IMG/VR virus record: IMGVR_UViG_3300046001_006396
Coordinates: 17,928-81,927 of that record
Direction: 5' to 3' (one strand)
Length of the DNA stretch: 64,000 nucleotides
From: a virus
The translations under genes and the position numbers were made by a program. Positions 1 through 64,000 of this stretch are shown one piece after another. Numbering within the stretch: the first letter of the stretch is position 1; each line of letters begins with the position of its first letter. Under the pieces are notes generated by a model that had not been told where the DNA came from, did not search any database, and saw nothing but the letters and a program-made list of their open reading frames with translations.

Positions 1-241
1 CATTTGTTACAAAAATGGAAGATGTAAAATCTATCCATTTATTACCTGATACGTCATATATAGAATAATTTTTTGCCGAATCCCAAACTATCGGTAGTTG
101 GTCGTTCATCGAATCAGGTTCATTTTTTATACAATCCATCAAAACACCTATAGTTTCAGGAGATGGTATATCTGTTAAAATTACCCTATTTTTTGTTTTT
201 ATTTTTGGACAATTTACGGGGTTTATGGAAAACTTAAACAT
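1..241 (-). CDS. Class III PLP aminotransferase, N-terminal part (runs off the window)
   Basis: The frame opens with an ATG at 241-239 and stays open to the window edge, giving the first 80 residues. It overlaps the last codons of the cytidylyltransferase gene upstream, as is usual in this operon. The translated piece contains VWDSAKNYSIYDVSGNKWID followed by FTSSIFVTN. This matches the N-terminal substrate and dimer region of class III (glutamate-1-semialdehyde or ornithine type) aminotransferases, where an aromatic residue, a D-x-x-G-x-x-x-x-D turn and a 'vtnaGH' stretch are typical. The PLP lysine would lie outside the window. Family knowledge places such enzymes in amino-sugar or polyketide-like sugar modification; the neighbours suggest a role in building a surface glycan. 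The assignment rests on one short region, so the family is likely but the substrate is unknown. Confidence 0.6.
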   Translation of the reverse strand, partial: MFKFSINPVNCPKIKTKNRVILTDIPSPETIGVLMDCIKNEPDSMNDQLPIVWDSAKNYSIYDVSGNKWIDFTSSIFVTN

Positions 242-905
242 TTTTTTTATATTTTATTATGTATTCAATATAATCAAAATCATCCATTGTGTCAATTTCT
301 GGAGTGGATTTAGTTTCAAAGGCAAAAATTTTATCTCCATAAAAACTGTCTTGATTCATAAAAATATTTGGATTAACAATGTCAACATATCCATTTGGTA
401 TATATGTTTTAGGGTATGATTGTCTTGGTTTATTAGTATCTACACCATTCACTAATGGTTTCCATATATTGTCATCTTTTATAAAGAATTTATATGCGGA
501 CTCAGACATTTGATGTGCAGATCTAAGACTTGTCACTGTATTAATATTTATGTTAAATATTTTTATAGCATCGTCAATTATATTTGGGTCTATTAAAGGT
601 GTCGTAGCTCTCAAATGAACTATAGGTGATGTGTAATTTAATAAATTACAAAAATGTCTAAAAGAATCTACGTCTAAAGAATTATCTTGTGAAATCTCTA
701 AAGGCCTATCAATAACAATAACGTCTAACTTTTTTAATACTTCTTTTATTTCTTCACAATCCGTTGATACGTAAATATTTTTTATTTTTTTAGATTTTTT
801 TGCGGATTCAATTACATAACTTATTAAAGGTTTGTTGTTAAGAAGTTTTATGTTTTTTTTAGGTACACCTTTACTACCCCCTCTAGCCAAAATTAATGCG
901 TCCAT
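234..905 (-). CDS. CMP-N-acetylneuraminate/nonulosonate cytidylyltransferase (NeuA/PseF-like)
   Basis: This 223-aa enzyme should activate a 9-carbon acid sugar (sialic, legionaminic or pseudaminic type) with CTP. The nucleotide-binding motif ARGGSKGVPKKNI is at residues 7-19, STD near 47-49, the RATTPL segment follows in the middle, and the C-terminus carries the usual IDTMDDFDY. The length is normal for the family (about 220-235 aa). An in-frame ATG 22 codons upstream exists, but it would overlap the previous gene deeply and adds a low-complexity N/L-rich leader. The ATG at 905 puts the conserved motif at the expected distance and is preferred. Neighbouring NeuD-like acetyltransferase, aminotransferases and a DUF115/GT42-like transferase fit use of the CMP-sugar within the same cluster. 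The exact sugar cannot be told from sequence. Confidence 0.85.
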   Translation of the reverse strand: MDALILARGGSKGVPKKNIKLLNNKPLISYVIESAKKSKKIKNIYVSTDCEEIKEVLKKLDVIVIDRPLEISQDNSLDVDSFRHFCNLLNYTSPIVHLRATTPLIDPNIIDDAIKIFNININTVTSLRSAHQMSESAYKFFIKDDNIWKPLVNGVDTNKPRQSYPKTYIPNGYVDIVNPNIFMNQDSFYGDKIFAFETKSTPEIDTMDDFDYIEYIIKYKKNV

Positions 906-906
906 A

Positions 907-1707
907 TTATTTAGTTGCAACAACAATAAATTCAGATTTATCATTAATAAATTTATTACCAAACCAGTCATTATAAAATTTAATTTTTTTGAATCCGACT
1001 TTTAATAATAAATCCTTTATTGTTTTTTTTGTGTATAATTTTAAAACTATTTCACTAAAATCCGTCTTACTTAGGTCTTTAGAAATGTAAGTTTTTTTCC
1101 ATTTTAAAAAATTATTATTTTTTTTATAATCACATTCCCACAAAGAATACCTCCAAGGGTCGTCCCCCCCAAACTCTTCCCATATTTTTGTTGTTGTTTT
1201 AATGTTTTGGATTATTTTATTACATCCGTCAAGTTCTAAAACTATTTTTCCTCCATTTTTTAATGACTGATATATTAATTCTAAAATTTTAATTTCTGAT
1301 TTATAATTAATGGGTTCTGCAAACTGAAATGCCAAATCAACTAAAAAGCATACATCAATATTTTTTATATCGTAATTTTTTAAATTTAAAAAATCGTCAT
1401 TTATATTAATTACATTTTCCACCATTAAATCCTTTTTCCATTTCTGTGCAAAATTAAAACGACTTTCACTAATCTCAATTCCGTAACCAATATTTAATAG
1501 ATTATTATTTAATAAATTAAAAATTAATTTTGAATTGCCCGAACCAAGTTCTAAAAAATTAATATTATTTTTATTATAAATTTTTTTAATAAAATTAATA
1601 TGTTGGTCACAACCTTTTAATTTTTCTATGCGATACTTTATTTCCGATTGATAATCATCAAAAATTTCAAAATTATCATACGCGATTAAATTTTTATGAC
1701 TCGTCAT
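907..1707 (-). CDS. Class I SAM-dependent methyltransferase
   Basis: A 266-aa protein with the Rossmann motif I LELGSGNS at residues 52-59, the acidic end of strand 2 (GYGIEIS, about 73-79), a VDLA segment in the motif-IV position and ELIYQSLKNGGKIVLE (motif V/VI). These are the classic landmarks of class I methyltransferases. The C-terminal part (LLLKVGFKKIKFYNDWFG) ends like many small-molecule or sugar methyltransferases. It starts 1 nt after the stop of the gene transcribed before it and ends 1 nt before the cytidylyltransferase start, so it is translationally packed in the glycan operon. It most likely methylates a sugar precursor or a finished glycan; this role is an inference from position. 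Confidence 0.8.
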   Translation of the reverse strand: MTSHKNLIAYDNFEIFDDYQSEIKYRIEKLKGCDQHINFIKKIYNKNNINFLELGSGNSKLIFNLLNNNLLNIGYGIEISESRFNFAQKWKKDLMVENVININDDFLNLKNYDIKNIDVCFLVDLAFQFAEPINYKSEIKILELIYQSLKNGGKIVLELDGCNKIIQNIKTTTKIWEEFGGDDPWRYSLWECDYKKNNNFLKWKKTYISKDLSKTDFSEIVLKLYTKKTIKDLLLKVGFKKIKFYNDWFGNKFINDKSEFIVVATK

Positions 1708-1708
1708 T

Positions 1709-2254
1709 TTAAATATAACAAATTAAACACCCATTATGATCCTGAATAATCTCAAATTTATAATTTTTATTTATACTCAATATTAAATTTTTTATTGTGT
1801 CTAAATTAATATTATAACCTTTTGACCAACCAAAATCAGAAACAATCATCATAATATCATCAATAATAATTGTGTGTTCTTTTACTTGGTGATTTGATAT
1901 TATATTTAGTTCTTTGATGATTGGGCACTCATTTTCTTTATCATATAAATGAGTTTCTATACCTTCATATTCTAAATCGTGGGCATCTAAAAAAATGGTT
2001 GATTTTTCATTAATTGTATCTAACACTTTAGGTAAAATGTCTGTTGATAGACCTTGCATTATTGTTACTTTACCGGTATTAACTTCATTTTCAAATCTTT
2101 TCAGGTTTTCTGTAACAAATTTTTCATTTATATCAATTGCATATATCTTATCAAAACCTGATTGGATGGCTTTTGATATGCTTTCCCCATATAATATTCC
2201 TGTTTCTATATAACAAGAGGAGATGTAATTTTTTAAATCAAAAAGTATTGGCAT
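1709..2254 (-). CDS. Methyltransferase-like Rossmann protein
   Basis: This 181-aa protein has ETGILYGES at residues 17-25, a YAIDINEKFV segment near 38-47 and FLDAHD near 89-94. The layout (glycine motif, acidic residue closing the second strand, D-A-H catalytic-like loop) resembles small class I methyltransferases of the type found in cephalosporin-hydroxylase or TylF/MycF-like sugar O-methyltransferases. It is shorter than most of them and the first glycine motif is degenerate, so activity is uncertain. It is packed 2 nt from each neighbour in the minus-strand glycan operon. It could modify the same glycan as the preceding methyltransferase. Confidence 0.55.
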   Translation of the reverse strand: MPILFDLKNYISSCYIETGILYGESISKAIQSGFDKIYAIDINEKFVTENLKRFENEVNTGKVTIMQGLSTDILPKVLDTINEKSTIFLDAHDLEYEGIETHLYDKENECPIIKELNIISNHQVKEHTIIIDDIMMIVSDFGWSKGYNINLDTIKNLILSINKNYKFEIIQDHNGCLICYI

Positions 2255-2256
2255 AA

Positions 2257-3177
2257 TTAATTTTTTAAATATTGATATTCATAAGTTTTTTTATTATTAA
2301 AAAATCCTATGTTAGTGTTTGGAAATCTTCTACATACTGATTCTATTATTTCGTCAGTTAATGTTGTTAAATAATTATACCCCCAAAGTTTATAAAATTG
2401 CATTTCAACATAATGTTGATTTTGTAATTCACTTGTGACTCTCATATTTCCTCTTATGGGGTGGTCGTAAAATACTTGAGGAACCCATACTGTCCACATA
2501 TTATTAATTAAAGTTTTGAGGGACCAATGCTCATCTATTAATAATGTATAATTACCCCAATTAGGACAAAGCCCTATTTTTTCTAAATTAGTTGTTTTAA
2601 TTAAATTAAAATGTGAAAATATGCCGGAAACTATACATGATCTACTTGGCATATCTAACAAGGATTCATCGTATTTATCTGTAACATTATGTAATTCGTA
2701 AGTTTTAGGCCAATTAAATCTGTCTTGACAAAACATTTCTCTTGCCGACTGACATACAGGATTACCACCAAGTCTGTAATATGCGTCGGAAGTATATCCT
2801 ATCCACCCAATTTCATCTTCTTTACCTTCAATTTCTGACATTGTAATATTAAAAAAATCAAAAGTGCGAACTATTAAATCATCGTGAGAGGACAAAATAT
2901 AATCAGTATGGTTTTTATATTTATTAAAAAAATTGTTAAAAGTATTTGCCCAAGAATCTTTTTTAACGTCAATTTCTAAAATGTAATTATTTAAATTATT
3001 TTTTTCTGCAATTTTTTCTATCATTAATTTTCTGTCGTCAGTATCCGTACAAATATAAAATGCAAAATTAGTATTAATGTTATTTTTTATTGAGACCATG
3101 GTATCTTGGATATTCTCAGGTATAACATTTATTCCGGCAGAATTTATAAAGCATATTACATTATATTTTTTTATCAT
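2257..3177 (-). CDS. Glycosyltransferase-like protein (GT-A type)
   Basis: A 306-aa protein whose N-terminus (INSAGINVIPENIQDTMVSI, then FAFYICTDTDD) resembles the nucleotide-sugar entry of GT-A glycosyltransferases. LSSHDDLIVRTF at about residues 95-106 carries a D-D pair in the place of a metal-binding DxD motif. Later aromatic and charged stretches (DEHWSLKTL, YDHPIRGN) would suit an acceptor site. I see no diagnostic family signature, so it may be a divergent GT2. It overlaps the next gene transcribed upstream by 4 nt, which suggests translational coupling. Confidence 0.5.
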   Translation of the reverse strand: MIKKYNVICFINSAGINVIPENIQDTMVSIKNNINTNFAFYICTDTDDRKLMIEKIAEKNNLNNYILEIDVKKDSWANTFNNFFNKYKNHTDYILSSHDDLIVRTFDFFNITMSEIEGKEDEIGWIGYTSDAYYRLGGNPVCQSAREMFCQDRFNWPKTYELHNVTDKYDESLLDMPSRSCIVSGIFSHFNLIKTTNLEKIGLCPNWGNYTLLIDEHWSLKTLINNMWTVWVPQVFYDHPIRGNMRVTSELQNQHYVEMQFYKLWGYNYLTTLTDEIIESVCRRFPNTNIGFFNNKKTYEYQYLKN

Positions 3178-3899
3178 AAAGTATTAAGTGTTTTAATAAT
3201 ATTTTTTAATGGTGAGGTTTCACTCATATTATATACATTAACCCCTATTTTTTTAGCACTATTTACGATAATATCAAAATCGTCTAATATAAAACTTAAA
3301 TAAGGATTAAAACTGTCGTAATTCTGAGTCTTATCATCAACATAACCTAAAGAATAGTCTAAGTCAACACCAAAAAGGTATATATCTTTACACCCCATGA
3401 TAATACTTAGTGCTAAAACGTGTAGAGCGACCGTTTCTCCTGTTCCGTATCTTTTATTGTACCCTGTATAGTCTTGTAATACTTCTTGTATTGTTTTTCT
3501 ATTTGGTATTAAATTACTACATCCATTAGGGCATTCATTACATTTTTTACCATTAAAATGCCTTTGGTCATAACCAACAAATGGGTACTTTAAATTAGAT
3601 AAAACCCAATCTCTATGTGTTGGGTCGACAGAATCGGCATAGACTAATGTGGTATCTGGTAAACTATTTATGATGTCTTTCATTTTTATTGTGGTATTCA
3701 TAGAATTCGCAAAAACCCAATAATTGGGTTTTAAGTTAGTCATTGTGTGAAAATCACTACAGGTTACCACAACATTATTATTTTTATTTTCCTCAACAGT
3801 ATTTAAATATTTTTTAAATGACGGACCCATAGCGCAAGCGTACGCGGTTTTACCAATATGTACATCAATTAAATTTGTTATATCAACGTATTCACTCAT
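3174..3899 (-). CDS. DUF115/MAF-flag10 or GT42-like glycosyltransferase
   Basis: The 241-aa protein begins with a nucleotide-fold motif ACAMGPSFKKYL (residues 20-31) and later has GTGETVALHVLALSIIMGC followed by DIYLFGVDLDYS. The pair GPS... and ...G.T/AxxLAxxMGxxxIYLxGxDL is shared by DUF115 (Maf motility glycosyltransferases and MptE-like proteins) and, more loosely, GT42 sialyltransferases. Maf proteins attach nonulosonic acids such as pseudaminic acid to flagellin, and GT42 enzymes use CMP-sialic acid. Either fits a cytidylyltransferase in the same operon. A CNECPNGC segment in the middle is a possible metal site. The fold call is fairly secure; substrate use is inferred from context. Confidence 0.65.
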   Translation of the reverse strand: MSEYVDITNLIDVHIGKTAYACAMGPSFKKYLNTVEENKNNNVVVTCSDFHTMTNLKPNYWVFANSMNTTIKMKDIINSLPDTTLVYADSVDPTHRDWVLSNLKYPFVGYDQRHFNGKKCNECPNGCSNLIPNRKTIQEVLQDYTGYNKRYGTGETVALHVLALSIIMGCKDIYLFGVDLDYSLGYVDDKTQNYDSFNPYLSFILDDFDIIVNSAKKIGVNVYNMSETSPLKNIIKTLNTL

Positions 3900-4701
3900 A
3901 ACGACTTACAATTTTTTCTATTTTATCACAGACTCTAGTATGTAAAAATAAAAATTCTTTACATTTATTAAAATTTTCTTCTATTGACTCAACATTATTT
4001 TTATAAAACGAATCATCTAAATTATTACATATTTCAATAATATCGTTAATAGTATTTGCCGTTAATATTGTCTTCGTATTAAACCAATTATCAATATTTG
4101 GGCACCCCCAATATATTGGTATTGTTTTGGTGTATAGTGAGTCTATTAATTTTTCTGAGAAATATCCCTTTTCTTTACAATTTTCAATACATATATGAAA
4201 TTGCGAATTAAATAGTGGTTCTTTTTTATCTGATATTTTTTTAAATTCTAAATTAGTATTATATGGGAAATTAGTACTATTAAAAAAATTTTTAGGTATT
4301 GTAATATTATTTTGATTTTCCCATAAAGAATGTCTTAATTTGTGACCTTCGGTCATAGATTTACCCCCAACTAAAAAAGAAACCTCAAATTTTTTTTCTT
4401 TTACGGATTCTGTGTCGGTTATCCAGCAAGAACCAAATTCAAACATCTCCGCATTTTCGCATTTGTCAAGAATTTCTTGATTATGTGTTAAAATAACATC
4501 ATATTTATTTTTATTTTCAATAATATGATTTTTAATATTTGTAATGCTTTGAGGCTCACAAATAAATGCTATGTTTATACCATTATTTAATGGGTTCATA
4601 ATATTATCAACATAAAGGTTTACAGGTAAATTAAATTTTCTATCAACCCGTATCCAAGAACCATTTTGGTTTAAATCATATTTATTTATATTTTTATCCA
4701 T
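3892..4701 (-). CDS. GT10 family alpha-1,3/1,4-fucosyltransferase-like protein
   Basis: The C-terminal half contains FHICIENCKEKGYFSEKL at residues 168-185, continuing to IPIYWGCPNIDNWF near 194-207. This is the signature of GT10 fucosyltransferases: the acceptor/GDP-fucose site with F-x-x-x-x-E-N, a Y-x-[ST]-E-K element and P-x-Y-x-G. The N-terminal 160 residues are the variable acceptor domain and include a SFLVGGKS turn. At 269 aa it is short relative to bacterial enzymes (about 300-450 aa) but includes the catalytic core. It overlaps both neighbours and lies next to a GT11 fucosyltransferase, so the glycan is likely to carry fucose or a related deoxyhexose. No GDP-fucose synthesis genes are seen, so the donor may come from the host. 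Confidence 0.8.
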   Translation of the reverse strand: MDKNINKYDLNQNGSWIRVDRKFNLPVNLYVDNIMNPLNNGINIAFICEPQSITNIKNHIIENKNKYDVILTHNQEILDKCENAEMFEFGSCWITDTESVKEKKFEVSFLVGGKSMTEGHKLRHSLWENQNNITIPKNFFNSTNFPYNTNLEFKKISDKKEPLFNSQFHICIENCKEKGYFSEKLIDSLYTKTIPIYWGCPNIDNWFNTKTILTANTINDIIEICNNLDDSFYKNNVESIEENFNKCKEFLFLHTRVCDKIEKIVSRYE

Positions 4702-5471
4702 AATTCGCAGAACAAATCCTTTGTGTTTAAATGTTTATTTGACGGACCAAACCATTCTTTAGGGTAAACTACTTTTTTATTTTTATTTTTGTTTAACCAA
4801 GCCCCCCACCAACTAAATGAAGAATTGGCAATAATATTATCATCACATAATGACATTAAATACATGTCCTCATAATCTTTGTTATTAGATATAAAAGTTT
4901 TATTTTTTATAAAATTAAAATTTTCAATGCACCAATTAATGTCATCGGAAAATATAAGATAATTTTTATCTTCGCCTATATATTTTACTGCGTTTTCATA
5001 ATAAGATAATTGTAATGACGTGTGATAATTTTGTAAAGATAAATAATCACCTCTTCTTACGTGTATTGAACATGTGTTTCCGTTAAGTTCTTTTTTGAAT
5101 TTAATTTTTAATTTATTTTTTAACTCATCATTTAAATCAAAAATATCTAATATTTCTTTTCTATAGTCTTTAAAGTACTTATCACTTTGAAAATACCCTA
5201 TAAGTTTTAAATTACCTCCTTGGTATGGTATTTCCTTGTACTCAAATAAGGGTTCATTATAAACCCAATAATCATTTTCTAATTCTTTAAATTTTATTTT
5301 TTTAAAAAAATTATTAATATATGTTTTATATGAATTATGTCCTGTATGTATATCAACAATATCAAAAAATAAATCTTTATTATACTTAATTGATAAGGCG
5401 TATGCTGCCGATATTTGAAATAGATAGTTACCTAAACCACCCATTAACTTTGATGAGAAGTAATTATTCAT
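4686..5471 (-). CDS. GT11 family alpha-1,2-fucosyltransferase
   Basis: Two strong GT11 signatures are present: SIHVRRGDYLS (residues 135-145), the HxRRxDY donor-binding motif shared by alpha-1,2- and alpha-1,6-fucosyltransferases, and ANSSFSWWGAWL near 215-226. The N-terminal GGLGNYLFQISAAYALS is the standard family start (GGLGNQLFQYA). At 261 aa it is slightly shorter than typical bacterial members (about 280-300 aa) but complete. It probably transfers L-fucose from GDP-fucose to a galactose on the growing glycan. It overlaps the GT10 gene and the acetyltransferase gene by several bases, indicating co-translation. Confidence 0.88.
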   Translation of the reverse strand: MNNYFSSKLMGGLGNYLFQISAAYALSIKYNKDLFFDIVDIHTGHNSYKTYINNFFKKIKFKELENDYWVYNEPLFEYKEIPYQGGNLKLIGYFQSDKYFKDYRKEILDIFDLNDELKNKLKIKFKKELNGNTCSIHVRRGDYLSLQNYHTSLQLSYYENAVKYIGEDKNYLIFSDDINWCIENFNFIKNKTFISNNKDYEDMYLMSLCDDNIIANSSFSWWGAWLNKNKNKKVVYPKEWFGPSNKHLNTKDLFCELWIKI

Positions 5472-6108
5472 TTTTTATAAGTATTTTAGATGGTACACCT
5501 ATATAGGTTTCTTCATAATCGTTTTTTATTGATTTAACAACCGCACTCTGTGCACCAAAAGTTTTATTACTACCAACTATTAATCTGTCTCTAACTATAC
5601 ATCCAGTTCCAAATTCATTCATATTACCAATCAAACATTGTCCTGAAATATGTACACCTGGATTTGTTGTACAAAAATCACCAATAATTGTATCGTGACC
5701 AACGGTTGTGTTAAGATTTAAGGTTACATAATCACCAATTTTAACGTTTGTTGTGACAACACAACCAGGAGAAATTATGCCCCCATAACCTAAACTATCC
5801 CTTTCAATTAAAACTATTGCCGATGGGTCTACAATAGTTTTTGAAGGTTGCAATCCAGATTTTAGAGCTTTGCCGACCAAGTATTTCTTAATTTTAGGAT
5901 TTCCAACCGCAACAATAAAATTATATTTCTCTTTAAAAGTCCAATTTTTTTCAACAGGATAAGATTTATTATCTATAACTAACTCTTTTTGTCCATCATT
6001 TAAATCATTTACAAAAATGAAATTTTTAATGTTTGGGCTTGATCTTTTTATATAGAAAAAAAATTCTTTGGCTAGTCCAGCAGATCCTAAAATTATAATA
6101 CCTTCCAT
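5464..6108 (-). CDS. NeuD/PglD-type sugar O-acyltransferase (left-handed beta-helix)
   Basis: This 214-aa protein begins with a Rossmann-like nucleotide-sugar domain (IIILGSAGLAKEF, residues 4-16; then FIVAVGNP near 64-71). It is followed by hexapeptide repeats (for example YGGIISPGCVVTTNVKIGDY and TIIGDFCTTNPGVHISG), the left-handed parallel beta-helix of acetyl-CoA transferases. This two-domain layout is the NeuD/PglD family, which acetylates sialic acids or amino-deoxysugars. The histidine in VGHDTI is in the position of the catalytic histidine of the family. It directly follows the DegT aminotransferase gene in the transcript; an aminotransferase-acetyltransferase pair is the normal way to make N-acetylated amino-deoxysugars. 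Confidence 0.85.
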   Translation of the reverse strand: MEGIIILGSAGLAKEFFFYIKRSSPNIKNFIFVNDLNDGQKELVIDNKSYPVEKNWTFKEKYNFIVAVGNPKIKKYLVGKALKSGLQPSKTIVDPSAIVLIERDSLGYGGIISPGCVVTTNVKIGDYVTLNLNTTVGHDTIIGDFCTTNPGVHISGQCLIGNMNEFGTGCIVRDRLIVGSNKTFGAQSAVVKSIKNDYEETYIGVPSKILIKNE

Positions 6109-6109
6109 C

Positions 6110-7264
6110 TTAATTAATCATTTTATTTATTTTTATAACATTTTCAATAATGTAATTTACATCATCATTTGTTAAATTCATATGTAGAGGTAACGATATT
6201 AATTTTTCTGATATAAGATAAGAATAAGGACAAGTCCCTCTATATTTTTCATACATTTTATAATTAGTATTATCTCTATAATGTACACCAGGAAAAATAC
6301 CACAAGAATTTAATAAATCCATAAATTTATTTCTTTGTTCTACAGAAATTTGAAATAGGTGCCTTGACGATTTAACACAATCCTCGTGAGTTTTTATTGT
6401 CATTATACCATTTTCTGAAAGTTTTTTTTCATACATTTCACATATTTCCCTTCTCCTATTATTATCAGATTCCAAATATTTTAAACCAACAATACCCATT
6501 GATGCCATAATAGAATTACCATGATATTTATACCCAACATCAACTAACTCGTATTCCCATTTATACGTACCTTTATCGTTTGTTCTTTGATAGGTGTCTT
6601 TATCTATCCCTAACCAAGATAGTTTTCTTGCGAGACCGTCATAATCATCATTTTCAAAACATATCATACCGGAATCGGCGGTAGGTAAATTTTTAACTGA
6701 CTGAAAACTAAAAACAGACACATCCACATTTTTACCCACGTGAAATATTTTTCCATTTATATCTTTCATAAATGTTCCAGCCATATGGGCAGCATCTAAT
6801 ATTATCTTTAATTTATTTTTTTTACATATATCAATTATTTTATTTAATTGACCCGTATTACCGCCAATACCAACAAATAAAACCGCCTTAGTTTTTTTAG
6901 TTATTAGTCTCTCAACAGATATCGGATCTAAACAAAGGTACTCATCAATATCGGCAAAAACAGGATTTAAATTTTCATATTTAATTGCGTGGTTTGTTGA
7001 TACAAATGTCATTGGTGTTGTTATAATTTCATCCCCATCGTTCCATTTATTGGTGTCTTTTAATATTTTTAAGGCTAAATGTAATCCAGACGTGTTTGAA
7101 TTAATAAAATGTGCGTTCGGTAATCCGGTATACTCCTTCCATTTTTTTTCAATTTCTAAAGTTTTATATCCTAATCCTGTCCACCCAAGATCTAAACATT
7201 CTGAAATGTGTTCTAATATTTCTTCTTTTCTAAATTTAGGCACAAATAAATTTATATTTTTCAT
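6110..7264 (-). CDS. DegT/DnrJ/EryC1/StrS family PLP sugar aminotransferase
   Basis: A 384-aa fold-type I aminotransferase. Landmarks are the N-terminal LGWTGLGYKTLEIEKKW, TSGLHLAL (residues 59-66), TPMTFVST (83-90), DAAH (157-160, PLP-ring stacking and binding) and FSFQSVKNL with the Schiff-base lysine at K191. Length is typical (370-390 aa). Family members turn a keto-deoxysugar nucleotide into the amino-sugar using glutamate. With the next gene (NeuD/PglD-like acetyltransferase) it could form an N-acetylated amino-deoxyhexose step. The upstream gene overlaps its start by 4 nt. Which keto-sugar it uses cannot be deduced. Confidence 0.88.
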   Translation of the reverse strand: MKNINLFVPKFRKEEILEHISECLDLGWTGLGYKTLEIEKKWKEYTGLPNAHFINSNTSGLHLALKILKDTNKWNDGDEIITTPMTFVSTNHAIKYENLNPVFADIDEYLCLDPISVERLITKKTKAVLFVGIGGNTGQLNKIIDICKKNKLKIILDAAHMAGTFMKDINGKIFHVGKNVDVSVFSFQSVKNLPTADSGMICFENDDYDGLARKLSWLGIDKDTYQRTNDKGTYKWEYELVDVGYKYHGNSIMASMGIVGLKYLESDNNRRREICEMYEKKLSENGIMTIKTHEDCVKSSRHLFQISVEQRNKFMDLLNSCGIFPGVHYRDNTNYKMYEKYRGTCPYSYLISEKLISLPLHMNLTNDDVNYIIENVIKINKMIN

Positions 7265-7965
7265 AATTTATACTTTTTATAACAATAAATTTTATCTTTT
7301 TTAATCATTTCTTTACTTACATCAATTAACTGAGACGTTAAATTATGATTTCCAGTCACTATAACAATATTTGAGTCATCCACGATTTCAGGATAACCAT
7401 ATTTTTTAAATAAGTGATACCATAATTCACAGTCTATCATATATTCAACGTTGGTATCAAAAAAATTATCTTTAGGGAACATACCAACGCTTGGACATCC
7501 AATAGTGTTTATTCCATTTAATAAATGTTTACCATCGCCCTCTATTTTTGGAGTCATCCTATTGTAGTAATTTTTACTTTCCGTATCGTAATGAATAAAC
7601 CCGGAAAGAACCCAATTATTATTATTAATCTTATTAACCATTTTAGTTAAAGTATCTCCATTATAAAAGTAATCATCTTGATTCATTATTTTTATATAGT
7701 CCCCTAATGAAAGTCTTATTGCGTTATTGGTATTGTAAGCGGGTAAACCAATATTTTCATAATATCTATAATATTTAATTTTATCTGTATTTAATTTTTT
7801 AATAAGATCCTTAACAAAATTTGTAGGTGAATGGTCAGAAACTATTATTTCATAGTTACCATAATCTTGAAATAAACAGGATAAAATGCATTTTTCAATT
7901 AAGTTAATATTATTACCCATATTATCGTAAGTCGGTATACATATAGATATTTTATAATTTTTCAT
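7261..7965 (-). CDS. Family 2 glycosyltransferase
   Basis: A 234-aa GT-A enzyme. The N-terminus KISICIPTYDNMGNN and LSCLFQDYGNYEIIVSDHS match the GT2 nucleotide-binding start, and IKIMNQDDYFY near residue 92-102 gives the DD metal/nucleotide motif followed by an aromatic residue, as in many GT2 enzymes. The length is that of a bare catalytic domain; no membrane segment is present. It overlaps the neighbouring GT2 by 14 nt at its start and the aminotransferase by 4 nt at its end. Donor and acceptor are unknown. Confidence 0.8.
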   Translation of the reverse strand: MKNYKISICIPTYDNMGNNINLIEKCILSCLFQDYGNYEIIVSDHSPTNFVKDLIKKLNTDKIKYYRYYENIGLPAYNTNNAIRLSLGDYIKIMNQDDYFYNGDTLTKMVNKINNNNWVLSGFIHYDTESKNYYNRMTPKIEGDGKHLLNGINTIGCPSVGMFPKDNFFDTNVEYMIDCELWYHLFKKYGYPEIVDDSNIVIVTGNHNLTSQLIDVSKEMIKKDKIYCYKKYKL

Positions 7966-8671
7966 ATGGCTTATACTGTCTTAACAAGTTATTTACTTCA
8001 TCAACTCTCCTTAAATTTACTTTATGGTCATTAATTGGATTACTTTCATTATATATGTAATTTATTGTATCCATAAATTTATAATGATTTTTTCCGGACA
8101 TTTCAACCATAGGATACATAAACGCCAAATCTCCAGCAACATCCCAATATCTCCCATTTGAATCTTTTAAATCCTCAATTTTTATTTTTCTCCATAAAAA
8201 TGCTCTCCAAGTCCTAATGTGTGATAAAGTAAATGTTTGATTTCTTATGTTTTCAAAACTTGAAGGAGGGTTAGCAAATCCCATTCTCCCGTCGTGATAT
8301 TTAAAAGATCCATTGGCCAACCAAACATCATCATTTAAATATATGTCGTTTATTCTTTCAAAAACTTTTGAATCGGACAACCAGTCATCACCGTCAACCT
8401 CAACACATACGTCATCATCTTTTATATCGTATTCTCCTCTAATTACTTGGTCATAATTTCCTGGCTGATACAGTTTATGTTTATTTTCAATTAAAATAAA
8501 TCTATCATCACCAGATATAAAATTTTTTATTTTATTCACTGTTTGGTCTGTTGATACGTCATCAGTTATAAAACACCTAAAATTTTTATAGGTTTGGGTC
8601 ATTATGGTGGATAAACACTTTTCAATATAATTTTGACAATTATATGTTGTTGTTAAAATAACTAAGCTCAT
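7952..8671 (-). CDS. Family 2 glycosyltransferase
   Basis: This 239-aa protein starts with SLVILTTTYNCQNYIEKCLSTI and TQTYKNFRCFITDD, the standard GT2 opening with the first catalytic aspartates. CVEVDGDDWLSD near residues 88-99 is the DxD-type metal site. YWDVAGDLAFMYPMVE resembles the acceptor/catalytic-base region. It is a soluble single-domain enzyme, distinct in sequence from the adjacent GT2, so a tandem duplication is not evident. It lies between that GT2 and the bifunctional glycosyltransferase, with its start directly abutting the latter's stop. Confidence 0.82.
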   Translation of the reverse strand: MSLVILTTTYNCQNYIEKCLSTIMTQTYKNFRCFITDDVSTDQTVNKIKNFISGDDRFILIENKHKLYQPGNYDQVIRGEYDIKDDDVCVEVDGDDWLSDSKVFERINDIYLNDDVWLANGSFKYHDGRMGFANPPSSFENIRNQTFTLSHIRTWRAFLWRKIKIEDLKDSNGRYWDVAGDLAFMYPMVEMSGKNHYKFMDTINYIYNESNPINDHKVNLRRVDEVNNLLRQYKPYEKL

Positions 8672-10309
8672 TTAATTTAAAATTTTTATATATTCTTCTT
8701 TTATTTTTTTTGCCACCTCATTAGAATTAAATTTACTAATGTCATCCGGAATGTCAAACCTTCTTTTATTTAAAATATTCCCTGAATCATCAATATTGTA
8801 AATCCAACCAGGTTTACCGCACAACCAACCTTCTATTGTTGTTCTTCCTAAAAGTATTCCTGAGGTTTCTGAACAGTTTTTAACGTAAGATTCTACTTTA
8901 TTTGTTGCTGGATAATATTTAACATGAGTATTAATTAATAACTCATCTAAATAGTTTGATTTATTTTCTCCCACTAACCATAACTCTTTTACTATTGATT
9001 TTGAGTACTCAACAAGGTCTTTAATTGTATTTTCTCTTAAGTAATCAATAGTACCAACAAAAAGAACATAACCATCATCTTTTATGTTTTTTGTGTTAAA
9101 TCTATTCGTATCTATTGGGTTATAAATGACTTCAGTATTATTTAACTCAATATTGAAGTTATTAATGATGTGAGATTGAATTTCAGGACGAATACAAATA
9201 TATTTTTTAATTGATTCGTTTATCACTGGATTTTCTAATTCAATAACTTCAGAATGTATTGTTGATATTTTATCAATGTTTGGGTACATTTGACACATTT
9301 GGTTAGTTACTGGAGTGTGCTGTGTATGGATAATGTCGTAATCAACTTCACCCATTTTATACATAACATTTGGTTGTGATGGTTGTACTCCTTGTGGGGT
9401 GTTAAATCCCCATTTACCATCACCCATTTTATATCCAGGAGAATTTGCAAATGATATAGTTTTAATACCTTGTTGTTGTGCTAATTTAGATAATGGTCCA
9501 TTAATATCTGAAAGCACTGTTACGTCACAATTTAATTTTTTAAGTCCTCTTGCCAACTCATAAACATACATTTCTGAACCTGTAAAGGTCTTAAAAAATA
9601 AACAGGAAAGTAGCACTTTAATTGGGGACTCTATTGTTAAATTACGTTTAACTTTAACCGGTAATACCTCTTTATACTTTTCTGCAAATACTTCTCTATT
9701 TTTTTCCCATTGTTCGTTTGTTTCACCAATGGATTTGTGTGTAACTCTAACGTCATATATCACACCAATTTTAACATCTTTAATAAAGTTTCTAAATGAG
9801 AAATCAACATCGTAAAAATGAAATCCACCAATTTCCTCGTTAAAGTTTTCTTTAATATTATTTTTTTTAATTACAATAAAAAGACCATCAACTAAAACAA
9901 CGTCGTCTATCTCATTACCTTTACTTGTTGAATATTTTGATTCCCATTTTTTTCCTTCATGTTCGTGATTAACAATCCCTTTCATTTTTGAAAAATCTTC
10001 CCACCACTTTGCGGATTTTGGCATACTGGTTGTTCCGGCTAATCCTAAAATACCATATTCAGATTTTCTTTTAAAATGATTTAATATTTTTTGACCCCAA
10101 TTTTTTGAGTCAAAATAGATATCATCGTGACATAAAACTACAACATCGTTTGACGATTGGTTTAAAATTTTATTGTATACCTCAGTTAACGAGTATTCCC
10201 CATTATTCTCAAAAGGAATAACCTCAGGATTAGGTATCCCTGAGGTTTTCTTTAACATTTCAACAAAACTGTTATCAATCTTTCTTGTAGAAAATCCAAT
10301 TGTTATCAT
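8672..10309 (-). CDS. Bifunctional glycosyltransferase: GT2-like N-half fused to GT4-like C-half
   Basis: The 545-aa product has two catalytic modules. Residues 1 to about 215 form a GT-A fold: VVVLCHDDIYFDS carries the DD motif near residue 60, and YGILGLAGTT, WWEDF and YDVDFSFRNF resemble Glyco_tranf_2_5-type proteins. From about residue 230 a GT-B, GT4-like domain follows: LLSCLFFKTFTGSEMYVYEL, then VTVLSDINGPL, VIYNPIDTNRF and ILLGRTTIEGWLCGKP, with an E-G-x-x-x-G-x-P nucleotide-sugar motif. The frame is continuous, so this is a real fusion rather than two genes. Two linkages made in sequence by one chain is the simplest reading. It overlaps the dUTPase stop/start by 4 nt. Confidence 0.78.
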   Translation of the reverse strand: MITIGFSTRKIDNSFVEMLKKTSGIPNPEVIPFENNGEYSLTEVYNKILNQSSNDVVVLCHDDIYFDSKNWGQKILNHFKRKSEYGILGLAGTTSMPKSAKWWEDFSKMKGIVNHEHEGKKWESKYSTSKGNEIDDVVLVDGLFIVIKKNNIKENFNEEIGGFHFYDVDFSFRNFIKDVKIGVIYDVRVTHKSIGETNEQWEKNREVFAEKYKEVLPVKVKRNLTIESPIKVLLSCLFFKTFTGSEMYVYELARGLKKLNCDVTVLSDINGPLSKLAQQQGIKTISFANSPGYKMGDGKWGFNTPQGVQPSQPNVMYKMGEVDYDIIHTQHTPVTNQMCQMYPNIDKISTIHSEVIELENPVINESIKKYICIRPEIQSHIINNFNIELNNTEVIYNPIDTNRFNTKNIKDDGYVLFVGTIDYLRENTIKDLVEYSKSIVKELWLVGENKSNYLDELLINTHVKYYPATNKVESYVKNCSETSGILLGRTTIEGWLCGKPGWIYNIDDSGNILNKRRFDIPDDISKFNSNEVAKKIKEEYIKILN

Positions 10310-10908
10310 AGACCAGTGCTTCCAAAACCTTTATCGTTACGGTCCTTTTCTGCAATTTCATTTACCTTAACTAAATTTACCCACTTACCATTAACAACAG
10401 GACAAAGTACTGCTTGTGCAATCTTTTGACCTTTTTCTATTTTAATCCTTTCGTTTGTAGTATTAAAAATAATAACTTTCACTTCCCCTTGATATCCGCT
10501 ATCCACAGTTCCAGGCGAGTTTAAAACCATTAATCCTTGATTTAGTGCTAATCCACTTTTAGACCTAACTTGTATCTCATATCCATCAGGGATATCAAAT
10601 CGTAACCCTGTAGGGATTAATTTTCTACTATTTGCTTGAACCCACAACTCCTCACTTGATCTTAAATCAAATCCAGAATCAGATTCATATGCATATTCAG
10701 GATTTATACTTTCTGACTCGTTAGTAAAATTTAAGGTTACCTTTTTTGCTTTCATAGCGTCCCCAAACATTTGTTCAAGTTGTTCTTCATTTACACCCAT
10801 TGATTCCATCATTGATTTTGGGTCCGACATATCAAAGTCATTCATTTTAGACTGAAGGTCTTTAATCATCTCCAATCCCTTTTTCATCTCTTTTATTTCT
10901 TTAAACAT
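10306..10908 (-). CDS. dut: dUTPase (dUTP pyrophosphatase) with N-terminal extension
   Basis: All five trimeric dUTPase motifs are present: SDSGFDLR (residues 76-83), RSKSGLA (115-121), the GTVDSGYQGEV segment (133-143, with catalytic D136 and Y139), GQKIAQAVLCP (160-170) and the C-terminal RNDKGFGSTG (190-199) that closes over the substrate. The enzyme removes dUTP and supplies dUMP for thymidylate synthesis. The core begins near residue 55. The extra N-terminus is a charged, Met-rich helix (KEIKEMKKGLEMIKDLQSKM) that other dUTPases lack and could be a coiled-coil contact. The neighbour at one side is an exonuclease and at the other the glycosyltransferase run, with 4-nt and 1-nt overlaps. 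Confidence 0.92.
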   Translation of the reverse strand: MFKEIKEMKKGLEMIKDLQSKMNDFDMSDPKSMMESMGVNEEQLEQMFGDAMKAKKVTLNFTNESESINPEYAYESDSGFDLRSSEELWVQANSRKLIPTGLRFDIPDGYEIQVRSKSGLALNQGLMVLNSPGTVDSGYQGEVKVIIFNTTNERIKIEKGQKIAQAVLCPVVNGKWVNLVKVNEIAEKDRNDKGFGSTGL

Positions 10909-11639
10909 TATTTCAATTCTTTTAATTTTTTTATAAATTCAACCAATACGTCAACATCTTTTTCACAATACTCAGCAATTTGAGGTAATTTTTGTTCTAC
11001 CCAATATGTATGATGTACCTTATCGCCTGTCACTTCACCATCTTTTGGTGTTGGTATTCCCATTGTTGAACAAACAAGGTCCAACGAACCAATAGATGTG
11101 TAAGCACCATATTGCCAAACTTCTTTTGTGTCAATCGCCTTTACCTCCCAAGGTTTTGTATCGTAAGATGGTAATAACTTAGACGGTAAAATTCCGTTTA
11201 TTATCATTCTTTTTGACATCATAGGAATATCAAAGTTTTTAAGATTATGACCACAAAGATAAAAATCCAACTTATGACATCTATCAAGAAGGTTTCTTAC
11301 TTGTAATAACAACTCTTTTTCATCATCACCTGAGAACGTTTGTTTTTTAACTTCACCAGTTTCCATAACAAACGCCATAGAGACACAAATAATTTTTGCA
11401 AACTCAGGAACAAGTGCGGTTCTTTTTTTAAAGACCTCACCCATTCTTATTTCATAATCTTTTTTAGTTTTAGGTGACTCAATTTGGTCTTCAGGAAATC
11501 TTTTTTTAAACCAATCGTAATATTTCTTAAATTGTTCTGCAATTTCAGGACTAAATCTTTCACAAGATTCTAAGTCAGGACATCCACCAACAGTTTCAAT
11601 GTCCAAGAATAAAATTTTTGTAATAGGTATGTTTATCAT
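10908..11639 (-). CDS. DEDDy 3'-5' exonuclease (PolB proofreading-like)
   Basis: A 243-aa nuclease of the stand-alone family-B polymerase exonuclease type. The catalytic residues appear as LFLDIET (D13, E15), CGHNLKNFDIP (D137) and IAEYCEKDVD (Y224, D228), the DEDDy pattern. A GSLDLVCSTMGIP segment between motifs II and III is common in this family. The DNA polymerase in this window has its own exonuclease domain, so this is an accessory 3'-5' exonuclease, perhaps for repair, recombination or host DNA breakdown. It overlaps the dUTPase start by 1 nt and a GT4 gene by 4 nt. Confidence 0.85.
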   Translation of the reverse strand: MINIPITKILFLDIETVGGCPDLESCERFSPEIAEQFKKYYDWFKKRFPEDQIESPKTKKDYEIRMGEVFKKRTALVPEFAKIICVSMAFVMETGEVKKQTFSGDDEKELLLQVRNLLDRCHKLDFYLCGHNLKNFDIPMMSKRMIINGILPSKLLPSYDTKPWEVKAIDTKEVWQYGAYTSIGSLDLVCSTMGIPTPKDGEVTGDKVHHTYWVEQKLPQIAEYCEKDVDVLVEFIKKLKELK

Positions 11640-12850
11640 TTTACTAAGTTTTTATAAATTTCTGCTCTATCTTTTGTCACTTTATTTAAGTCGTATGTGT
11701 CTTTAACCGTCTCATAAAGTCTCTGACCTAAGTCATATGCAAAATTAGGGTTGTCAATTAATTTTTTCATATATTTAGACCAATCACTATGATTTCTTGC
11801 TTCGTCAACTAAAAGAGCATTTCCATCAACAAAGTTACCATCTTTTAATGAGTGTTTCAAGTCAATTGTGTAGGGACCAATGTTTGATGCGATAATTGCC
11901 TTTTTATAAAATCCAGCCTCAATTACTTTTAATTGTGATTTAACTCTATTAAATATGTGATTTTTAATTGGGGCTAATGATACATCAAACCATCTATAGT
12001 TAGACGCATAAGTTGTGACAGGTTTAGTCCAAACACGATTATAAAAAGGTAGTATATCTGAAACGTATTCCTCCTCTTTAAATTTCAATAAAAACTCTTT
12101 GTGTTTTGGGTCAACCATTGAATATTTGTCTGTAAATATTTCTTCATACCTTGCCCATACGGTTTCTTCAGGTCTAATGTCCCTTTGTTTTTGTTCTCCC
12201 GTTTGTTGGTTGATTTCAGTAACGGTACCTCTTGTATCAAATCCACAAAGATACATACTAAATTTATCTTTTAGTGGTTTTAATTTATTAATTGTACCAT
12301 CCAACAATTTTAAATCATGCAAGTGGGATGACCCACCTAACCACCCAAACCTTAATTTGTCTGAAGGTAATGTTTCTGATTTAAATTGTGGCTCATTTGG
12401 GTTAATTGCGTTTGGTAGAATAAAAACGTTCTTATTAAACTTTGATATTTCTGACGCAAAAACACTTGTTGTTGTTGTAACATATCCCGCAACTTTTAAA
12501 TTTTCAATAATTTTTTTATGTAAATTATTTTGAATAACTAATTGATGTACAGGGTGTTCTTTTGTTGGTAGCCAATAATCATCTAAATCCATAATTGTAA
12601 TTAACCCTAAACCGTTTAGTCTTTGAATTAAATTCACAGAATTATCATATTCGTGACCAATAGTTCTATGAAAGTGTACGATGTCATATTGTTTCCAATA
12701 ATTTAAATCATTTACTCTTGGTTCGTAATCAATATCTACGTGGAACTCATCAGGATGATTATTTTGTAATGCCACGTGAGGGTCAATACTTCTAAATTTA
12801 CCAACACCTGTCTTATCTGAAGGTAATACTAATACTCTTATTTTACTCAT
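11636..12850 (-). CDS. GT4-like glycosyltransferase
   Basis: A 404-aa GT-B glycosyltransferase. The N-terminal domain has LVLPSDKTGVGKFRSIDP and IVHFHRTIG, the C-terminal domain begins around NVFILPNAINP and includes LRFGWLGGSSHLHDL, YLCGFDTRG and VIEAGFYKKAIIASNIGPY, the last being the E-x-x-x-x-x-x-x-I/V-x-S nucleotide-sugar site region of GT4. An inserted segment (about residues 195-270, rich in charged residues, WARYEEIF) makes it longer than the minimal fold. This is the first gene of the long minus-strand transcript that runs to position 1, preceded by the terminator of the neighbouring operon, so a promoter should lie within 12851-12895. Confidence 0.8.
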   Translation of the reverse strand: MSKIRVLVLPSDKTGVGKFRSIDPHVALQNNHPDEFHVDIDYEPRVNDLNYWKQYDIVHFHRTIGHEYDNSVNLIQRLNGLGLITIMDLDDYWLPTKEHPVHQLVIQNNLHKKIIENLKVAGYVTTTTSVFASEISKFNKNVFILPNAINPNEPQFKSETLPSDKLRFGWLGGSSHLHDLKLLDGTINKLKPLKDKFSMYLCGFDTRGTVTEINQQTGEQKQRDIRPEETVWARYEEIFTDKYSMVDPKHKEFLLKFKEEEYVSDILPFYNRVWTKPVTTYASNYRWFDVSLAPIKNHIFNRVKSQLKVIEAGFYKKAIIASNIGPYTIDLKHSLKDGNFVDGNALLVDEARNHSDWSKYMKKLIDNPNFAYDLGQRLYETVKDTYDLNKVTKDRAEIYKNLVK

Positions 12851-12884
12851 ATAAAAAATTATTTAAGTAAAAGATAAGTTAAAT

Positions 12885-12916
12885 AAAATAAAAAATCCAC
12901 CCTTTTGAGGTGGATA
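12885..12916 (-). terminator. Rho-independent terminator of the 15417-12937 operon
   Basis: A 7-bp stem ATCCACC / GGTGGAT (12895-12901 with 12909-12915) around a 7-nt loop is followed, on the minus strand, by an A/T tract that reads as a U-rich tail. It lies 21 nt past the stop of the 207-aa gene and before the GT4 gene. Confidence 0.8.
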
Positions 12917-12936
12917 CTTTATGTAATATAGATATA

Positions 12937-13560
12937 TTATTTTTCTAATTTTTTAACTTTATTTACTTTACCAATAAATAAATGTTGCCCCACTTTAAAT
13001 TGTATTGTTTCGTTTGAGTTAGTCGTTGACTCAACTAACATCCCCGCTTGTTTTAATTCTTCTCTTACTACGTCTCTAACAGTATCTCTTACTACGTCTC
13101 TAATCATTGACTTCATTTCTGACATATTAATGTTATTACTTGCTCTTTGTTCTGATTCAGAAACCATTTGTTTTTTAGGTTGCTCGTTTGTTTTTGGTGT
13201 GCCTATATTCATTAATCTTTGAGCTCCTTGAATAACTTCTTCAGAAATTGTTGTGGACCCCATCATTGAACTTGGTTGGACGATTGGTTGCTCAATCATT
13301 AGTCTTTTAATTTCATCTGGTAATTTTGAATTGGCAATGCGACTTTCATCTAATGGTTTTGATGGGTCGTGTTGTGGTGGTGTGTATGTTTGTTCTTGAA
13401 TAAATTCTTGTGGTAAATTATAAGTCGCCTGTGGAACATTAAAGTCTTCTACCATTGGCATATTTATATTTCTAACAGAACCAGGTTTAATTGATTCTGT
13501 TTTTTCCATTATTTTTTTTGAGACTGCTAATCTCTGCATTAAATCTTCTGCTGCTCCCAT
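12937..13560 (-). CDS. Hypothetical phage protein with amphipathic R-D-V-V repeat
   Basis: I do not recognise this 207-aa protein. The first 120 residues are polar and rich in P and Q (NLPQEFIQEQTYTPPQHDP) and look disordered. Residues about 150-170 form a repeated amphipathic helix (MIRDVVRDTVRDVVREELKQ) that should self-associate as a coiled coil. The C-terminal 40 residues (IQFKVGQHLFIGKVNKVKKL) look like a small beta-domain. The plan of long disordered arm, oligomerising helix and small terminal domain is common in phage structural or scaffold-type proteins. It is the last gene of the five-gene minus operon, ending at a terminator. Confidence 0.6.
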   Translation of the reverse strand: MGAAEDLMQRLAVSKKIMEKTESIKPGSVRNINMPMVEDFNVPQATYNLPQEFIQEQTYTPPQHDPSKPLDESRIANSKLPDEIKRLMIEQPIVQPSSMMGSTTISEEVIQGAQRLMNIGTPKTNEQPKKQMVSESEQRASNNINMSEMKSMIRDVVRDTVRDVVREELKQAGMLVESTTNSNETIQFKVGQHLFIGKVNKVKKLEK

Positions 13561-13561
13561 A

Positions 13562-13963
13562 TTATGCTATATTATCTTGGTTATCAAATTTGGCGTTTAC
13601 AATAACTCTAGTCATAGATTTATCCCCATTTTTATTGTAATTTGGCCTTTCTACATAAAAATTATCTCTAGTTGGTTTATAAGTAAAGATTTTATCTAAT
13701 CTAAAAAATCTCCACCCTGGTAAATAATTACCCTCATTTCTATCTGAAAACGACGAACCTTCAGTTTCCCAAGCTCTTAAAACTAAATTACCCTTTTTAC
13801 TAACACCTAAACAAACAGGTTCAATGGTTCTATACCCTTTACCCCCATTATCTTTTCCGTCATAATAAATTATAACCAATTTTTTTTGCTTGATGCTATT
13901 TTGAACACTATCAATTGATGCTGCTTCGGTAATTAAATTAGAAAGACTATTAATTAGTTTCAT
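13562..13963 (-). CDS. Small protein with WYL-like beta domain and possible capsid-targeting leader
   Basis: The 133-aa protein has a central segment LVIIYYDGK, YRTIEPVCLGVSKKGNLVLRAWETEG and PGWRFFRLDKIFTY. This pattern resembles the ligand-binding WYL/Sm-like domain, in which a strand pair 'r.iePl.l....g..yl.A' is followed by 'fr.frldrI'. No DNA-binding domain is attached. The first 13 residues (MKLINSLSNLITE, then A) look like the N-terminal targeting peptides of T4 internal head proteins, which are cut after [IL]-x-E. Both assignments are inferences. It overlaps the next gene by 4 nt. Confidence 0.55.
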   Translation of the reverse strand: MKLINSLSNLITEAASIDSVQNSIKQKKLVIIYYDGKDNGGKGYRTIEPVCLGVSKKGNLVLRAWETEGSSFSDRNEGNYLPGWRFFRLDKIFTYKPTRDNFYVERPNYNKNGDKSMTRVIVNAKFDNQDNIA

Positions 13964-14253
13964 TTAACTGAGTAGTAAGGGTTATTTGTTGAGTATTTAT
14001 TAATTTTTAAATCTTCTTTTCTATCCATTCTGTCAGAACTTGTTCCTGCATTTTGATTATATATATCTAAATCTCCACCAGTTCCTCTACCAATTTTATC
14101 CCCATCGGCAAGTGCGTCAGGATGGACTGAAGAATATTGGTCAGAAGGGTTAAAATCATTTCTAGGAAATAATCTTTTTCTTTGTTCTTCGGCGATTCTT
14201 GATAATTCATTATTAGGTTGTGAAAAATCAAGTTTATCTGATTGTATTGCCAT
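13960..14253 (-). CDS. Small hypothetical protein, polar and probably disordered
   Basis: A 97-aa protein with no recognised family. It is rich in D, N, S and R (for example SDKLDFSQPNNELSRIAEEQRKR at the N-terminal side, GRGTGGDLDIYNQNAGTSSD in the middle) and has almost no hydrophobic core, so it is likely flexible. It overlaps the genes on both sides by 1-4 nt, which supports it as a translated member of the operon despite the odd composition. Confidence 0.55.
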   Translation of the reverse strand: MAIQSDKLDFSQPNNELSRIAEEQRKRLFPRNDFNPSDQYSSVHPDALADGDKIGRGTGGDLDIYNQNAGTSSDRMDRKEDLKINKYSTNNPYYSVK

Positions 14254-14705
14254 TATCCTATATTTTTAATTAGTTTATTTATTCTTACTATACTTTCTTT
14301 TATTTTTAAATCGTCAGTAGTTGTTGTGTGTTTATCATTTAAATTAAAACTATTTTTTTGATGACCGTCTAAATATTGGTTTTGCATTCCAGAATCCGAT
14401 TTTATTTTTTTACTTGACCCGTCATCATCTCTCCAAACCCTTAATACTTCATCACACCATGTTTTCATTCTTTCAGAACCATTTAATACGAAAGGGGCGT
14501 CTTCCTTATTTCCACTATACCCATCAAACCAATTTTTTATTCTTTTGATTTGTTGGTATGTTGCAACACCACTATTAACCAATTCTTGATTTCTATTATA
14601 TCCTTCCGTGTTTGAATTTCCGTTAACAGAATTAAAACAATCCTTTAAATGTTTAATTAAAGAATCGGGTAGTTTAGCCTTTCTATCGTATAAGTTACTG
14701 TTCAT
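14253..14705 (-). CDS. Hypothetical phage protein
   Basis: A 150-aa protein I cannot assign. The first 100 residues look folded and helical: LPDSLIKHLKDCFNSV, YQQIKRIKNWFDGY and RMKTWCDEVLRVW. The rest is polar (DDDGSSKKIKSDSG) and ends in a short helix (IVRINKLIKNIG). It overlaps the upstream gene by 11 nt and the downstream gene by 1 nt. Being in the same transcript as other small virion-like proteins suggests a structural or packaging role, but nothing in the sequence proves this. Confidence 0.55.
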   Translation of the reverse strand: MNSNLYDRKAKLPDSLIKHLKDCFNSVNGNSNTEGYNRNQELVNSGVATYQQIKRIKNWFDGYSGNKEDAPFVLNGSERMKTWCDEVLRVWRDDDGSSKKIKSDSGMQNQYLDGHQKNSFNLNDKHTTTTDDLKIKESIVRINKLIKNIG

Positions 14706-15417
14706 CTTTAATTAATCTTATTAATTTTTCAATATTAATACCATTTTTTAATGCCATATTTTTTAAAGAACGAATATTCTTTTTAAGTAGGTTATTAGTT
14801 TTTATTTCTTTTTCTTTGTCAATAATAATATCCTCCTCAACCTCATCAGATTCTTTTTCTTTTATTATTTCTCTATCTATAAATCCTTTCTTTTTTCTAA
14901 TATGTAAAGGTGCCCTTTTAGTTCTTTTTCCTGACGGGTCTTTACCAAATTGCATTGTTCTTTCTTTTGCCTCATCTTCATCGTCTAACTTTTTTTCAAA
15001 ATATTTTAAAGTTTCTTCAGCATCTAAATTTTTTGTTTTTTCATAACCAAATGCCTTAGACATATCAATCTCTTTAACATGACTTTCACCGAAGTACCGA
15101 CCTCTTAAAAATATATCTCTTGCGTTTCTTGTTGCTGGAACAATTTTATCTGTTGTTGTTGATCCTTGTATTGTTGATGCCGGATCAAGTATTGGCATGC
15201 TTGAACTTAACCAAGTACCATCAGCATCAACCAATTCGGTTACCTCTTCTTCTGACCCCGATTTTTTAGATTCCAACTTTGACTTAAAAATTTTATGAGA
15301 TTTACAAGGCATATATATTTTTTTATCACCATCTTCGTGAGTATGATATCCAGTACACCCTATAGTCCTTGAAACTCTTTGGGCCCTTTCTTTTGTTGAA
15401 TATTTATATGATTTCAT
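14695..15417 (-). CDS. Hypothetical protein with N-terminal Cys/His cluster
   Basis: A 240-aa protein, first gene of the minus operon. The N-terminus has YSTKERAQRVSRTIGCTGYH, with candidate metal ligands C21, H25, H27, C38 and H41 (the last two in YMPCKSH). This C-x3-H-x-H-x10-C-x2-H arrangement could bind zinc. The middle (TKNLDAEETLKYFEKKLDDEDEAKERTMQFG) is helical and acidic, and the C-terminus is strongly charged with KE-rich helices. Family not recognised. A TATTTAT promoter-like motif lies 14 nt upstream of the ATG on this strand, shared back to back with the 15470 gene. Confidence 0.6.
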   Translation of the reverse strand: MKSYKYSTKERAQRVSRTIGCTGYHTHEDGDKKIYMPCKSHKIFKSKLESKKSGSEEEVTELVDADGTWLSSSMPILDPASTIQGSTTTDKIVPATRNARDIFLRGRYFGESHVKEIDMSKAFGYEKTKNLDAEETLKYFEKKLDDEDEAKERTMQFGKDPSGKRTKRAPLHIRKKKGFIDREIIKEKESDEVEEDIIIDKEKEIKTNNLLKKNIRSLKNMALKNGINIEKLIRLIKDEQ

Positions 15418-15469
15418 ATATGCTTTTACCTATAAATACTACGATTAAAGTATTTATCTTAAAAAAAGG
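15418..15469. promoter_or_regulatory. Divergent promoter region with two inverted TATTTAT motifs
   Basis: The 52-nt gap between divergent genes holds ATAAATAC (15432-15439) and GTATTTAT (15450-15457), a perfect 8-bp inverted repeat spaced by 10 nt. Each arm reads GTATTTAT towards its own gene and ends 12-14 nt from the start codon. The same heptamer precedes most structural genes in the window, so this is read as two back-to-back late-type promoters. Confidence 0.55.
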
Positions 15470-17344
15470 ATGCCGACCCAAAACATTAATAATTACTTTA
15501 AGACTAAATATCATTCAAAATTAGATAATAATCATTATTTTGATTTGACTTTAGCTTCGGACGAAAGAGACTACGATGAAGAAGTGGTCTTCTCTACCGA
15601 CATTATTGCATATAATGACGGAGACAGGCTACCAATATTAATTGATTTAAGTGATAGTAATACATCAATACAACCACTAATATCGTATGGTCAATATATT
15701 TCTGGAAACACTTTAGTTTCAAAAAATTATTATAACCCAAACAATTTAGATTTAACTTGTTTGTCGGCATTTACAGAAACTTGTGATATTGGTTTGGTTG
15801 GTACCGATAATGGTTTGTTCAGGACTATGTCAGGACAAACGTTATACTACACAATGGGTATTAGAAATGACTATAAATTTAATCCACATTATAGAGATAG
15901 AAGATTTAAAATGCATCCTGTAACAGGATACACCCAATCACCAAATGTTGTTTTTTCAGGTAGACCAAAAAACGTTTTATATAATATTGTTTCAGGAACT
16001 TCTGCGAACGTGACTTACTATCAGGAATTATACGGAGGGTTTTATCAAGGGTTTTATAAATTAAATGGGTATGATTACGAAGTTTTCCCTGAAAGGGTTA
16101 ACAAAGGATGGTCTGTTGAAATGATGCTTAGGCCAAGACGTGTTGATTTATATAGTTATAACCCACTAAGTCAACAATATTTAAATGATATCTACCCTGA
16201 AAATGAGGGAACATTTTTTTATTTTGGTACAAGATCGGAAAACAAATATTTTCATTATCCCGACGGAACAAATGACGGAGATAGTGGATACACAAGAGTA
16301 ACTTCAGGATTTACTTGTTTTGAAAGTTGTAAATGTTCAAATAGTGCGGTAACAAATGCTGACTGTGTTAGTGTTTATCCTGTTTCAGGAACAACTACAG
16401 AACATAATATTGGGTGTAATTGTGGTTGTGCGTCAACATACCAAGTTTCATTACCTGAAACTGATCCTAAATTTGACGTACTATCAAACGCTCTATCATT
16501 TAGATTTGATGGGTGTTCGGTTAATCCTAGTATCGCCGTTAAATATATAAAAATAACAGGAGATTGTGTAACAACAGGAACGTGTAGTACGACAGGAGTC
16601 ACATTCCAAACAGGATATACAATAAATGAAATTATCTCGCCACCAATATATAATATTTGTTCATATAACTGTAACGACGTTGTTGATGATAGATGGGTTA
16701 TGATAAGTGCGGTTTTTGAAAGATATGAATACTTAGAAGATTGTGATTTATTAAATAAAGGTGGAGTTAACGATTTATTGACTGTTACATACCAATCTTC
16801 AATTGATAAACAAAGTTATAAATTAATTTCACCTCCTGAAACACATTCAGGATCAACAATGGAACCAAAAATTTATAAAATAGATTTTAATAGAAAATGG
16901 TTTGATGAAATCAAATATAGGTTAGGAAAATTAAAAATTTATGTTAATGGATATCTATTAATGATTATTGAGGATTTTGAGGAAATAATACCTAGACAAT
17001 TAAATACGGAAAAAGAAAAACAAGTTGGTGTTCCTTTTAATATATCATTTGGGGGCGGGACTCAAGGTCTGCATGACCATCTAATATTTTCAGGTTGTTC
17101 ATTACCTAACGGACCATATGTACAGGACCCTGAATTATTTCCTACTGATATTTTATCTGCTACAACTTTAAGTGGTTTGAGTAGTGATATATTAATAGAA
17201 CAAAACTTTGGGGGGTCTTTTATGGGGGCAATTTCACAATTTAGAATGTATGTTGAACCTTTAAGTTCCCCACAAGTACAACATAATTTTAGAATATTAA
17301 AAGACAAATATAATCTATTAGATTATTGGTGTCCTGATTGTTAA
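15470..17344 (+). CDS. Virion structural protein with C-terminal lectin-like domain
   Basis: A 624-aa protein rich in beta-strand residues and aromatic amino acids. The middle contains many cysteines (FESCKCSNSAVTNADC, then HNIGCNCGCAS and ITGDCVTTGTC), perhaps disulphide or metal stabilised. The last third (LKIYVNGYLLMIIEDFEEI, then FMGAISQFRMYVEPLSSPQVQHNF) follows the concanavalin-like LamG plan, where 'lyVNG.l' and 'iGrfriY...Ls..ei..nf' mark the sandwich. Such modules bind sugars on phage tails and fibres. A baseplate or fibre protein that touches host glycans is the best guess; no homologue is recognised by name. The start follows an A-rich leader. Confidence 0.6.
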   Translation: MPTQNINNYFKTKYHSKLDNNHYFDLTLASDERDYDEEVVFSTDIIAYNDGDRLPILIDLSDSNTSIQPLISYGQYISGNTLVSKNYYNPNNLDLTCLSAFTETCDIGLVGTDNGLFRTMSGQTLYYTMGIRNDYKFNPHYRDRRFKMHPVTGYTQSPNVVFSGRPKNVLYNIVSGTSANVTYYQELYGGFYQGFYKLNGYDYEVFPERVNKGWSVEMMLRPRRVDLYSYNPLSQQYLNDIYPENEGTFFYFGTRSENKYFHYPDGTNDGDSGYTRVTSGFTCFESCKCSNSAVTNADCVSVYPVSGTTTEHNIGCNCGCASTYQVSLPETDPKFDVLSNALSFRFDGCSVNPSIAVKYIKITGDCVTTGTCSTTGVTFQTGYTINEIISPPIYNICSYNCNDVVDDRWVMISAVFERYEYLEDCDLLNKGGVNDLLTVTYQSSIDKQSYKLISPPETHSGSTMEPKIYKIDFNRKWFDEIKYRLGKLKIYVNGYLLMIIEDFEEIIPRQLNTEKEKQVGVPFNISFGGGTQGLHDHLIFSGCSLPNGPYVQDPELFPTDILSATTLSGLSSDILIEQNFGGSFMGAISQFRMYVEPLSSPQVQHNFRILKDKYNLLDYWCPDC

Positions 17345-17354
17345 TACATTTAAT

Positions 17355-17708
17355 ATGGAATTTTTTATACAACAAAACTCAAGTTTACCAATCCTTAAAA
17401 TGGATGTGGTTAAAGACGGAAGAACAGATTCTACAATTAACCTATATGAAATATTGGATAATAGTAACATTAGATTTTCTATGAAAAATATTGATAATGG
17501 TACTCAAAAAATATTTATGCAACCAGCTTATCTAACGGAAAAAACTGGAATAAGTGATTACTCACCAAAAGAATATTACATTTATTATAAATGGGCACCA
17601 AAAGACACGAATAAAAAAGGGAGGTATGTAGGTGAATTTTTACTTGTATTGGAAAATGGAGAACTAATAACCCCAATACGAGAAAATTTATACATCAATA
17701 TTATTTGA
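17355..17708 (+). CDS. Small virion protein, possibly BppU-like beta domain
   Basis: The 117-aa protein starts 10 nt after the previous stop, so the two are co-transcribed. LPILKMDVVKDGRTDSTINL, FSMKNIDNGTQKIF and YYIYYKWAPKDTNKKGRYVGEF, ending in GELITPIRENLYINII, follow the outline of the Ig-like N-terminal domain of baseplate upper proteins (BppU/DUF2479), which describe a value plus a tail-end strand. It could attach the 624-aa protein to the baseplate. Assignment is by general pattern only. Confidence 0.5.
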   Translation: MEFFIQQNSSLPILKMDVVKDGRTDSTINLYEILDNSNIRFSMKNIDNGTQKIFMQPAYLTEKTGISDYSPKEYYIYYKWAPKDTNKKGRYVGEFLLVLENGELITPIRENLYINII

Positions 17709-17764
17709 CATTTTAGGGTTTAAATCGTATTTATTAGGTAAGGGAAATCACATCTTAGTTGTGA
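17703..17764 (+). promoter_or_regulatory. DNA polymerase promoter with 5'-leader hairpin
   Basis: ATTTGACATTTTA (17703-17715) is identical to the element before the gp32-like gene (48821-48833). It is followed 25 nt from its start by TATTTATTAG (from 17728); in the gp32 case the equivalent offset is 24 nt. Downstream, TCACA (17748-17752) and TGTGA (17760-17764) can form a small hairpin about 31 nt before the polymerase start. T4 gene 43 is known to be translationally repressed through a leader hairpin; a similar role here is only a suggestion. Confidence 0.45.
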
Positions 17765-17795
17765 GTATAATAACCCAAACTTAAAAAATATAATT

Positions 17796-20696
17796 ATGGT
17801 TCCACAAGAAGAAATTGAACGTTTTCTATTAGGAGAAGACGATGAAAAATATATCGTATCGTTAGAATACGATTACAAATCCTCAAAAATTTATAAAGTT
17901 ATTCAAGACCCCGTTAAAGGTAAACTTTTACGTATGGACACATTTATTCCATTTGCTTGGGTTGGTGACCTTAAAAGTAAAAACTTTTATAAGGGTAATA
18001 AAGACCTTCAAAAAAAGGCAATGTCTGAAAACGGCATCATCATAGAAAAATTAGAGGACAAGGGAGATGAAAGATTAAAGAGTGGTTTGACTTTTATGGT
18101 TAAATCTACCAAGTCGTATTCAAACCTTGTAAACTTTTTTAAAATGGGTGGACTTGACCCTTGGGGTAGGGATAATTCAGATGTGATTACAATTTTATCT
18201 CCTGTTGAACAATACCTAATCCAAAAAAGTAAAAGGTTATTTAAAGGGTTTGACGAATACGATGAGATTCACAGATTTGTATTTGATATTGAGACCACGG
18301 GTTTAGACCCAAAAACAAGTAAAATGTTTTTGATTGGGATGAAAGACAACCGTGGTTTTATAAAATTATTATCTGCACAAAACGAAGATGAGGAAAGACA
18401 AATGATTGTTGAGTTTTTTAGAACAATTGATGAATTAAAGCCGTCACTCATTGGTGGGTACAACTCGGCATTCTTTGACTTCCCATACATTTTAAAAAGA
18501 GCGGAAATATTAAAACTAAACATTAAAAAGATATCAAAAACTTTACATCCTGATTATTCTTTAAAACAAAAGGATGGAATTTTAAAGTTGGCAAATGAGA
18601 TGGAACCTTATGTTCAAACTCAAATGTGGGGATATAATATTGTTGATATTGCACACGCAGTTCGTAGAGCTCAAGCAATCAACTCAGATATTAAAAGTTG
18701 GTCCTTGAAGTATATAACCAAATTTATTGAAGCAGAAAAAGAAAATCGTGTCTATGTTGACGGTGATAAGATTGGTAAAATCTATTTTGATAATGAGGAT
18801 TATTGGATGAATAAAGAAAATGGTAATTATAAAAAGGTTGGTATTAATGAAAAAATAGATAGTATTTGTTCAAGAAGAGATGATGTCTATTTTAAAACTA
18901 ACGGTTCAAAAATTATTGAGGATTATCTTGACGATGACTTATATGAAACAATGGTTGTTGACGAACAGTTCAATCAAGCAAACTTTTTACTTTCTAAACT
19001 TGTACCAACAACATATGAAAGGCTATCAACAATGGGTACCGCCACATTATGGAAAATGATTATGTGTGCGTGGTCATATAAACATAATTTAGCAATTCCA
19101 AAGAAAAAAGAAAAACGAAAATTTACAGGAGGTCTTTCTCGTTTGGTTCAGGTTGGTTACTCAAGAAACGTATTGAAACTTGACTACTCGTCACTATATC
19201 CATCTATTCAGTTGGTTCACGATGTGTTTCCTTCTTGTGACGTTACGGGAGCGATGAAGAGTATGTTAAAGTATTTCCGTGATACTCGTATTAAATACAA
19301 GAACTTGGCTGGTGAATATAAATCAATAGACTTAAAGGCGTCAATTTCATATGATAGAAAACAGTTACCAATTAAAATCTTTATTAACGCATTCTTTGGT
19401 TCGTTATCCGCCCCTCACGTATTTCCTTGGGGTGATATTGATATGGGTGAACAGATTACTTGTACGGGTAGACAGTATCTTCGTCAGATGATTATGTACT
19501 TTATGAAACGAGGTTACGTTCCTTTGGTAATGGATACGGATGGTGTTAACTTTGAAACTCCTAAAGATAGGGAGACCTACACATATGTCGGTAAAGGATT
19601 AAACGGTTTGGTTAAACAGGGTAAAGAATATGTAGGTGCAGAAGCAGATGTTGCAGAATACAATGACTTATTTATGAGAAATGAAATGGGTCTTGATATT
19701 GATGGTGTATGGCCAGCAACTATTAACGTTGCCCGTAAAAACTACGCATTACTTACAGATAAAGGTAAAGTTAAACTTACAGGTAACTCAATTAAATCTA
19801 AAAAACTTCAAACATATGTTGCAGAGTTTTTGGATAAAGGATTAAGAATGTTACTTGATGGTAAAGGTGGAGAGTTTTTAGATTTCTATTATGAATATGT
19901 AAGTAAAATTTATAATAGAGAAATACCACTTGCAAAGATTGCAAATAAGGCCCGTGTTAAACAATCAATTGATGACTATAAAGTTCATGTCACAAAAACA
20001 ACCAAATCAGGAAGTTTAATGTCACGTCAAGCGCATATGGAACTTTTAATTAATAACGGTAAAAACCCAGGATTGGGTGATACTATCTTCTATGTTAATA
20101 ATGGTGAAAAGAAATCTCACGGGGACGTTCAAAAGAAAACAACCAAGATGACTAAAAAACAAATTGAGGATTACACAAATATTCACGGAGCGGTTCCACC
20201 TGAAATGTTATCAAAAAGTGAGGTTATTTTGAATTGTTATATGATTGATGAAAAAGAGATTGAAAACAATCCTGACTTGTTGGGTGAATATAATGTACCA
20301 AGATATTTGGCATCATTTAACAAAAGAATTGAACCCCTACTTGTTGTGTATAGTCCTGACATTAGACAAGACATTTTAATTGAGGACCCCAAAGACCAAC
20401 CAATATTTACTAAATCCCAAACAGAATTAGGAAGAGGGTTTCCGATGAAAGAAAAGGACCAAGATAACTTAGATGAGGTTTTGACTTTATCTGATATGGA
20501 AATTAACTTTTGGCAATCTGTTGGTATTGACCCGTATTATATGTACATAGACGATACCATTAATTTAGTGGATATAGATAGAGTTAATCACAATAATAAA
20601 TTAATGATTGAAACTAAAAGAGTTGAGAAGGTTGACGAGGACGATATCTTTGAATATGATGTAGATGGGGATTTAATGACCCACATTTTTGATTAA
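17796..20696 (+). CDS. Family B DNA polymerase (T4 gp43-like)
   Basis: The 966-aa replicative polymerase has a 3'-5' exonuclease domain with FVFDIETTG (D164, E166) and GGYNSAFFDFPYI (motif Exo II). Polymerase motif A is LKLDYSSLYPSI (D463), motif B is KIFINAFFGSLSA, and motif C is MDTDGVNFE (D580, D582). The serine of the usual DTDS is glycine here, and both metal-binding aspartates are kept. Length compares with 898 aa in T4. The gene is monocistronic: its own promoter lies upstream and a terminator hairpin lies just past its stop, inside the convergent gene. It copies the phage genome with the gp32, UvsX and gp41-like proteins encoded at 48889-53733. Confidence 0.95.
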   Translation: MVPQEEIERFLLGEDDEKYIVSLEYDYKSSKIYKVIQDPVKGKLLRMDTFIPFAWVGDLKSKNFYKGNKDLQKKAMSENGIIIEKLEDKGDERLKSGLTFMVKSTKSYSNLVNFFKMGGLDPWGRDNSDVITILSPVEQYLIQKSKRLFKGFDEYDEIHRFVFDIETTGLDPKTSKMFLIGMKDNRGFIKLLSAQNEDEERQMIVEFFRTIDELKPSLIGGYNSAFFDFPYILKRAEILKLNIKKISKTLHPDYSLKQKDGILKLANEMEPYVQTQMWGYNIVDIAHAVRRAQAINSDIKSWSLKYITKFIEAEKENRVYVDGDKIGKIYFDNEDYWMNKENGNYKKVGINEKIDSICSRRDDVYFKTNGSKIIEDYLDDDLYETMVVDEQFNQANFLLSKLVPTTYERLSTMGTATLWKMIMCAWSYKHNLAIPKKKEKRKFTGGLSRLVQVGYSRNVLKLDYSSLYPSIQLVHDVFPSCDVTGAMKSMLKYFRDTRIKYKNLAGEYKSIDLKASISYDRKQLPIKIFINAFFGSLSAPHVFPWGDIDMGEQITCTGRQYLRQMIMYFMKRGYVPLVMDTDGVNFETPKDRETYTYVGKGLNGLVKQGKEYVGAEADVAEYNDLFMRNEMGLDIDGVWPATINVARKNYALLTDKGKVKLTGNSIKSKKLQTYVAEFLDKGLRMLLDGKGGEFLDFYYEYVSKIYNREIPLAKIANKARVKQSIDDYKVHVTKTTKSGSLMSRQAHMELLINNGKNPGLGDTIFYVNNGEKKSHGDVQKKTTKMTKKQIEDYTNIHGAVPPEMLSKSEVILNCYMIDEKEIENNPDLLGEYNVPRYLASFNKRIEPLLVVYSPDIRQDILIEDPKDQPIFTKSQTELGRGFPMKEKDQDNLDEVLTLSDMEINFWQSVGIDPYYMYIDDTINLVDIDRVNHNNKLMIETKRVEKVDEDDIFEYDVDGDLMTHIFD

Positions 20697-21025
20697 GAAT
20701 TTTTTAGACCGTCGGAGGATAGAATATACCAATATTCTCCGACTTTTTTAAACTCCACACAAGAACCTTTATCTAACTCAACCTCATTAAATTCCTCGTC
20801 TATTTTTTTATCACTACTAACAATAACATGAGTTAATGATTTAACGACAACGTGGTCTGTTGTATTTGAATCTAAAAATAAATTACAAGAATCAACACCT
20901 TTTACTATTATTGTATATTCACCATTTGTTGAGTAATCTCCGTTTGATAAAATAATAGAATCTGATGTTTTAATCTCATAACCATTAATGATTCTTAAAG
21001 ATGGTTGAGATCTAAAAATAGCCAT
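20693..21025 (-). CDS. Small virion-type hypothetical protein
   Basis: A 110-aa protein, first residues AIFRSQPSLRIINGYEIKTSD, then an all-beta pattern (SNGDYSTNGEYTIIVKGVDS, DHVVVKSLTHVIVSSDKK) and a terminal GEYWYILSSDG. The FKKVGEYWYILSSDG ending resembles the closing strand of small phage tail/fibre domains. It is transcribed after the neck-like gene (gap 6 nt) and converges on the polymerase gene with a 4-nt overlap of the two stop regions. A plus-strand terminator is encoded inside its last codons. Confidence 0.55.
   Translation of the reverse strand: MAIFRSQPSLRIINGYEIKTSDSIILSNGDYSTNGEYTIIVKGVDSCNLFLDSNTTDHVVVKSLTHVIVSSDKKIDEEFNEVELDKGSCVEFKKVGEYWYILSSDGLKNS
20711..20749 (+). terminator. 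Terminator of the DNA polymerase gene, inside the convergent gene
   Basis: GTCGGAG (20711-20717) pairs with CTCCGAC (20737-20743), with further AT pairing in between, followed by TTTTTT (20744-20749). It begins 15 nt past the polymerase stop and lies wholly in the 3' coding end of the minus-strand 110-aa gene. The minus direction has no clear U tract. Confidence 0.75.
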
Positions 21026-21031
21026 AATAAA

Positions 21032-22150
21032 TTATATGATATTATACGGGCTAGTAAATGCTCTATATTTTAATGCCTTATTCATATTTTCGGCCTGTAA
21101 ACCCTTTATTTCCCATTGTTTTTCAGGTCTTAATCTCTCAAGTCTTAGTTTTAATTCTTCCCACAATAAGTTTTTTTCATCTTTTGCTTCGGTCTGTAAA
21201 GACGTGTATTCTAAAGTTAATTCAGAATCCGGTGTTTTTAAATTACCACTATACTTACCTCTAACTCTTGCCAAAGTTTCTTTACAATATGCGGTAAACC
21301 ATCGTCTAACCCAAGTTTGTGCGGGCGAATTTAAATCAGTCCAAGACATTTCATCAATAGGAACATCTGAAGGTAATCTTACAACGTCAGGATTTTTTGC
21401 TAAACAATCTTCACGATCAAAAGTATCATAATACCAATACCAAACTCTGTAGTCGTGTCTTTTCATATTACCAAAATCAAATTTTCCACCAGGTACATTC
21501 ATTAGATGAATTGCCTTTTTACCTTCAGGAAGTGCAGTCACTCTGTAAGTTAATTCTCCTGTGATAATTCTTCTTTTCATACTAATGTCAGACATCCTTA
21601 AAAGAATATCAAATGCCGGCGTAACAAAATAGTTACCTGTTGTACCCATTTGTGAAAACCCTGCACCACCACCAAGTCCGATACCACCAAATCCACCAAA
21701 TCCACCCATAAATGGATCAAAATATGCCGCGTCTAATTCTGACCTTGAGAACCATAATAGTTCATTTAATTCTCTACCTGCGGGTATTTCATATATTTGT
21801 TGGTGGGGTATCAAATCTATATAATCTTTTTTCAAAACGTAGTCCCCTCCGGCTTGTAGTCCCACAATTTTAGAATACGAGTAAGTGTATTGAGTTTCCC
21901 AATCTAAACTTCTTGTTGTAAATGCCCTTGTAACTGACTGCTCATCCAAGTTTAATCCGTATAATGATGACCATTGGCTTTCAATTAACCAATCATTTAC
22001 GTGTTGTGCATAATCTTGTATTGATAACTCAAGTAATGAGTCCATCATCTCATCTTCTAACTCAACGGAACGTAAGGGTGCTCCCAAAAGATTTTTAATT
22101 CTTTTATACAACTTACTTCTTTCAGGTTCTGCTATGATATTTGTTGACAT
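21032..22150 (-). CDS. Putative neck / head-completion structural protein
   Basis: The 372-aa protein begins ERSKLYKRIKNLLGAPLRSV, then VELEDEMMDSLLELSIQDYA, an amphipathic helical opening like head-tail adaptor proteins, in which a length of helix binds the portal and then a small beta domain follows. A glycine-rich loop (MGGFGGFGGIGLGGGAGF, near residues 148-165) interrupts the middle. RVWYWYYDTFDRE and AYCKETLARVRGKYSGNLK follow, with a helical charged C-terminus. The adjacency to neck and tail genes supports a connector role, but no T4 gene number is claimed. A TATTTAT motif lies 13 nt before its start on the minus strand. Confidence 0.5.
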   Translation of the reverse strand: MSTNIIAEPERSKLYKRIKNLLGAPLRSVELEDEMMDSLLELSIQDYAQHVNDWLIESQWSSLYGLNLDEQSVTRAFTTRSLDWETQYTYSYSKIVGLQAGGDYVLKKDYIDLIPHQQIYEIPAGRELNELLWFSRSELDAAYFDPFMGGFGGFGGIGLGGGAGFSQMGTTGNYFVTPAFDILLRMSDISMKRRIITGELTYRVTALPEGKKAIHLMNVPGGKFDFGNMKRHDYRVWYWYYDTFDREDCLAKNPDVVRLPSDVPIDEMSWTDLNSPAQTWVRRWFTAYCKETLARVRGKYSGNLKTPDSELTLEYTSLQTEAKDEKNLLWEELKLRLERLRPEKQWEIKGLQAENMNKALKYRAFTSPYNII

Positions 22151-22159
22151 AAGACTTTT

Positions 22160-23278
22160 TTATATAAATATCTTTTTGGTTAAAATACTTTCATTCAATT
22201 TCTTTTTTGTTTGTGATAAGTATTGGTCTGAAACAAAATTCCAATTAACTACTTTCCAAAAATTATGAATATATTTGTCCCTTTCGTTTTTATATTTTAG
22301 ATAATATGCATGTTCCCACAAATCTAAACCAAGTAAAGGGTACCCCCCATTTTTTTCAGTATCCATTAACGGATTGTCTTGGTTAGGTGTTGTGACAATT
22401 TTTAAGTTATTAGTTTTATTAATAATTAACCATACCCACCCAGAACCAAATCTTGTCTTTGCAATTTCCTCAAACTTTTCTTTAAACTCTTCTAAAGACC
22501 CAAAAGTTTTTTCAATTTTAAATAATAGTGGGTTTTTTAATTCCGTTCTTTTAGGTGTTAACATTTTCCAAAATAATGCATGATTAAATGCGCCACCACC
22601 ATTATTTTTAACTTTTTTATTAAACTTTGATATTTTTTTTACGATATCAATTAAATCAAGGTCCTTTCCCGACATTTTTTCTAATTCTAAATTTAATTTC
22701 TCAACATACCCTTTATAATGTTTATTATAGTGAGTTTTCATAGTTTCATCATCAATAAACGACGATAAAGAATCAAACTCATAAGGTAGTTTTTCAATGG
22801 TAATTTTTTTTATTTCCGTAATGATGTTGGTTTTAGAAACCGAATCTTCGTTGATTAGTTTCTCTAATTCTTTAATTCTTTCATTAAACAATGAATAAAT
22901 GTTTTTTTCATCCTTTTTGTGTCTACGTTCAAATCTTTTTACCAATTCACCCGACCTTTCATTAGCCTTATTTTCGTTTTTACCCCCGATATCCGGACCC
23001 TTATCCATGTTTTCAATGGTTCTTTGGTACTCGTGAGCCCATTCGTGTGCTATAGTTCTAAGAATGTCTCTATTCATTCTATCTTTAACTAATATTTTTA
23101 TAATGTGTTTATTAGTTCTTGAACCCGTAGACATTTTACCATAACGAGATTTTAAAAATTCAATTGTAATATCTTTTTTTAATGGTAATTTTCTTTTTAA
23201 GAAACTGATAAAATTGTCTAATAATTGTTCGTCATCTGAATCAACGTTAAACCCAACAAATTTTTTATTTACTCTCAT
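22160..23278 (-). CDS. Fusion of zinc-metallopeptidase-like domain and Mn/Fe superoxide dismutase
   Basis: The 372-aa protein joins two domains. Residues 1 to about 125 contain IAHEWAHEYQ with an HExxH site (H78, E79, H82) and a downstream NKANERSGELVKRF (E107) that resembles the third-ligand helix of ImmA/SprT-like peptidases. Residues about 155-360 are a complete Mn/Fe superoxide dismutase: LPYEFDSLSS, MKTHYNKHYKGYVEKLN (ligand H183, gateway Y191), GGGAFNHALFW (H233), FGSGWVWLI, NQDNPLM (Q300) and DLWEHAYYL (D319, H323). All four metal ligands are kept. The active-site Gln placed in the second domain is typical of Mn-type enzymes. The C-terminus ends LNESILTKKIFI. A TATTTAT motif is 5 nt upstream of the start. 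Confidence 0.9.
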   Translation of the reverse strand: MRVNKKFVGFNVDSDDEQLLDNFISFLKRKLPLKKDITIEFLKSRYGKMSTGSRTNKHIIKILVKDRMNRDILRTIAHEWAHEYQRTIENMDKGPDIGGKNENKANERSGELVKRFERRHKKDEKNIYSLFNERIKELEKLINEDSVSKTNIITEIKKITIEKLPYEFDSLSSFIDDETMKTHYNKHYKGYVEKLNLELEKMSGKDLDLIDIVKKISKFNKKVKNNGGGAFNHALFWKMLTPKRTELKNPLLFKIEKTFGSLEEFKEKFEEIAKTRFGSGWVWLIINKTNNLKIVTTPNQDNPLMDTEKNGGYPLLGLDLWEHAYYLKYKNERDKYIHNFWKVVNWNFVSDQYLSQTKKKLNESILTKKIFI

Positions 23279-23290
23279 AATAAATAAATA

Positions 23291-25054
23291 TCACCTACCA
23301 CTATAAATCATATTTAACATTTCTTCTATTGATGACGCGTCATCCATCATATCATCCCCCATAACAGTAGATATTATTTTTTTCTTTCTATTTAAGATGT
23401 CATAAATCACACCCTCAATTGAGTTTTCAAATAGGGGGTAATAAACTGATGTTGATTTTTTTTGTCCAATTCTATGTGAACGGTCTTCTGCTTGTGCGTG
23501 TTCTGCAGGAACAAACGATAGATCATTCATAATAACCGCTTCAGCTGAAGTTAAAGTGATACCAACACCCGCAGCTTTTAAATTTCCAACAAAAACTCTT
23601 ATTTTATCGTTTTCTTGAAAATCGTCTACCGCCTTTTGGCGATGCGGTTTTGAACAAGACCCGTCTAAATAAACTGCCTGTTTTCCAAAATGTTCATAAA
23701 TAGTTCGTAACGTATCGGTAAAGTTTGTAAATATAATAACTTTTTTTCCTTGATCAATAATATTTTCTGCTAACTCAATAGTGTTTTTAACTTTTTCTTC
23801 TGCAATCACTTTTCTAACTTTCATTAATTTTCCAAATTGAATTGTGAGTGACGAAGACTCTTCTGAATTGTTGTCGTACCAATTAAAATATTCACCCATT
23901 AATTCTTCGTAATCTTTAGATTTTAATCTTAAATAAACAGGTGTAATAATTTTATCAGGTAAATCTAAAACATCTTCTTTTAATCTTCTAAGAATATGTG
24001 ACTGAGTTCGTTCCCTTAATTCGTCTAAGTTTGATGCCCCCGTAACATTCCATACTTTTCTTTTCCCAACACTAAATTGAAATCCGTTACAATATCTTCT
24101 TGCATAAGCCATCCAATTGGCGGCAACAGGACTTTCAACTAAACTTAAAAGATTAAAGTAGTTCATTGGTCTTGATGTCATTGGAGTTCCTGTTAATAAC
24201 CAAACCCTATCAAGTTTATCACAAATGTCGTTTACAATTTTTGTTCTTTGTGCTTGTGGGTTTGATATCATATGTGCCTCATCCATAATCAACAAATCAA
24301 ATTTTGTTTTTAAAATTATTGATTCTTCCTTCTTTTTTGGGTCATGGAAGTTTTTTAAAATATCATAATTAACAATTACAAAATCGTGTTGGTCTGAAAA
24401 CTTTTTGCCTTCTGAAATATAAACTGACCTATCAGAATAATTTTCAATCTCTCTTTGCCAATTTATCTTTAAAGATGCGGGACAAACAATTAATATTTTT
24501 TTTGCTCCCGATTCAAGTGCCGATATAATTGTTGAGGTTGTTTTTCCAAGACCCATGTCGTCCGCCAAAATAAACTTTTTGTTACCTACTAATTTATGAA
24601 TGGCTTCTTTTTGGTGTTCCATCGGAAGTCGGTGGTTGTACTTCTTATAATCAATAACAAAATCTTTTACTTCGTTATCTTTTATAAGTGCTGATTTTGG
24701 CATCCAAAAATCGTGTAATGTTTCACCACTAAATACTTTCCCCCAAATATGATACGACTTATCTTTTTCAACCAAAAGTTTTTCAACATAAATTTCTGTT
24801 GGTTCTTTTGTGTACATTTTATCCTCCATCATTTTTTTACCAAAATATGAATCAAGTTTGACCCATTTTTTTGCGACCTTTGGGGTTCTTCCGTGAAAGT
24901 TAATTACATATTCCGATTGAGATCTTGTAGGGGTAAAGGACTTACTATTTTGTTTTTTATGTTTTAAATTTAGGATATAGTTATTTGATCCATCATAATC
25001 ATCAATTAGTTGAAGGGCTCTTGTTTCAGGAGTTTTTGAAATAAATTCTTCCAT
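23291..25054 (-). CDS. SNF2-family DNA-dependent ATPase / helicase
   Basis: A 587-aa superfamily 2 ATPase. ADDMGLGKTTS (residues 164-174) is Walker A, FDLLIMDEAHMISNP is the DEAH box, LLTGTPMTSRPMNYFNL is motif III and VFVGNLKAAGVGITLTSA with QAEDRSHRIGQKKS are motifs V and VI. The Q-R-x-x-R-x-G-Q ending is typical of SNF2 proteins such as SMARCAL1/HARP, which anneal or remodel replication forks. In T4-like phages UvsW has a comparable fork-reversal role but is a different subfamily; the two should not be equated. The first 130 residues are an extra beta-rich domain. It is the first gene of a four-gene minus operon that ends near 20693. Confidence 0.9.
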   Translation of the reverse strand: MEEFISKTPETRALQLIDDYDGSNNYILNLKHKKQNSKSFTPTRSQSEYVINFHGRTPKVAKKWVKLDSYFGKKMMEDKMYTKEPTEIYVEKLLVEKDKSYHIWGKVFSGETLHDFWMPKSALIKDNEVKDFVIDYKKYNHRLPMEHQKEAIHKLVGNKKFILADDMGLGKTTSTIISALESGAKKILIVCPASLKINWQREIENYSDRSVYISEGKKFSDQHDFVIVNYDILKNFHDPKKKEESIILKTKFDLLIMDEAHMISNPQAQRTKIVNDICDKLDRVWLLTGTPMTSRPMNYFNLLSLVESPVAANWMAYARRYCNGFQFSVGKRKVWNVTGASNLDELRERTQSHILRRLKEDVLDLPDKIITPVYLRLKSKDYEELMGEYFNWYDNNSEESSSLTIQFGKLMKVRKVIAEEKVKNTIELAENIIDQGKKVIIFTNFTDTLRTIYEHFGKQAVYLDGSCSKPHRQKAVDDFQENDKIRVFVGNLKAAGVGITLTSAEAVIMNDLSFVPAEHAQAEDRSHRIGQKKSTSVYYPLFENSIEGVIYDILNRKKKIISTVMGDDMMDDASSIEEMLNMIYSGR

Positions 25055-25111
25055 TGTATTTAAATAAAAATAGTAAATAATAATAAATAATCAATCAAAG
25101 TATTTATTTAT
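25055..25111. promoter_or_regulatory. Divergent promoter region between SNF2 helicase and neck genes
   Basis: The 57-nt AT-rich gap has ATAAATA (25083-25089) as a minus-strand TATTTAT 28 nt before the helicase start, and TATTTAT (25101-25107) on the plus strand 4 nt before the 25112 ATG. The latter spacing would give an almost leaderless mRNA if the motif is a -10 element. Confidence 0.45.
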
Positions 25112-25627
25112 ATGACACAAAATAGAGTTCCAATTACAAGACTTAATAAATTCTTCTCGGAAGAGGATTTCAATTTGGATATTGAAATGGGTGGTGAATG
25201 GTTACACGGCGATATGAATTTTACTTTAATACTTTATAGGGTTGATAGGCAAAGAACTGACAATGACGATGTATATGGTGAGACAACAGAAAACGGAATT
25301 CAGTATTTACCTCCAGTAGAATTTAAAGGTTTGGTTAAAATTGAGGCCTCATCAAACTCCGATTTAGGGGCATCAAAACTATATCAGTCAGAACCTGGCA
25401 ATTTAACTGTAAGTGTGTACCAACATTATTTAGAGGATTTAGGAATAGAAATAAATTTAGGAGATTATGTTGGGTATTATGAAACTGAAGATTTTGTTAG
25501 ATATTATTCTGTAGTAAACGACGGTAGGGTTTTCGGTGATAATAAACACACATACGCTGGATATAAAAGATTTTATAGAACAATAACTGCAGTTCCTGCA
25601 ACCAACAATGAATTTAACGGAATTTAA
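25112..25627 (+). CDS. Putative neck protein
   Basis: The 171-aa protein has a beta-rich layout: MNFTLILYRVDRQRTDNDDV, GIQYLPPVEFKGLVKIEA, LTVSVYQHYLEDLGIEINLG, DYVGYYETEDFVRYYSV and RFYRTITAVPATNNEFNGI. This order of strands, with a 'GdyIgy..te..vryY.V.ndg' core and a closing 'R.I...p....eF.G', occurs in head-completion/neck proteins of T4-type phages. It precedes a sheath-stabiliser-like protein and the tail sheath, so it probably closes the head-tail joint. No T4 gene number is assigned. Confidence 0.55.
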   Translation: MTQNRVPITRLNKFFSEEDFNLDIEMGGEWLHGDMNFTLILYRVDRQRTDNDDVYGETTENGIQYLPPVEFKGLVKIEASSNSDLGASKLYQSEPGNLTVSVYQHYLEDLGIEINLGDYVGYYETEDFVRYYSVVNDGRVFGDNKHTYAGYKRFYRTITAVPATNNEFNGI

Positions 25628-25629
25628 AT

Positions 25630-26859
25630 ATGGCGTTACCAAAACAAATAAAAAATAAATTATCCTTAATTCCACAAAAGTTTGGTGTTGAGAGAAGGCA
25701 AGAACTTTTAGAAGACGTTACAGATAAAGGTACTTATTTACCTAAAGGGGTTTTACATGCCGACCTTGACAAGGGAATGTTAGATTTTGTTAAAGACACT
25801 TTAGAGTTAGTTGTTGACAGTAAAAAAGTACCAACTATTGATAGAATCATAACAAACCAAAGTTGGGGCCAGTTTACTCAAACTTGGGATTTTCAAGATT
25901 TAGATAAAAATATTACATTACCTTTTATTGCAACATTAAGGGCGCCAGAAGTAAAATACGGAACAAATAATGCAGGAAGAGCTAATATTCCTGAAAGAAA
26001 ACAATTTTTTTATTATACGGTACCAACTTGGGACGGACAAAGAAAAGGTGCCGATGTTTATAAAATACCACAACCAATACCTGTAGATTTAACATTTACT
26101 ATAAAATTGTTCTGTAATAGAATGAGAGAAGTAAATGAGTTTAATAAAATTATGATGCAAAAATTTACATCAAAACAGGCGTATACACAAATAAAAGGAC
26201 ATTATATACCTATGACTCTTGAATCGGTTGATGACGAGTCGGTTAAAGATCTTGAAAAAAGAAAGTATTATATTTCAAGTTATAAAATTAATATGATGGG
26301 ATTACTGATTGATGAGGACGAGTTTGAGGTGAGTCCTGCAATAACAAGACAAGTATCTTTGTTTGAATTTGAAACATCTAAAAAAAGTAAAAAAGTTAAA
26401 ATAGAACCCTCTAACCCTACAGACTTTTTACTTGATTTTAAATTTGTTTCAGGAAACACCCAATTAATTGAAGTGTTTAGATACACTGCAAATATAGTTG
26501 TTAACGGAATTGAAAATATAATTAATTGTTTCTCGTCAGAATATTCATCAACAACAGTAAACACATTAAATTATATTAATTGTAGTGGAACTTCAACAAC
26601 AATTTCTACATCAATAGGAAGTAGTGGTACCGTATGTGTTAAATCAGGAACCGTACCGTATTTTACAAATTCAACAGGAGGAACTATTAACTCAACAACT
26701 TCCTGCGCTGATGGGTATTCTGTTTTTATTAATAACAATTATGTTGGTGATAATGTTGATGTGATTCAAATAAATTCCGGAGACACTTTAAAAATAATTG
26801 TTTATAAAGATAATGTTAATTTAGAATCAATTATTAAGACAAAAGTAATATTGGTTTAA
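25630..26859 (+). CDS. Putative tail sheath stabiliser / tail-completion protein (gp15-like) with C-terminal extension
   Basis: The 409-aa protein has a first domain with TWDFQDLDKNITLPFIATLR, then PQPIPVDLTFTIKLFCNRMR and EFNKIMMQKFTSKQAYTQIK followed by GHYIPMTL. This pattern (parallel strands, then '..y.l.ift.....d...i....f.......y') is like T4 gp15, which caps the sheath. From about residue 265 a separate Ser/Thr/Cys-rich region (STTISTSIGSSGTVCVKSG, TINSTTSCADGYSVFINN) of about 145 residues resembles an Ig-like or fibre-like module. The product is longer than T4 gp15 (272 aa). It starts 2 nt after the neck gene stop. Confidence 0.55.
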   Translation: MALPKQIKNKLSLIPQKFGVERRQELLEDVTDKGTYLPKGVLHADLDKGMLDFVKDTLELVVDSKKVPTIDRIITNQSWGQFTQTWDFQDLDKNITLPFIATLRAPEVKYGTNNAGRANIPERKQFFYYTVPTWDGQRKGADVYKIPQPIPVDLTFTIKLFCNRMREVNEFNKIMMQKFTSKQAYTQIKGHYIPMTLESVDDESVKDLEKRKYYISSYKINMMGLLIDEDEFEVSPAITRQVSLFEFETSKKSKKVKIEPSNPTDFLLDFKFVSGNTQLIEVFRYTANIVVNGIENIINCFSSEYSSTTVNTLNYINCSGTSTTISTSIGSSGTVCVKSGTVPYFTNSTGGTINSTTSCADGYSVFINNNYVGDNVDVIQINSGDTLKIIVYKDNVNLESIIKTKVILV

Positions 26860-27009
26860 CTACTCCCCATATACGTCTTTTTCTTTTACGCAGGTTTTTT
26901 TAATTAAAGTTTCTAAGAATTTATAAATCTTTAATCCCTTTGACTCACAGTACTTTTTTAGTATATCGTGACTTTCTTCTGAAATCTTTATATTTTTTAT
27001 TTTTTTCAT
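26860..27009 (-). CDS. 49-aa ribbon-helix-helix-like DNA-binding protein
   Basis: This short gene is a complete ATG-to-TAG frame of 50 codons. The product is basic and has IKNIKISEESHDILKKYCES and LKIYKFLETLIKKTC. This is the plan of an RHH/Arc-type repressor: one beta strand (KNIKI), a helix (EESHDILKKYCESKG), a turn, and a second helix (IYKFLETLIKK). Its stop lies directly after the stop of the sheath-stabiliser gene on the other strand. Upstream (27014-27046) there is a TATTTAT motif and a directly repeated 9-mer, which may be its promoter and operator. It lies head to head with the tail sheath gene, so it could control its own and the tail operon. Confidence 0.65.
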   Translation of the reverse strand: MKKIKNIKISEESHDILKKYCESKGLKIYKFLETLIKKTCVKEKDVYGE

Positions 27010-27013
27010 ATTA

Positions 27014-27046
27014 ATAAATATTTTATAAGGTAGAAAAAAGGTAGAA
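27014..27046. promoter_or_regulatory. Candidate RHH operator: AAGGTAGAA direct repeats
   Basis: AAGGTAGAA occurs at 27027-27035 and again at 27038-27046, an 11-bp repeat distance, about one helical turn. Next to it is ATAAATA (27014-27020), a minus-strand TATTTAT 4 nt before the RHH start. RHH repressors usually bind tandem sites of this spacing in their own promoter. Confidence 0.45.
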
Positions 27047-27106
27047 TTTTTTCATACTGTTAATTTATTAATATAATTAGACTAAGTTTTTTGCCCATTT
27101 TGGACA

Positions 27107-27113
27107 TATTTAT
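27107..27113 (+). promoter_or_regulatory. Late-type promoter motif of the tail sheath gene
   Basis: TATTTAT (27107-27113, in the longer context ATATTTATATAAG) is 34 nt before the sheath ATG, a normal leader length. The leader is A-rich and has no Shine-Dalgarno sequence. Confidence 0.5.
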
Positions 27114-27147
27114 ATAAGAAAATAAATCATAATATAAAAACAAAAAA

Positions 27148-30100
27148 ATGGCATCTACTAACAAAGTATTCGTTTCACCTGGAGTCTACACTTCAGAAAG
27201 AGATTTGACTTTTGTTGCTCAAAGTGTAGGGGTAACAACATTAGGTTTGGTTGGGGAGACACTACAAGGTCCTGCGTTTGAACCAATCTTTATAACAAGT
27301 TTTGATGAGTATCAAGTATACTTCGGGGGGACAAGTCCTGAAAAATTTGTAAATACACAAATACCAAAATATGAAACATCGTATATTGCTAAAGCATATC
27401 TACAACAATCAAATCAGTTGTTTGTTACTAGAATATTAGGGTTATCGGGATACGATGCGGGACCATCTTGGTCAATTACAACTATAGGTAATGTTAATCC
27501 TAGTACTGTTTCGGCAACAGGAAATACAGGACCTGTTTATGTGTTCTTTACAGGTACAACAGGAGCAAGTTCAAACGTAACAATAACAAACATACCATCT
27601 CAATTAACGACATTTAATAATACATATTTACAATTTAATGGTAATACTTCAAGTATTTCTACAAATTTTAAAACGTTTATTGCGAATGAAATAAATAAAT
27701 ATACAACATCAGGACTTCAATCAGGTACAGGAACAACTGCTCAGTTTTGGGGAACTTTAAGTGCGGGTACACTTTCTTTAGTGACGGGGACATCTATTAA
27801 CCCTGGAGGTATTACGGCAACTTCTGAAACATTTGGTGTAAGTAACGTTAATCTTTCTTTAGCGAATTTATCGGCATCAACTAACGACCCTTGGTACTAC
27901 GCATTATTTAATTATAGTAAACCTGCAAGTGTTGGTTCATATTACGGTTATGGATTTGGTACTCGTTTAAATACTTTAACGAGTATTGGTGGTGGAGTAT
28001 ATTCTGGATCATGTGCGGTTTATTTAACAAACTATTCGGGTTCACCATACAGTGATTTTGATGATTTGGTAATAGCAACTCTTAGATCAAGAGGAGTCAC
28101 TAACTATTCCTCAACACAACACGGACCATCTTATCAAGTTACAGGAACATCCGACGTTACTTTAATTACAACAGGAACTTACTCAGGAATTTCTTCTGAC
28201 CCGTATAATACTTTTGCTGTTAGTGGCATCACTAAAGATGGTGACACATTTACATTTGAAACTTCAATGACAAGTTCAGACACTCAATATCTTTCTAAAG
28301 TTTTAGGTAGATCTAATTTCTCTAAAGATAGAACTGAAGTTCCTATTTTTGTCGAGGAGATTTATCCAAGTCTTTTACTAAGCGGATATAGAGCAGGAAA
28401 AGTTAGAGGATTATATTCTAATTTAGTTGCCCTTGATAGTGCGGAATCTTTAGACACTAATTCATTAGGTTTTTATTTGGAGCAATATCAAACACCTGAA
28501 ACTCCTTACGTCGTTTCAGAATTAAGAGGTAACAAAGTCTATAAATTATTTAAATTTAAACTTATTTCTGACGGTAATGCGGCAAATAGATTAGTTAAAA
28601 TTTCAATTGGTAATATCTCATTTAATACTAGAACGTTTGATGTATTCATTAGAGATTTCTATGATAATGACCAAAATGTTAGAGTTATTGAAAGTTTTAC
28701 TAACTGTTCATTAGACCCTAATTTGAATAATTACGTTGCAAATAAAATAGGTACAGCAAACGGAGAATACAATCTTAACTCAAAATATGTTATGGTTGAA
28801 ATGAACGATGAAGCACCTGAAGATGCACTTCCTTGTGGTTTTGATGGGTACGTTATACGTTCTTATGATACGGCAACCCCACCTTACTTGGTTTATAAAA
28901 CTAAATATTTAACACCTGGAGAAACAATTTACAATCCTCCTTTTGGGTCAACAAGTGGGGCGGATAATCCTGTAATTTCTAACGGTGAAAATCCTCGTAA
29001 GGCTTACTTAGGTATTTCAAATATCACTGGAGTTGACTACGATTTCTTTGACTATAAAGGTAAAGTGTTACCAGCTAACCTTGAAACGGATACAACAGGT
29101 CTTGATTGGAATTATATTACTAAAGGGTTCCACATGGATAGTGGGGCAACTGTTGTAACAATTATGGGTTCAGGTGCGACCGCAGGTCAACCGGCATTTG
29201 AAGTTGGTGTTGGGTCATTTAATTCTGAACCAACAAGTACTGATAGTCCTTATTACAAATTAAACACTCGTAAATTTACTTTATATGCTTATGGAGGTTT
29301 TGATGGTTGGGATATCTATAGAGAATATAGAACTAATGGTGACACCTACGCACTTGGTCAAACAGGGTTTAAATTTGGAGCGGCACCATCATCTACATAC
29401 CCAACAGCAACAGGATGGGGAGCATTTAAACAAATCTCAGGACCTAACCAAGAGGTTTGGGCAAATACTGACTATTACGCATACAAGTGGGGTCAAGGAA
29501 CTTTTGCAAATCCTGAAGCAACAAACATTAATATTTTTGTAACACCAGGAATTGATTACGTAAATAACTCAAATCTTGTTGAAGATGCGATTGATATGGT
29601 TGAATCTGATAGAGCCGACTCAATCTATATTTGTACAACACCTGACTTTAATCTATTCTTACCAACATTTAGTGATGTCACAGAAGGGTTAATCTACCCA
29701 CAAGAGGCAGTTGACAACCTAGAAGAAACGGGTATTGATTCAAATTATACCGCATCTTATTACCCTTGGGTATTAACAAGAGATAGTGTAAACAATACAC
29801 AGATTTATCTTCCACCAACTGCTGAGGTTACTAAAAACTTAGCGTTAACCGATAACATCGCATTCCCTTGGTTTGCATCTGCAGGATACACAAGAGGTTT
29901 GGTTAATTCAGTTAAAGCTCGTAAGAAGTTAACACAAGAAGATAGAGACACACTTTACAAAGGTAGAATTAACCCAATTGCAACGTTCTCTGATGTAGGT
30001 ACTGTAATTTGGGGTAACAAAACAATGCAAATTAGAGAATCTGCACTTGACAGAATTAACGTAAGAAGACTGTTGTTACAGGCTCGTAAATTAATTTCAG

Positions 30101-30360
30101 CGGTAGCGATTAGATTATTGTTTGAACAAAACGACGACAAAGTAAGACAAGATTTCTTAGATTCCGTTAATCCAATTTTGGATTCAATTAGAAGAGATAG
30201 AGGTTTGATTGACTTCCGAGTTACAGTTTCAAACACACCTGAAGATTTAGACTCAAACACATTGACAGGTAAAATCTTCTTGAAACCGACAAGAGCGTTG
30301 GAGTACATTGACATAGAGTTTGTTATTACACCAACAGGAGCATCTTTTGATGACGTATAA
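27148..30360 (+). CDS. Tail sheath protein (T4 gp18-like)
   Basis: The 1070-aa major tail sheath subunit. The N-terminus VFVSPGVYTSERDLTF matches the SPGVYxxExD signature of sheath proteins; the C-terminal 230 residues (YPWVLTRDSVNNTQIYLPPT, KARKKLTQEDRDTLYKGRIN, WGNKTMQI, LDRINVRRLLLQARK, then LEYIDIEFVITPTG) form the conserved core and trypsin-resistant domain. The protein is much longer than T4 gp18 (659 aa); the extra about 400 residues are largely a Gly/Ser/Thr-rich beta region between residues about 110 and 430, which would decorate the outer surface. The contracted sheath drives the tube into the cell. It is the first gene of its transcription unit, ending at a hairpin. Confidence 0.93.
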   Translation: MASTNKVFVSPGVYTSERDLTFVAQSVGVTTLGLVGETLQGPAFEPIFITSFDEYQVYFGGTSPEKFVNTQIPKYETSYIAKAYLQQSNQLFVTRILGLSGYDAGPSWSITTIGNVNPSTVSATGNTGPVYVFFTGTTGASSNVTITNIPSQLTTFNNTYLQFNGNTSSISTNFKTFIANEINKYTTSGLQSGTGTTAQFWGTLSAGTLSLVTGTSINPGGITATSETFGVSNVNLSLANLSASTNDPWYYALFNYSKPASVGSYYGYGFGTRLNTLTSIGGGVYSGSCAVYLTNYSGSPYSDFDDLVIATLRSRGVTNYSSTQHGPSYQVTGTSDVTLITTGTYSGISSDPYNTFAVSGITKDGDTFTFETSMTSSDTQYLSKVLGRSNFSKDRTEVPIFVEEIYPSLLLSGYRAGKVRGLYSNLVALDSAESLDTNSLGFYLEQYQTPETPYVVSELRGNKVYKLFKFKLISDGNAANRLVKISIGNISFNTRTFDVFIRDFYDNDQNVRVIESFTNCSLDPNLNNYVANKIGTANGEYNLNSKYVMVEMNDEAPEDALPCGFDGYVIRSYDTATPPYLVYKTKYLTPGETIYNPPFGSTSGADNPVISNGENPRKAYLGISNITGVDYDFFDYKGKVLPANLETDTTGLDWNYITKGFHMDSGATVVTIMGSGATAGQPAFEVGVGSFNSEPTSTDSPYYKLNTRKFTLYAYGGFDGWDIYREYRTNGDTYALGQTGFKFGAAPSSTYPTATGWGAFKQISGPNQEVWANTDYYAYKWGQGTFANPEATNINIFVTPGIDYVNNSNLVEDAIDMVESDRADSIYICTTPDFNLFLPTFSDVTEGLIYPQEAVDNLEETGIDSNYTASYYPWVLTRDSVNNTQIYLPPTAEVTKNLALTDNIAFPWFASAGYTRGLVNSVKARKKLTQEDRDTLYKGRINPIATFSDVGTVIWGNKTMQIRESALDRINVRRLLLQARKLISAVAIRLLFEQNDDKVRQDFLDSVNPILDSIRRDRGLIDFRVTVSNTPEDLDSNTLTGKIFLKPTRALEYIDIEFVITPTGASFDDV

Positions 30361-30372
30361 TAAAAAATAAAG

Positions 30373-30394
30373 TGGGGGGTAGAAATACTCCCCA
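30373..30394 (+). terminator. Strong hairpin with GAAA tetraloop after the tail sheath gene
   Basis: TGGGGGGTA (30373-30381) pairs with TACTCCCCA (30386-30394): nine pairs including one G-T wobble, around a GAAA loop of the GNRA type. It lies 13 nt past the sheath stop. The downstream sequence is AT-rich but without a long U tract, so it may be an attenuator or 3'-end stabiliser instead of a strong terminator. Confidence 0.6.
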
Positions 30395-30418
30395 TTATAT
30401 ATTTATAGTAAAAAGATT

Positions 30419-30556
30419 ATGAAAATAGAAAAAAAATTAATCAAAGAGGCTTTAGGTGACACACAAAAAGAACCTAAAACATTCTCTCAAAAAAAACAAA
30501 ATATAATCATAACTGAAAGTCAGTTGGAAAAACTTTTAAAATCACTTAAAAAATAA
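30419..30556 (+). CDS. 45-aa small protein
   Basis: The frame MKIEKKLIKEALGDTQKEPK..., ending LEKLLKSLKK, is 46 codons and ends in TAA whose last A is the A of the next ATG (TAATG). A TATTTAT motif is 12 nt upstream, so this short gene heads the mRNA of the HAD-like protein. The product is a Lys-rich two-helix peptide, with I8-K9-E10 followed by A11 near the N-terminus. No family is recognised. Confidence 0.5.
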   Translation: MKIEKKLIKEALGDTQKEPKTFSQKKQNIIITESQLEKLLKSLKK

Positions 30557-31437
30557 TGAACGTAAAAAAACACGTATATAATTTTTTAAAACGTAAAAAT
30601 ATTAATGAGGGGTTTACCGATGATGGGGAACACGATATAAAATATTATGCGTTTGATTGGGACGATAATATTATGTTCATGCCAACAAAAATTATTGTAC
30701 TATCTGAAAATGATGATGAGGTTGAAATGTCCACTGAAGATTTTGCGGAACATAGACATCAAATAGGTGTAGAACCATTTTCATTTAAAGGGACTACCGT
30801 TGTTGGTTATGCGCCTGACCCATTTAGATATTTTGGTGTTGAGGGGGATAAAAGATTTATAATTGATTGTATGGTTGCCCCATTAGGACCATCATGGAAT
30901 GACTTTGTTGAGTGTTTAAATGGTGGGTCAATTTTTGCAATTATAACCGCTAGAGGACACACACCAAGTGTTTTAAGAGAAGGGGTTATGAACTTAATTA
31001 TGGGAAACAAAAACGGAATTAATAGTAAGACCGTAATAGAAAACTTAAAAAGATACGAGGATATATTAAAAGAAGTCAAGGGGGAGCCCATAGATTTAGA
31101 AAGTGAATATGACGGTAAAGACCTTATTAATCGTTATTTAGATAGATGTATGTTTGCCCCAGTTTCTTATGGGGAAGGTAGTGCGTCAAGTCCTGAAGAG
31201 GGAAAAATAAACGCAATGAGAGAATTTATATCACATTGCAAGGTTGTTGCAAACGAAATTAGAAGAAATGGTAAATTTAAAAATGATGTTGCAAACGAAG
31301 AGATAATTCCATTTATTGGTTTTTCAGATGATGACCCAAGAAATATTGATAAAATGAATCAATTCCTAGAAAAAGAATATGAAGAAAAACCAGTAAGAAC
31401 ATATTTAACAAAAGGAGGATATAAAACTGAAGTATAA
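30556..31437 (+). CDS. HAD-superfamily phosphatase-like protein
   Basis: The 293-aa protein carries the HAD motif I YYAFDWDDNIMFMPT (nucleophile D34, D36), motif II IITARGH (T131) and an acidic motif IV-like FSDDDPRN (about 256-263). These catalytic positions are all present, so a phosphatase on a nucleotide, nucleic-acid end or sugar phosphate is likely. T4 polynucleotide kinase has a HAD phosphatase domain, but no kinase domain occurs here. The N-terminus (residues 1-18, MNVKKHVYNFLKRKNINE) is a basic amphipathic leader ending in I-N-E, which could be a capsid-targeting peptide. The gene lies between sheath and tube, unusual for an enzyme. Confidence 0.75.
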   Translation: MNVKKHVYNFLKRKNINEGFTDDGEHDIKYYAFDWDDNIMFMPTKIIVLSENDDEVEMSTEDFAEHRHQIGVEPFSFKGTTVVGYAPDPFRYFGVEGDKRFIIDCMVAPLGPSWNDFVECLNGGSIFAIITARGHTPSVLREGVMNLIMGNKNGINSKTVIENLKRYEDILKEVKGEPIDLESEYDGKDLINRYLDRCMFAPVSYGEGSASSPEEGKINAMREFISHCKVVANEIRRNGKFKNDVANEEIIPFIGFSDDDPRNIDKMNQFLEKEYEEKPVRTYLTKGGYKTEV

Positions 31438-31511
31438 TAATTAAGTAATGTTCTAGTAGAAGAATATTTGAATTAAAAACAAAAGTAAATAGAAAAAAAT
31501 AAACTAAACAA

Positions 31512-31518
31512 TATTTAT
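31512..31518 (+). promoter_or_regulatory. Late-type promoter motif of the tail tube gene
   Basis: TATTTAT within AATATTTATATAAAAAAT lies 31 nt before the tube ATG. Its context is close to that of the sheath promoter (ATATTTATATAAG). Confidence 0.5.
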
Positions 31519-31549
31519 ATAAAAAATAAAACAACTAAAAAATTAAACA

Positions 31550-32038
31550 ATGGCTGATTTGTTAATGAAAATGCCCTTTCAGTATGAACCTAAAAGAGCA
31601 AACCGATTTATATTAACGTTCCCAACTTCTTTGGGTATTAACTCTTGGTACGTTGAAAGTACTTCAAGACCTAGTATAAAAATTGAATCAAAAGATATTG
31701 CATTCTTAAATACTAAAACGTATGTTGCTAGTAGTTTTGAATGGGAAGAAATTAGTGTAAAATTTAGAGACCCTATTGGTCCGTCTGCGTCACAAGCATT
31801 GATGGAATGGGTTCGTCTACACGCAGAATCAGTGACAGGTCGTATGGGTTATGCTGCTGGTTATAAAAAAGACATTGACCTTGAACTTTTGGACCCGACA
31901 GGTGTGGCTGTTGAAAAATGGATTTTACAAGGATGTTTTATTACTTCGGCTAAATTTGGCGATGTAGGATATGACAAGACGGATATTATGACTGTTGACG
32001 TAAGTTTACGTCCTGATAGATGTATTCTTGTTTACTAA
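31550..32038 (+). CDS. Tail tube protein (T4 gp19-like)
   Basis: The 162-aa protein closely follows the T4 gp19 plan: KMPFQYEPKRANRFILTFPT, then WYVESTSRPSIKI, SFEWEEISVKFRDPIGPSAS, ALMEWVRLHAESVTGRMGYA, KWILQGCFITSAKFGDVGY and TVDVSLRPDRCIL. Size agrees with T4 gp19 (163 aa). It forms the inner tube around which the sheath contracts. It has its own promoter-like motif and a clear terminator after it, as expected for the most abundant tail subunit. Confidence 0.93.
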   Translation: MADLLMKMPFQYEPKRANRFILTFPTSLGINSWYVESTSRPSIKIESKDIAFLNTKTYVASSFEWEEISVKFRDPIGPSASQALMEWVRLHAESVTGRMGYAAGYKKDIDLELLDPTGVAVEKWILQGCFITSAKFGDVGYDKTDIMTVDVSLRPDRCILVY

Positions 32039-32065
32039 TATAATAATTTTTTTCATATTTTTTTT

Positions 32066-32093
32066 AAACCCATCTATGTTAGGTGGGTTTTTT
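32066..32093 (+). terminator. Terminator after the tail tube gene
   Basis: AAACCCATCT (32066-32075) pairs with AGGTGGGTTT (32081-32090), 10 pairs with one wobble and a 5-nt loop, followed by TTT and an AT-rich tail. It lies 27 nt past the tube stop. Confidence 0.85.
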
Positions 32094-32136
32094 ATTTACT
32101 AAAAAATAGTTATAAACTATATTTAAAATAAAAACT

Positions 32137-32886
32137 ATGGACCAAGCTTCACAATACGGACAACAAAACTTTAATTTACCACACGATGTAGTAAAACTAC
32201 CGTCTAAGGGAATCTTTTATAAACCAAAAAAAGAATCGGTTAAAGTGGGGTATTTAACTGCTCAGGACGAGAATATTTTAATGTCAAGTAATAATAATGA
32301 GAGTATTATCACGACATTACTTAGAAATAAAATTTATGAACCGGGATTTGACATTAACCAACTAATTAATGTTGATGTTCAAGCAATATTAATATTTTTA
32401 AGAAACACTTCTTTTGGTTCAGATTATAATATCTCAATTAAGGACCCAGCAACAGGTAAGTTTTTTGATACCACTTTATTAATTGAAGAGATAAATGTTG
32501 ACAAACCAAAACATTCTCCTGACGAAGAAGGATTATTTACATTTTTATTACCAAAAAGTAATAAAACAGTTAAAGTTAAAATATTAAATTTATCTGAAGA
32601 AAGAGAACTTGAAAAAATTTCTGAATCCTACCCACAAGGTATGGTTGCTCCTACTGTCACAAAAAAACTTGAAAAACATATCATTGAATTAGACGGAGAA
32701 AGGGATAAAGGAAAAATTGCATCATTTATACCGCAAATGCCAATCATGGACTCAAAAGAATTAAAAAAGTTCATATTAGAATGTGAACCAAAGTTAGACT
32801 TATCAAGAACAATTATAGCCCCGTCAGGTGAAAAGGTAACAGTTAGTCTGTCCTTTGGGGCTGAATTTTTTCGCCCTTTCTTCTAA
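32137..32886 (+). CDS. T4 gp26-family baseplate/tail-assembly protein
   Basis: The 249-aa protein has the gp26-family opening VVKLPSKGIFYKPKKESVKV, then GYLTAQDENILMSS and VDVQAILIFLRNTSFGSDYN, which is the signature 'v.LPs.G..Y....v.v..lt..dE.il.s' of that family (pfam12322 type). KLEKHIIELDGERDK and LKKFILECEPKLDLS are the helical C-terminal region. The C-terminus ends VTVSLSFGAEFFRPFF. The stop at 32884-32886 is overlapped by a second frame that could extend the protein by a +1 frameshift. Family members take part in baseplate hub assembly or act as tail chaperones before the tape measure gene. Confidence 0.8.
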   Translation: MDQASQYGQQNFNLPHDVVKLPSKGIFYKPKKESVKVGYLTAQDENILMSSNNNESIITTLLRNKIYEPGFDINQLINVDVQAILIFLRNTSFGSDYNISIKDPATGKFFDTTLLIEEINVDKPKHSPDEEGLFTFLLPKSNKTVKVKILNLSEERELEKISESYPQGMVAPTVTKKLEKHIIELDGERDKGKIASFIPQMPIMDSKELKKFILECEPKLDLSRTIIAPSGEKVTVSLSFGAEFFRPFF

Positions 32887-33025
32887 CGGAAAACAAAACC
32901 TTTTAGATGAGATATATTATTTATCAAAATATGTAAATTTTTCATACTCTGATATTTTAATTATGCCTACATATGAAAGAAAATACTTCATTGATAAGTT
33001 AGTCTTAGACTTCCAAAAAAACTAA
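32855..33025 (+). CDS. Putative +1 frameshift extension / tail chaperone C-terminal domain
   Basis: An open frame in the +1 register relative to the gp26-family gene encodes ALSSNGKQNLLDEIYYLSK, then FSYSDILIMPTYERKYFIDK and a final LVLDFQKN. The MPTYERKYFIDKL stretch matches a pattern seen in small gp51/gp28-like and chaperone-type tail proteins ('..y.d...mP..eR.yfi..l'). There is no ATG in the frame before this domain. The TTTTTTC run at 32866-32872 in the zero frame allows two Phe tRNAs to re-pair after a +1 slip, giving a fusion of the two frames, as in lambda G/GT. An alternative is an independent TTG start at 32855. Not verified. Confidence 0.5.
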   Translation: MGLNFFALSSNGKQNLLDEIYYLSKYVNFSYSDILIMPTYERKYFIDKLVLDFQKN

Positions 33026-33034
33026 AATACCCCC

Positions 33035-33041
33035 TATTTAT
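33035..33041 (+). promoter_or_regulatory. Late-type promoter motif of the tape measure gene
   Basis: TATTTAT in CTATTTATATATAAAAATA, 15 nt before the tape measure ATG. Confidence 0.45.
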
Positions 33042-33056
33042 ATATAAAAATAATAT

Positions 33057-35015
33057 ATGTTTTTATTTACTGCTGATCCTGATGTTAATGAGTTTGACCA
33101 AAAAGGTCAAAATTTAATTGATGTTATGACTAAATTGGCGGCGTCAGTTGATGCTGCCGTGGACCCAAGGAATGTTATAAAAAATATAACAGCCATGGAC
33201 AATGAAGCCAAAAAACTTCAAAGAACCATATCAGGAGGATTAACTATAGGTGCCGAAGCATTTAGAGAAAAAATGTTTAGGGTATATAATGAGTCTGTAA
33301 AATTTGGTGCAAGTTTTCAATCGGTGTTAGATTATACAGGAGACCTTAGTGTTATAATGGAAAAAATGGTTTATCCTATTGAAAGTGCCGCGATTGATGC
33401 TTTGGCTTTAGGGCGTAATGTCGGAATGGCAGAAAAAGAAACAGGTAAAATGGTCGGTACATTTACCACATTTAGTATGTCACAAAGAACGTCCGTTCAA
33501 CAAATGTCAAAAATCGCAAAAGTTGCAAGAGAAACAGGACTACAGGCAAGCGTATTATTAAAAACTATGGAAGGTAGTTTAAGTAAGTTAGTGCAGTTTA
33601 ATTTTAAAGATGGTATTGATGGATTAACTAAAATGACCGCACAAGCACAACGTCTTGGAACAACAAGTGAAAAATTAAAAATTTTTACTGCTGCCGAAAC
33701 TTTATTTGACCCTGAAAAGGCAATTGAAATGTCGGCAAATCTTAGTATGTTAGGTGGGTCGGTAGAAGGGCTTACTAATCCATTTATGGCTATGAATGAT
33801 GCTGCAAATAATGTTGACCGTTTACAGGAAAACATAATAAATATGGGTAAGTCGGCATTTAGTTTTGATGAGGTTACAGGTAAAATAAAAACAAATTTTG
33901 TTGCTCAACAACAATTAAGGGCACAGGCCGAGGCCACTGGCGTTGCTTACGATGAATTGGCAAACGCAGCTCAAAGAGCGGTTAAAGAAGAGGCCGTTCA
34001 AAATAAGTTATTAAAAGAAGGTATTGATATTTCGCAATTTAGTGAAGAACAACAAAATATGATAAAGTCTTTGGCTGAAATTGGACCTGGAGGTAAAATT
34101 GATTTTAACATCCCTGGACTTGAATCCGAAGATTTGGTAAAAACAATATCAGATAATCCTAATGCGTTAAAGACGGCATTAGAAGAATACCAAAGGGCTG
34201 CAGATATGTCAGATAGACAAATTGCGGAAAAGGGATTGAATACCCAAGAACAACTACAACGAGATGTTAGAATAATTAGGGATACGTACATTAGAAGTAT
34301 TAGTGCTGGAGAAAGGACTGATATTGTTAGTAAAGTTGATTCTGGGATTGATATTTTAACTGAAGCGAATAAAAAAGTCGCAAACGCAGGTATTGCAGTC
34401 GTACAGGCGGGGGTAAACGCTCTTGATAACCAAATTCAAACTGCTAAAAATAGTGCAAACAGAGCCTCTAATGATCCTAACGCCACTGCAGTAAAACAGG
34501 CTGAGGTATTGAGAGACAGTAAAAGAAAATTTGTATATGACCCAAATACTAAAACCTATAAAACCGAAACTGTACCAGATGCGGTAATACCTGAAAATAG
34601 TAGTGGATTAGTGAAATTTGGTAAAAATGAAATTTTTAATTTTATAAAAGAGGACCAAGCAATAATAGCTCCCGATGCGATAGAAAAAGTAAATTTTTTA
34701 AAGGACGTTTATGTGAAGTTTATGGATATGCAAAACTCAATACCAAACGAGGTAAAATTAGCATCACCAAAAGAGATACCAAACAAAACACAAAACCTAT
34801 CAAATCCGTTTGACTTAATGAATAGAGGGGAAAAAACAGAAACAAATAGTACCCAAACTATTAATGTTAATATTACAGTTGATGGTAAAAATGTCTCTAC
34901 TATGACTAATCTTGACCCAAATATACATAGAGATATTGAAAAGAAGATTAAAGACACTATACAAAATGTAAGTTTTTGGGACAAATCAAAATCAAGAGTC
35001 TCAACAAAACGATAA
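33057..35015 (+). CDS. Tail tape measure protein (T4 gp29-like in role)
   Basis: The 652-aa protein is almost entirely helical, Ala- and Glu-rich, with long heptad stretches (LQRTISGGLTIGAEAFREKM, RVYNESVKFGASFQSVLDYT, ETGLQASVLLKTMEGSLSKL). It ends with a beta region: NVNITVDGKNVSTMTN. FIKEDQAIIAPDAIEKVNFL near residue 540 is a pattern common in tape measures of Bacteroidetes phages. It follows the gp26-family/chaperone gene and precedes baseplate hub genes, the classical position. At about 0.15 nm per residue the length predicts a tail near 95-100 nm, in the T4 range; this is a rough estimate. Confidence 0.78.
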   Translation: MFLFTADPDVNEFDQKGQNLIDVMTKLAASVDAAVDPRNVIKNITAMDNEAKKLQRTISGGLTIGAEAFREKMFRVYNESVKFGASFQSVLDYTGDLSVIMEKMVYPIESAAIDALALGRNVGMAEKETGKMVGTFTTFSMSQRTSVQQMSKIAKVARETGLQASVLLKTMEGSLSKLVQFNFKDGIDGLTKMTAQAQRLGTTSEKLKIFTAAETLFDPEKAIEMSANLSMLGGSVEGLTNPFMAMNDAANNVDRLQENIINMGKSAFSFDEVTGKIKTNFVAQQQLRAQAEATGVAYDELANAAQRAVKEEAVQNKLLKEGIDISQFSEEQQNMIKSLAEIGPGGKIDFNIPGLESEDLVKTISDNPNALKTALEEYQRAADMSDRQIAEKGLNTQEQLQRDVRIIRDTYIRSISAGERTDIVSKVDSGIDILTEANKKVANAGIAVVQAGVNALDNQIQTAKNSANRASNDPNATAVKQAEVLRDSKRKFVYDPNTKTYKTETVPDAVIPENSSGLVKFGKNEIFNFIKEDQAIIAPDAIEKVNFLKDVYVKFMDMQNSIPNEVKLASPKEIPNKTQNLSNPFDLMNRGEKTETNSTQTINVNITVDGKNVSTMTNLDPNIHRDIEKKIKDTIQNVSFWDKSKSRVSTKR

Positions 35016-35021
35016 TAAATC

Positions 35022-35028
35022 TATTTAT
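35022..35028 (+). promoter_or_regulatory. Late-type promoter motif of the 2008-aa baseplate gene
   Basis: TATTTAT 16 nt before the ATG at 35045, in the short gap after the tape measure stop. Confidence 0.4.
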
Positions 35029-35044
35029 TATAAAAGATTTATAA

Positions 35045-38000
35045 ATGGAAAGCCCATTATCATTTGACTCAACAGAGAACTTCAGAAAGAAACTCTTATT
35101 AAGAAATTTAAAACCATATACGGTTGATGGAATTTTTAGTGCACCTAAGTTAGAAAACAAAACAGAAATCACTCTTGTTGATTATTCTGTATCTGATTCA
35201 CCTAATATTGAAAAAGAACAAAAATTACAAGAAAAAAAATTAATAGGACAAAATAAATATACTCCTAATGATGGTTTTGGGAATACCATATCTATTAATT
35301 TAAATAAAAATAGTGAAACAAATTTTGGAAATTACACAATTAATAACACCAACAACTCAAAATTAGAACTTATTGGTAATAATAATGAAAAATTATTATA
35401 CGTACAAAACATATATGGTCCTGTTGATTTTTCGTCTTCGTATGGTAAAACCATAGACGTAAATAAAAATTTAAACACAAAAACAAATTTTGGGTTATAT
35501 GGATTCAGTAAAACTTTTGGTAGTTACTTAGAAACATTTGGAATCCAAAAAGAAATTGAACTAGTAGTCCAAAATCAATATGGTGCTGACCAAAACTCAC
35601 CATTAAAAAGCGTTGACCCAAACATTAATAAACAAACAAAACCAAATAGTGGAACATATGGTTATGCTGACACATTACAAAGTAGTCTACAAAATAATGG
35701 ATTCACATTAAAAAATACCCTACTCGGCAAAAACCAATACGGACCTCAGTACTTTCAAAGTACTCAGACAGTTAATCCTAATGTTAATTTACAATCAAAG
35801 GCGAATGAGGGTAACTATGGATACGATGATAGTATTGGTAGTGAATTAGAATTAAACGGTAATAATAAAGAAAAAGATTTAATTGTTTTAAACAAGTATT
35901 CACCCACCAACTCTCAAAATGGGTTTGGTAGTTCTATTTCATTTCCTTTATTAAGTAATGGTTCGGGGTTTGGTCTATATGAAGACCAATCAGACGCTAA
36001 CGGAAGTGGTTTAGAGTTATTTGCAAGAAATAGAGAAGATGTAAATTATACAAGAAATAAATACGGACCACAAGGTTTGGGTACATCATACGGTTTAGAA
36101 GTTTTTATTAACAAATATTTACAATTAAGCGCTAACGTTGGAGAATATGACCCTGACTCAACATCAGGGGATGGTAGCGAACTTGAAATTCTTGGGGAAA
36201 AAAAGATTAAATTAAATTTAATTAAAAACGAGTATCAACCGTTAAATACACCAACAATAGTTAACCCAAACGCCGACGCACAACAAGACGCTAATAAGGG
36301 TGAATATAATTATACGGCATCAAGACCACCATTAACTACCGAACAGTCACAGTCATTTGTTTATCAAAAAAATAAATATAATAGTGGCGATGGAGCTTAT
36401 GATGTATTAGATATTGTTGAGTTATTCCCTGGAACTAAAAACTCACCATATTGGAATAGTAGTCAGAGTTTTATATTCCAACCGTCATTTTATACCCCTA
36501 TTAATATTTTATTAAACGATAACCCTTCAGGGTCTGATGGTAGTTTAAGTCAAGATTCTGACTTGGCAAAAATTGGGGCAAAACAATTACAAAAAGAATA
36601 TAAGGCGAGAATTGCTTTAGAATTAATACAACAAACATTAGGTAGATCAACCCTTTCAAATAATAGTGCGACAAACATATCAGGTGAAATAAGTCAAAAA
36701 CCTTCATTTGATCCATTTGATGCTTTAGGTGTTGTAACTAATAAACTACCAATACTACAAAAAGATTATAAAATAACATCACCTGGTAATTTAGTCAGTG
36801 ATGCTCTTAGTTTTACTGCAAGACTAAGTGGTTTATATTCTCCATATTCTATAATACCAGGGGAAGTTTTTGATTATCCACAAAAAAACTTTTTAAGTCA
36901 ACTAAGAACTAATCCTGTTGGTGCGGTTGGAAATATTGTCGGAGGACTCATTAATCAGATAACTTCAATGGCCATTGATTCATCATCTGAATTATTATTA
37001 AATAATACAGGAGCACCAACAAAGGCAATATTATACGACCAATTATTTTATAACCAATATAGACCAAAATATAGATTAGATTCTTTACAAAGTCCTAATT
37101 TAAGTGCACCAAAAGAAAATTTTTATGTTGGTAAAAATAAAAATTTCATACGTGATGCGGTTAGCCCAAGAAATGAAGTGGCTGACGGTAAATTTGGTAA
37201 TATAAATTTTGGGCCTGTTTTTGACTATGGGGTTATTGGCCAAGAATATGAAGGTAATGAAGTACAAAAAAGATTATTTGGTCTTAAATCTTACCCTTAT
37301 TATGATGCCAATGGAGGTGTACAGGGTGGGTTTACTTGGGCACCAAAAGCAAAATCGGTAAACAAACCAGGACAACCTGTTGGGCCAAATAATAAAGTTT
37401 ACGACTCAACGGCGACTGTTGTTGACCCTACATTACAAAAACAAATTAATGATACTGATTCATCAGTATTAAAATTTACAGACGGGTCACTATTAGACAT
37501 TACCCAAAAATTAGTTGAAGCCGCGTCTAAATCATCAAAACCGTTAAGCCATGTAGGTAACGCCATTAATCAAATTAGTAAAGTATTTAATGACGGGTAT
37601 ATTGAAATGACAAAGGGATCTAGAGTCAGAAGATATCTAACACCAAACGCAGTTCAAGGAAGTACAAAAGTATCTGATATTGTTGGATATGAATATGGTA
37701 GATTATTTTCTAAAGATATTCCATTTACCACTTACAAACAATTACAAAAAACAAGAGGTAATATAAGAAAATCAACATACTCAATACTTGATAATACTTA
37801 CAATCTTAATATTGCACCAATGAAAGGGGGTAGTGGTGTTGATTCAACAAACATCACTAGAGACGGTAAAGTAAAAAAATATATGTTCTCATTAGAAAAT
37901 TTGGCTTGGAGAACATCTAATAGACCTGGATTTACTGTTGATGATTTACCTGCTTGTGAAAAGGGACCAAATGGGGGTAGAATTATGTGGTTTCCACCAT

Positions 38001-41000
38001 ACGACTTATCAATAGACGATAATACAAGGACCGCTTGGAACAGCAACACTTTTTTAGGTAGAACAGAACCAATATACACATTTCAAAATAGTGAAAGAAG
38101 TGCAAGTTTAAAGTTTAAAATTATTGTTGACCACCCATCAATATTAAATGTAATTGTCAATAAAGAACTAGAAAAAGCAGATGCGTCTGTTGCGTCACAA
38201 GTTGTTGACTCGTTTATGGCTGGATGTTTAAATTATGACATTTATGATTTATTAGCGAAATATAAACAATTTAGTTTAAGTGATGTATATGATGTTTTAT
38301 CAACACTTAATCCAGAACAATTAAGTGAATTAACAAAAGAAGTCCCAAATGCAACTATAGTTGGTGAAACAACACTTAATAATAATACTAATTTAGCCCA
38401 AACGGAAAGTGGTGCGGGACAAGAATCCACTTTTACAGAAAACTTTGATAAGGACAAATTCCAACAATTACAATTATTGTTTGATGAGACAAGTAGTGGT
38501 AATTATAGTGATGACTATACTACATTTATAGAGAACGGACAAAGTAATGTTTTAACAAACGCCACCGATAAAGTTTATAAATATAGTGATGGTGTTGAGT
38601 ATCTTAATCCACCTGCAAGTTTAAGTTTAGGTGAATATTTAGATGCTAGAAAATCATCAATACAACAAGTTTTTAGTTTTGCCACTACAGAATATAACAC
38701 ATTTAAAGAGTTACTTCCATTAACTTTAAAAAACTTAGATGGAGGAGCAACAATGACAATATCAATTGAGGGGTCAACCTACTCTGGATTAAATGGTGGA
38801 GAACAATCACGAGCCGATTCGGTATCAAAAATGATTTCAGAATATTCTGAAGGGGAATTAAAAATGCAAAATTTTATTGATAGTAAAAAACTTACAATAA
38901 AAACAAGTTCTATAGGTACACCAAAAGTTAATGATGGTAGTTTTAGAGACATTGATTGCTCAAAAACATTTACAAATACAATATATCGTTATTCGGTACA
39001 AGGAATGATGTGTAGAGCAGCTAAACTTAGCGTGACGGAATATACTCCAGCATCAAACACAACACCCACACAACAAACACAAACACCTTCAGGACCTGAA
39101 TCTGAATTACCTAACGCAACGGCAGCCGATTTAAATAATCCAAACAACACACAACCACAATCAGAATCAAGTCAGGCGGTTAAAAACAATAGAAAAAAAG
39201 ATAAAGGAAATAATATTGGTGATGGTTTAACTAAAAAATTGCTAAGAAAACTATTAAGTGAATGTGATTATTTTGAAATGATAGCAGAACAAAACCCGTT
39301 GGTTTATGACGGTATTAAAAGTAGATTTAAAAATTTTAATCCCGCTTTTCACTCAATAACACCTGAAGGGTTAAATTCAAGACTTACATTTTTAAATCAA
39401 TGTATGAGACCTGGAGACACAATACCAACTGCAGTTGAAACAGGGCAAGGAATTACTTTACAATATAACGACGTAATAAATAGTGCATTTGGATCACCAC
39501 CAATTTGTGTTTTAAGAGTCGGTGACTTTTTCCATAGTAAAATACTTATTGACAGTTTAGATATAACATTTGATGATGGGCAATTTGATTTAAATCCTGA
39601 AGGGATTGGAGTTCAACCCATGATAGCAGATGTTACTTTAAGTATTAAATTTATAGGGGGTAGTGGACTTAAAGAACCTGTTAGTTCATTACAAAACGCA
39701 CTTTCATTTAACTATTATGCAAATACTGAAATGTATGATGAAAGAGCGGAAGAGACTGATGATTTTACAAGTAAGAATGATGAATTATTAGTTGAAGATA
39801 TTAAAAATGAGGTTGGAATTATTGATAATCAACAAAGACCTTTAGTGAATGATGGAGGAACCACAATAGGTACCATTCAGACAAACACCGTTGATTTACA
39901 AACAAGTGCAATTACAGGAACTATTACCTATAAAGATGTGATGGATAATATGTTATCTAAAACCCAATCATATATAAATTGTGTTAACAAAATATTAATA
40001 CAATTAAAGGACGACCTATTATGGGGTGGATTAATAACATACACTAAAGATAGAATATATAGTACTGGATACTTTGATTATTTAGGAGGAAATACATCTA
40101 ATGAAGTGAATATATTTGGAAAACCACAAGGATATCAAGAAAGAATTGATAATATTTTTAATAGTGCTAAAGACGATGTTGATAATGACACCTCACCAAT
40201 TTTAGGGGGGATAAATGAACAAGGGTTTTCTAATTCTGAAGTAAGAAAAATTAAAAGAAAGTTAACTAAAATGATTGATGAAAGAAAGACTCCTTTCATT
40301 GAATCGGTAGAAAAGGGAACAACAGATTTAATTAAAAATGAACTTAGCTTTATTGGAGTATCTGACCAAGTAAATTTTATTTTAAGTAATGTTGACGGTT
40401 ATAAAAATAAACAAGGGGGTGCTGTGATATATGACATATCAGGGACTACCGGTGTTGACCCACAAACAACTAACGCCGCTGACACGTACGTTGAATTACA
40501 AAACGACGTATTACAAATAAGAACAGGACTTAATCAGTTAGATACTAATCTTAAAAGTTATCAAATAATAACTAATGGTGAAAAAGAATATAACAATAAT
40601 TTAACTTTTAAAATATTAGACAACACATCATCACAAGAAAATGCGTTTTTTATAATATTTGGAAAAGAAATACTATTAGAAAACGGATATAAAACTTTTG
40701 TTGATTCATTATTATCTGAGGTTTCCGACAGTCAATTATTAAATAATTGGGCATCTTTTTTATACACAAATATTGGATTTAATGTTGGGGGAGATAACCA
40801 ACCAGCAACACGAATTAATGACGGTAGATATATAAAATACGAAAACTCAAAAAAGACATTAGATGATAATTTTAGTAGTTTTAAAAATAATTATTTTGAT
40901 ATTGCATTACCAAACGAACAATATTTACCATTTAAAAAAGGAAAAGAGAGGTTGTTTGACTACACAAAACAAAATACGGTAACACCACCAAACGATACTA

Positions 41001-41071
41001 ATTTATTTAATCTATGGTCAACAGTTGATTCTATAGATGATAAGTTTAACCTTAAAAAGAAAATGAATTAA
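35045..41071 (+). CDS. Giant baseplate/hub structural protein with N-terminal repeats (2008 aa)
   Basis: The N-terminal part carries about seven degenerate repeats of roughly 55 residues (residues about 65-440), each with an N-x-Y-[GS]-P start and a G-x-Y-G-Y turn. A central module (SLENLAWRT at about 970, LPACEKGPNGGRIMWFPPYD, LGRTEPIYTFQNSERSASL) with KFKIIVDHPSILNVI looks like a LysM-peripheral baseplate domain seen in contractile systems. Later, CVLRVGDFFHSKILIDSLDI and MIADVTLSIKFIGGSGLKEP belong to a domain seen next to peptidoglycan-binding baseplate proteins. C-terminal 400 residues are mixed and polar. Its position after the tape measure and before gp53 suggests hub or inner wedge. 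No enzymatic domain was seen. Confidence 0.7.
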   Translation: MESPLSFDSTENFRKKLLLRNLKPYTVDGIFSAPKLENKTEITLVDYSVSDSPNIEKEQKLQEKKLIGQNKYTPNDGFGNTISINLNKNSETNFGNYTINNTNNSKLELIGNNNEKLLYVQNIYGPVDFSSSYGKTIDVNKNLNTKTNFGLYGFSKTFGSYLETFGIQKEIELVVQNQYGADQNSPLKSVDPNINKQTKPNSGTYGYADTLQSSLQNNGFTLKNTLLGKNQYGPQYFQSTQTVNPNVNLQSKANEGNYGYDDSIGSELELNGNNKEKDLIVLNKYSPTNSQNGFGSSISFPLLSNGSGFGLYEDQSDANGSGLELFARNREDVNYTRNKYGPQGLGTSYGLEVFINKYLQLSANVGEYDPDSTSGDGSELEILGEKKIKLNLIKNEYQPLNTPTIVNPNADAQQDANKGEYNYTASRPPLTTEQSQSFVYQKNKYNSGDGAYDVLDIVELFPGTKNSPYWNSSQSFIFQPSFYTPINILLNDNPSGSDGSLSQDSDLAKIGAKQLQKEYKARIALELIQQTLGRSTLSNNSATNISGEISQKPSFDPFDALGVVTNKLPILQKDYKITSPGNLVSDALSFTARLSGLYSPYSIIPGEVFDYPQKNFLSQLRTNPVGAVGNIVGGLINQITSMAIDSSSELLLNNTGAPTKAILYDQLFYNQYRPKYRLDSLQSPNLSAPKENFYVGKNKNFIRDAVSPRNEVADGKFGNINFGPVFDYGVIGQEYEGNEVQKRLFGLKSYPYYDANGGVQGGFTWAPKAKSVNKPGQPVGPNNKVYDSTATVVDPTLQKQINDTDSSVLKFTDGSLLDITQKLVEAASKSSKPLSHVGNAINQISKVFNDGYIEMTKGSRVRRYLTPNAVQGSTKVSDIVGYEYGRLFSKDIPFTTYKQLQKTRGNIRKSTYSILDNTYNLNIAPMKGGSGVDSTNITRDGKVKKYMFSLENLAWRTSNRPGFTVDDLPACEKGPNGGRIMWFPPYDLSIDDNTRTAWNSNTFLGRTEPIYTFQNSERSASLKFKIIVDHPSILNVIVNKELEKADASVASQVVDSFMAGCLNYDIYDLLAKYKQFSLSDVYDVLSTLNPEQLSELTKEVPNATIVGETTLNNNTNLAQTESGAGQESTFTENFDKDKFQQLQLLFDETSSGNYSDDYTTFIENGQSNVLTNATDKVYKYSDGVEYLNPPASLSLGEYLDARKSSIQQVFSFATTEYNTFKELLPLTLKNLDGGATMTISIEGSTYSGLNGGEQSRADSVSKMISEYSEGELKMQNFIDSKKLTIKTSSIGTPKVNDGSFRDIDCSKTFTNTIYRYSVQGMMCRAAKLSVTEYTPASNTTPTQQTQTPSGPESELPNATAADLNNPNNTQPQSESSQAVKNNRKKDKGNNIGDGLTKKLLRKLLSECDYFEMIAEQNPLVYDGIKSRFKNFNPAFHSITPEGLNSRLTFLNQCMRPGDTIPTAVETGQGITLQYNDVINSAFGSPPICVLRVGDFFHSKILIDSLDITFDDGQFDLNPEGIGVQPMIADVTLSIKFIGGSGLKEPVSSLQNALSFNYYANTEMYDERAEETDDFTSKNDELLVEDIKNEVGIIDNQQRPLVNDGGTTIGTIQTNTVDLQTSAITGTITYKDVMDNMLSKTQSYINCVNKILIQLKDDLLWGGLITYTKDRIYSTGYFDYLGGNTSNEVNIFGKPQGYQERIDNIFNSAKDDVDNDTSPILGGINEQGFSNSEVRKIKRKLTKMIDERKTPFIESVEKGTTDLIKNELSFIGVSDQVNFILSNVDGYKNKQGGAVIYDISGTTGVDPQTTNAADTYVELQNDVLQIRTGLNQLDTNLKSYQIITNGEKEYNNNLTFKILDNTSSQENAFFIIFGKEILLENGYKTFVDSLLSEVSDSQLLNNWASFLYTNIGFNVGGDNQPATRINDGRYIKYENSKKTLDDNFSSFKNNYFDIALPNEQYLPFKKGKERLFDYTKQNTVTPPNDTNLFNLWSTVDSIDDKFNLKKKMN
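35237..36380 (+). repeat. Protein-coding tandem repeats (about 7 copies of about 55 codons)
   Basis: Copies start at residues about 65, 120, 177, 230, 285, 340 and 396. Shared features are a start such as VQNQYGP, LGKNQYGP, TRNKYGP or VLNKYSP, then an N-x-N or V-N-P-N turn, then N-x-G-x-Y-G-Y and a closing G-S-x-L-E-L. Only the protein pattern is conserved; the DNA copies are diverged. Confidence 0.7.
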
Positions 41072-41072
41072 C

Positions 41073-41390
41073 ATGGAATATTTTAATAGATACCAAAACT
41101 TTCTAATAAATGGAAATCAAACCGTAGTCCCGTTTGTGACCCTGCCTAATAGAACAACGGACCAAAAATATTTATATAGAGCCAACCAAAGTAGATTAGA
41201 CAAAATAAGTTACGATAAATACGGTACACCATATTTTGGGTGGTTAATACTAATTGCAAACCCAAATTTTGGAGGTCTTGAAACAAATATACCGGATGGA
41301 TCAATATTAAATATACCGTTTCCATTAAAGGGGGCATTATTAGACTACAAAAATGCGATAGATACACATATTTTTTATTATGGCAGATGA
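41073..41390 (+). CDS. Baseplate wedge protein gp53-like
   Basis: The 105-aa protein matches the gp53 family plan: MEYFNRYQNFLINGNQTVVP, then YRANQSRLDKISYDKYGTPY, FGWLILIANPNFGG and GSILNIPFPLKGALLDYKNA. The LDxISxxxYGxPxxxWLI core (residues about 42-60) is the LysM-like signature of this wedge protein. It starts 1 nt after the 2008-aa gene and overlaps the next gene by 11 nt, so the three proteins are co-translated and presumably co-assembled. T4 gp53 is larger (196 aa); this is the minimal fold. Confidence 0.82.
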   Translation: MEYFNRYQNFLINGNQTVVPFVTLPNRTTDQKYLYRANQSRLDKISYDKYGTPYFGWLILIANPNFGGLETNIPDGSILNIPFPLKGALLDYKNAIDTHIFYYGR

Positions 41391-44300
41391 TTTAACAAAA
41401 AAACCAATCTATATTGAAACCGATTATGACAATGTTGTTTTAATTGACCCAAATAAGATTGTTGTAAATAACGAAATTAAAGATAGATTAGTTGATCACG
41501 AAGATTTAGTTTTTTATGCTAATTTAGAAACAAGAGTAATACCAAGAAGTAAACTTGCCTTTGGGGAGAGTTTTGACAGCCCGGTATTTAATACGACAGT
41601 TGCAAGTGTAAAGGGTAAAGTGTCTGACCCATCAACGGTGATTAATTTTTTACAACCATTAGATAGGAGTAGATTTGACACTTCATGGTCTGACCAAATA
41701 ACAGGAAAGGGGTCAACCTCAGCAAACGGAGCAAATCAAATATCAGAAAAAGTTAGTAATGTTAATGGTAATTTTAGATTTGAAAGAAATGTTAATAATT
41801 ATTCTGACACACAACTATTAGGGATTAAATCAATTGACGTATCAGTACAAGGGGGTAAGGGATCAACAATTTTTGTACCTACAGTTGAGATTACATTGGT
41901 AGACGTTCAAGGAAGAACGTTATTTGAGCAGGGCGAAAAATCAATATATTCCGTATTTTTTAATATGCCGTACCCATTATTTTATTTAACATTAAAAGGT
42001 TATTATGGTAAAGCGATAAGATATGAATTAAATCTAACAAAATTTAATGCAAAATTTGACCAACAAAGTGGTAATTATGATATACAACTTTCGTTGATGG
42101 GTAAATTAACGGGATTATTGTCCGACACGTTATTGGATTATGCGAAGACTGCACCAAAAATGTTTCCAACAACAATACAAACCATAGAGTCTGCGCCCGC
42201 AGGAACAAACCAAGCGGTAACATCAACAAATTCATCAGTTGGTATACAAAAATTAAATGAGGTATATAAGATATATGAATCAAAAGGACTAATACAAAAA
42301 AACTTCCCAAGACTTACAATTGAAGAGTTTGTTATGAGATGCGATAATTTTAACACCGCAATGCAAGAAAATATTAAAAAAGGAGATTTTGCGGTTTTAA
42401 ATGATGTACAATCATATAGAGATATTGTTGAAGAATTAAAAAAAACAGTTTATACCGATATACTACCAAAATATTTAGACACCAGTAATTATATCATTTA
42501 TAATGGTGAAATTTATTATTCATTTAAAAATAATTTAGATTTTGACACGAGAGAGAGGGTAAAAACTGATATTGATGTTGAGATAAAAGGGGCTGTTGAA
42601 AATTTAAAAAAAAATGCATCGTTTGGTGAGAATGGAGAATACTACATAGGGTCTGAAAAATTTGAAAACCAATATATTGATGTTAAGTTATCTAGTTCTA
42701 TGATACTAACTGAATTTTTATACACAAACCTGTCAAATGATGATTACTCAAAAACGTTAGCCGCTAAAATAAACAGACCACCAACAGAAGACGAATTAAT
42801 TTTATATAAAACACAAATCACTAAAGACTTTGAATTAACATCACAAAGATTAAACGTAAATACTAACGCTTTAGAAGATACTACACCAATATTGTTTAAA
42901 TACGGAGAAACACAAATAGGGTCAACAACATACATCACCGATAGTTTTTTGTGGTCAATTGAGAATATATTATCAACATTAAAATCAAAAGAAGAAGAGA
43001 TTAATCAAACTTTTTCTGAACAATTAGCAATACAATTAATAGAGGATAACGCCGGTTTAGGGTTTGTTCCGACCATTAGAAATGTAATGGCAATTATATT
43101 TGCCGGAGTTGATACGTTTTATAGGTTAATGGAAAAAACACACACGGAGGCTTGGAATAAAAAAAACGACCCAAAAAGAATAACATCAATAGTCCCGCCA
43201 GATAAAAATTTTGGAATTGATTCTAAAAATGTTGTAAACTATAGTGGACAATTAAATAATAACAATTTAGTCTATCCTTGGCCAACTTACTTTACTTTAG
43301 AAAAACAAACCGACGGAAGACAACTTTATACTGTACAATATTTAGCAGACCCTAAATTTGCAAAAGCCACAAACGCATTTAACTATAGTATTTGGCCTGA
43401 AATATTTTTTACTGAAGAATACTTGGATGCTGCTGTTAGAAAAACACCACTAACAAATAGAAACGGATACACCAACCCAACAGAGTTAAATAACTATGCG
43501 TCTTGTAATACCATGGAATTCCCATTCACAACAATACCATATGAAAACCCATCTGAAATATCTTTTTTTTATGAGTGGTATGAAAGATTATATTTAACAA
43601 GTCATTATACTAATTTATTTATTGGTGATTATAAAACAAAACAAGTTGATAAATTTATTGCAGATTTAGAAGCGAGGAATATTTCTAGAGGGTTAATAGA
43701 TAATCCTACACTAAAAGAAAAATTTAAAATTAATAAATTTAATTTTACAACATTAACTGATTATTTAAGAACTATATCAAGTAATGGTGCTGGAGAAAGT
43801 TGGGTTAAATTAGAAAGAGATTTATATGTGACGGATTACATTGATGGGTTAGTTGAAAAAGATTATGGATTATATAGTTTAGATACGATTGATGGTAAAT
43901 CTATTAGTTTAGATACTGCAGTTCCTTTAATTGAAAATTTTAAATCTTATTTAGAAAGTACTGAAACAACTAAAAAGACTTATTTAGATTTATTACCATT
44001 TGTGGCTGAAATCACATTTAACATTAATAATGATACAACAAGGGCGATGATATTTTTAGATGATAAAAAAAGCATTGCAAGATTAAATGAAACATCTGAC
44101 GGAACAAAATTAACATTTTATGGATTTTATGAAAAATACACATATAAAAACGCAAATAATAATATTTTTGTAACTCCAGAGACAAACGTACCGATAGTGG
44201 ATAGAAGTACCCTTAAAAAATATTTTGAAGAAACAACTAATAGTGATAAGGGAAAAAGACTAACACAAAATAGCATATATTACTCAAATTATTCTGGAAA

Positions 44301-47300
44301 CGTTACGGACTCTCAATATACAACATTATTAAATACACCACTTTTTATTAATTCTTTATTAAATGGTATACAAAAAGAAAAAGATGGGAATATAAACCCA
44401 TATGTATCTTTAGGATATGTTTATTTAAGTTCATTTATACAAAATAGTTTATCGGGTGATATTACCGATTATAATGAAAATAGTATTATAGGTGTTTATG
44501 GGTCGTTATCTAAATTTTCCGCAATAAATCAAATACCTTATAATTGGATGTTATATATTGGTAGTATTTGGCATAGATATAAAAATTGGATAGATAATGG
44601 GGTTGATATTTTAGATGATGCTTGGACGGATTTTAACTATAAAAAATACTATGATCCAATCACCGAGAACCTATCAAAGAATTACGACATTAAAAACTAT
44701 ACTGGTGGGTCAACACAATTTAGTGCATACATAACAAACACAATACCTAACACTACCACAACACTTGATATATTTAATATTGGGTTTTATCCTAAAGTTA
44801 TTAATGATATACATTGGTATTTAACAAAAAATGATTTGTTTACAAATTATGATGAAACCGAGTTTTCAAATGCCTATAATACAGGAAAACTTAAAATAGG
44901 ACAAGGAACTGGATCATCAGGTAATTTAAAAAAAGGTTTAGATAAGGTTATTGTTAATTCATACTTTCAATACCTAACATTTGATAAAGACCCATTAGTC
45001 GATAAAGGTAATAAAGTTTATGTCCCAATACCATCTTTAGGTGCATTACCTGTAAACCAATCTGTACTTGAATGTGCAAACGCAACTAATAATTTAACAC
45101 AACAAATAAAAGATAACCCATCTGTTTATAATGGTTCCGCAAGGTCATTATGGGGTCTTAGTAATTTTGGTTATTTTGATTTACAAAAATTTAAAAAACC
45201 AAGACCTGAACAATATATTGGTGGTTATTTATTTAGCAGTGATGCTTACGACCAAATAGATAAAATTTTTGCAATATTTAAACCTGATATACTTAATGAG
45301 TTTGAAAACGCATTTTTAGGTTTTTGTGACCCTAACGCAACATCCTCAGAACTTTTAATTTTACAAGGAGAAAGGACTAGTCCAAATTATGTTGATACCA
45401 ATAAAATTAAAAATATAGATAAAAGACGATTAAAAGACCAAATATTAAATATTTTTAAAGTTAGAGCAGACGGAGTAACAATTAACGATAAAGAAGACCA
45501 AGATTCAAAAAGTATCGCGCAATCCCAAATATCAAACTTTTCTAAAAAGGGACAAGAGTTTTTAAAATTTGATTGTTTAATTAAAATAGGCAACCCAAAA
45601 AACTTTAATAGGAAAATATTTAATAGTTTTTCAAACGACCCATTATACCAACCAGTTGATAAATTAAATTTTGACCCATACGTTCCCAATTCATTACCAT
45701 CTTCAGCACTAACTACACCATTAATTATTAGTAAAGTTAATTACCCTGAAGAGTGGAAAACATTAGAAAAATATGTTGGATACTCAAGACTTAAAAAAGT
45801 TTCATATACCGATTCTGGATCAACTATTACTGATTTTTTTATTGATATGGATGTTGCATTCACCGTTGATAACATTAAAACGTTATACCAAATAATTAAA
45901 ATTTACTCTAAAGAAAAGTATTTGGCGTTAACTAATGGGACAGCATGGTCAAAAGAGGTTTTTTACACAGGATTTAATTCATTTTTAGCATCACAGAACG
46001 CAATATTTTCGGATATGATATTAGAAGTTTCATCATATTTAAATAAAAACTTACCAAGCGTTTCAGTGACAGTTGATCCAACTAAATCAAAAATAGAAGG
46101 TAATATTACAAAATTATCAACATATAATACATTCCAAGCATTTAATGATAGATGGATTGCTGGTAGTGATTTAACAACAAAAACATTATTTGAGGACTTC
46201 TTATTTCAAGACTCATCTAATAGTGATATTGGGGATATATTACAAGTGGACGTAATGGAAGTAGCAAACTCATTAAAACTTCAAAACAACATATCTATTT
46301 TAGATTTAGTTGGAGAAGTTATGAGAATATGTGGAGACACGTTATTTTTTGCAATGCCGGCATATATTAATTTTTATGGTAATAATTCACCACTTAAAGG
46401 AGGAGAACCTAAAAATTTAGACATACCAAACTCATTGTTTGGGACATATACTGAAGTTAATTACTTAGACTCAAAACCAAAATTTTTAATTATATATGTT
46501 GGTAAACCATCTGAACACCCACAACAAAAAGATAATGCCTTTGTCTTGTACGGGGATGATAGTTATGATTTAAGAAACCCATCAACAAATCCTGTTAGGG
46601 TATCAACAGCTTCACCATATAATTTTTCATTGTCAAATAAATTAGTTGCGTTCAACGTTGATTTTGGTATTAGAAATCAAAATATGTTTAAAAGTGTTTC
46701 TGTTGGTATGGATGATAAAAAAGTAACGGCAGCAACCTTTGTCACTAGAGACCAAATGGCTAATGGGGTAAATGGAAATCAAGTTGCTCAACAAACAACA
46801 TCAATGTATTCTTTATATCAGTCAATGTCGTATAGTTGTTCCGTAACGTCCTTAGGTAATGTTATGTTACAACCAATGATGTATTTTAATTTAAGACACG
46901 TACCATTATTTTATGGACCATACTTAATTGATAAAGTAAAGCATAGTATAACTGCCGATAACTTTGAAACAACAATTGAAGGTACAAGAATGCCAAAATA
47001 CGCATTGGCGATGCCGGATAAATTAGCATCATATGTTAAAATAAATTATTTAGAAAAATATAAACAAGATATATTGGCAACAAAAAACCCCGCAACCACA
47101 GTAACCGATGTTAATACAAGTTTAGATCCAGGAGCTAATAACGGAACAACACAGGCACCAGAAGACGTGTGTTTGGGACTCACCAACGTAAAATATCAAA
47201 CATTACCGTTTGTTGGTTTAGTAAGAACCCCTGTAACATATTCAGAATTTGCGGATACCATAAAGGGTATACCATCCCTTGATGTGAATATTGCCATTAC

Positions 47301-47793
47301 ATTATTTACCTTGGCATTAACAAGAACATCAAACGGTTTTGAAGGGGAAATATTTCAAACAGTTAATAATAATATTTTTGAAGTTGCGGCCTATAATGAG
47401 TATCCTGATTATGTCGGTTTTACTTCTTTGGTTTGTGCGACGGTCACTGATTACAACGTACCTTTATTTGCGTTTAATAGTGTTACGGATGCAGTGATAC
47501 CCGTTTTAAACATATATGTTACTTTTATTAATTTTATAAATGAACTTAAAAATCTTAATGATGGGAACACCGACCAAGAAAAATACGAAAAAGCAATAGC
47601 CCAAGTTTTAATAACAACATGGGATACCACTGTAGCCTATGGTGATTCATCCGCAAATCCCCCAATACCACCATACACAGCACAACAAGCAAAAGATTTT
47701 GTTTTAACAAATGTTCAAAATAATAACATTTTAAGTGCGACATATGATAGTTACATAAACGCATGTAAAATAGCATTTACATATTTTCAATAA
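41380..47793 (+). CDS. Giant baseplate protein (2137 aa)
   Basis: This is the largest complete gene of the window. Near residues 170-245 SIDVSVQGGKGSTIFVPTVE, then LFEQGEKSIYSVFFNMPYPL and FYLTLKGYYGKAIRYELNL, ending MGKLTGLLSDTLLDYAKTAP, form a domain recurring in T4-like baseplate proteins of Bacteroidetes phages. From about 1840, VMLQPMMYFNLRHVPLFYGP and YLIDKVKHSITADNFETTIE with GTRMPKYALA resemble the ring-forming hub domain of gp27/gpD-type proteins ('P.m.v.l..vp.f.G.y.I..v.H.i....f.T..'). The last 190 residues (NGFEGEIFQTVNNNIFEVAA and later) are unassigned; a wall-degrading role is possible but no catalytic motif is evident. Confidence 0.65.
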   Translation: MADDLTKKPIYIETDYDNVVLIDPNKIVVNNEIKDRLVDHEDLVFYANLETRVIPRSKLAFGESFDSPVFNTTVASVKGKVSDPSTVINFLQPLDRSRFDTSWSDQITGKGSTSANGANQISEKVSNVNGNFRFERNVNNYSDTQLLGIKSIDVSVQGGKGSTIFVPTVEITLVDVQGRTLFEQGEKSIYSVFFNMPYPLFYLTLKGYYGKAIRYELNLTKFNAKFDQQSGNYDIQLSLMGKLTGLLSDTLLDYAKTAPKMFPTTIQTIESAPAGTNQAVTSTNSSVGIQKLNEVYKIYESKGLIQKNFPRLTIEEFVMRCDNFNTAMQENIKKGDFAVLNDVQSYRDIVEELKKTVYTDILPKYLDTSNYIIYNGEIYYSFKNNLDFDTRERVKTDIDVEIKGAVENLKKNASFGENGEYYIGSEKFENQYIDVKLSSSMILTEFLYTNLSNDDYSKTLAAKINRPPTEDELILYKTQITKDFELTSQRLNVNTNALEDTTPILFKYGETQIGSTTYITDSFLWSIENILSTLKSKEEEINQTFSEQLAIQLIEDNAGLGFVPTIRNVMAIIFAGVDTFYRLMEKTHTEAWNKKNDPKRITSIVPPDKNFGIDSKNVVNYSGQLNNNNLVYPWPTYFTLEKQTDGRQLYTVQYLADPKFAKATNAFNYSIWPEIFFTEEYLDAAVRKTPLTNRNGYTNPTELNNYASCNTMEFPFTTIPYENPSEISFFYEWYERLYLTSHYTNLFIGDYKTKQVDKFIADLEARNISRGLIDNPTLKEKFKINKFNFTTLTDYLRTISSNGAGESWVKLERDLYVTDYIDGLVEKDYGLYSLDTIDGKSISLDTAVPLIENFKSYLESTETTKKTYLDLLPFVAEITFNINNDTTRAMIFLDDKKSIARLNETSDGTKLTFYGFYEKYTYKNANNNIFVTPETNVPIVDRSTLKKYFEETTNSDKGKRLTQNSIYYSNYSGNVTDSQYTTLLNTPLFINSLLNGIQKEKDGNINPYVSLGYVYLSSFIQNSLSGDITDYNENSIIGVYGSLSKFSAINQIPYNWMLYIGSIWHRYKNWIDNGVDILDDAWTDFNYKKYYDPITENLSKNYDIKNYTGGSTQFSAYITNTIPNTTTTLDIFNIGFYPKVINDIHWYLTKNDLFTNYDETEFSNAYNTGKLKIGQGTGSSGNLKKGLDKVIVNSYFQYLTFDKDPLVDKGNKVYVPIPSLGALPVNQSVLECANATNNLTQQIKDNPSVYNGSARSLWGLSNFGYFDLQKFKKPRPEQYIGGYLFSSDAYDQIDKIFAIFKPDILNEFENAFLGFCDPNATSSELLILQGERTSPNYVDTNKIKNIDKRRLKDQILNIFKVRADGVTINDKEDQDSKSIAQSQISNFSKKGQEFLKFDCLIKIGNPKNFNRKIFNSFSNDPLYQPVDKLNFDPYVPNSLPSSALTTPLIISKVNYPEEWKTLEKYVGYSRLKKVSYTDSGSTITDFFIDMDVAFTVDNIKTLYQIIKIYSKEKYLALTNGTAWSKEVFYTGFNSFLASQNAIFSDMILEVSSYLNKNLPSVSVTVDPTKSKIEGNITKLSTYNTFQAFNDRWIAGSDLTTKTLFEDFLFQDSSNSDIGDILQVDVMEVANSLKLQNNISILDLVGEVMRICGDTLFFAMPAYINFYGNNSPLKGGEPKNLDIPNSLFGTYTEVNYLDSKPKFLIIYVGKPSEHPQQKDNAFVLYGDDSYDLRNPSTNPVRVSTASPYNFSLSNKLVAFNVDFGIRNQNMFKSVSVGMDDKKVTAATFVTRDQMANGVNGNQVAQQTTSMYSLYQSMSYSCSVTSLGNVMLQPMMYFNLRHVPLFYGPYLIDKVKHSITADNFETTIEGTRMPKYALAMPDKLASYVKINYLEKYKQDILATKNPATTVTDVNTSLDPGANNGTTQAPEDVCLGLTNVKYQTLPFVGLVRTPVTYSEFADTIKGIPSLDVNIAITLFTLALTRTSNGFEGEIFQTVNNNIFEVAAYNEYPDYVGFTSLVCATVTDYNVPLFAFNSVTDAVIPVLNIYVTFINFINELKNLNDGNTDQEKYEKAIAQVLITTWDTTVAYGDSSANPPIPPYTAQQAKDFVLTNVQNNNILSATYDSYINACKIAFTYFQ

Positions 47794-47811
47794 TTTTATT
47801 GAATAACGATA

Positions 47812-47818
47812 TATTTAT
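47812..47818 (+). promoter_or_regulatory. Late-type promoter motif of the 47836-48777 genes
   Basis: TATTTAT in ATATTTATATATAAATAAA, 17 nt before the ATG at 47836 and just after the 2137-aa gene. The overlapping ATAAATA makes the site partly palindromic. Confidence 0.45.
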
Positions 47819-47835
47819 ATATAAATAAAAAAGTT

Positions 47836-48060
47836 ATGAGTACTAAAAAACTATTAGATGATTACTTGAAAAAAGATACAAGAATCACAGAAAAACAAGT
47901 TGACAACGGTTATAAAGAAGTTTGTGATTTAGATACGGGAGATTGTTATACTATAAGAATGAAAGATGGTCTTATTGAAAGATATGATAATACTGTTAAA
48001 ACAAACAGAACATTAAAAGTTGAAACACCTACAGGTGTTAAAACACTACTTAACGGGTAA
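47836..48060 (+). CDS. Small hypothetical protein
   Basis: A 74-aa protein with an N-terminal helix (KKLLDDYLKKDTRITEKQVD) and a beta hairpin (YKEVCDLDTGDCYTIRMKDG, then LKVETPTGVKTLLNG). The two cysteines in CDLDTGDC may pair. It is the first gene of a bicistronic unit with the Pro-rich protein. It is not recognised; its intact frame, its motif-bearing leader and its A-rich start context support it. Confidence 0.55.
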   Translation: MSTKKLLDDYLKKDTRITEKQVDNGYKEVCDLDTGDCYTIRMKDGLIERYDNTVKTNRTLKVETPTGVKTLLNG

Positions 48061-48075
48061 AAATATATTTTAAAA

Positions 48076-48777
48076 ATGAACGTGGAAAAAAAAATACTTG
48101 AAGAATTAAGAAGGTTTAATGAAATCAATAGATATATTATAAAGGAACAAGAATTAGGGGGGGATGTACCACCTCCACCACCTACTGGAGACGAGGCCGG
48201 ATTGGGCACACCACCTCCACCACCTGCCGATGCTGCTGGAGGGGAAATGGCACCACCTGCCGATGCTGCCGGAGGGGCTCCCGAAGAAATTGCTGAACCA
48301 ACACCTGTTGATGTACAAAATGACCCCGACGTTGAAGAAGTCGGTGGAGAAGAAGAAGGTGAAATGGGAGGTGAGGACACTGAAGAAATTGATATCACAG
48401 ATTTAGTTACCACACAAAAAGAAATCCAAACAAAACAAGACGAATTTATGGATGGAATATTTTCTAAATTAGATGAATTGGAGGGTAAATTACAACAAAT
48501 GGATAACATAATGAATAAGATTAATTCATTAGAAAATAAATTTGACAAATATAGAGAAAAAACACCTGAAGAAAAATTAATGTTAAGGTCTTTAGACTCC
48601 TACCCCTATAATCAAAAATTAACAGATTTTTTTGATGACAAAAAAGGAGAAATGGAAGAAACGGGCAAAAATGAATACGTTTTAACATCTGATGAGGTTG
48701 AGAATTTCTCACCAAACGAAGTTAAAAAAACATTCAATACTTACGGGATTGAAAATGAAGAAGGGATGAGATACTAA
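48076..48777 (+). CDS. Pro/Ala-rich acidic protein with coiled coil
   Basis: The 233-aa protein has four sections. An N-terminal basic helix (VEKKILEELRRFNEINRYII, then K23-E24) could be a cleavable head-targeting leader. Residues about 30-75 are a low-complexity stretch with PPPPP blocks and two copies of PADAAGG. A very acidic linker (VEEVGGEEEGEMGGEDTEE) follows. A coiled coil (MDGIFSKLDELEGKLQQMDN, IMNKINSLENKFDK) and a compact C-terminal region (EYVLTSDEVENFSPNEVKKT) complete it. The coding stretch for the Pro/Ala region is clearly more GC-rich than its surroundings. A terminator follows the stop. Scaffold- or core-like function is a guess. Confidence 0.6.
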   Translation: MNVEKKILEELRRFNEINRYIIKEQELGGDVPPPPPTGDEAGLGTPPPPPADAAGGEMAPPADAAGGAPEEIAEPTPVDVQNDPDVEEVGGEEEGEMGGEDTEEIDITDLVTTQKEIQTKQDEFMDGIFSKLDELEGKLQQMDNIMNKINSLENKFDKYREKTPEEKLMLRSLDSYPYNQKLTDFFDDKKGEMEETGKNEYVLTSDEVENFSPNEVKKTFNTYGIENEEGMRY

Positions 48778-48785
48778 AACAAATG

Positions 48786-48810
48786 AGGGAGGTTAACACT
48801 TCCCTTTTTT
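48786..48810 (+). terminator. Terminator separating late genes from the gp32 transcript
   Basis: AGGGAGG (48786-48792) pairs with CTTCCCT (48799-48805), seven pairs with one wobble, 6-nt loop, followed by TTTTT. It ends the 47836-48777 unit just upstream of the gp32 promoter. Confidence 0.82.
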
Positions 48811-48820
48811 GTTTCCTAAT

Positions 48821-48852
48821 ATTTGACATTTTACAAAAATCACTTATAATTG
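48821..48852 (+). promoter_or_regulatory. Bacteroidetes-type promoter of the gp32-like gene
   Basis: ATTTGACATTTTA (48821-48833) holds TTTG at 48822-48825. After a 19-nt spacer comes TATAATTG (48845-48852), one mismatch from the Bacteroidetes -7 box TAnnTTTG; the known spacing is 19-21 nt. It also reads as TTGACA-16-TATAAT. The upstream element is identical to that before the DNA polymerase gene, suggesting shared early/middle control. Confidence 0.55.
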
Positions 48853-48888
48853 TTATAGATAAAAGAGTATAAATTAAAAACAAAATCT

Positions 48889-49743
48889 ATGACAAATTCA
48901 ATTGACGCAGTACTTGCACAGTACGAAAAAAACTCGGCACCGAGTTCACAAAAACAAAAAATTTCACAAGAAGACAGATTGAAAAGATACTTTTCAGCAA
49001 TTCTTCAAAAGAATGAAAAATCGGGACAACGTAGAGTTCGTATCCTACCAACAAAAGACGGTTCATCACCATTTGTAGAAGTTTGGTACCATGAAATGCA
49101 AATTAATGGAGACTGGGTTAAGTTGTATGACCCTGAAAAAAATGACAACGAGCGTTCCCCACTTACAGAAGTTTATAATGAACTTATGTCTACAGGGAAA
49201 AAAGAAGATAAAGATTTGGCTTCTCAATACCGTTCACGTTTATTCTACATCGTAAAAGTGGTTGACCGCGATAATGAACAAGACGGAGTTAAGTTTTGGA
49301 GATTCAAACATAACTACAAACAAGAAGGTGTATTGGATAAAATCCTACCTATTTGGAAGGCAAAGGGTGACCTTACAGATTCTGAAAAAGGACGTGATTT
49401 AATTATTGAACTAATCAAAGCAAAAACACCACAAGGAAAAGAATACACAGTAGTTCAAACTATTATGTATGATGACCCAGCACCATTACATGAAGACAAA
49501 GGAATTATGGAAGGTTGGTTGGAAGACGAACTTACTTGGAATGATGTTTACGCTAAAAAACCTGTAGAATATTTGGAAGCAGTAGCGGTAGGAGAAACAC
49601 CAATGTGGAGTTCTGAACTTAAAAAATTTGTTTATGGTGAAGAGGCTGAGATTTCTCTTGGTGGTGGAACCGAAACAAAAGTAGAAACTACAATTGTTGA
49701 TCCGCAGGCAAACGCTGAAGCTGACGAGGATTTACCATTCTAA
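48889..49743 (+). CDS. Single-stranded DNA-binding protein (T4 gp32-like)
   Basis: The 284-aa protein follows gp32: an N-terminal LAQYEKN and helical section, then an OB-fold core (RRVRILPTKDGSSPFVEVWY, HEMQINGDWVKLYDPEKNDN, SRLFYIVKVVDRDNEQDGV, KFWRFKHNYKQE) and a charged C-terminal tail. The tail ends ADEDLPF, like the D-D-D-I-P-F protein-docking tip of bacterial SSB. No cysteine occurs anywhere in the protein, so the zinc ribbon that stabilises T4 gp32 is absent; LYDPEKNDNERSP occupies its usual place. It coats single-stranded DNA at the fork and partners UvsX, helicase and polymerase. Own promoter and own terminator suit very high expression. Confidence 0.9.
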   Translation: MTNSIDAVLAQYEKNSAPSSQKQKISQEDRLKRYFSAILQKNEKSGQRRVRILPTKDGSSPFVEVWYHEMQINGDWVKLYDPEKNDNERSPLTEVYNELMSTGKKEDKDLASQYRSRLFYIVKVVDRDNEQDGVKFWRFKHNYKQEGVLDKILPIWKAKGDLTDSEKGRDLIIELIKAKTPQGKEYTVVQTIMYDDPAPLHEDKGIMEGWLEDELTWNDVYAKKPVEYLEAVAVGETPMWSSELKKFVYGEEAEISLGGGTETKVETTIVDPQANAEADEDLPF

Positions 49744-49761
49744 TAAAATCCTATAAAAGAT

Positions 49762-49794
49762 AGGTAGTGATTGACAAAGTCACTACCTTTTTTT
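49762..49794 (+). terminator. Terminator after the gp32-like gene
   Basis: AGGTAGTGA (49762-49770) pairs with TCACTACCT (49780-49788), nine perfect pairs, 9-nt loop, followed by a run of Ts. Partial read-through would supply the next genes. Confidence 0.9.
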
Positions 49795-49818
49795 AATTTT
49801 TAAAAAACAAACAAATAT

Positions 49819-50826
49819 ATGGCAATTAAAAAGAATGACTTTGGGTCATTAAAAAAGAAATTTTCTACGTCAGCAAAATATAAACCACAAAGATTTTTTG
49901 ATCTTGGTGCACCATTTTTAGACGCAGTTGGATTACCAGGTCCGGCGATGGGACATATTAATATGTTCTTGGGACATTCTGATACTGGTAAGACAACTGC
50001 CTTAGTTAAAACTGCGGTAGATGCGCAAAAGAAAGGAATACTTCCTGTGTTCATTATTACAGAACAAAAATGGAGTTTTGATCATGCTAAACTAATGGGG
50101 TTTGAATGTAATGAAGTCGTTGACACGGAAACGGGAGAGTTAGAGTGGGATGGTTTTTACATCTTTAATAATAACTTTGACTACATTGAACAAATCACAG
50201 ATTACATTAACGAATTGTTAGATGCTCAAGAAAAGGGTGATTTAGATTATTCACTATGTATCATGTGGGATTCTGTAGGTTCCGTTCCTTGTAAAATGAC
50301 ATATGAAGGTAAAGGGGGTAAACAACACAACGCAAGTGTTTTGGCCGACAAAATTGGTATGGGAATCAATCAACGTATTTCAGGTTCACGTAAATCCGAT
50401 TCTAAATATGAGAACACACTAATCATCGTTAACCAACCTTGGGTAGAATTACCTGACAATCCTTTTGGGCAACCAAAAATTAAAGCAAAAGGTGGTGAAG
50501 CAATTTGGTTGAACTCGTCGTTGGTATTCTTATTTGGAAACCAAAAAGGTGCAGGAACAACTAAAATCACAGCAACAAAAGACAAACGAACAGTTAAGTT
50601 TGCATCAAGAACAAAGGTATCGGTTATGAAAAACCACATCAATGGACTTGGATTTGAAGATGGTAAAATCATTGTAACACCACACGGATTTTTACCAGGA
50701 AAAGAATCATCAGAAGAGAAAGCTTCAATTGAACAATACAAAAAAGAATATGCTGAGTATTGGAAAGAAATAATCGGAGTTGATGGTGACTTTGATTTGA
50801 AAGCAGAAAAAGAAGAAGTTGAGTAA
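49819..50826 (+). CDS. uvsX: RecA-family recombinase (UvsX-like)
   Basis: The 335-aa protein has Walker A LGHSDTGKTT (residues 51-60), a Walker B-type CIMWDSVGS near 141-149, NTLIIVNQPWVEL after it and the DNA-binding loop region around AKGGEAIWLNSS. It lacks the C-terminal extension of bacterial RecA and is close to T4 UvsX in size (391 aa), slightly shorter. It promotes strand exchange and recombination-dependent replication. It follows gp32 and precedes the 5'-3' exonuclease, three factors that act at the same fork. The gene starts with an A-rich leader. Confidence 0.9.
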   Translation: MAIKKNDFGSLKKKFSTSAKYKPQRFFDLGAPFLDAVGLPGPAMGHINMFLGHSDTGKTTALVKTAVDAQKKGILPVFIITEQKWSFDHAKLMGFECNEVVDTETGELEWDGFYIFNNNFDYIEQITDYINELLDAQEKGDLDYSLCIMWDSVGSVPCKMTYEGKGGKQHNASVLADKIGMGINQRISGSRKSDSKYENTLIIVNQPWVELPDNPFGQPKIKAKGGEAIWLNSSLVFLFGNQKGAGTTKITATKDKRTVKFASRTKVSVMKNHINGLGFEDGKIIVTPHGFLPGKESSEEKASIEQYKKEYAEYWKEIIGVDGDFDLKAEKEEVE

Positions 50827-50847
50827 GAACCCTGTAATAATACAGAA

Positions 50848-51855
50848 ATGACAAAGACGTTATTGGTTGACGGAAACAACCTATTAAAAATTGGATTTCA
50901 CGGTGTTAAAGATTACTTTAACAAAGGTGAACACATTGGAGGTCTTTGGCACTTCCTAAACACATTACGAAGGTTTATAGACGAAGAAAACTTCAACAAG
51001 GTTGTTGTATTTTGGGATGGTGAAACAAGTACTTCACAAAGAAGGTTAATCTACCCAAAATACAAACTTAACCGAAAGGCTCCCGAAAACGAGTTAAAAG
51101 AAGAATCATTTAACAAACAAAAACATAGAGTTAAGGAATACCTTGAAGAAATGTTTGTTAGACAAGTTGAGTTCCCAAACTCAGAAGCTGATGATTTAAT
51201 TGCATATTATTGTCAAATCTCTAAAGGAGAAGATAAAACTATTTTTAGTGGAGATAGGGACCTTACACAACTTATTTCTGATGATGTGACTATCTATTCA
51301 CCCAACACAAAGAAGTATCATAAGAAGGGAGATAATATTAAATTACACGATATTGAGATTCCTCACTATAATGTAAAAACATTTAAAATATTATCTGGCG
51401 ATAAATCAGATAACATTGATGGTATCTATTATTTGGGTGAGAAAACTTTCGTTAAATTATTTCCTGAGCTACTTGAAAAAGAAGTTTCTTTTACCGATAT
51501 TTTAACAAGAGGTGAAGAACTACTAAAAGAACAAAAAGACAATACTGTTTTAAAGAATCTTTTAACGGGGAAAACCAAGGAGGGTATTTTTGGGGATGAG
51601 TTTTTTGAAATCAATAAAAAAATTGTTGATTTATCTGAACCATTAATATCTGACGAAGGAAAAGAATTAGTTGAGTCGTATTACTCTGAGTCATTGGATC
51701 CTGACGGAAGAGGATATAAGAATCTAATTAGAATGATGATGGAGGACGGCATCTTTAAATACCTTCCAAAAAACGATGAAGCTTGGGTTTATTTTTTAAA
51801 ACCATTTTTAAAACTAACAAGAAAAGAAAAAACAAAATTTAAAACAAAAAAGTAA
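50848..51855 (+). CDS. FEN/RNase H-type 5'-3' exonuclease (T4 Rnh-like)
   Basis: The 335-aa nuclease has the acidic metal-binding set of the FEN family: LLVDGNNLL (D8), VVVFWDGE (D57), SEADDLIAYY (E113, D115, D116), IFSGDRDLTQL (D136, D138) and the GDKSDNIDGI helix-three-turn region (D185, D188, D191). T4 RNase H (305 aa) removes RNA primers from lagging-strand fragments and interacts with gp32; the size, order and adjacency to gp32 and UvsX agree. The C-terminal 130 residues are helical and charged and may bind gp32. Confidence 0.9.
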   Translation: MTKTLLVDGNNLLKIGFHGVKDYFNKGEHIGGLWHFLNTLRRFIDEENFNKVVVFWDGETSTSQRRLIYPKYKLNRKAPENELKEESFNKQKHRVKEYLEEMFVRQVEFPNSEADDLIAYYCQISKGEDKTIFSGDRDLTQLISDDVTIYSPNTKKYHKKGDNIKLHDIEIPHYNVKTFKILSGDKSDNIDGIYYLGEKTFVKLFPELLEKEVSFTDILTRGEELLKEQKDNTVLKNLLTGKTKEGIFGDEFFEINKKIVDLSEPLISDEGKELVESYYSESLDPDGRGYKNLIRMMMEDGIFKYLPKNDEAWVYFLKPFLKLTRKEKTKFKTKK

Positions 51856-51859
51856 AATT

Positions 51860-52312
51860 ATGAAAGAACAAAACGACATAACGAAAGTTGAATTTCTAAT
51901 GACACTTAATAACAATTTTGTGATTCAGAGATTCTTTAACGTAAAAGGATACAACGGAAACGCTAAGAATAGTGTTGAGTTATATCATTATATTAAAGGA
52001 CTATCATCTGAACTACAAACAAAGTTAAGAAATAAGTGTGTTGTTTATATGTTGGAAAACAGATTTGAAATTGAAGAGGACGCAAAAGTCCTTGACACAT
52101 CAAATACCGAGGGACCTGAAACATTTAACATTATTTTAAAGGTTGGAAATGAGACAATTTGTCATAGAGTGTTTGATGCAAAATTGTACCCACCAAAGGT
52201 AAGATATACGCTGGATGTACGACCAACCATAAAATCAGTATTGAAAGATTTAACTGACATTTTATCAGATGAAAATTTATCTTATGAATATGCGAATTAT
52301 TCATTTGTATAA
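51860..52312 (+). CDS. Hypothetical protein in the replication cluster
   Basis: The 150-aa protein starts 4 nt after the exonuclease stop. It has FLMTLNNNFVIQRFFNVKGY, LYHYIKGLSSELQTKLRNK, FNIILKVGNETICHRVFDAK and a helical IKSVLKDLTDILSDENL near the end. The mix of strands and helices looks folded. Its place between exonuclease and replicative helicase is where T4 keeps gp59 and gp33 (helicase loader, late transcription coactivator), but I find no sequence evidence that it is either. Confidence 0.6.
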   Translation: MKEQNDITKVEFLMTLNNNFVIQRFFNVKGYNGNAKNSVELYHYIKGLSSELQTKLRNKCVVYMLENRFEIEEDAKVLDTSNTEGPETFNIILKVGNETICHRVFDAKLYPPKVRYTLDVRPTIKSVLKDLTDILSDENLSYEYANYSFV

Positions 52313-52315
52313 TAG

Positions 52316-52322
52316 TATTTAT
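52316..52322 (+). promoter_or_regulatory. TATTTAT motif before the replicative helicase gene
   Basis: TATTTAT lies 28 nt before the helicase ATG. It is the clearest case of the motif inside the replication module, so it may be a chance AT-rich match or a second promoter for the helicase. Confidence 0.3.
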
Positions 52323-52350
52323 TAAAACACAGAACAAAATCTTATAAAAT

Positions 52351-53733
52351 ATGTCAGACAAAAAGAACTTCGGGTACTTAGGAAATACTTTTCAAATACA
52401 ACTTTTAAACAATATAGTAACATACAAAGATTTTGCTAATTCCATCATAGAAGTTATTGACCCCCACTATTTTGATAACCAATATTTTAGAATCATTTGT
52501 CAAATGATTAGAGAGTATTATACAAAATATGAACATACTCCGACATTTGATACTCTTGAACAATTAACAAAATCAGAAATCAGTTCACCTATGGCTCAAA
52601 AGAGTATTTTAGATACATTAGAACAGGTTAAAAATGTGGCTGACGAAGGTTCCGTATTTGTGCAAGAAAAGTCCTTAAAATTCTGTAAACAACAGGAACT
52701 CCAAAAAGTAATGGTAAAAACTCAGTCAATCATTGATAAAGGTGATTTTGAGAGTTACGATAAGTTAGAAGAAATGGTTAGGGGAGCTCTCCAAGTTGGT
52801 GAAGTAGATAAGGGGACCACAGATGTGTTCTTTAACCTTGACGAGGTATTAAATGATGATTACAGACACCCAATTCCTATTGGGGTCCCCGGTATAGATA
52901 ATTTATTAAAAGGAGGATTAGCCAAAGGAGAAATTGGCGTTATTTTAGCCCCTACCGGAGTTGGTAAATCAACATTTACTACCAAAATCGCAAACCACGC
53001 GTTTAACTTAGGTTACAACGTACTTCAAATATTTTTTGAAGACAACCCCAAAATTATCCAAAGAAAACACATAACACTTTGGACTGGAATTCATCCTGAC
53101 GACTTAACTGAAAGAAAAGAAGACGTTATAGAAAAAGTTAAACATATTCAGTCAACAAGAAAAAATAAGTTGATTATGAAAAAGTTGGCTTCAGATACTG
53201 TAACTATGAATCAGATTAAGAACCAAGTTAGAAAAATGATTGCCGAAGGAACAAAAATTGATATGATTATTTTAGATTATATTGATTGTGTTGTACCCGA
53301 CAAGAACTTAGGTGACGAATGGAAAAGTGAAGGTTCAGTTATGAGAGGGTTTGAGGCTATGTGTCACGAATTGGATATCGCAGGATGGACAGCAACGCAG
53401 GGGAATAGAAACTCAATATCATCAGAGGTAGTAACAACAGACCAAATGGGTGGGTCAATTAAGAAGGCACAAGTTGGTCACGTAATTATTACGGTGGCTA
53501 AGAGTCTACAACAAAAAGAGATGAATTTAGCAACAATTGCAATTACCAAATCAAGAATTGGTAAAGATGGGGTTATCTTTGAAAATTGTAAATTTGATAA
53601 CGGTATGTTAGATATTGACACAGAACAAAGTGTTACATTCCTTGGACACGAGGAACAAAAAGAAGAAAGAAATCGTAGCCGAATCAAAGAACTTTTAGAA
53701 AAGAAAAAACAAAAAGAACAACAAGAATCTTAA
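52351..53733 (+). CDS. Replicative DNA helicase (DnaB/T4 gp41-like)
   Basis: A 460-aa RecA-fold hexameric helicase. An N-terminal helical domain (LNNIVTYKDFANSIIEVID, then YFRIICQMIREYYTKYEH) is followed by the ATPase: IGVILAPTGVGKST (Walker A, residues 195-208), MIILDYIDCV (Walker B) and TATQGNRNSIS with GGSIKKAQVGHVII (motifs H3/H4 region). EMNLATIAITKSRIGKDGV forms the last conserved strand, then a charged helical tail. The protein unwinds DNA at the fork in concert with the primase, which is not in this window. The size agrees with T4 gp41 (475 aa). Confidence 0.9.
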   Translation: MSDKKNFGYLGNTFQIQLLNNIVTYKDFANSIIEVIDPHYFDNQYFRIICQMIREYYTKYEHTPTFDTLEQLTKSEISSPMAQKSILDTLEQVKNVADEGSVFVQEKSLKFCKQQELQKVMVKTQSIIDKGDFESYDKLEEMVRGALQVGEVDKGTTDVFFNLDEVLNDDYRHPIPIGVPGIDNLLKGGLAKGEIGVILAPTGVGKSTFTTKIANHAFNLGYNVLQIFFEDNPKIIQRKHITLWTGIHPDDLTERKEDVIEKVKHIQSTRKNKLIMKKLASDTVTMNQIKNQVRKMIAEGTKIDMIILDYIDCVVPDKNLGDEWKSEGSVMRGFEAMCHELDIAGWTATQGNRNSISSEVVTTDQMGGSIKKAQVGHVIITVAKSLQQKEMNLATIAITKSRIGKDGVIFENCKFDNGMLDIDTEQSVTFLGHEEQKEERNRSRIKELLEKKKQKEQQES

Positions 53734-53759
53734 ATAAAATTATTAAAATTGAATTAAAA

Positions 53760-55619
53760 ATGGATATTTCGCAAAAAATATTAAGTGACATTACTGTCTT
53801 TATGAAATACGCAAAGTTTCAACCGGAAAAGAACCGTAGAGAGACTTGGGAAGAGTTGGTAACCCGTAACAAAGAAATGCACCAACGTAAATACCCTCAC
53901 ATCAAAGATGAGATTGAAGAGGTATATAAAATGGTATACGACAAGAAAGTATTACCATCAATGAGATCATTACAATTTGGTGGTAAACCAATTGAGATTT
54001 CACCAAACAGAGTTTACAACTGTGCATATATGCCAATTGACCACGTTGACTCGTTTTCTGAAACAATGTTTTTACTTTTAGGTGGAACAGGAGTTGGTTA
54101 CTCAGTTCAAAAACACCACGTTGAAAAATTACCAGATATTAAAAAGCCAAACCCTGAAAGAACAAGACGTTACCTTATTGGTGACTCTATTGAGGGATGG
54201 GCAGATGCCATTAAAGTATTAATGGAATCATATTTAGGTTACAAATCATCAACACCTATATTTGATTTTTCAGATATTAGACATAAGGGTGCGATGCTTG
54301 TAACATCAGGAGGAAAGGCTCCAGGGCCTCAACCATTAAAAGATTGTATTCATCACATAACAAAAGTGTTGGATAACAAAAAAGACGGTGAAAAACTAAC
54401 ACCAATTGAAACTCACGATATCGTGTGTCATATTGCCGACGCTGTACTTGCAGGTGGTATTAGAAGAGCGGCACTTATCTCATTATTCTCGGCTGATGAT
54501 GAAGAAATGATTTCTTGTAAGTCAGGTAGTTGGTGGGAACAAAACGCACAAAGAGGTAGAGCGAATAACTCGGCAGTACTTCTTCGTCACAAAATCACAA
54601 AAGAATTCTTTATGGATTTATGGAAACGTATTGAGTTATCAGGAGCGGGAGAACCAGGAATTTATCTATCAAATGATAAAGATTGGGGAACAAACCCTTG
54701 TTGTGAGATAGGACTTCGTCCATTCCAATTCTGTAACCTATGTGAAGTAAATGCGTCTGATATTCAATCGCAAGAGGACTTTGATAAAAGAGTTAGAGCG
54801 GCAACATTCATTGGTACACTACAAGCGGGATATACAGATTTCCATTATCTAAGAGACATTTGGAAAAGAACAACTGAAAAAGACGCTCTTATTGGTGTTG
54901 GAATGACAGGTATTGGTTCAGGTGTTGTTTTGGGTTACGATATGAAAAAAGCAGCTAAAGCGGTTAAAGAAGAAAATGAAAGAGTAGCAACACTTATTGG
55001 GATTAATAAGTCGGCAAGAACAACGACTGTTAAACCATCAGGTACCTCATCATTGGTATTGGGAACATCATCAGGAATCCACGCTTGGCATAATGACTTC
55101 TATTTAAGAAGAATCCGTGTAGGTAAAAATGAATCAATCTATTCTTACTTGGCAATTAATCACCCTGAGTTGATTGAAGATGAGTTTTTCCGTCCTCACG
55201 ATACTGCAGTAATTACTATCCCACAAAAGGCACCTGAAGGGTCTATCATAAGACACGAATCAGTATTCCAAATGTTGGAAAGAGTTAAGAAAGTTTCTCA
55301 AGAATGGATTAAACCTGGACATAGAAACGGACAGAATAGTCACAACGTATCAGCAACAGTTTCAATTAAAGAAGATGAGTGGGATTTAGTTGGTGATTGG
55401 ATGTGGAATAATAGAGAGTACTATAACGGATTATCTGTATTACCTTACAACGGAGGTACATATACCCAGGCACCTTTCTCCGATTGTACAAAAGAAGAAT
55501 ATGAAAGTTTAGTAAAAACACTAACCAACATAGACTTAACCCAAGTAATTGAACTACAAGACAATACAGATTTACGAGGGGAAGCTGCTTGCGCTGGTGG
55601 AGCTTGTGAAATTGTTTAA
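53760..55619 (+). CDS. nrdJ: Class II adenosylcobalamin-dependent ribonucleotide reductase (monomeric NrdJ-like)
   Basis: The 619-aa enzyme converts ribonucleotides to deoxyribonucleotides. Key elements are SMRSLQFGGKP (near 67-77), RVYNCAYMPID (redox C88), a GGTGVGYSVQ loop, NPCCEIGLRPFQFCNL (C314 thiyl radical, E316, C325 redox) and a C-terminal C611-x4-C616 pair in CAGGACEIV that accepts electrons. The order and the N-P-C-x-E motif follow monomeric class II RTPR. No class I small subunit occurs in this window, consistent with a B12 enzyme. At 619 aa it is shorter than Lactobacillus RTPR (739 aa) but all catalytic cysteines are present. It makes dNTPs for phage replication. Confidence 0.85.
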   Translation: MDISQKILSDITVFMKYAKFQPEKNRRETWEELVTRNKEMHQRKYPHIKDEIEEVYKMVYDKKVLPSMRSLQFGGKPIEISPNRVYNCAYMPIDHVDSFSETMFLLLGGTGVGYSVQKHHVEKLPDIKKPNPERTRRYLIGDSIEGWADAIKVLMESYLGYKSSTPIFDFSDIRHKGAMLVTSGGKAPGPQPLKDCIHHITKVLDNKKDGEKLTPIETHDIVCHIADAVLAGGIRRAALISLFSADDEEMISCKSGSWWEQNAQRGRANNSAVLLRHKITKEFFMDLWKRIELSGAGEPGIYLSNDKDWGTNPCCEIGLRPFQFCNLCEVNASDIQSQEDFDKRVRAATFIGTLQAGYTDFHYLRDIWKRTTEKDALIGVGMTGIGSGVVLGYDMKKAAKAVKEENERVATLIGINKSARTTTVKPSGTSSLVLGTSSGIHAWHNDFYLRRIRVGKNESIYSYLAINHPELIEDEFFRPHDTAVITIPQKAPEGSIIRHESVFQMLERVKKVSQEWIKPGHRNGQNSHNVSATVSIKEDEWDLVGDWMWNNREYYNGLSVLPYNGGTYTQAPFSDCTKEEYESLVKTLTNIDLTQVIELQDNTDLRGEAACAGGACEIV

Positions 55620-55648
55620 ATCATGAAAGTACAATGGGGAAATAATAC

Positions 55649-55684
55649 AACGCTAACATACCAAGTTTTGTTAGCGTTTTATAA
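55649..55684 (+). terminator. Terminator after the ribonucleotide reductase gene
   Basis: AACGCTAACA (55649-55658) pairs perfectly with TGTTAGCGTT (55669-55678), 10-nt loop, then TTTATAA. The next gene starts 21 nt further on. Confidence 0.8.
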
Positions 55685-55704
55685 TCTTAGAAAAATAAAT
55701 TAAA

Positions 55705-55932
55705 ATGAATGTAGGAGCATCTAAAGATTGGGTACAACAATTATATGTTAGAGAGTTTGGTCCAAAATTACAACCAAACGAATTTTACTATGACACTCAA
55801 GGTAGGATGGTAATGACAGAAGAGTACCATAAACGTAGAGGTAGTTGTTGTGGGAGTGGATGTTTACATTGTTGTTATTCGCCACCTTTTGAAAAGGGTA
55901 ATACAACACTAAAAGAAAAAACTAACGAATAG
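55705..55932 (+). CDS. DUF5522-like cysteine-cluster protein
   Basis: The 75-aa protein has FYYDTQGRMVMTEEYHKRRG, followed by SCCGSGCLHCCYSPP. This matches the bacterial family (DUF5522 type) with 'yyyn..G.mvfTe.yHl.RG.CCgngCrhCpy'. The CC-x3-C-x2-C cluster is a likely zinc or iron-sulphur site. The family is common in Bacteroidetes and other hosts; its function is unknown. Its place between the reductase and the HNH gene and its host-like character suggest acquisition from a host, perhaps linked to redox supply; this is speculative. Confidence 0.65.
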   Translation: MNVGASKDWVQQLYVREFGPKLQPNEFYYDTQGRMVMTEEYHKRRGSCCGSGCLHCCYSPPFEKGNTTLKEKTNE

Positions 55933-55954
55933 TAAATTTTTATGTTATGGTAGA

Positions 55955-55961
55955 TATTTAT
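55955..55961 (+). promoter_or_regulatory. TATTTAT motif before the HNH endonuclease gene
   Basis: TATTTAT in AGATATTTATAGATAAATA, 33 nt before the ATG at 55995. The partial symmetry with ATAAATA just downstream resembles the 47812 site. Confidence 0.4.
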
Positions 55962-55994
55962 AGATAAATAATAAACTACCATAACATATAATTT

Positions 55995-56543
55995 ATGCAT
56001 CATAATACTAAAAACTTAATTGGTAAGACTTTTAATAGGTTAACTGTTGTAAGAATAGTGGAAAGAGATGAACACACCCCAACTAAAAGGAGAGGGACTT
56101 TTTGGTTATGTAAATGTGAATGTGGTAATGAAAGAATAGTAATGTCTACTGAATTAACTAGAGGTGACACAAAGTCGTGTGGGTGTGGTAATAAATTTGA
56201 AAAATCACATAATTATAGGGGTGTTGGAAAATTATCACAATCTAAATTTTCACATATAAAATGGGGAGCAAAAAAAAGAGGATTAGAATTTTCAATAACT
56301 AAAGAATATGTTTGGGAATTATATCAAAATCAAGAAGGTAGATGCTTTTATACTCAATTACCAATTGAATTGAACACTAAAAATAATGGTATGACGGCAT
56401 CTATTGATAGAATTGATTCTAAAAAAGGTTACATTGAGGGTAATGTTGTTTGGGTACATAAAGATATTAATATTATGAAAAATGTTTTTTCTAAACAACA
56501 TTTTTTAATGTTGTGTAAAAAAGTAGTTGAAAACCACAAATAA
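55995..56543 (+). CDS. Free-standing HNH homing endonuclease-like protein
   Basis: The 182-aa protein has an N-terminal zinc-ribbon DNA-binding module: NRLTVVRIVERDEHTPT, then FWLCKCECGNERIV and TKSCGCGNKF (four cysteines, in CxC / CxC pairs). An HNH-type nuclease domain follows: GRCFYTQLPIELN, then ASIDRIDSKKGYIEGNVVWV and HKDINIMKN. This is the common layout of phage HNH endonucleases of the T4 and SPO1 type. It has its own promoter-like motif and terminator, so it is a self-contained mobile gene between the nucleotide and baseplate modules. Confidence 0.82.
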   Translation: MHHNTKNLIGKTFNRLTVVRIVERDEHTPTKRRGTFWLCKCECGNERIVMSTELTRGDTKSCGCGNKFEKSHNYRGVGKLSQSKFSHIKWGAKKRGLEFSITKEYVWELYQNQEGRCFYTQLPIELNTKNNGMTASIDRIDSKKGYIEGNVVWVHKDINIMKNVFSKQHFLMLCKKVVENHK

Positions 56544-56589
56544 TAAACTTAACTCACAAAACACGAAAAAGGTAATGAGAACCTACAAG

Positions 56590-56617
56590 AATCCCAACGA
56601 TAAGTTGGGATTTTTTT
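56590..56617 (+). terminator. Terminator after the HNH gene
   Basis: AATCCCAAC (56590-56598) pairs with GTTGGGATT (56604-56612), nine pairs, 5-nt loop GATAA, followed by TTTTTTT. Confidence 0.9.
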
Positions 56618-56627
56618 ATTTTATATC

Positions 56628-56660
56628 TATTTATTAGAAAATTCGCAAGATTATATTTAT
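56628..56660 (+). promoter_or_regulatory. Two late-type motifs before the gp25-like gene
   Basis: TATTTAT occurs at 56628-56634 (31 nt before the ATG) and again at 56654-56660 (5 nt before it). The first has the common leader length; the second would give a nearly leaderless message. Confidence 0.45.
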
Positions 56661-56665
56661 TAGAT

Positions 56666-57127
56666 ATGGCAAATGGAATAACATACGGTATAAATTTCCC
56701 CTTTAGAGAAAGTTTAGACGGAAAGTATTTATCACTTTCACAAACAACTGATGAAGAAATAAGGACCGATTTAATACATCTATTACTCACAAGAAAAGGT
56801 AGTAGATATTATTTACCCGATTTTGGTACAAGATTGTATGAGTTTATTTTTGAACCATTAGACGGGGATACGTTTGATTCAATGAGAACTGAAATACAGG
56901 ATTCTGTAACTAAATATATACCTAATCTAACGATTCAAAATATTAGTATTGAACCTTACGATTCGTCAGAAATTTCTAAAGGAGAGTTAAATCCGGCACA
57001 GTTTGATTTACCAACATATGCGGTTCCGGGTGCCAATACTGAAGAATACACGGCAAAAATAAAGATTGAGTACATTAACGGAAATAATGCGTTTGGTACT
57101 AGAGAATTTGTAATAATCAATTTATAA
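56666..57127 (+). CDS. Baseplate wedge protein gp25-like
   Basis: The 153-aa protein has the GPW/gp25 pattern: ITYGINFPFRESLDGKYLSL, then EEIRTDLIHLLLTRKGSRYY, LPDFGTRLYEFIFEP and RTEIQDSVTKYIPNLTIQNI. The 'LLtrkG.R...PdfGs.L...iFe' signature (residues about 38-67) is diagnostic. In T4 gp25 (132 aa) joins the wedge next to gp6 and gp53 and contacts the sheath. It precedes gp6 by 2 nt, the conserved gene order. Confidence 0.93.
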   Translation: MANGITYGINFPFRESLDGKYLSLSQTTDEEIRTDLIHLLLTRKGSRYYLPDFGTRLYEFIFEPLDGDTFDSMRTEIQDSVTKYIPNLTIQNISIEPYDSSEISKGELNPAQFDLPTYAVPGANTEEYTAKIKIEYINGNNAFGTREFVIINL

Positions 57128-57129
57128 TT

Positions 57130-58971
57130 ATGGCTAATAGAAAAATATCATATACTGAAAGAGATTTTGAAGGTCTGAGAAACGACTTAATAAATTATAC
57201 ACAACAATATTATCCAGAATTAATTCAAAACTTTAATGATGCTTCGGTTTTTTCTGTATTGATGGATTTAAATGCTGCGATAGGTGATAATTTAAATTTT
57301 AATATTGATAGAAGTATACAAGAAACAGTTTTACAGTATGCGCAACAAAGATCATCAATATTTAATATTGCAAGAACTTATGGATTAAAAGTTCCTGGAT
57401 ATAGACCATCTGTCGCAATAGTTGACATATCAATAACTGTACCCGCATTAGGGGACTCTGAAGATATTAGATATTTGGGTATTTTAAGAACAGGAACACA
57501 ATTTAATGGAGGAGGCACGACTTTTGAAACCGTTTATGATATTGATTTTTCTTCACAATATAACAGAGAAGGATTTATAAATAGAACAAAAATTCCAATT
57601 TTTAGTGATAATAATAACTCACCATCACAATACGTTATAACAAAACGAGAGGTTGTGGTTAACGGAACAACACAAGTATTTAAAAAAGTTGTAACACCAG
57701 GAGAAGTGATACCATTTTATAATTTCTTTTTACCTGATAAAAATATATTAGGAGTAACATCGGTAATACAAAAAGAAGGGACGACCTATCAAGCAACACC
57801 ATCCTTTTCTGAATTTGCGAGTTCAACAAATAGATGGTATGAAGTTGATGCGTTGGTTGAGGATACAGTATTTATTGAAGACCCAACAAAACCTGTTGAC
57901 AATGCAGGAGTAAAAGTTGGTAAGTATTTAAAAACGGATAATCGTTTCATTACCGAATATACGCCTGAAGGGTTTTTAAAAATTCAATTTGGTGCCGGTA
58001 CGGTTACTCCTGATGAACAACTAAGACAATTCACGACGACAGGAATACCTTTAAAATTACAAAATTTTCAAAACAACATTGGATTAGGTTTAACTGTAAA
58101 ACCAAACACTACTCTGTTTGTCCAATATAGAACAGGTGGAGGACTCTCAAGTAATGTTGGTGTTGGGGCAATTAATCAAGTGGGTTTAGTTGATTTCACA
58201 GTTAACGGACCTTCAGAGACAACTAATAATAATGTTATACAATCATTGAAAGTCAATAACGTAACTGCAGCAATTGGTGGAGCAAATCAACCTACAGTTG
58301 AAGAAGTTAGAAATATGGTTACATATAACTTTTCGGCACAAAAAAGGGCAGTAACAATTAATGACTACAAATCGTTAATTGATACAATGCCGGGTAATTT
58401 TGGGGCACCAGCAAAAGTGTCAATAACTGAAAATAATAATAAAATTGCAATCAAAATATTATCATACGATAGTACGGGAGTTCTAACTCAAACTATTTCA
58501 AATAACTTAAAAACAAATTTGGCAACATACCTTTCAAAATTTAGAATGATAAACGATTATATTTCTATTGAAGTTGCAAAAGTGATTGATTTAGAGTTTG
58601 AATTTTACATTGTCTTAGATTCTAGTGGGTCACAAGGTGACGTTATTTCCCAAGTTATAAATTCTGTAAGTACCTATATGTCCCCTGCAAATAGAGAGTT
58701 AGGTCAAAATGTTAATGTTTCAGAAATAAACACACTAATTCAAAATATTGCAGGGGTTAATGTACTATCTGAAGTTAGGATATATAATAAGATAGGTGGA
58801 CAATATTCGTCATCTGAAACTTCACAAAGGTACGTTGATAAAAATAACAAACAAATTGAATTAATTGACAATACTATCTTTGCTGAACCTGACCAAATAT
58901 ATCAAATTAGATTCTCAAACAAAGACATTAAGGTTAGGATTAAAAACCTCACATCAGTAGACTTTTCATAA
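57130..58971 (+). CDS. Baseplate wedge protein gp6-like (baseplate J family)
   Basis: The 613-aa protein begins RKISYTERDFEGLRNDLINY, continues YYPELIQNFNDASVFSVLMD and ends the first conserved block with QQRSSIFNIARTYGLKVPGY, the gp6/baseplate-J opening. Later IQFGAGTVTPDEQ, FVQYRTGGGLSSNVGVGAIN and GGANQPTVEEVRNMVTYNFS, then AVTINDYKSLIDTMPGNFG, are the typical J-domain core that dimerises in the wedge ring. Size is close to T4 gp6 (660 aa). With gp25 and the giant downstream protein it forms the wedge. Confidence 0.93.
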   Translation: MANRKISYTERDFEGLRNDLINYTQQYYPELIQNFNDASVFSVLMDLNAAIGDNLNFNIDRSIQETVLQYAQQRSSIFNIARTYGLKVPGYRPSVAIVDISITVPALGDSEDIRYLGILRTGTQFNGGGTTFETVYDIDFSSQYNREGFINRTKIPIFSDNNNSPSQYVITKREVVVNGTTQVFKKVVTPGEVIPFYNFFLPDKNILGVTSVIQKEGTTYQATPSFSEFASSTNRWYEVDALVEDTVFIEDPTKPVDNAGVKVGKYLKTDNRFITEYTPEGFLKIQFGAGTVTPDEQLRQFTTTGIPLKLQNFQNNIGLGLTVKPNTTLFVQYRTGGGLSSNVGVGAINQVGLVDFTVNGPSETTNNNVIQSLKVNNVTAAIGGANQPTVEEVRNMVTYNFSAQKRAVTINDYKSLIDTMPGNFGAPAKVSITENNNKIAIKILSYDSTGVLTQTISNNLKTNLATYLSKFRMINDYISIEVAKVIDLEFEFYIVLDSSGSQGDVISQVINSVSTYMSPANRELGQNVNVSEINTLIQNIAGVNVLSEVRIYNKIGGQYSSSETSQRYVDKNNKQIELIDNTIFAEPDQIYQIRFSNKDIKVRIKNLTSVDFS

Positions 58972-58995
58972 GATTCTTTATTTTGGTTAATTAGA

Positions 58996-59015
58996 TATTA
59001 CTTTTAAAAGTAATA
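58996..59015. repeat. 20-bp perfect palindrome
   Basis: TATTACTTTTAAAAGTAATA reads the same on both strands. It sits 24 nt past the gp6-like stop and just upstream of a TATTTAT motif (59023-59029). It could be a weak terminator or a binding site; there is no T tract after it. Confidence 0.6.
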
Positions 59016-59022
59016 ACATAAC

Positions 59023-59029
59023 TATTTAT
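59023..59029 (+). promoter_or_regulatory. Late-type promoter motif of the giant wedge/fibre gene
   Basis: TATTTAT lies 14 nt before the ATG at 59044, after the palindrome. Confidence 0.4.
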
Positions 59030-59043
59030 CAACAAAGACAAAA

Positions 59044-62000
59044 ATGACCAAGAGTTACAGAATAAAGGCTAATCCGGGTTCCGACAAAAATATAAGAGTA
59101 CAGATTGATCAAGATTTTGATTTAATTGAAATATTATCATTAAAATTAAAACAAGATGAGGTTTATACAAGATTTTGTTCGGATTATGGTGTAATTGCTG
59201 GACGAGTAATTGCGAATGGAGGGTATGGGGTACCTAATGTCTCTATATCGGTTTTTGTACCCTTATCTGTAGAAGATGAAAATGACGAAGTAATATCAAC
59301 CCTTTATCCGTATAAAACTCTTTCAGATAAAAATGAAGACGGATATAGGTATAATTTATTACCATATGTTCAAGAATATGGTGGACACACACCAACAGGA
59401 ACTTTTCCCGATAGAGAAGATTTGTTATCTCGTACCGAAGTGTTAGAGGTATATGAAAAATATTATAAGTTTACCGTAAGAACAAATGAGAGTGGTGACT
59501 TTATGATTGTTGGTGTTCCATTAGGACAACAAAAAGTCGTAATGGATATGGACCTATCTAATATTGGTTGTTTTTCACAAAGACCTTCCGATTTAATAAG
59601 GATGGGTTTAGGTGTTGAAGGACAATTCAATGGATCACAATTTAGGTCAAACACTAACTTGGCAATGTTACCACAAATCATTAATGTTAATAAAGAAGTT
59701 GAGGTTGATGCTTTTTGGGGAGACACTAATTCATGTACTGTTGGAATAACAAGAGTTGATTTTGATTTGAGAGAATCGGGAATTGAAATAAGTCCACAGG
59801 GTATTTTTATGGGTTCCATATTCAGTAATTCGGATGAAGATGAATTAAAATTGAGTTGTAAACCTAGTTTAAATACAGGTGCACTTTGTGATATGGTAGC
59901 CCAAGCCGGATCAATAATAGCAATAAGACAAACAATTTTCAGTGACGTTAACGGGTTTCCCGTTTTAGAAGAACACAAATTTGAAGACGGAGGTAATATT
60001 ATTGACGATAACGGAACTTGGTTAGTTGAAGTACCAATGAACCTTGATTATGTTAGTACAAATGAATTTGGTGAACAGGTATTATCTAACGACCCAAATA
60101 TCGGAATACCGACAAAAGGAAGATATAGATTTAGAGTAAGGTATCAAGTTGAAGACCCAACAGGAAATGACGTTATTAGGGCAGATTATTTAGTACCAAA
60201 CATCAAAGAGTATGGTTGGTCATCCCAAAGCCAAAACGAACCCGATGATTTAATACTACAGGAAAAATCATACGCATTTAGTTTGGATTGGGCCGACTAC
60301 GGAGACCCAACAACTCTATTAGGTAGACAAATCATACAAGAGGCAATAGACTGTAAGGATAAGTTTTTTGAACTTAATTATAATCGTGTTTATACTGTAT
60401 CAGGACATATTGATAGATGGAAATGGGGATACCTTCCTGGTAGAGTTTTAGGTATTAAAGAAATAACAGAAAGGGCTTGTACGGCAACCACAAATAGATT
60501 TCCTACAAACGACGCTCAATTTAGGTTTGATTTGATATTTTTTGTAGTTTATTTTGTTATTTCTATATTTTACCCACTAATTTATGTTTTCATAGTTACT
60601 CTACACGTTTTAGCTTGGTTGTATGACATTGTTGTTAAATATTGGAATAAACTTGCCAACTTTTGGAATGATAGGATTGTTTCTCTTTGTTATAAATTAA
60701 ATGATACGAATTTATTTGATATTAATTGTGATGGGTGGTTATTACCATTAATGGACCCAAAAAATCCATTTGCTAGGTATAGCCTACCTATGATATCATA
60801 TCCTGACTGTGAAAGTTGTTCTTGCGAAGTTGTACAAGTACCCGACGATTTAGTTGAAATTTATAGAGATAATGGTAATTTTAGCCCATTGATTAATAGT
60901 AACTCATTAAGTAATTATGAGGGGTATGATGAATCTTTTGTTGCAAATCAAATTAGAAATTCCGACCCTAACTCTAACACTGATTCTAATTATGATTTTA
61001 CAGACCTATCTTTAAATAGTGCTGTAAGACAAGGACTTGCAGGATACAATGGGGATTTTAGTGGAGAAAAGTATAAATTTTTTAAATCACCAATATTAAC
61101 TTGGCCAACACAATCAAGTGCCTCGGCGTCAGTTATGTTTACTGCTCATTGGTCACAGGCATTAAATAGGTTAAATAGTAGACAAGGGTATTACGAATTT
61201 AATAAAATAACAACAACAATAAAAAATATAAACCCATCAACAAATGTTGAGGTACCATCACAACCATTCAAAGACCAACCATTAATTTTGGTTTGTGACG
61301 AAGGCACACTTTCAAGTATGGGATCACCAGGTCAACTATTGACCTTTACGGATATTAATACCATACAGGACCCAAATTTAACGGGATTCACACTTAATTC
61401 TTTTGGTACAAATTCCATAACAGGAAACACCGCATACAATTTAAATGGATTGGTTACTAGAAGTGTTAACTTTTATGAGCCTTGGTACGGGTATCAAAAC
61501 GCTCAAGTATACCTTAAATTAACAAAAGATAAAATTGCTTATAAATTTAAAACGGGATTGGAATACTTTCAGTTTGTTACTGGAGGAACTATGGAACAAC
61601 TTGAACAGTATATTAACTTTAATAACTACGGACCACTACAACAAAACGTATATAACTACGGGATGAAAGGTAGATGGGGTAAAGGTATCAGAACAACAAC
61701 AAATGTTTCTTGGGGATTTTTTCCAAACGCAGTTGTTCGTACTATTGATGAGGATTCATTAGGTAATGTTTATTTAGGTGGAGATTTTACATCATATGGG
61801 ACAAACACATCAAATAGAATAGTTAGAATATTACCATCAGGTTTAATTGACCCTTCGTTTTCTATTGGTACTGGATTTAATGGTTCTGTAAGAAGTATTA
61901 AAGTGCAATCAAATGATAAAGTTGTTGTTGTTGGGGATTTTACTTCTTATAATGGAACATCATCTATCGGTAGAATAGTTAGACTTAATAGTGACGGTTC

Positions 62001-64000
62001 TATAGACCCAACCTTTAACGTCGCTTCTAATGATTTTAATGATAGTTGTAGAACAGTAACTATACAATCTGATGGTAAAATTTTAGTTGGTGGAGAATTT
62101 ACTAATTTTGGTGCACAATCGGCAAACCGAATTATTCGTTTAAGTTCTCTTGGTGTCTATGATGCCACTTTTAATACTTATATTGGGGCAAATAAAGGAT
62201 TTAACGCACCAGTTAATGACATATCATTACAGAGTGACGGTAATATACTAGTCGCGGGAGAGTTTACATTATATAATAATAACCAAAGTGCTAGATACGC
62301 TTGTAGACTACAAACAAATGGTTTACAAGACACAGGGTTTTATATATGTTCACCATCACCAAACGCTAATGATATAAACTACTATGCAAATGTAATTAGA
62401 GAATCTTTAGATGGGTTTAATAACGTTTATATTGGGGGAGGATTTACATCATATCAAGGAACACAAGTTGGTAGACTAATAAAAGTAAACTCATCAGGAG
62501 GATTAATACCAGGGTTTAACCACTATTCTTTAGGACAACCAATTACTTCAAACTTTAACGAGGAGGTATTTGGTTTGGATCTTTATTTAGATGGTGCATT
62601 AAATGAAAAAATTATAGTTGGAGGGGTATTTAGTTCATTTATTAATCAAAATTCGCAAACTGTAAATAGTGGACAAATTATTAGATTAAATTCTAATGGT
62701 GACGTAGACACTAATCAGATAGTATGGTTGGCGTATTCTACTAACGACGCAATTCTTACGGTAAAAAGATTACAAAATACCAATTTTATGGTTGGTGGTA
62801 GTTTTAGTTTGCCGTCTCAGGGTCTTGGAGCAACACAAGCAGCATCAACAAACGTAAAAAGATTCTTAGATAACGGACAAGGGTTATCCGTACAAGGTTC
62901 TGTTTTAGTTTCACCTGAACCTGCGGTTTATAATAGTTGGAAAGTAATTTCTAGACCTAATTATGGTGCTCTTCCTAAATTTTATGTTAGTAATTTTAAA
63001 AATAAAGAAATCATAATTTTAACTAGAGGGGTTGACCCATATACGGAAAAACAAAGAATTGAATACGATTTATCTGAGTTATTTGGACAAAGTTTGGGAA
63101 CAATAAAGGTTTTAGGTGACTATTATTTAAATATTCCTTCACAAAATAATATGGGTAACCTCACAAACACACAACCTTGGCAAGGTCCTGGAGTGACTAA
63201 TTCGCAATGGTGGAACGACTCTAGTACTCCTGAAAGTCATAATGTAATAAATAATAGAAATCCAAAATTATTTTTTAGACCTTATTGTAGTCCTGGACCT
63301 TCAGGAAACTTAGCCATATTCCCACAAGCGTCTTGGAGTGCGTTTACAAACAATTCAATAAAATATTATAATTCAACAGATAAATCACAAGCAAATCACG
63401 TTGCGTATAATAATGATGCTAGAAATATCGCATCATTTACATCCCCTGTTGGTGTATATTCACCACTATCGTACAATTGGTCACAAAATACAAATACCGT
63501 AGGGTTTAATTGGTACGTTGCTGACCCACCAGCAACAATCACACCAACAGGATTCGCGACCTCTGTTTTACCACAAAGTAATATTGAAGGTTCTTCTTTT
63601 GTTGGATCAAGTATAACTACAGGAATTAATGTGGATATTAACAATACTTCTAATTTTATTAGAGTTTATTCACCGGCATACCATTTAGATAACACACCTA
63701 ACATATCAATTGATAATAGTTCTAGATTAGTTTTTAGGTCAGACAGGTTACCTACCTCAACAGCAACTCAGGTATCAGGAAATACATCATTTTCTTTATT
63801 TTTAAATGATAACTTTAAAATGTATAAGGTGTCTGAGACAGGACTATCAACAGAACTAACATTCACCCCATTTACTCCTTTAAATATTGGTGTAAGCGCA
63901 GACTTTTTGGATAAACCCACAGGAAGTACTGTGTCTGATTTAGTAATTAATAGTTTATCTTGTGAGGGTTTGGTACCACTTGCATGTTATTCAGGTATTT
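59044..64000 (+). CDS. Giant baseplate/fibre protein with delta-60 repeats, 3' end outside window
   Basis: The frame is open from the ATG at 59044 to the window edge (at least 1652 residues). The N-terminus SYRIKANPGSDKNIRVQIDQ, then SDYGVIAGRVIANGGYGVPNVSI... and YKFTVRTNESGDFMIVGVPL, is a carboxypeptidase-regulatory-like (prealbumin) domain with the usual 'i.G.V.a.g..vpnv.v' and 'd..G.F.i..vp.G'. Residues about 497-531 are strongly hydrophobic (LIFFVVYFVISIFYP, then LIYVFIVTLHVLAWLY), unusual for a virion protein. A cysteine cluster (CESCSCEV) follows near 590. Residues about 908-1255 are seven delta-60 repeats. It takes the place of T4 gp7 after gp6, so a wedge or fibre-anchor role is likely, but homology to gp7 was not seen. 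Confidence 0.72.
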   Translation, partial: MTKSYRIKANPGSDKNIRVQIDQDFDLIEILSLKLKQDEVYTRFCSDYGVIAGRVIANGGYGVPNVSISVFVPLSVEDENDEVISTLYPYKTLSDKNEDGYRYNLLPYVQEYGGHTPTGTFPDREDLLSRTEVLEVYEKYYKFTVRTNESGDFMIVGVPLGQQKVVMDMDLSNIGCFSQRPSDLIRMGLGVEGQFNGSQFRSNTNLAMLPQIINVNKEVEVDAFWGDTNSCTVGITRVDFDLRESGIEISPQGIFMGSIFSNSDEDELKLSCKPSLNTGALCDMVAQAGSIIAIRQTIFSDVNGFPVLEEHKFEDGGNIIDDNGTWLVEVPMNLDYVSTNEFGEQVLSNDPNIGIPTKGRYRFRVRYQVEDPTGNDVIRADYLVPNIKEYGWSSQSQNEPDDLILQEKSYAFSLDWADYGDPTTLLGRQIIQEAIDCKDKFFELNYNRVYTVSGHIDRWKWGYLPGRVLGIKEITERACTATTNRFPTNDAQFRFDLIFFVVYFVISIFYPLIYVFIVTLHVLAWLYDIVVKYWNKLANFWNDRIVSLCYKLNDTNLFDINCDGWLLPLMDPKNPFARYSLPMISYPDCESCSCEVVQVPDDLVEIYRDNGNFSPLINSNSLSNYEGYDESFVANQIRNSDPNSNTDSNYDFTDLSLNSAVRQGLAGYNGDFSGEKYKFFKSPILTWPTQSSASASVMFTAHWSQALNRLNSRQGYYEFNKITTTIKNINPSTNVEVPSQPFKDQPLILVCDEGTLSSMGSPGQLLTFTDINTIQDPNLTGFTLNSFGTNSITGNTAYNLNGLVTRSVNFYEPWYGYQNAQVYLKLTKDKIAYKFKTGLEYFQFVTGGTMEQLEQYINFNNYGPLQQNVYNYGMKGRWGKGIRTTTNVSWGFFPNAVVRTIDEDSLGNVYLGGDFTSYGTNTSNRIVRILPSGLIDPSFSIGTGFNGSVRSIKVQSNDKVVVVGDFTSYNGTSSIGRIVRLNSDGSIDPTFNVASNDFNDSCRTVTIQSDGKILVGGEFTNFGAQSANRIIRLSSLGVYDATFNTYIGANKGFNAPVNDISLQSDGNILVAGEFTLYNNNQSARYACRLQTNGLQDTGFYICSPSPNANDINYYANVIRESLDGFNNVYIGGGFTSYQGTQVGRLIKVNSSGGLIPGFNHYSLGQPITSNFNEEVFGLDLYLDGALNEKIIVGGVFSSFINQNSQTVNSGQIIRLNSNGDVDTNQIVWLAYSTNDAILTVKRLQNTNFMVGGSFSLPSQGLGATQAASTNVKRFLDNGQGLSVQGSVLVSPEPAVYNSWKVISRPNYGALPKFYVSNFKNKEIIILTRGVDPYTEKQRIEYDLSELFGQSLGTIKVLGDYYLNIPSQNNMGNLTNTQPWQGPGVTNSQWWNDSSTPESHNVINNRNPKLFFRPYCSPGPSGNLAIFPQASWSAFTNNSIKYYNSTDKSQANHVAYNNDARNIASFTSPVGVYSPLSYNWSQNTNTVGFNWYVADPPATITPTGFATSVLPQSNIEGSSFVGSSITTGINVDINNTSNFIRVYSPAYHLDNTPNISIDNSSRLVFRSDRLPTSTATQVSGNTSFSLFLNDNFKMYKVSETGLSTELTFTPFTPLNIGVSADFLDKPTGSTVSDLVINSLSCEGLVPLACYSGI
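61765..62820 (+). repeat. Delta-60 repeat domain (about seven copies)
   Basis: Copies carry strands such as VYLGGDFTSYG, VVVVGDFTSYNG, ILVGGEFTNFG, ILVAGEFTLYN, VYIGGGFTSYQG, IIVGGVFSSF and FMVGGSFSLP, mostly followed by R-I-[VI]-R-L and D-G-[SD]-[IV]-D-x-x-F. This is the delta-60 pattern, known from large bacterial surface proteins and thought to form a propeller-like fold. Spacing is irregular, 40-70 residues. Confidence 0.75.

Follow-up and report, generated by a model that had tools for sequence, protein, structure and literature searches.

A phage gene was found to encode, in one polypeptide, a zincin-type domain followed by a complete Mn-type superoxide dismutase (SOD), and the observations presented here support this fusion as real and previously undescribed in the open-access literature searched. 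The gene lies at positions 22160–23278 of the window, the 64,000-nucleotide stretch of viral DNA that was analysed. A first, sequence-only reading had proposed a single 372-aa frame with an HEWAH site and a full SOD, which was borne out; across this interval only the minus strand is open, which was left unstated in that reading, and it encodes 372 aa from the ATG. All parts are therefore on the minus strand: an N-terminal zincin domain, M78/IrrE-like gluzincin in type (residues 1–128; 22895–23278), an interdomain linker (residues 131–158; 22805–22888), the Mn-type SOD (residues 160–354; 22217–22801) and a C-terminal tail, KKLNESI (residues 359–365; 22184–22204).

Conservation and genomic context of the fusion

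The same fusion was looked for in other viral sequences and was found repeatedly. A scan of IMG/VR returned at least 578 related stretches, and in the best 80 of these, which were examined for domain content, both domains were present in a single ORF spanning nearly the whole query. The two domains occupied one uninterrupted ORF in 81/81 loci of the first scan, all with the same gene neighbourhood. The first and further scans together yielded at least 122 distinct fusion ORFs, and 123 fusions were aligned (among the sequences used, G000 is an 82-kb fragment). H78, E79, W80, H82, E102, H183, H187, Y191, H233, Q300, D319, W321, E322, H323 and Y326 were identical in all 123. The dN/dS ratio was 0.127 for the N domain, 0.113 for the SOD and 0.315 for the linker; purifying selection on both domains thus excludes chance. 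The strong conservation of the two halves shows that the fusion is genuine and is being kept; it is a conserved family trait and not a one-off.

The weak point foreseen in the sequence-only reading was a frameshift or an assembly join. A chimeric contig or a frameshift joining two genes was rejected, and has practically no probability left, since independent contigs carry the identical fusion with identical neighbours and the linker is of similar length throughout the relatives. An assembly join, or the decay of either domain, is excluded.

No account of the fusion, or of the N-terminal leader described below, was found in the open-access literature, in agreement with the initial statement that no described protein is known to combine the two activities. 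In one paper on Microcystis viruses, Fe/Mn SOD appears in the list of AMGs (PMC12542629). The usual entry for a phage SOD is a lone auxiliary gene; in this family the enzyme comes permanently joined to a predicted protease, and because every active-site residue is kept in at least 122 distinct sequences, the peptidase–SOD pairing itself must be useful.

The gene directly upstream, 12 nt away, encodes an SNF2-type helicase (23291–25054, minus strand; PHROG helicase, 1.6e-110) and is likely to be on the same transcript as the fusion. Directly downstream are a neck/head-tail adaptor gene (21032–22150, minus strand; phrog_211, 5.9e-10) and g110, a small conserved gene of the same cluster encoding 110 aa (20693–21025, minus strand). 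The order helicase > fusion > neck > g110 < polB was conserved in the first 81 loci wherever the contig was long enough, with a median of 12 nt between the helicase stop and the fusion start (80 loci). The gene had been placed among tail and neck genes; this is only half right, because a neck gene does adjoin it but on the other side, 12 nt upstream, is a helicase gene, the three making up a helicase–fusion–neck operon.

The same reading had pointed to a late-type TATTTAT motif. Genes of these phages do carry the motif upstream more often than shuffling predicts, but at the fusion gene it abuts the ATG and is at most a putative promoter. Sense-strand TATTTAT[AT] was found within 60 nt upstream of 12/48 ORFs of the window, 75/310 ORFs of a 304-kb relative (G001) and 26/140 ORFs of a further contig (G003), compared with shuffled expectations of about 1.6, 13 and 5, respectively. 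Its spacing peaked at 3–5 and 12–15 nt before the ATG, and it is possibly a late promoter with very short leaders. Counted across the whole window, TATAAATA was not above chance.

The fusion carriers form a large group of uncultured T4-like phages, probably infecting Bacteroidota. Pointers to this host are given by a T9SS-type C-terminus on one protein of the 304-kb relative (G001:140247–141392, identified by eye) and by the nearest bacterial SODs, which are mostly from Bacteroidota (about 50% identity) in a list biased by scan patterns that came from phage sequences.

Superoxide dismutase and zincin-type domains

The SOD assignment is supported by Pfam matches to Sod_Fe_N (residues 160–240; 2e-20, 73.5 bits for a cut-off of 27) and Sod_Fe_C (residues 250–351; 1.3e-40, 138 bits for a cut-off of 20.9), and in the PDB the highest-ranking matches are to Mn/Fe SODs (7e-59, over residues 163–354). 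The SOD residues originally listed (H183, H233, D319, H323, Y191 and Q300) are all among the invariant ones, as are the H187/Y191 gateway pair and E322/H323/Y326. Q300, at the Mn-type Gln position, is accompanied in 123/123 fusions by G229, a Gly at the Fe-type Gln position; by sequence the SOD is of the Mn type, and cambialistic use of Fe is compatible with it. The domain thus has what characterizes the Fe/Mn SOD family (PF00081/PF02777), namely a full domain, four metal ligands, the gateway Tyr, the Mn-type Gln and the E-H-x-x-Y dimer motif, and differs by the N-terminal zincin domain, by the C-terminal modules that many relatives add and by its separate phage clade.

In the tree, the phage SODs form one clade (support 100/100) separate from the bacterial clades. 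The sole member of the tree set that lacks the N domain, L440, branches within the clade of fusions and for this reason has probably lost it. Other phage Fe/Mn SODs are those of the jumbo phages PA5oct (Pseudomonas) and 2.275.O (Vibrio) and of uncultured Caudovirales (A0A6J5L953, A0A6J5L7W0). A0A6J5L953 (501 aa) is 59% identical to the fusion over the aligned part; the PA5oct-type SOD matches at only 27%, in the SOD part only.

AlphaFold, proposed at the outset as a check on the first domain, predicted a confident zincin fold for residues 1–128 (52 aligned sequences; pLDDT 94, pTM 0.89). In this model a sheet is packed on the HExxH helix (69–87), and the following ligand helix (100–119) carries E102. 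The HEWAH motif (residues 78–82; 23033–23047) has H78, E79 and H82 where they were first placed; these three are unvarying in stand-alone relatives of the domain too. E107 had been put forward as a possible ligand and was rejected: position 107 is Ala in 95/123 and Ser in 26/123 aligned fusions, and the invariant acidic residue is E102 (22973–22975), found in 123/123 fusions and 52/52 domain sequences. E102 is the predicted third metal ligand.

Profile comparison points to an M78/IrrE-like gluzincin, with membership unproven. Alignment with genuine M78 sequences by hhalign gave a probability of 94% over 39 columns only, with the HExxH...ExEAN region aligned; H78, E79, H82 and E102 reproduce the M78-type HExxH with a third ligand E in an ExEAN-type motif (consensus NEDEAN). 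The Pfam M78 family, PF06114, was matched at E ≤ 0.1 by 12 of the 52 members (best 6.5e-5) and was not matched by the query N domain. Foldseek against the PDB gave only weak zincin ties, to YbeY and thermolysin (E 0.03), with none below E 0.001; YbeY, an RNase of similar fold, ranked first. Like Peptidase M78 (IrrE/PprI, ImmA), the N domain has HExxH followed by E-x-E-A-N with the third ligand; unlike it, the N domain has no helix-turn-helix or GAF part, the match is limited to the active-site region, and the members seen fall below a convincing Pfam level. We use the term M78/IrrE-like, and not proven member, because the family cut-offs were missed and the PDB fold ties were weak, with the M78 profile match at 94%. 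Peptidase activity is not assured, as the link to M78 covers about 40 active-site columns, no Foldseek match reached E <0.001 and YbeY came first.

Two other families were considered for the N domain. SprT/Spartan was rejected (8.5% probability, 12 columns), the third ligand being Glu and not His. DUF6055 was rejected as well: it gave weak matches with 30/52 members (best 4.8e-4), and the query is below its cut-off.

A search against a viral library detected stand-alone and fused relatives of the N domain in uncultured Caudovirales phages, some of them named IrrE N-terminal-like, and longer ones named amidoligase or AAA. The domain occurs alone in QPX48222.1, a hypothetical protein of 132 aa from the freshwater cyanophage Synechococcus phage S-SRM01. 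This homologue has the same invariant residues and scores 13 bits with PF06114, under the cut-off of 22; it differs from the fusion by lacking an SOD and by its replication gene context, among RecA, primase-helicase and pyrophosphatase genes. The A1 scan contributed twelve single-domain ORFs, some of which stop at the edge of their contig. In a 527-aa protein (L120:3905–5485) the N domain is followed by a 370-aa part without detected SOD, which starts with ESIIKKIIREE and has no Pfam match above cut-off. A profile search of 296 genomes from the phylum of a Bacteroidota locus found no N domain, while the same profile matched 5/5 virus records used as positive controls; judged from these genomes of one phylum, the N domain therefore looks phage-borne.

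LxE sites and possible functions of the fusion

In many distant relatives the protein runs on for 330–380 aa past the SOD. These tails are mostly of three kinds that are unrelated to one another, besides single cases; at least three unrelated modules of this size follow the SOD in L062–L080 and L359–L452. The two kinds tested gave no Pfam match above cut-off. In one module, an E...D...SCK spacing is reminiscent of PD-(D/E)xK nucleases (by eye only).

The SOD/module junction reads KKLNES....[LI]xE in most tailed relatives. A loose LxE was present at this junction in 30/33 non-redundant tails (shuffled mean 9, maximum 17; 4/31 in the interior), and a strict LxE followed by A, G or S in 12/33, compared with 2.7 after shuffling. 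Strict sites were not enriched in the peptidase–SOD linker (20/109 versus 17.6 shuffled). The query C-terminus, KKKLNESILTKKIFI, resembles the start of the relatives' junction and the extra module, and the query clade has no extra tail. Loss of the tail in this clade is likely, because it lies inside the others in a midpoint-rooted tree.

Long relatives encode a T4-type S77 prohead protease and gp23, and in their gp23 LINE followed by A is found where, by analogy with T4, the propeptide end is expected. In the 304-kb relative, 79/297 proteins have an N-terminal LxE leader (mid-protein 35, shuffled maximum 51). A near-identical leader, MKKVIRLTESDLTRIVKRVINE, is shared by 12 of its proteins and by two of a second contig; in the latter, the total of LxE leaders stayed within the shuffled range (22/139; mean 13.9, maximum 29). 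Leaders of the MKKVIRLTESDLTRIVKRVINE or ITEEEKxRILGMHK...LxEQ type are common to dozens of otherwise different proteins of G001 (L254–L269); examples are at G001:13969, 14306, 48611, 69387 and 110153, and at G003:12701 and 14362. By analogy, the shared leader looks like a capsid targeting sequence (CTS) cut by the S77 protease; if so, the G001 phage packages tens of proteins. The fusion has no N-terminal CTS-like leader ending in LxE, and the leader HMM gave no significant match with it.

We consider it probable that the product is a two-enzyme protein, in which a working Mn-type SOD and a working M78/IrrE-type metallopeptidase are held by a flexible linker. The SOD part, probably derived from a Bacteroidota-like host, would remove superoxide in the infected cell, and the N-terminal metallopeptidase would cleave an intracellular protein. 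The linker (142–156 predicted disordered, pLDDT <50) would join them so that they are made and delivered together, probably from the helicase–neck transcript. Fe/Mn SODs are at least dimers; therefore each particle of an oligomeric fusion would bear two or more peptidase heads. From the invariant sites we infer that both enzymes are active, and we likewise infer an oligomer, a substrate, and the place and time of action. IrrE/PprI-type peptidases control bacterial stress responses, so that a coupling of redox defence with cleavage of a regulator is testable.

Other functions can be envisaged. The zincin fold could be a non-catalytic domain that binds protein or DNA, for example the adjoining replication complex, and places an ordinary auxiliary SOD there. 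The 12-nt distance to the helicase gene, the proximity of polB and the replication gene context of the S-SRM01 stand-alone domain fit such a role, which is nevertheless rather unlikely, as neither the catalytic E79 nor any of the three metal ligands varies, which would be unexpected for a domain that only binds. The sequence-only reading had also considered that a wall- or protein-cutting domain places the SOD at a target, or that the virion or the lysing cell is protected from superoxide; in one such role, a wall- or surface-cutting enzyme would bring the SOD to the cell envelope or shield the particle from outside. Apart from the HExxH motif and the neck gene next door, this role is unsupported and very improbable: the nearest profile is that of the intracellular M78/IrrE-ImmA peptidases, Pfam and PHROGs searches found no wall-binding domain or endopeptidase family, and the fusion gene is outside any lysis or tail-fibre block.

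Virion packaging, also suggested at the outset, is a real possibility because of the LxE at the SOD/module boundary, the S77 protease and the many CTS-like leaders. The fusion would be loaded into the prohead, LxE-cut by the S77 protease and injected with the DNA, SOD and peptidase acting at once on entry. The phages that carry it share with T4 (IPI-III, Alt) an S77 protease, LxE sites and CTS-like leaders, and the query retains KKLNESI; T4 internal proteins are diverse anti-host proteins with only the CTS in common (PMC3012670). Packaging is putative here, and we hold it to be doubtful and no better, because the fusion, in contrast to the T4 internal proteins, has no N-terminal CTS and its linker is not enriched in strict sites; in addition, the query clade has no tail and the cleavage specificity is presumed. 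If the LxE boundaries are truly cleaved, enzymes would be delivered from the capsid as a polyprotein. In a further proposal, less likely than either packaging or a targeting domain, peptidase, SOD and variable module are the parts of a modular polyprotein; this would be capsid-loaded, LxE-cut by the prohead protease and injected, disarming host superoxide chemistry and cleaving a host regulator as soon as infection begins.

Other features of the window

A very large block of sugar-nucleotide, glycosyltransferase, aminotransferase and NeuB-like genes was recognized by eye at 234–12850 of the window, and a similar one at 4167–17814 of L084; it possibly serves a phage- or host-surface glycan. Also by eye, a dUTPase-like sequence follows an extra helical N-terminal part at 10306–10908, and a ribonucleotide-reductase-like gene is followed by an HNH-type homing-endonuclease-like ORF at 53760–56543. 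Finally, the tail sheath protein (27148–30360), at 1070 aa, far exceeds the usual length; its match to the sheath profile lies close to the C-terminus, and the protein therefore has large N-terminal or inserted domains.
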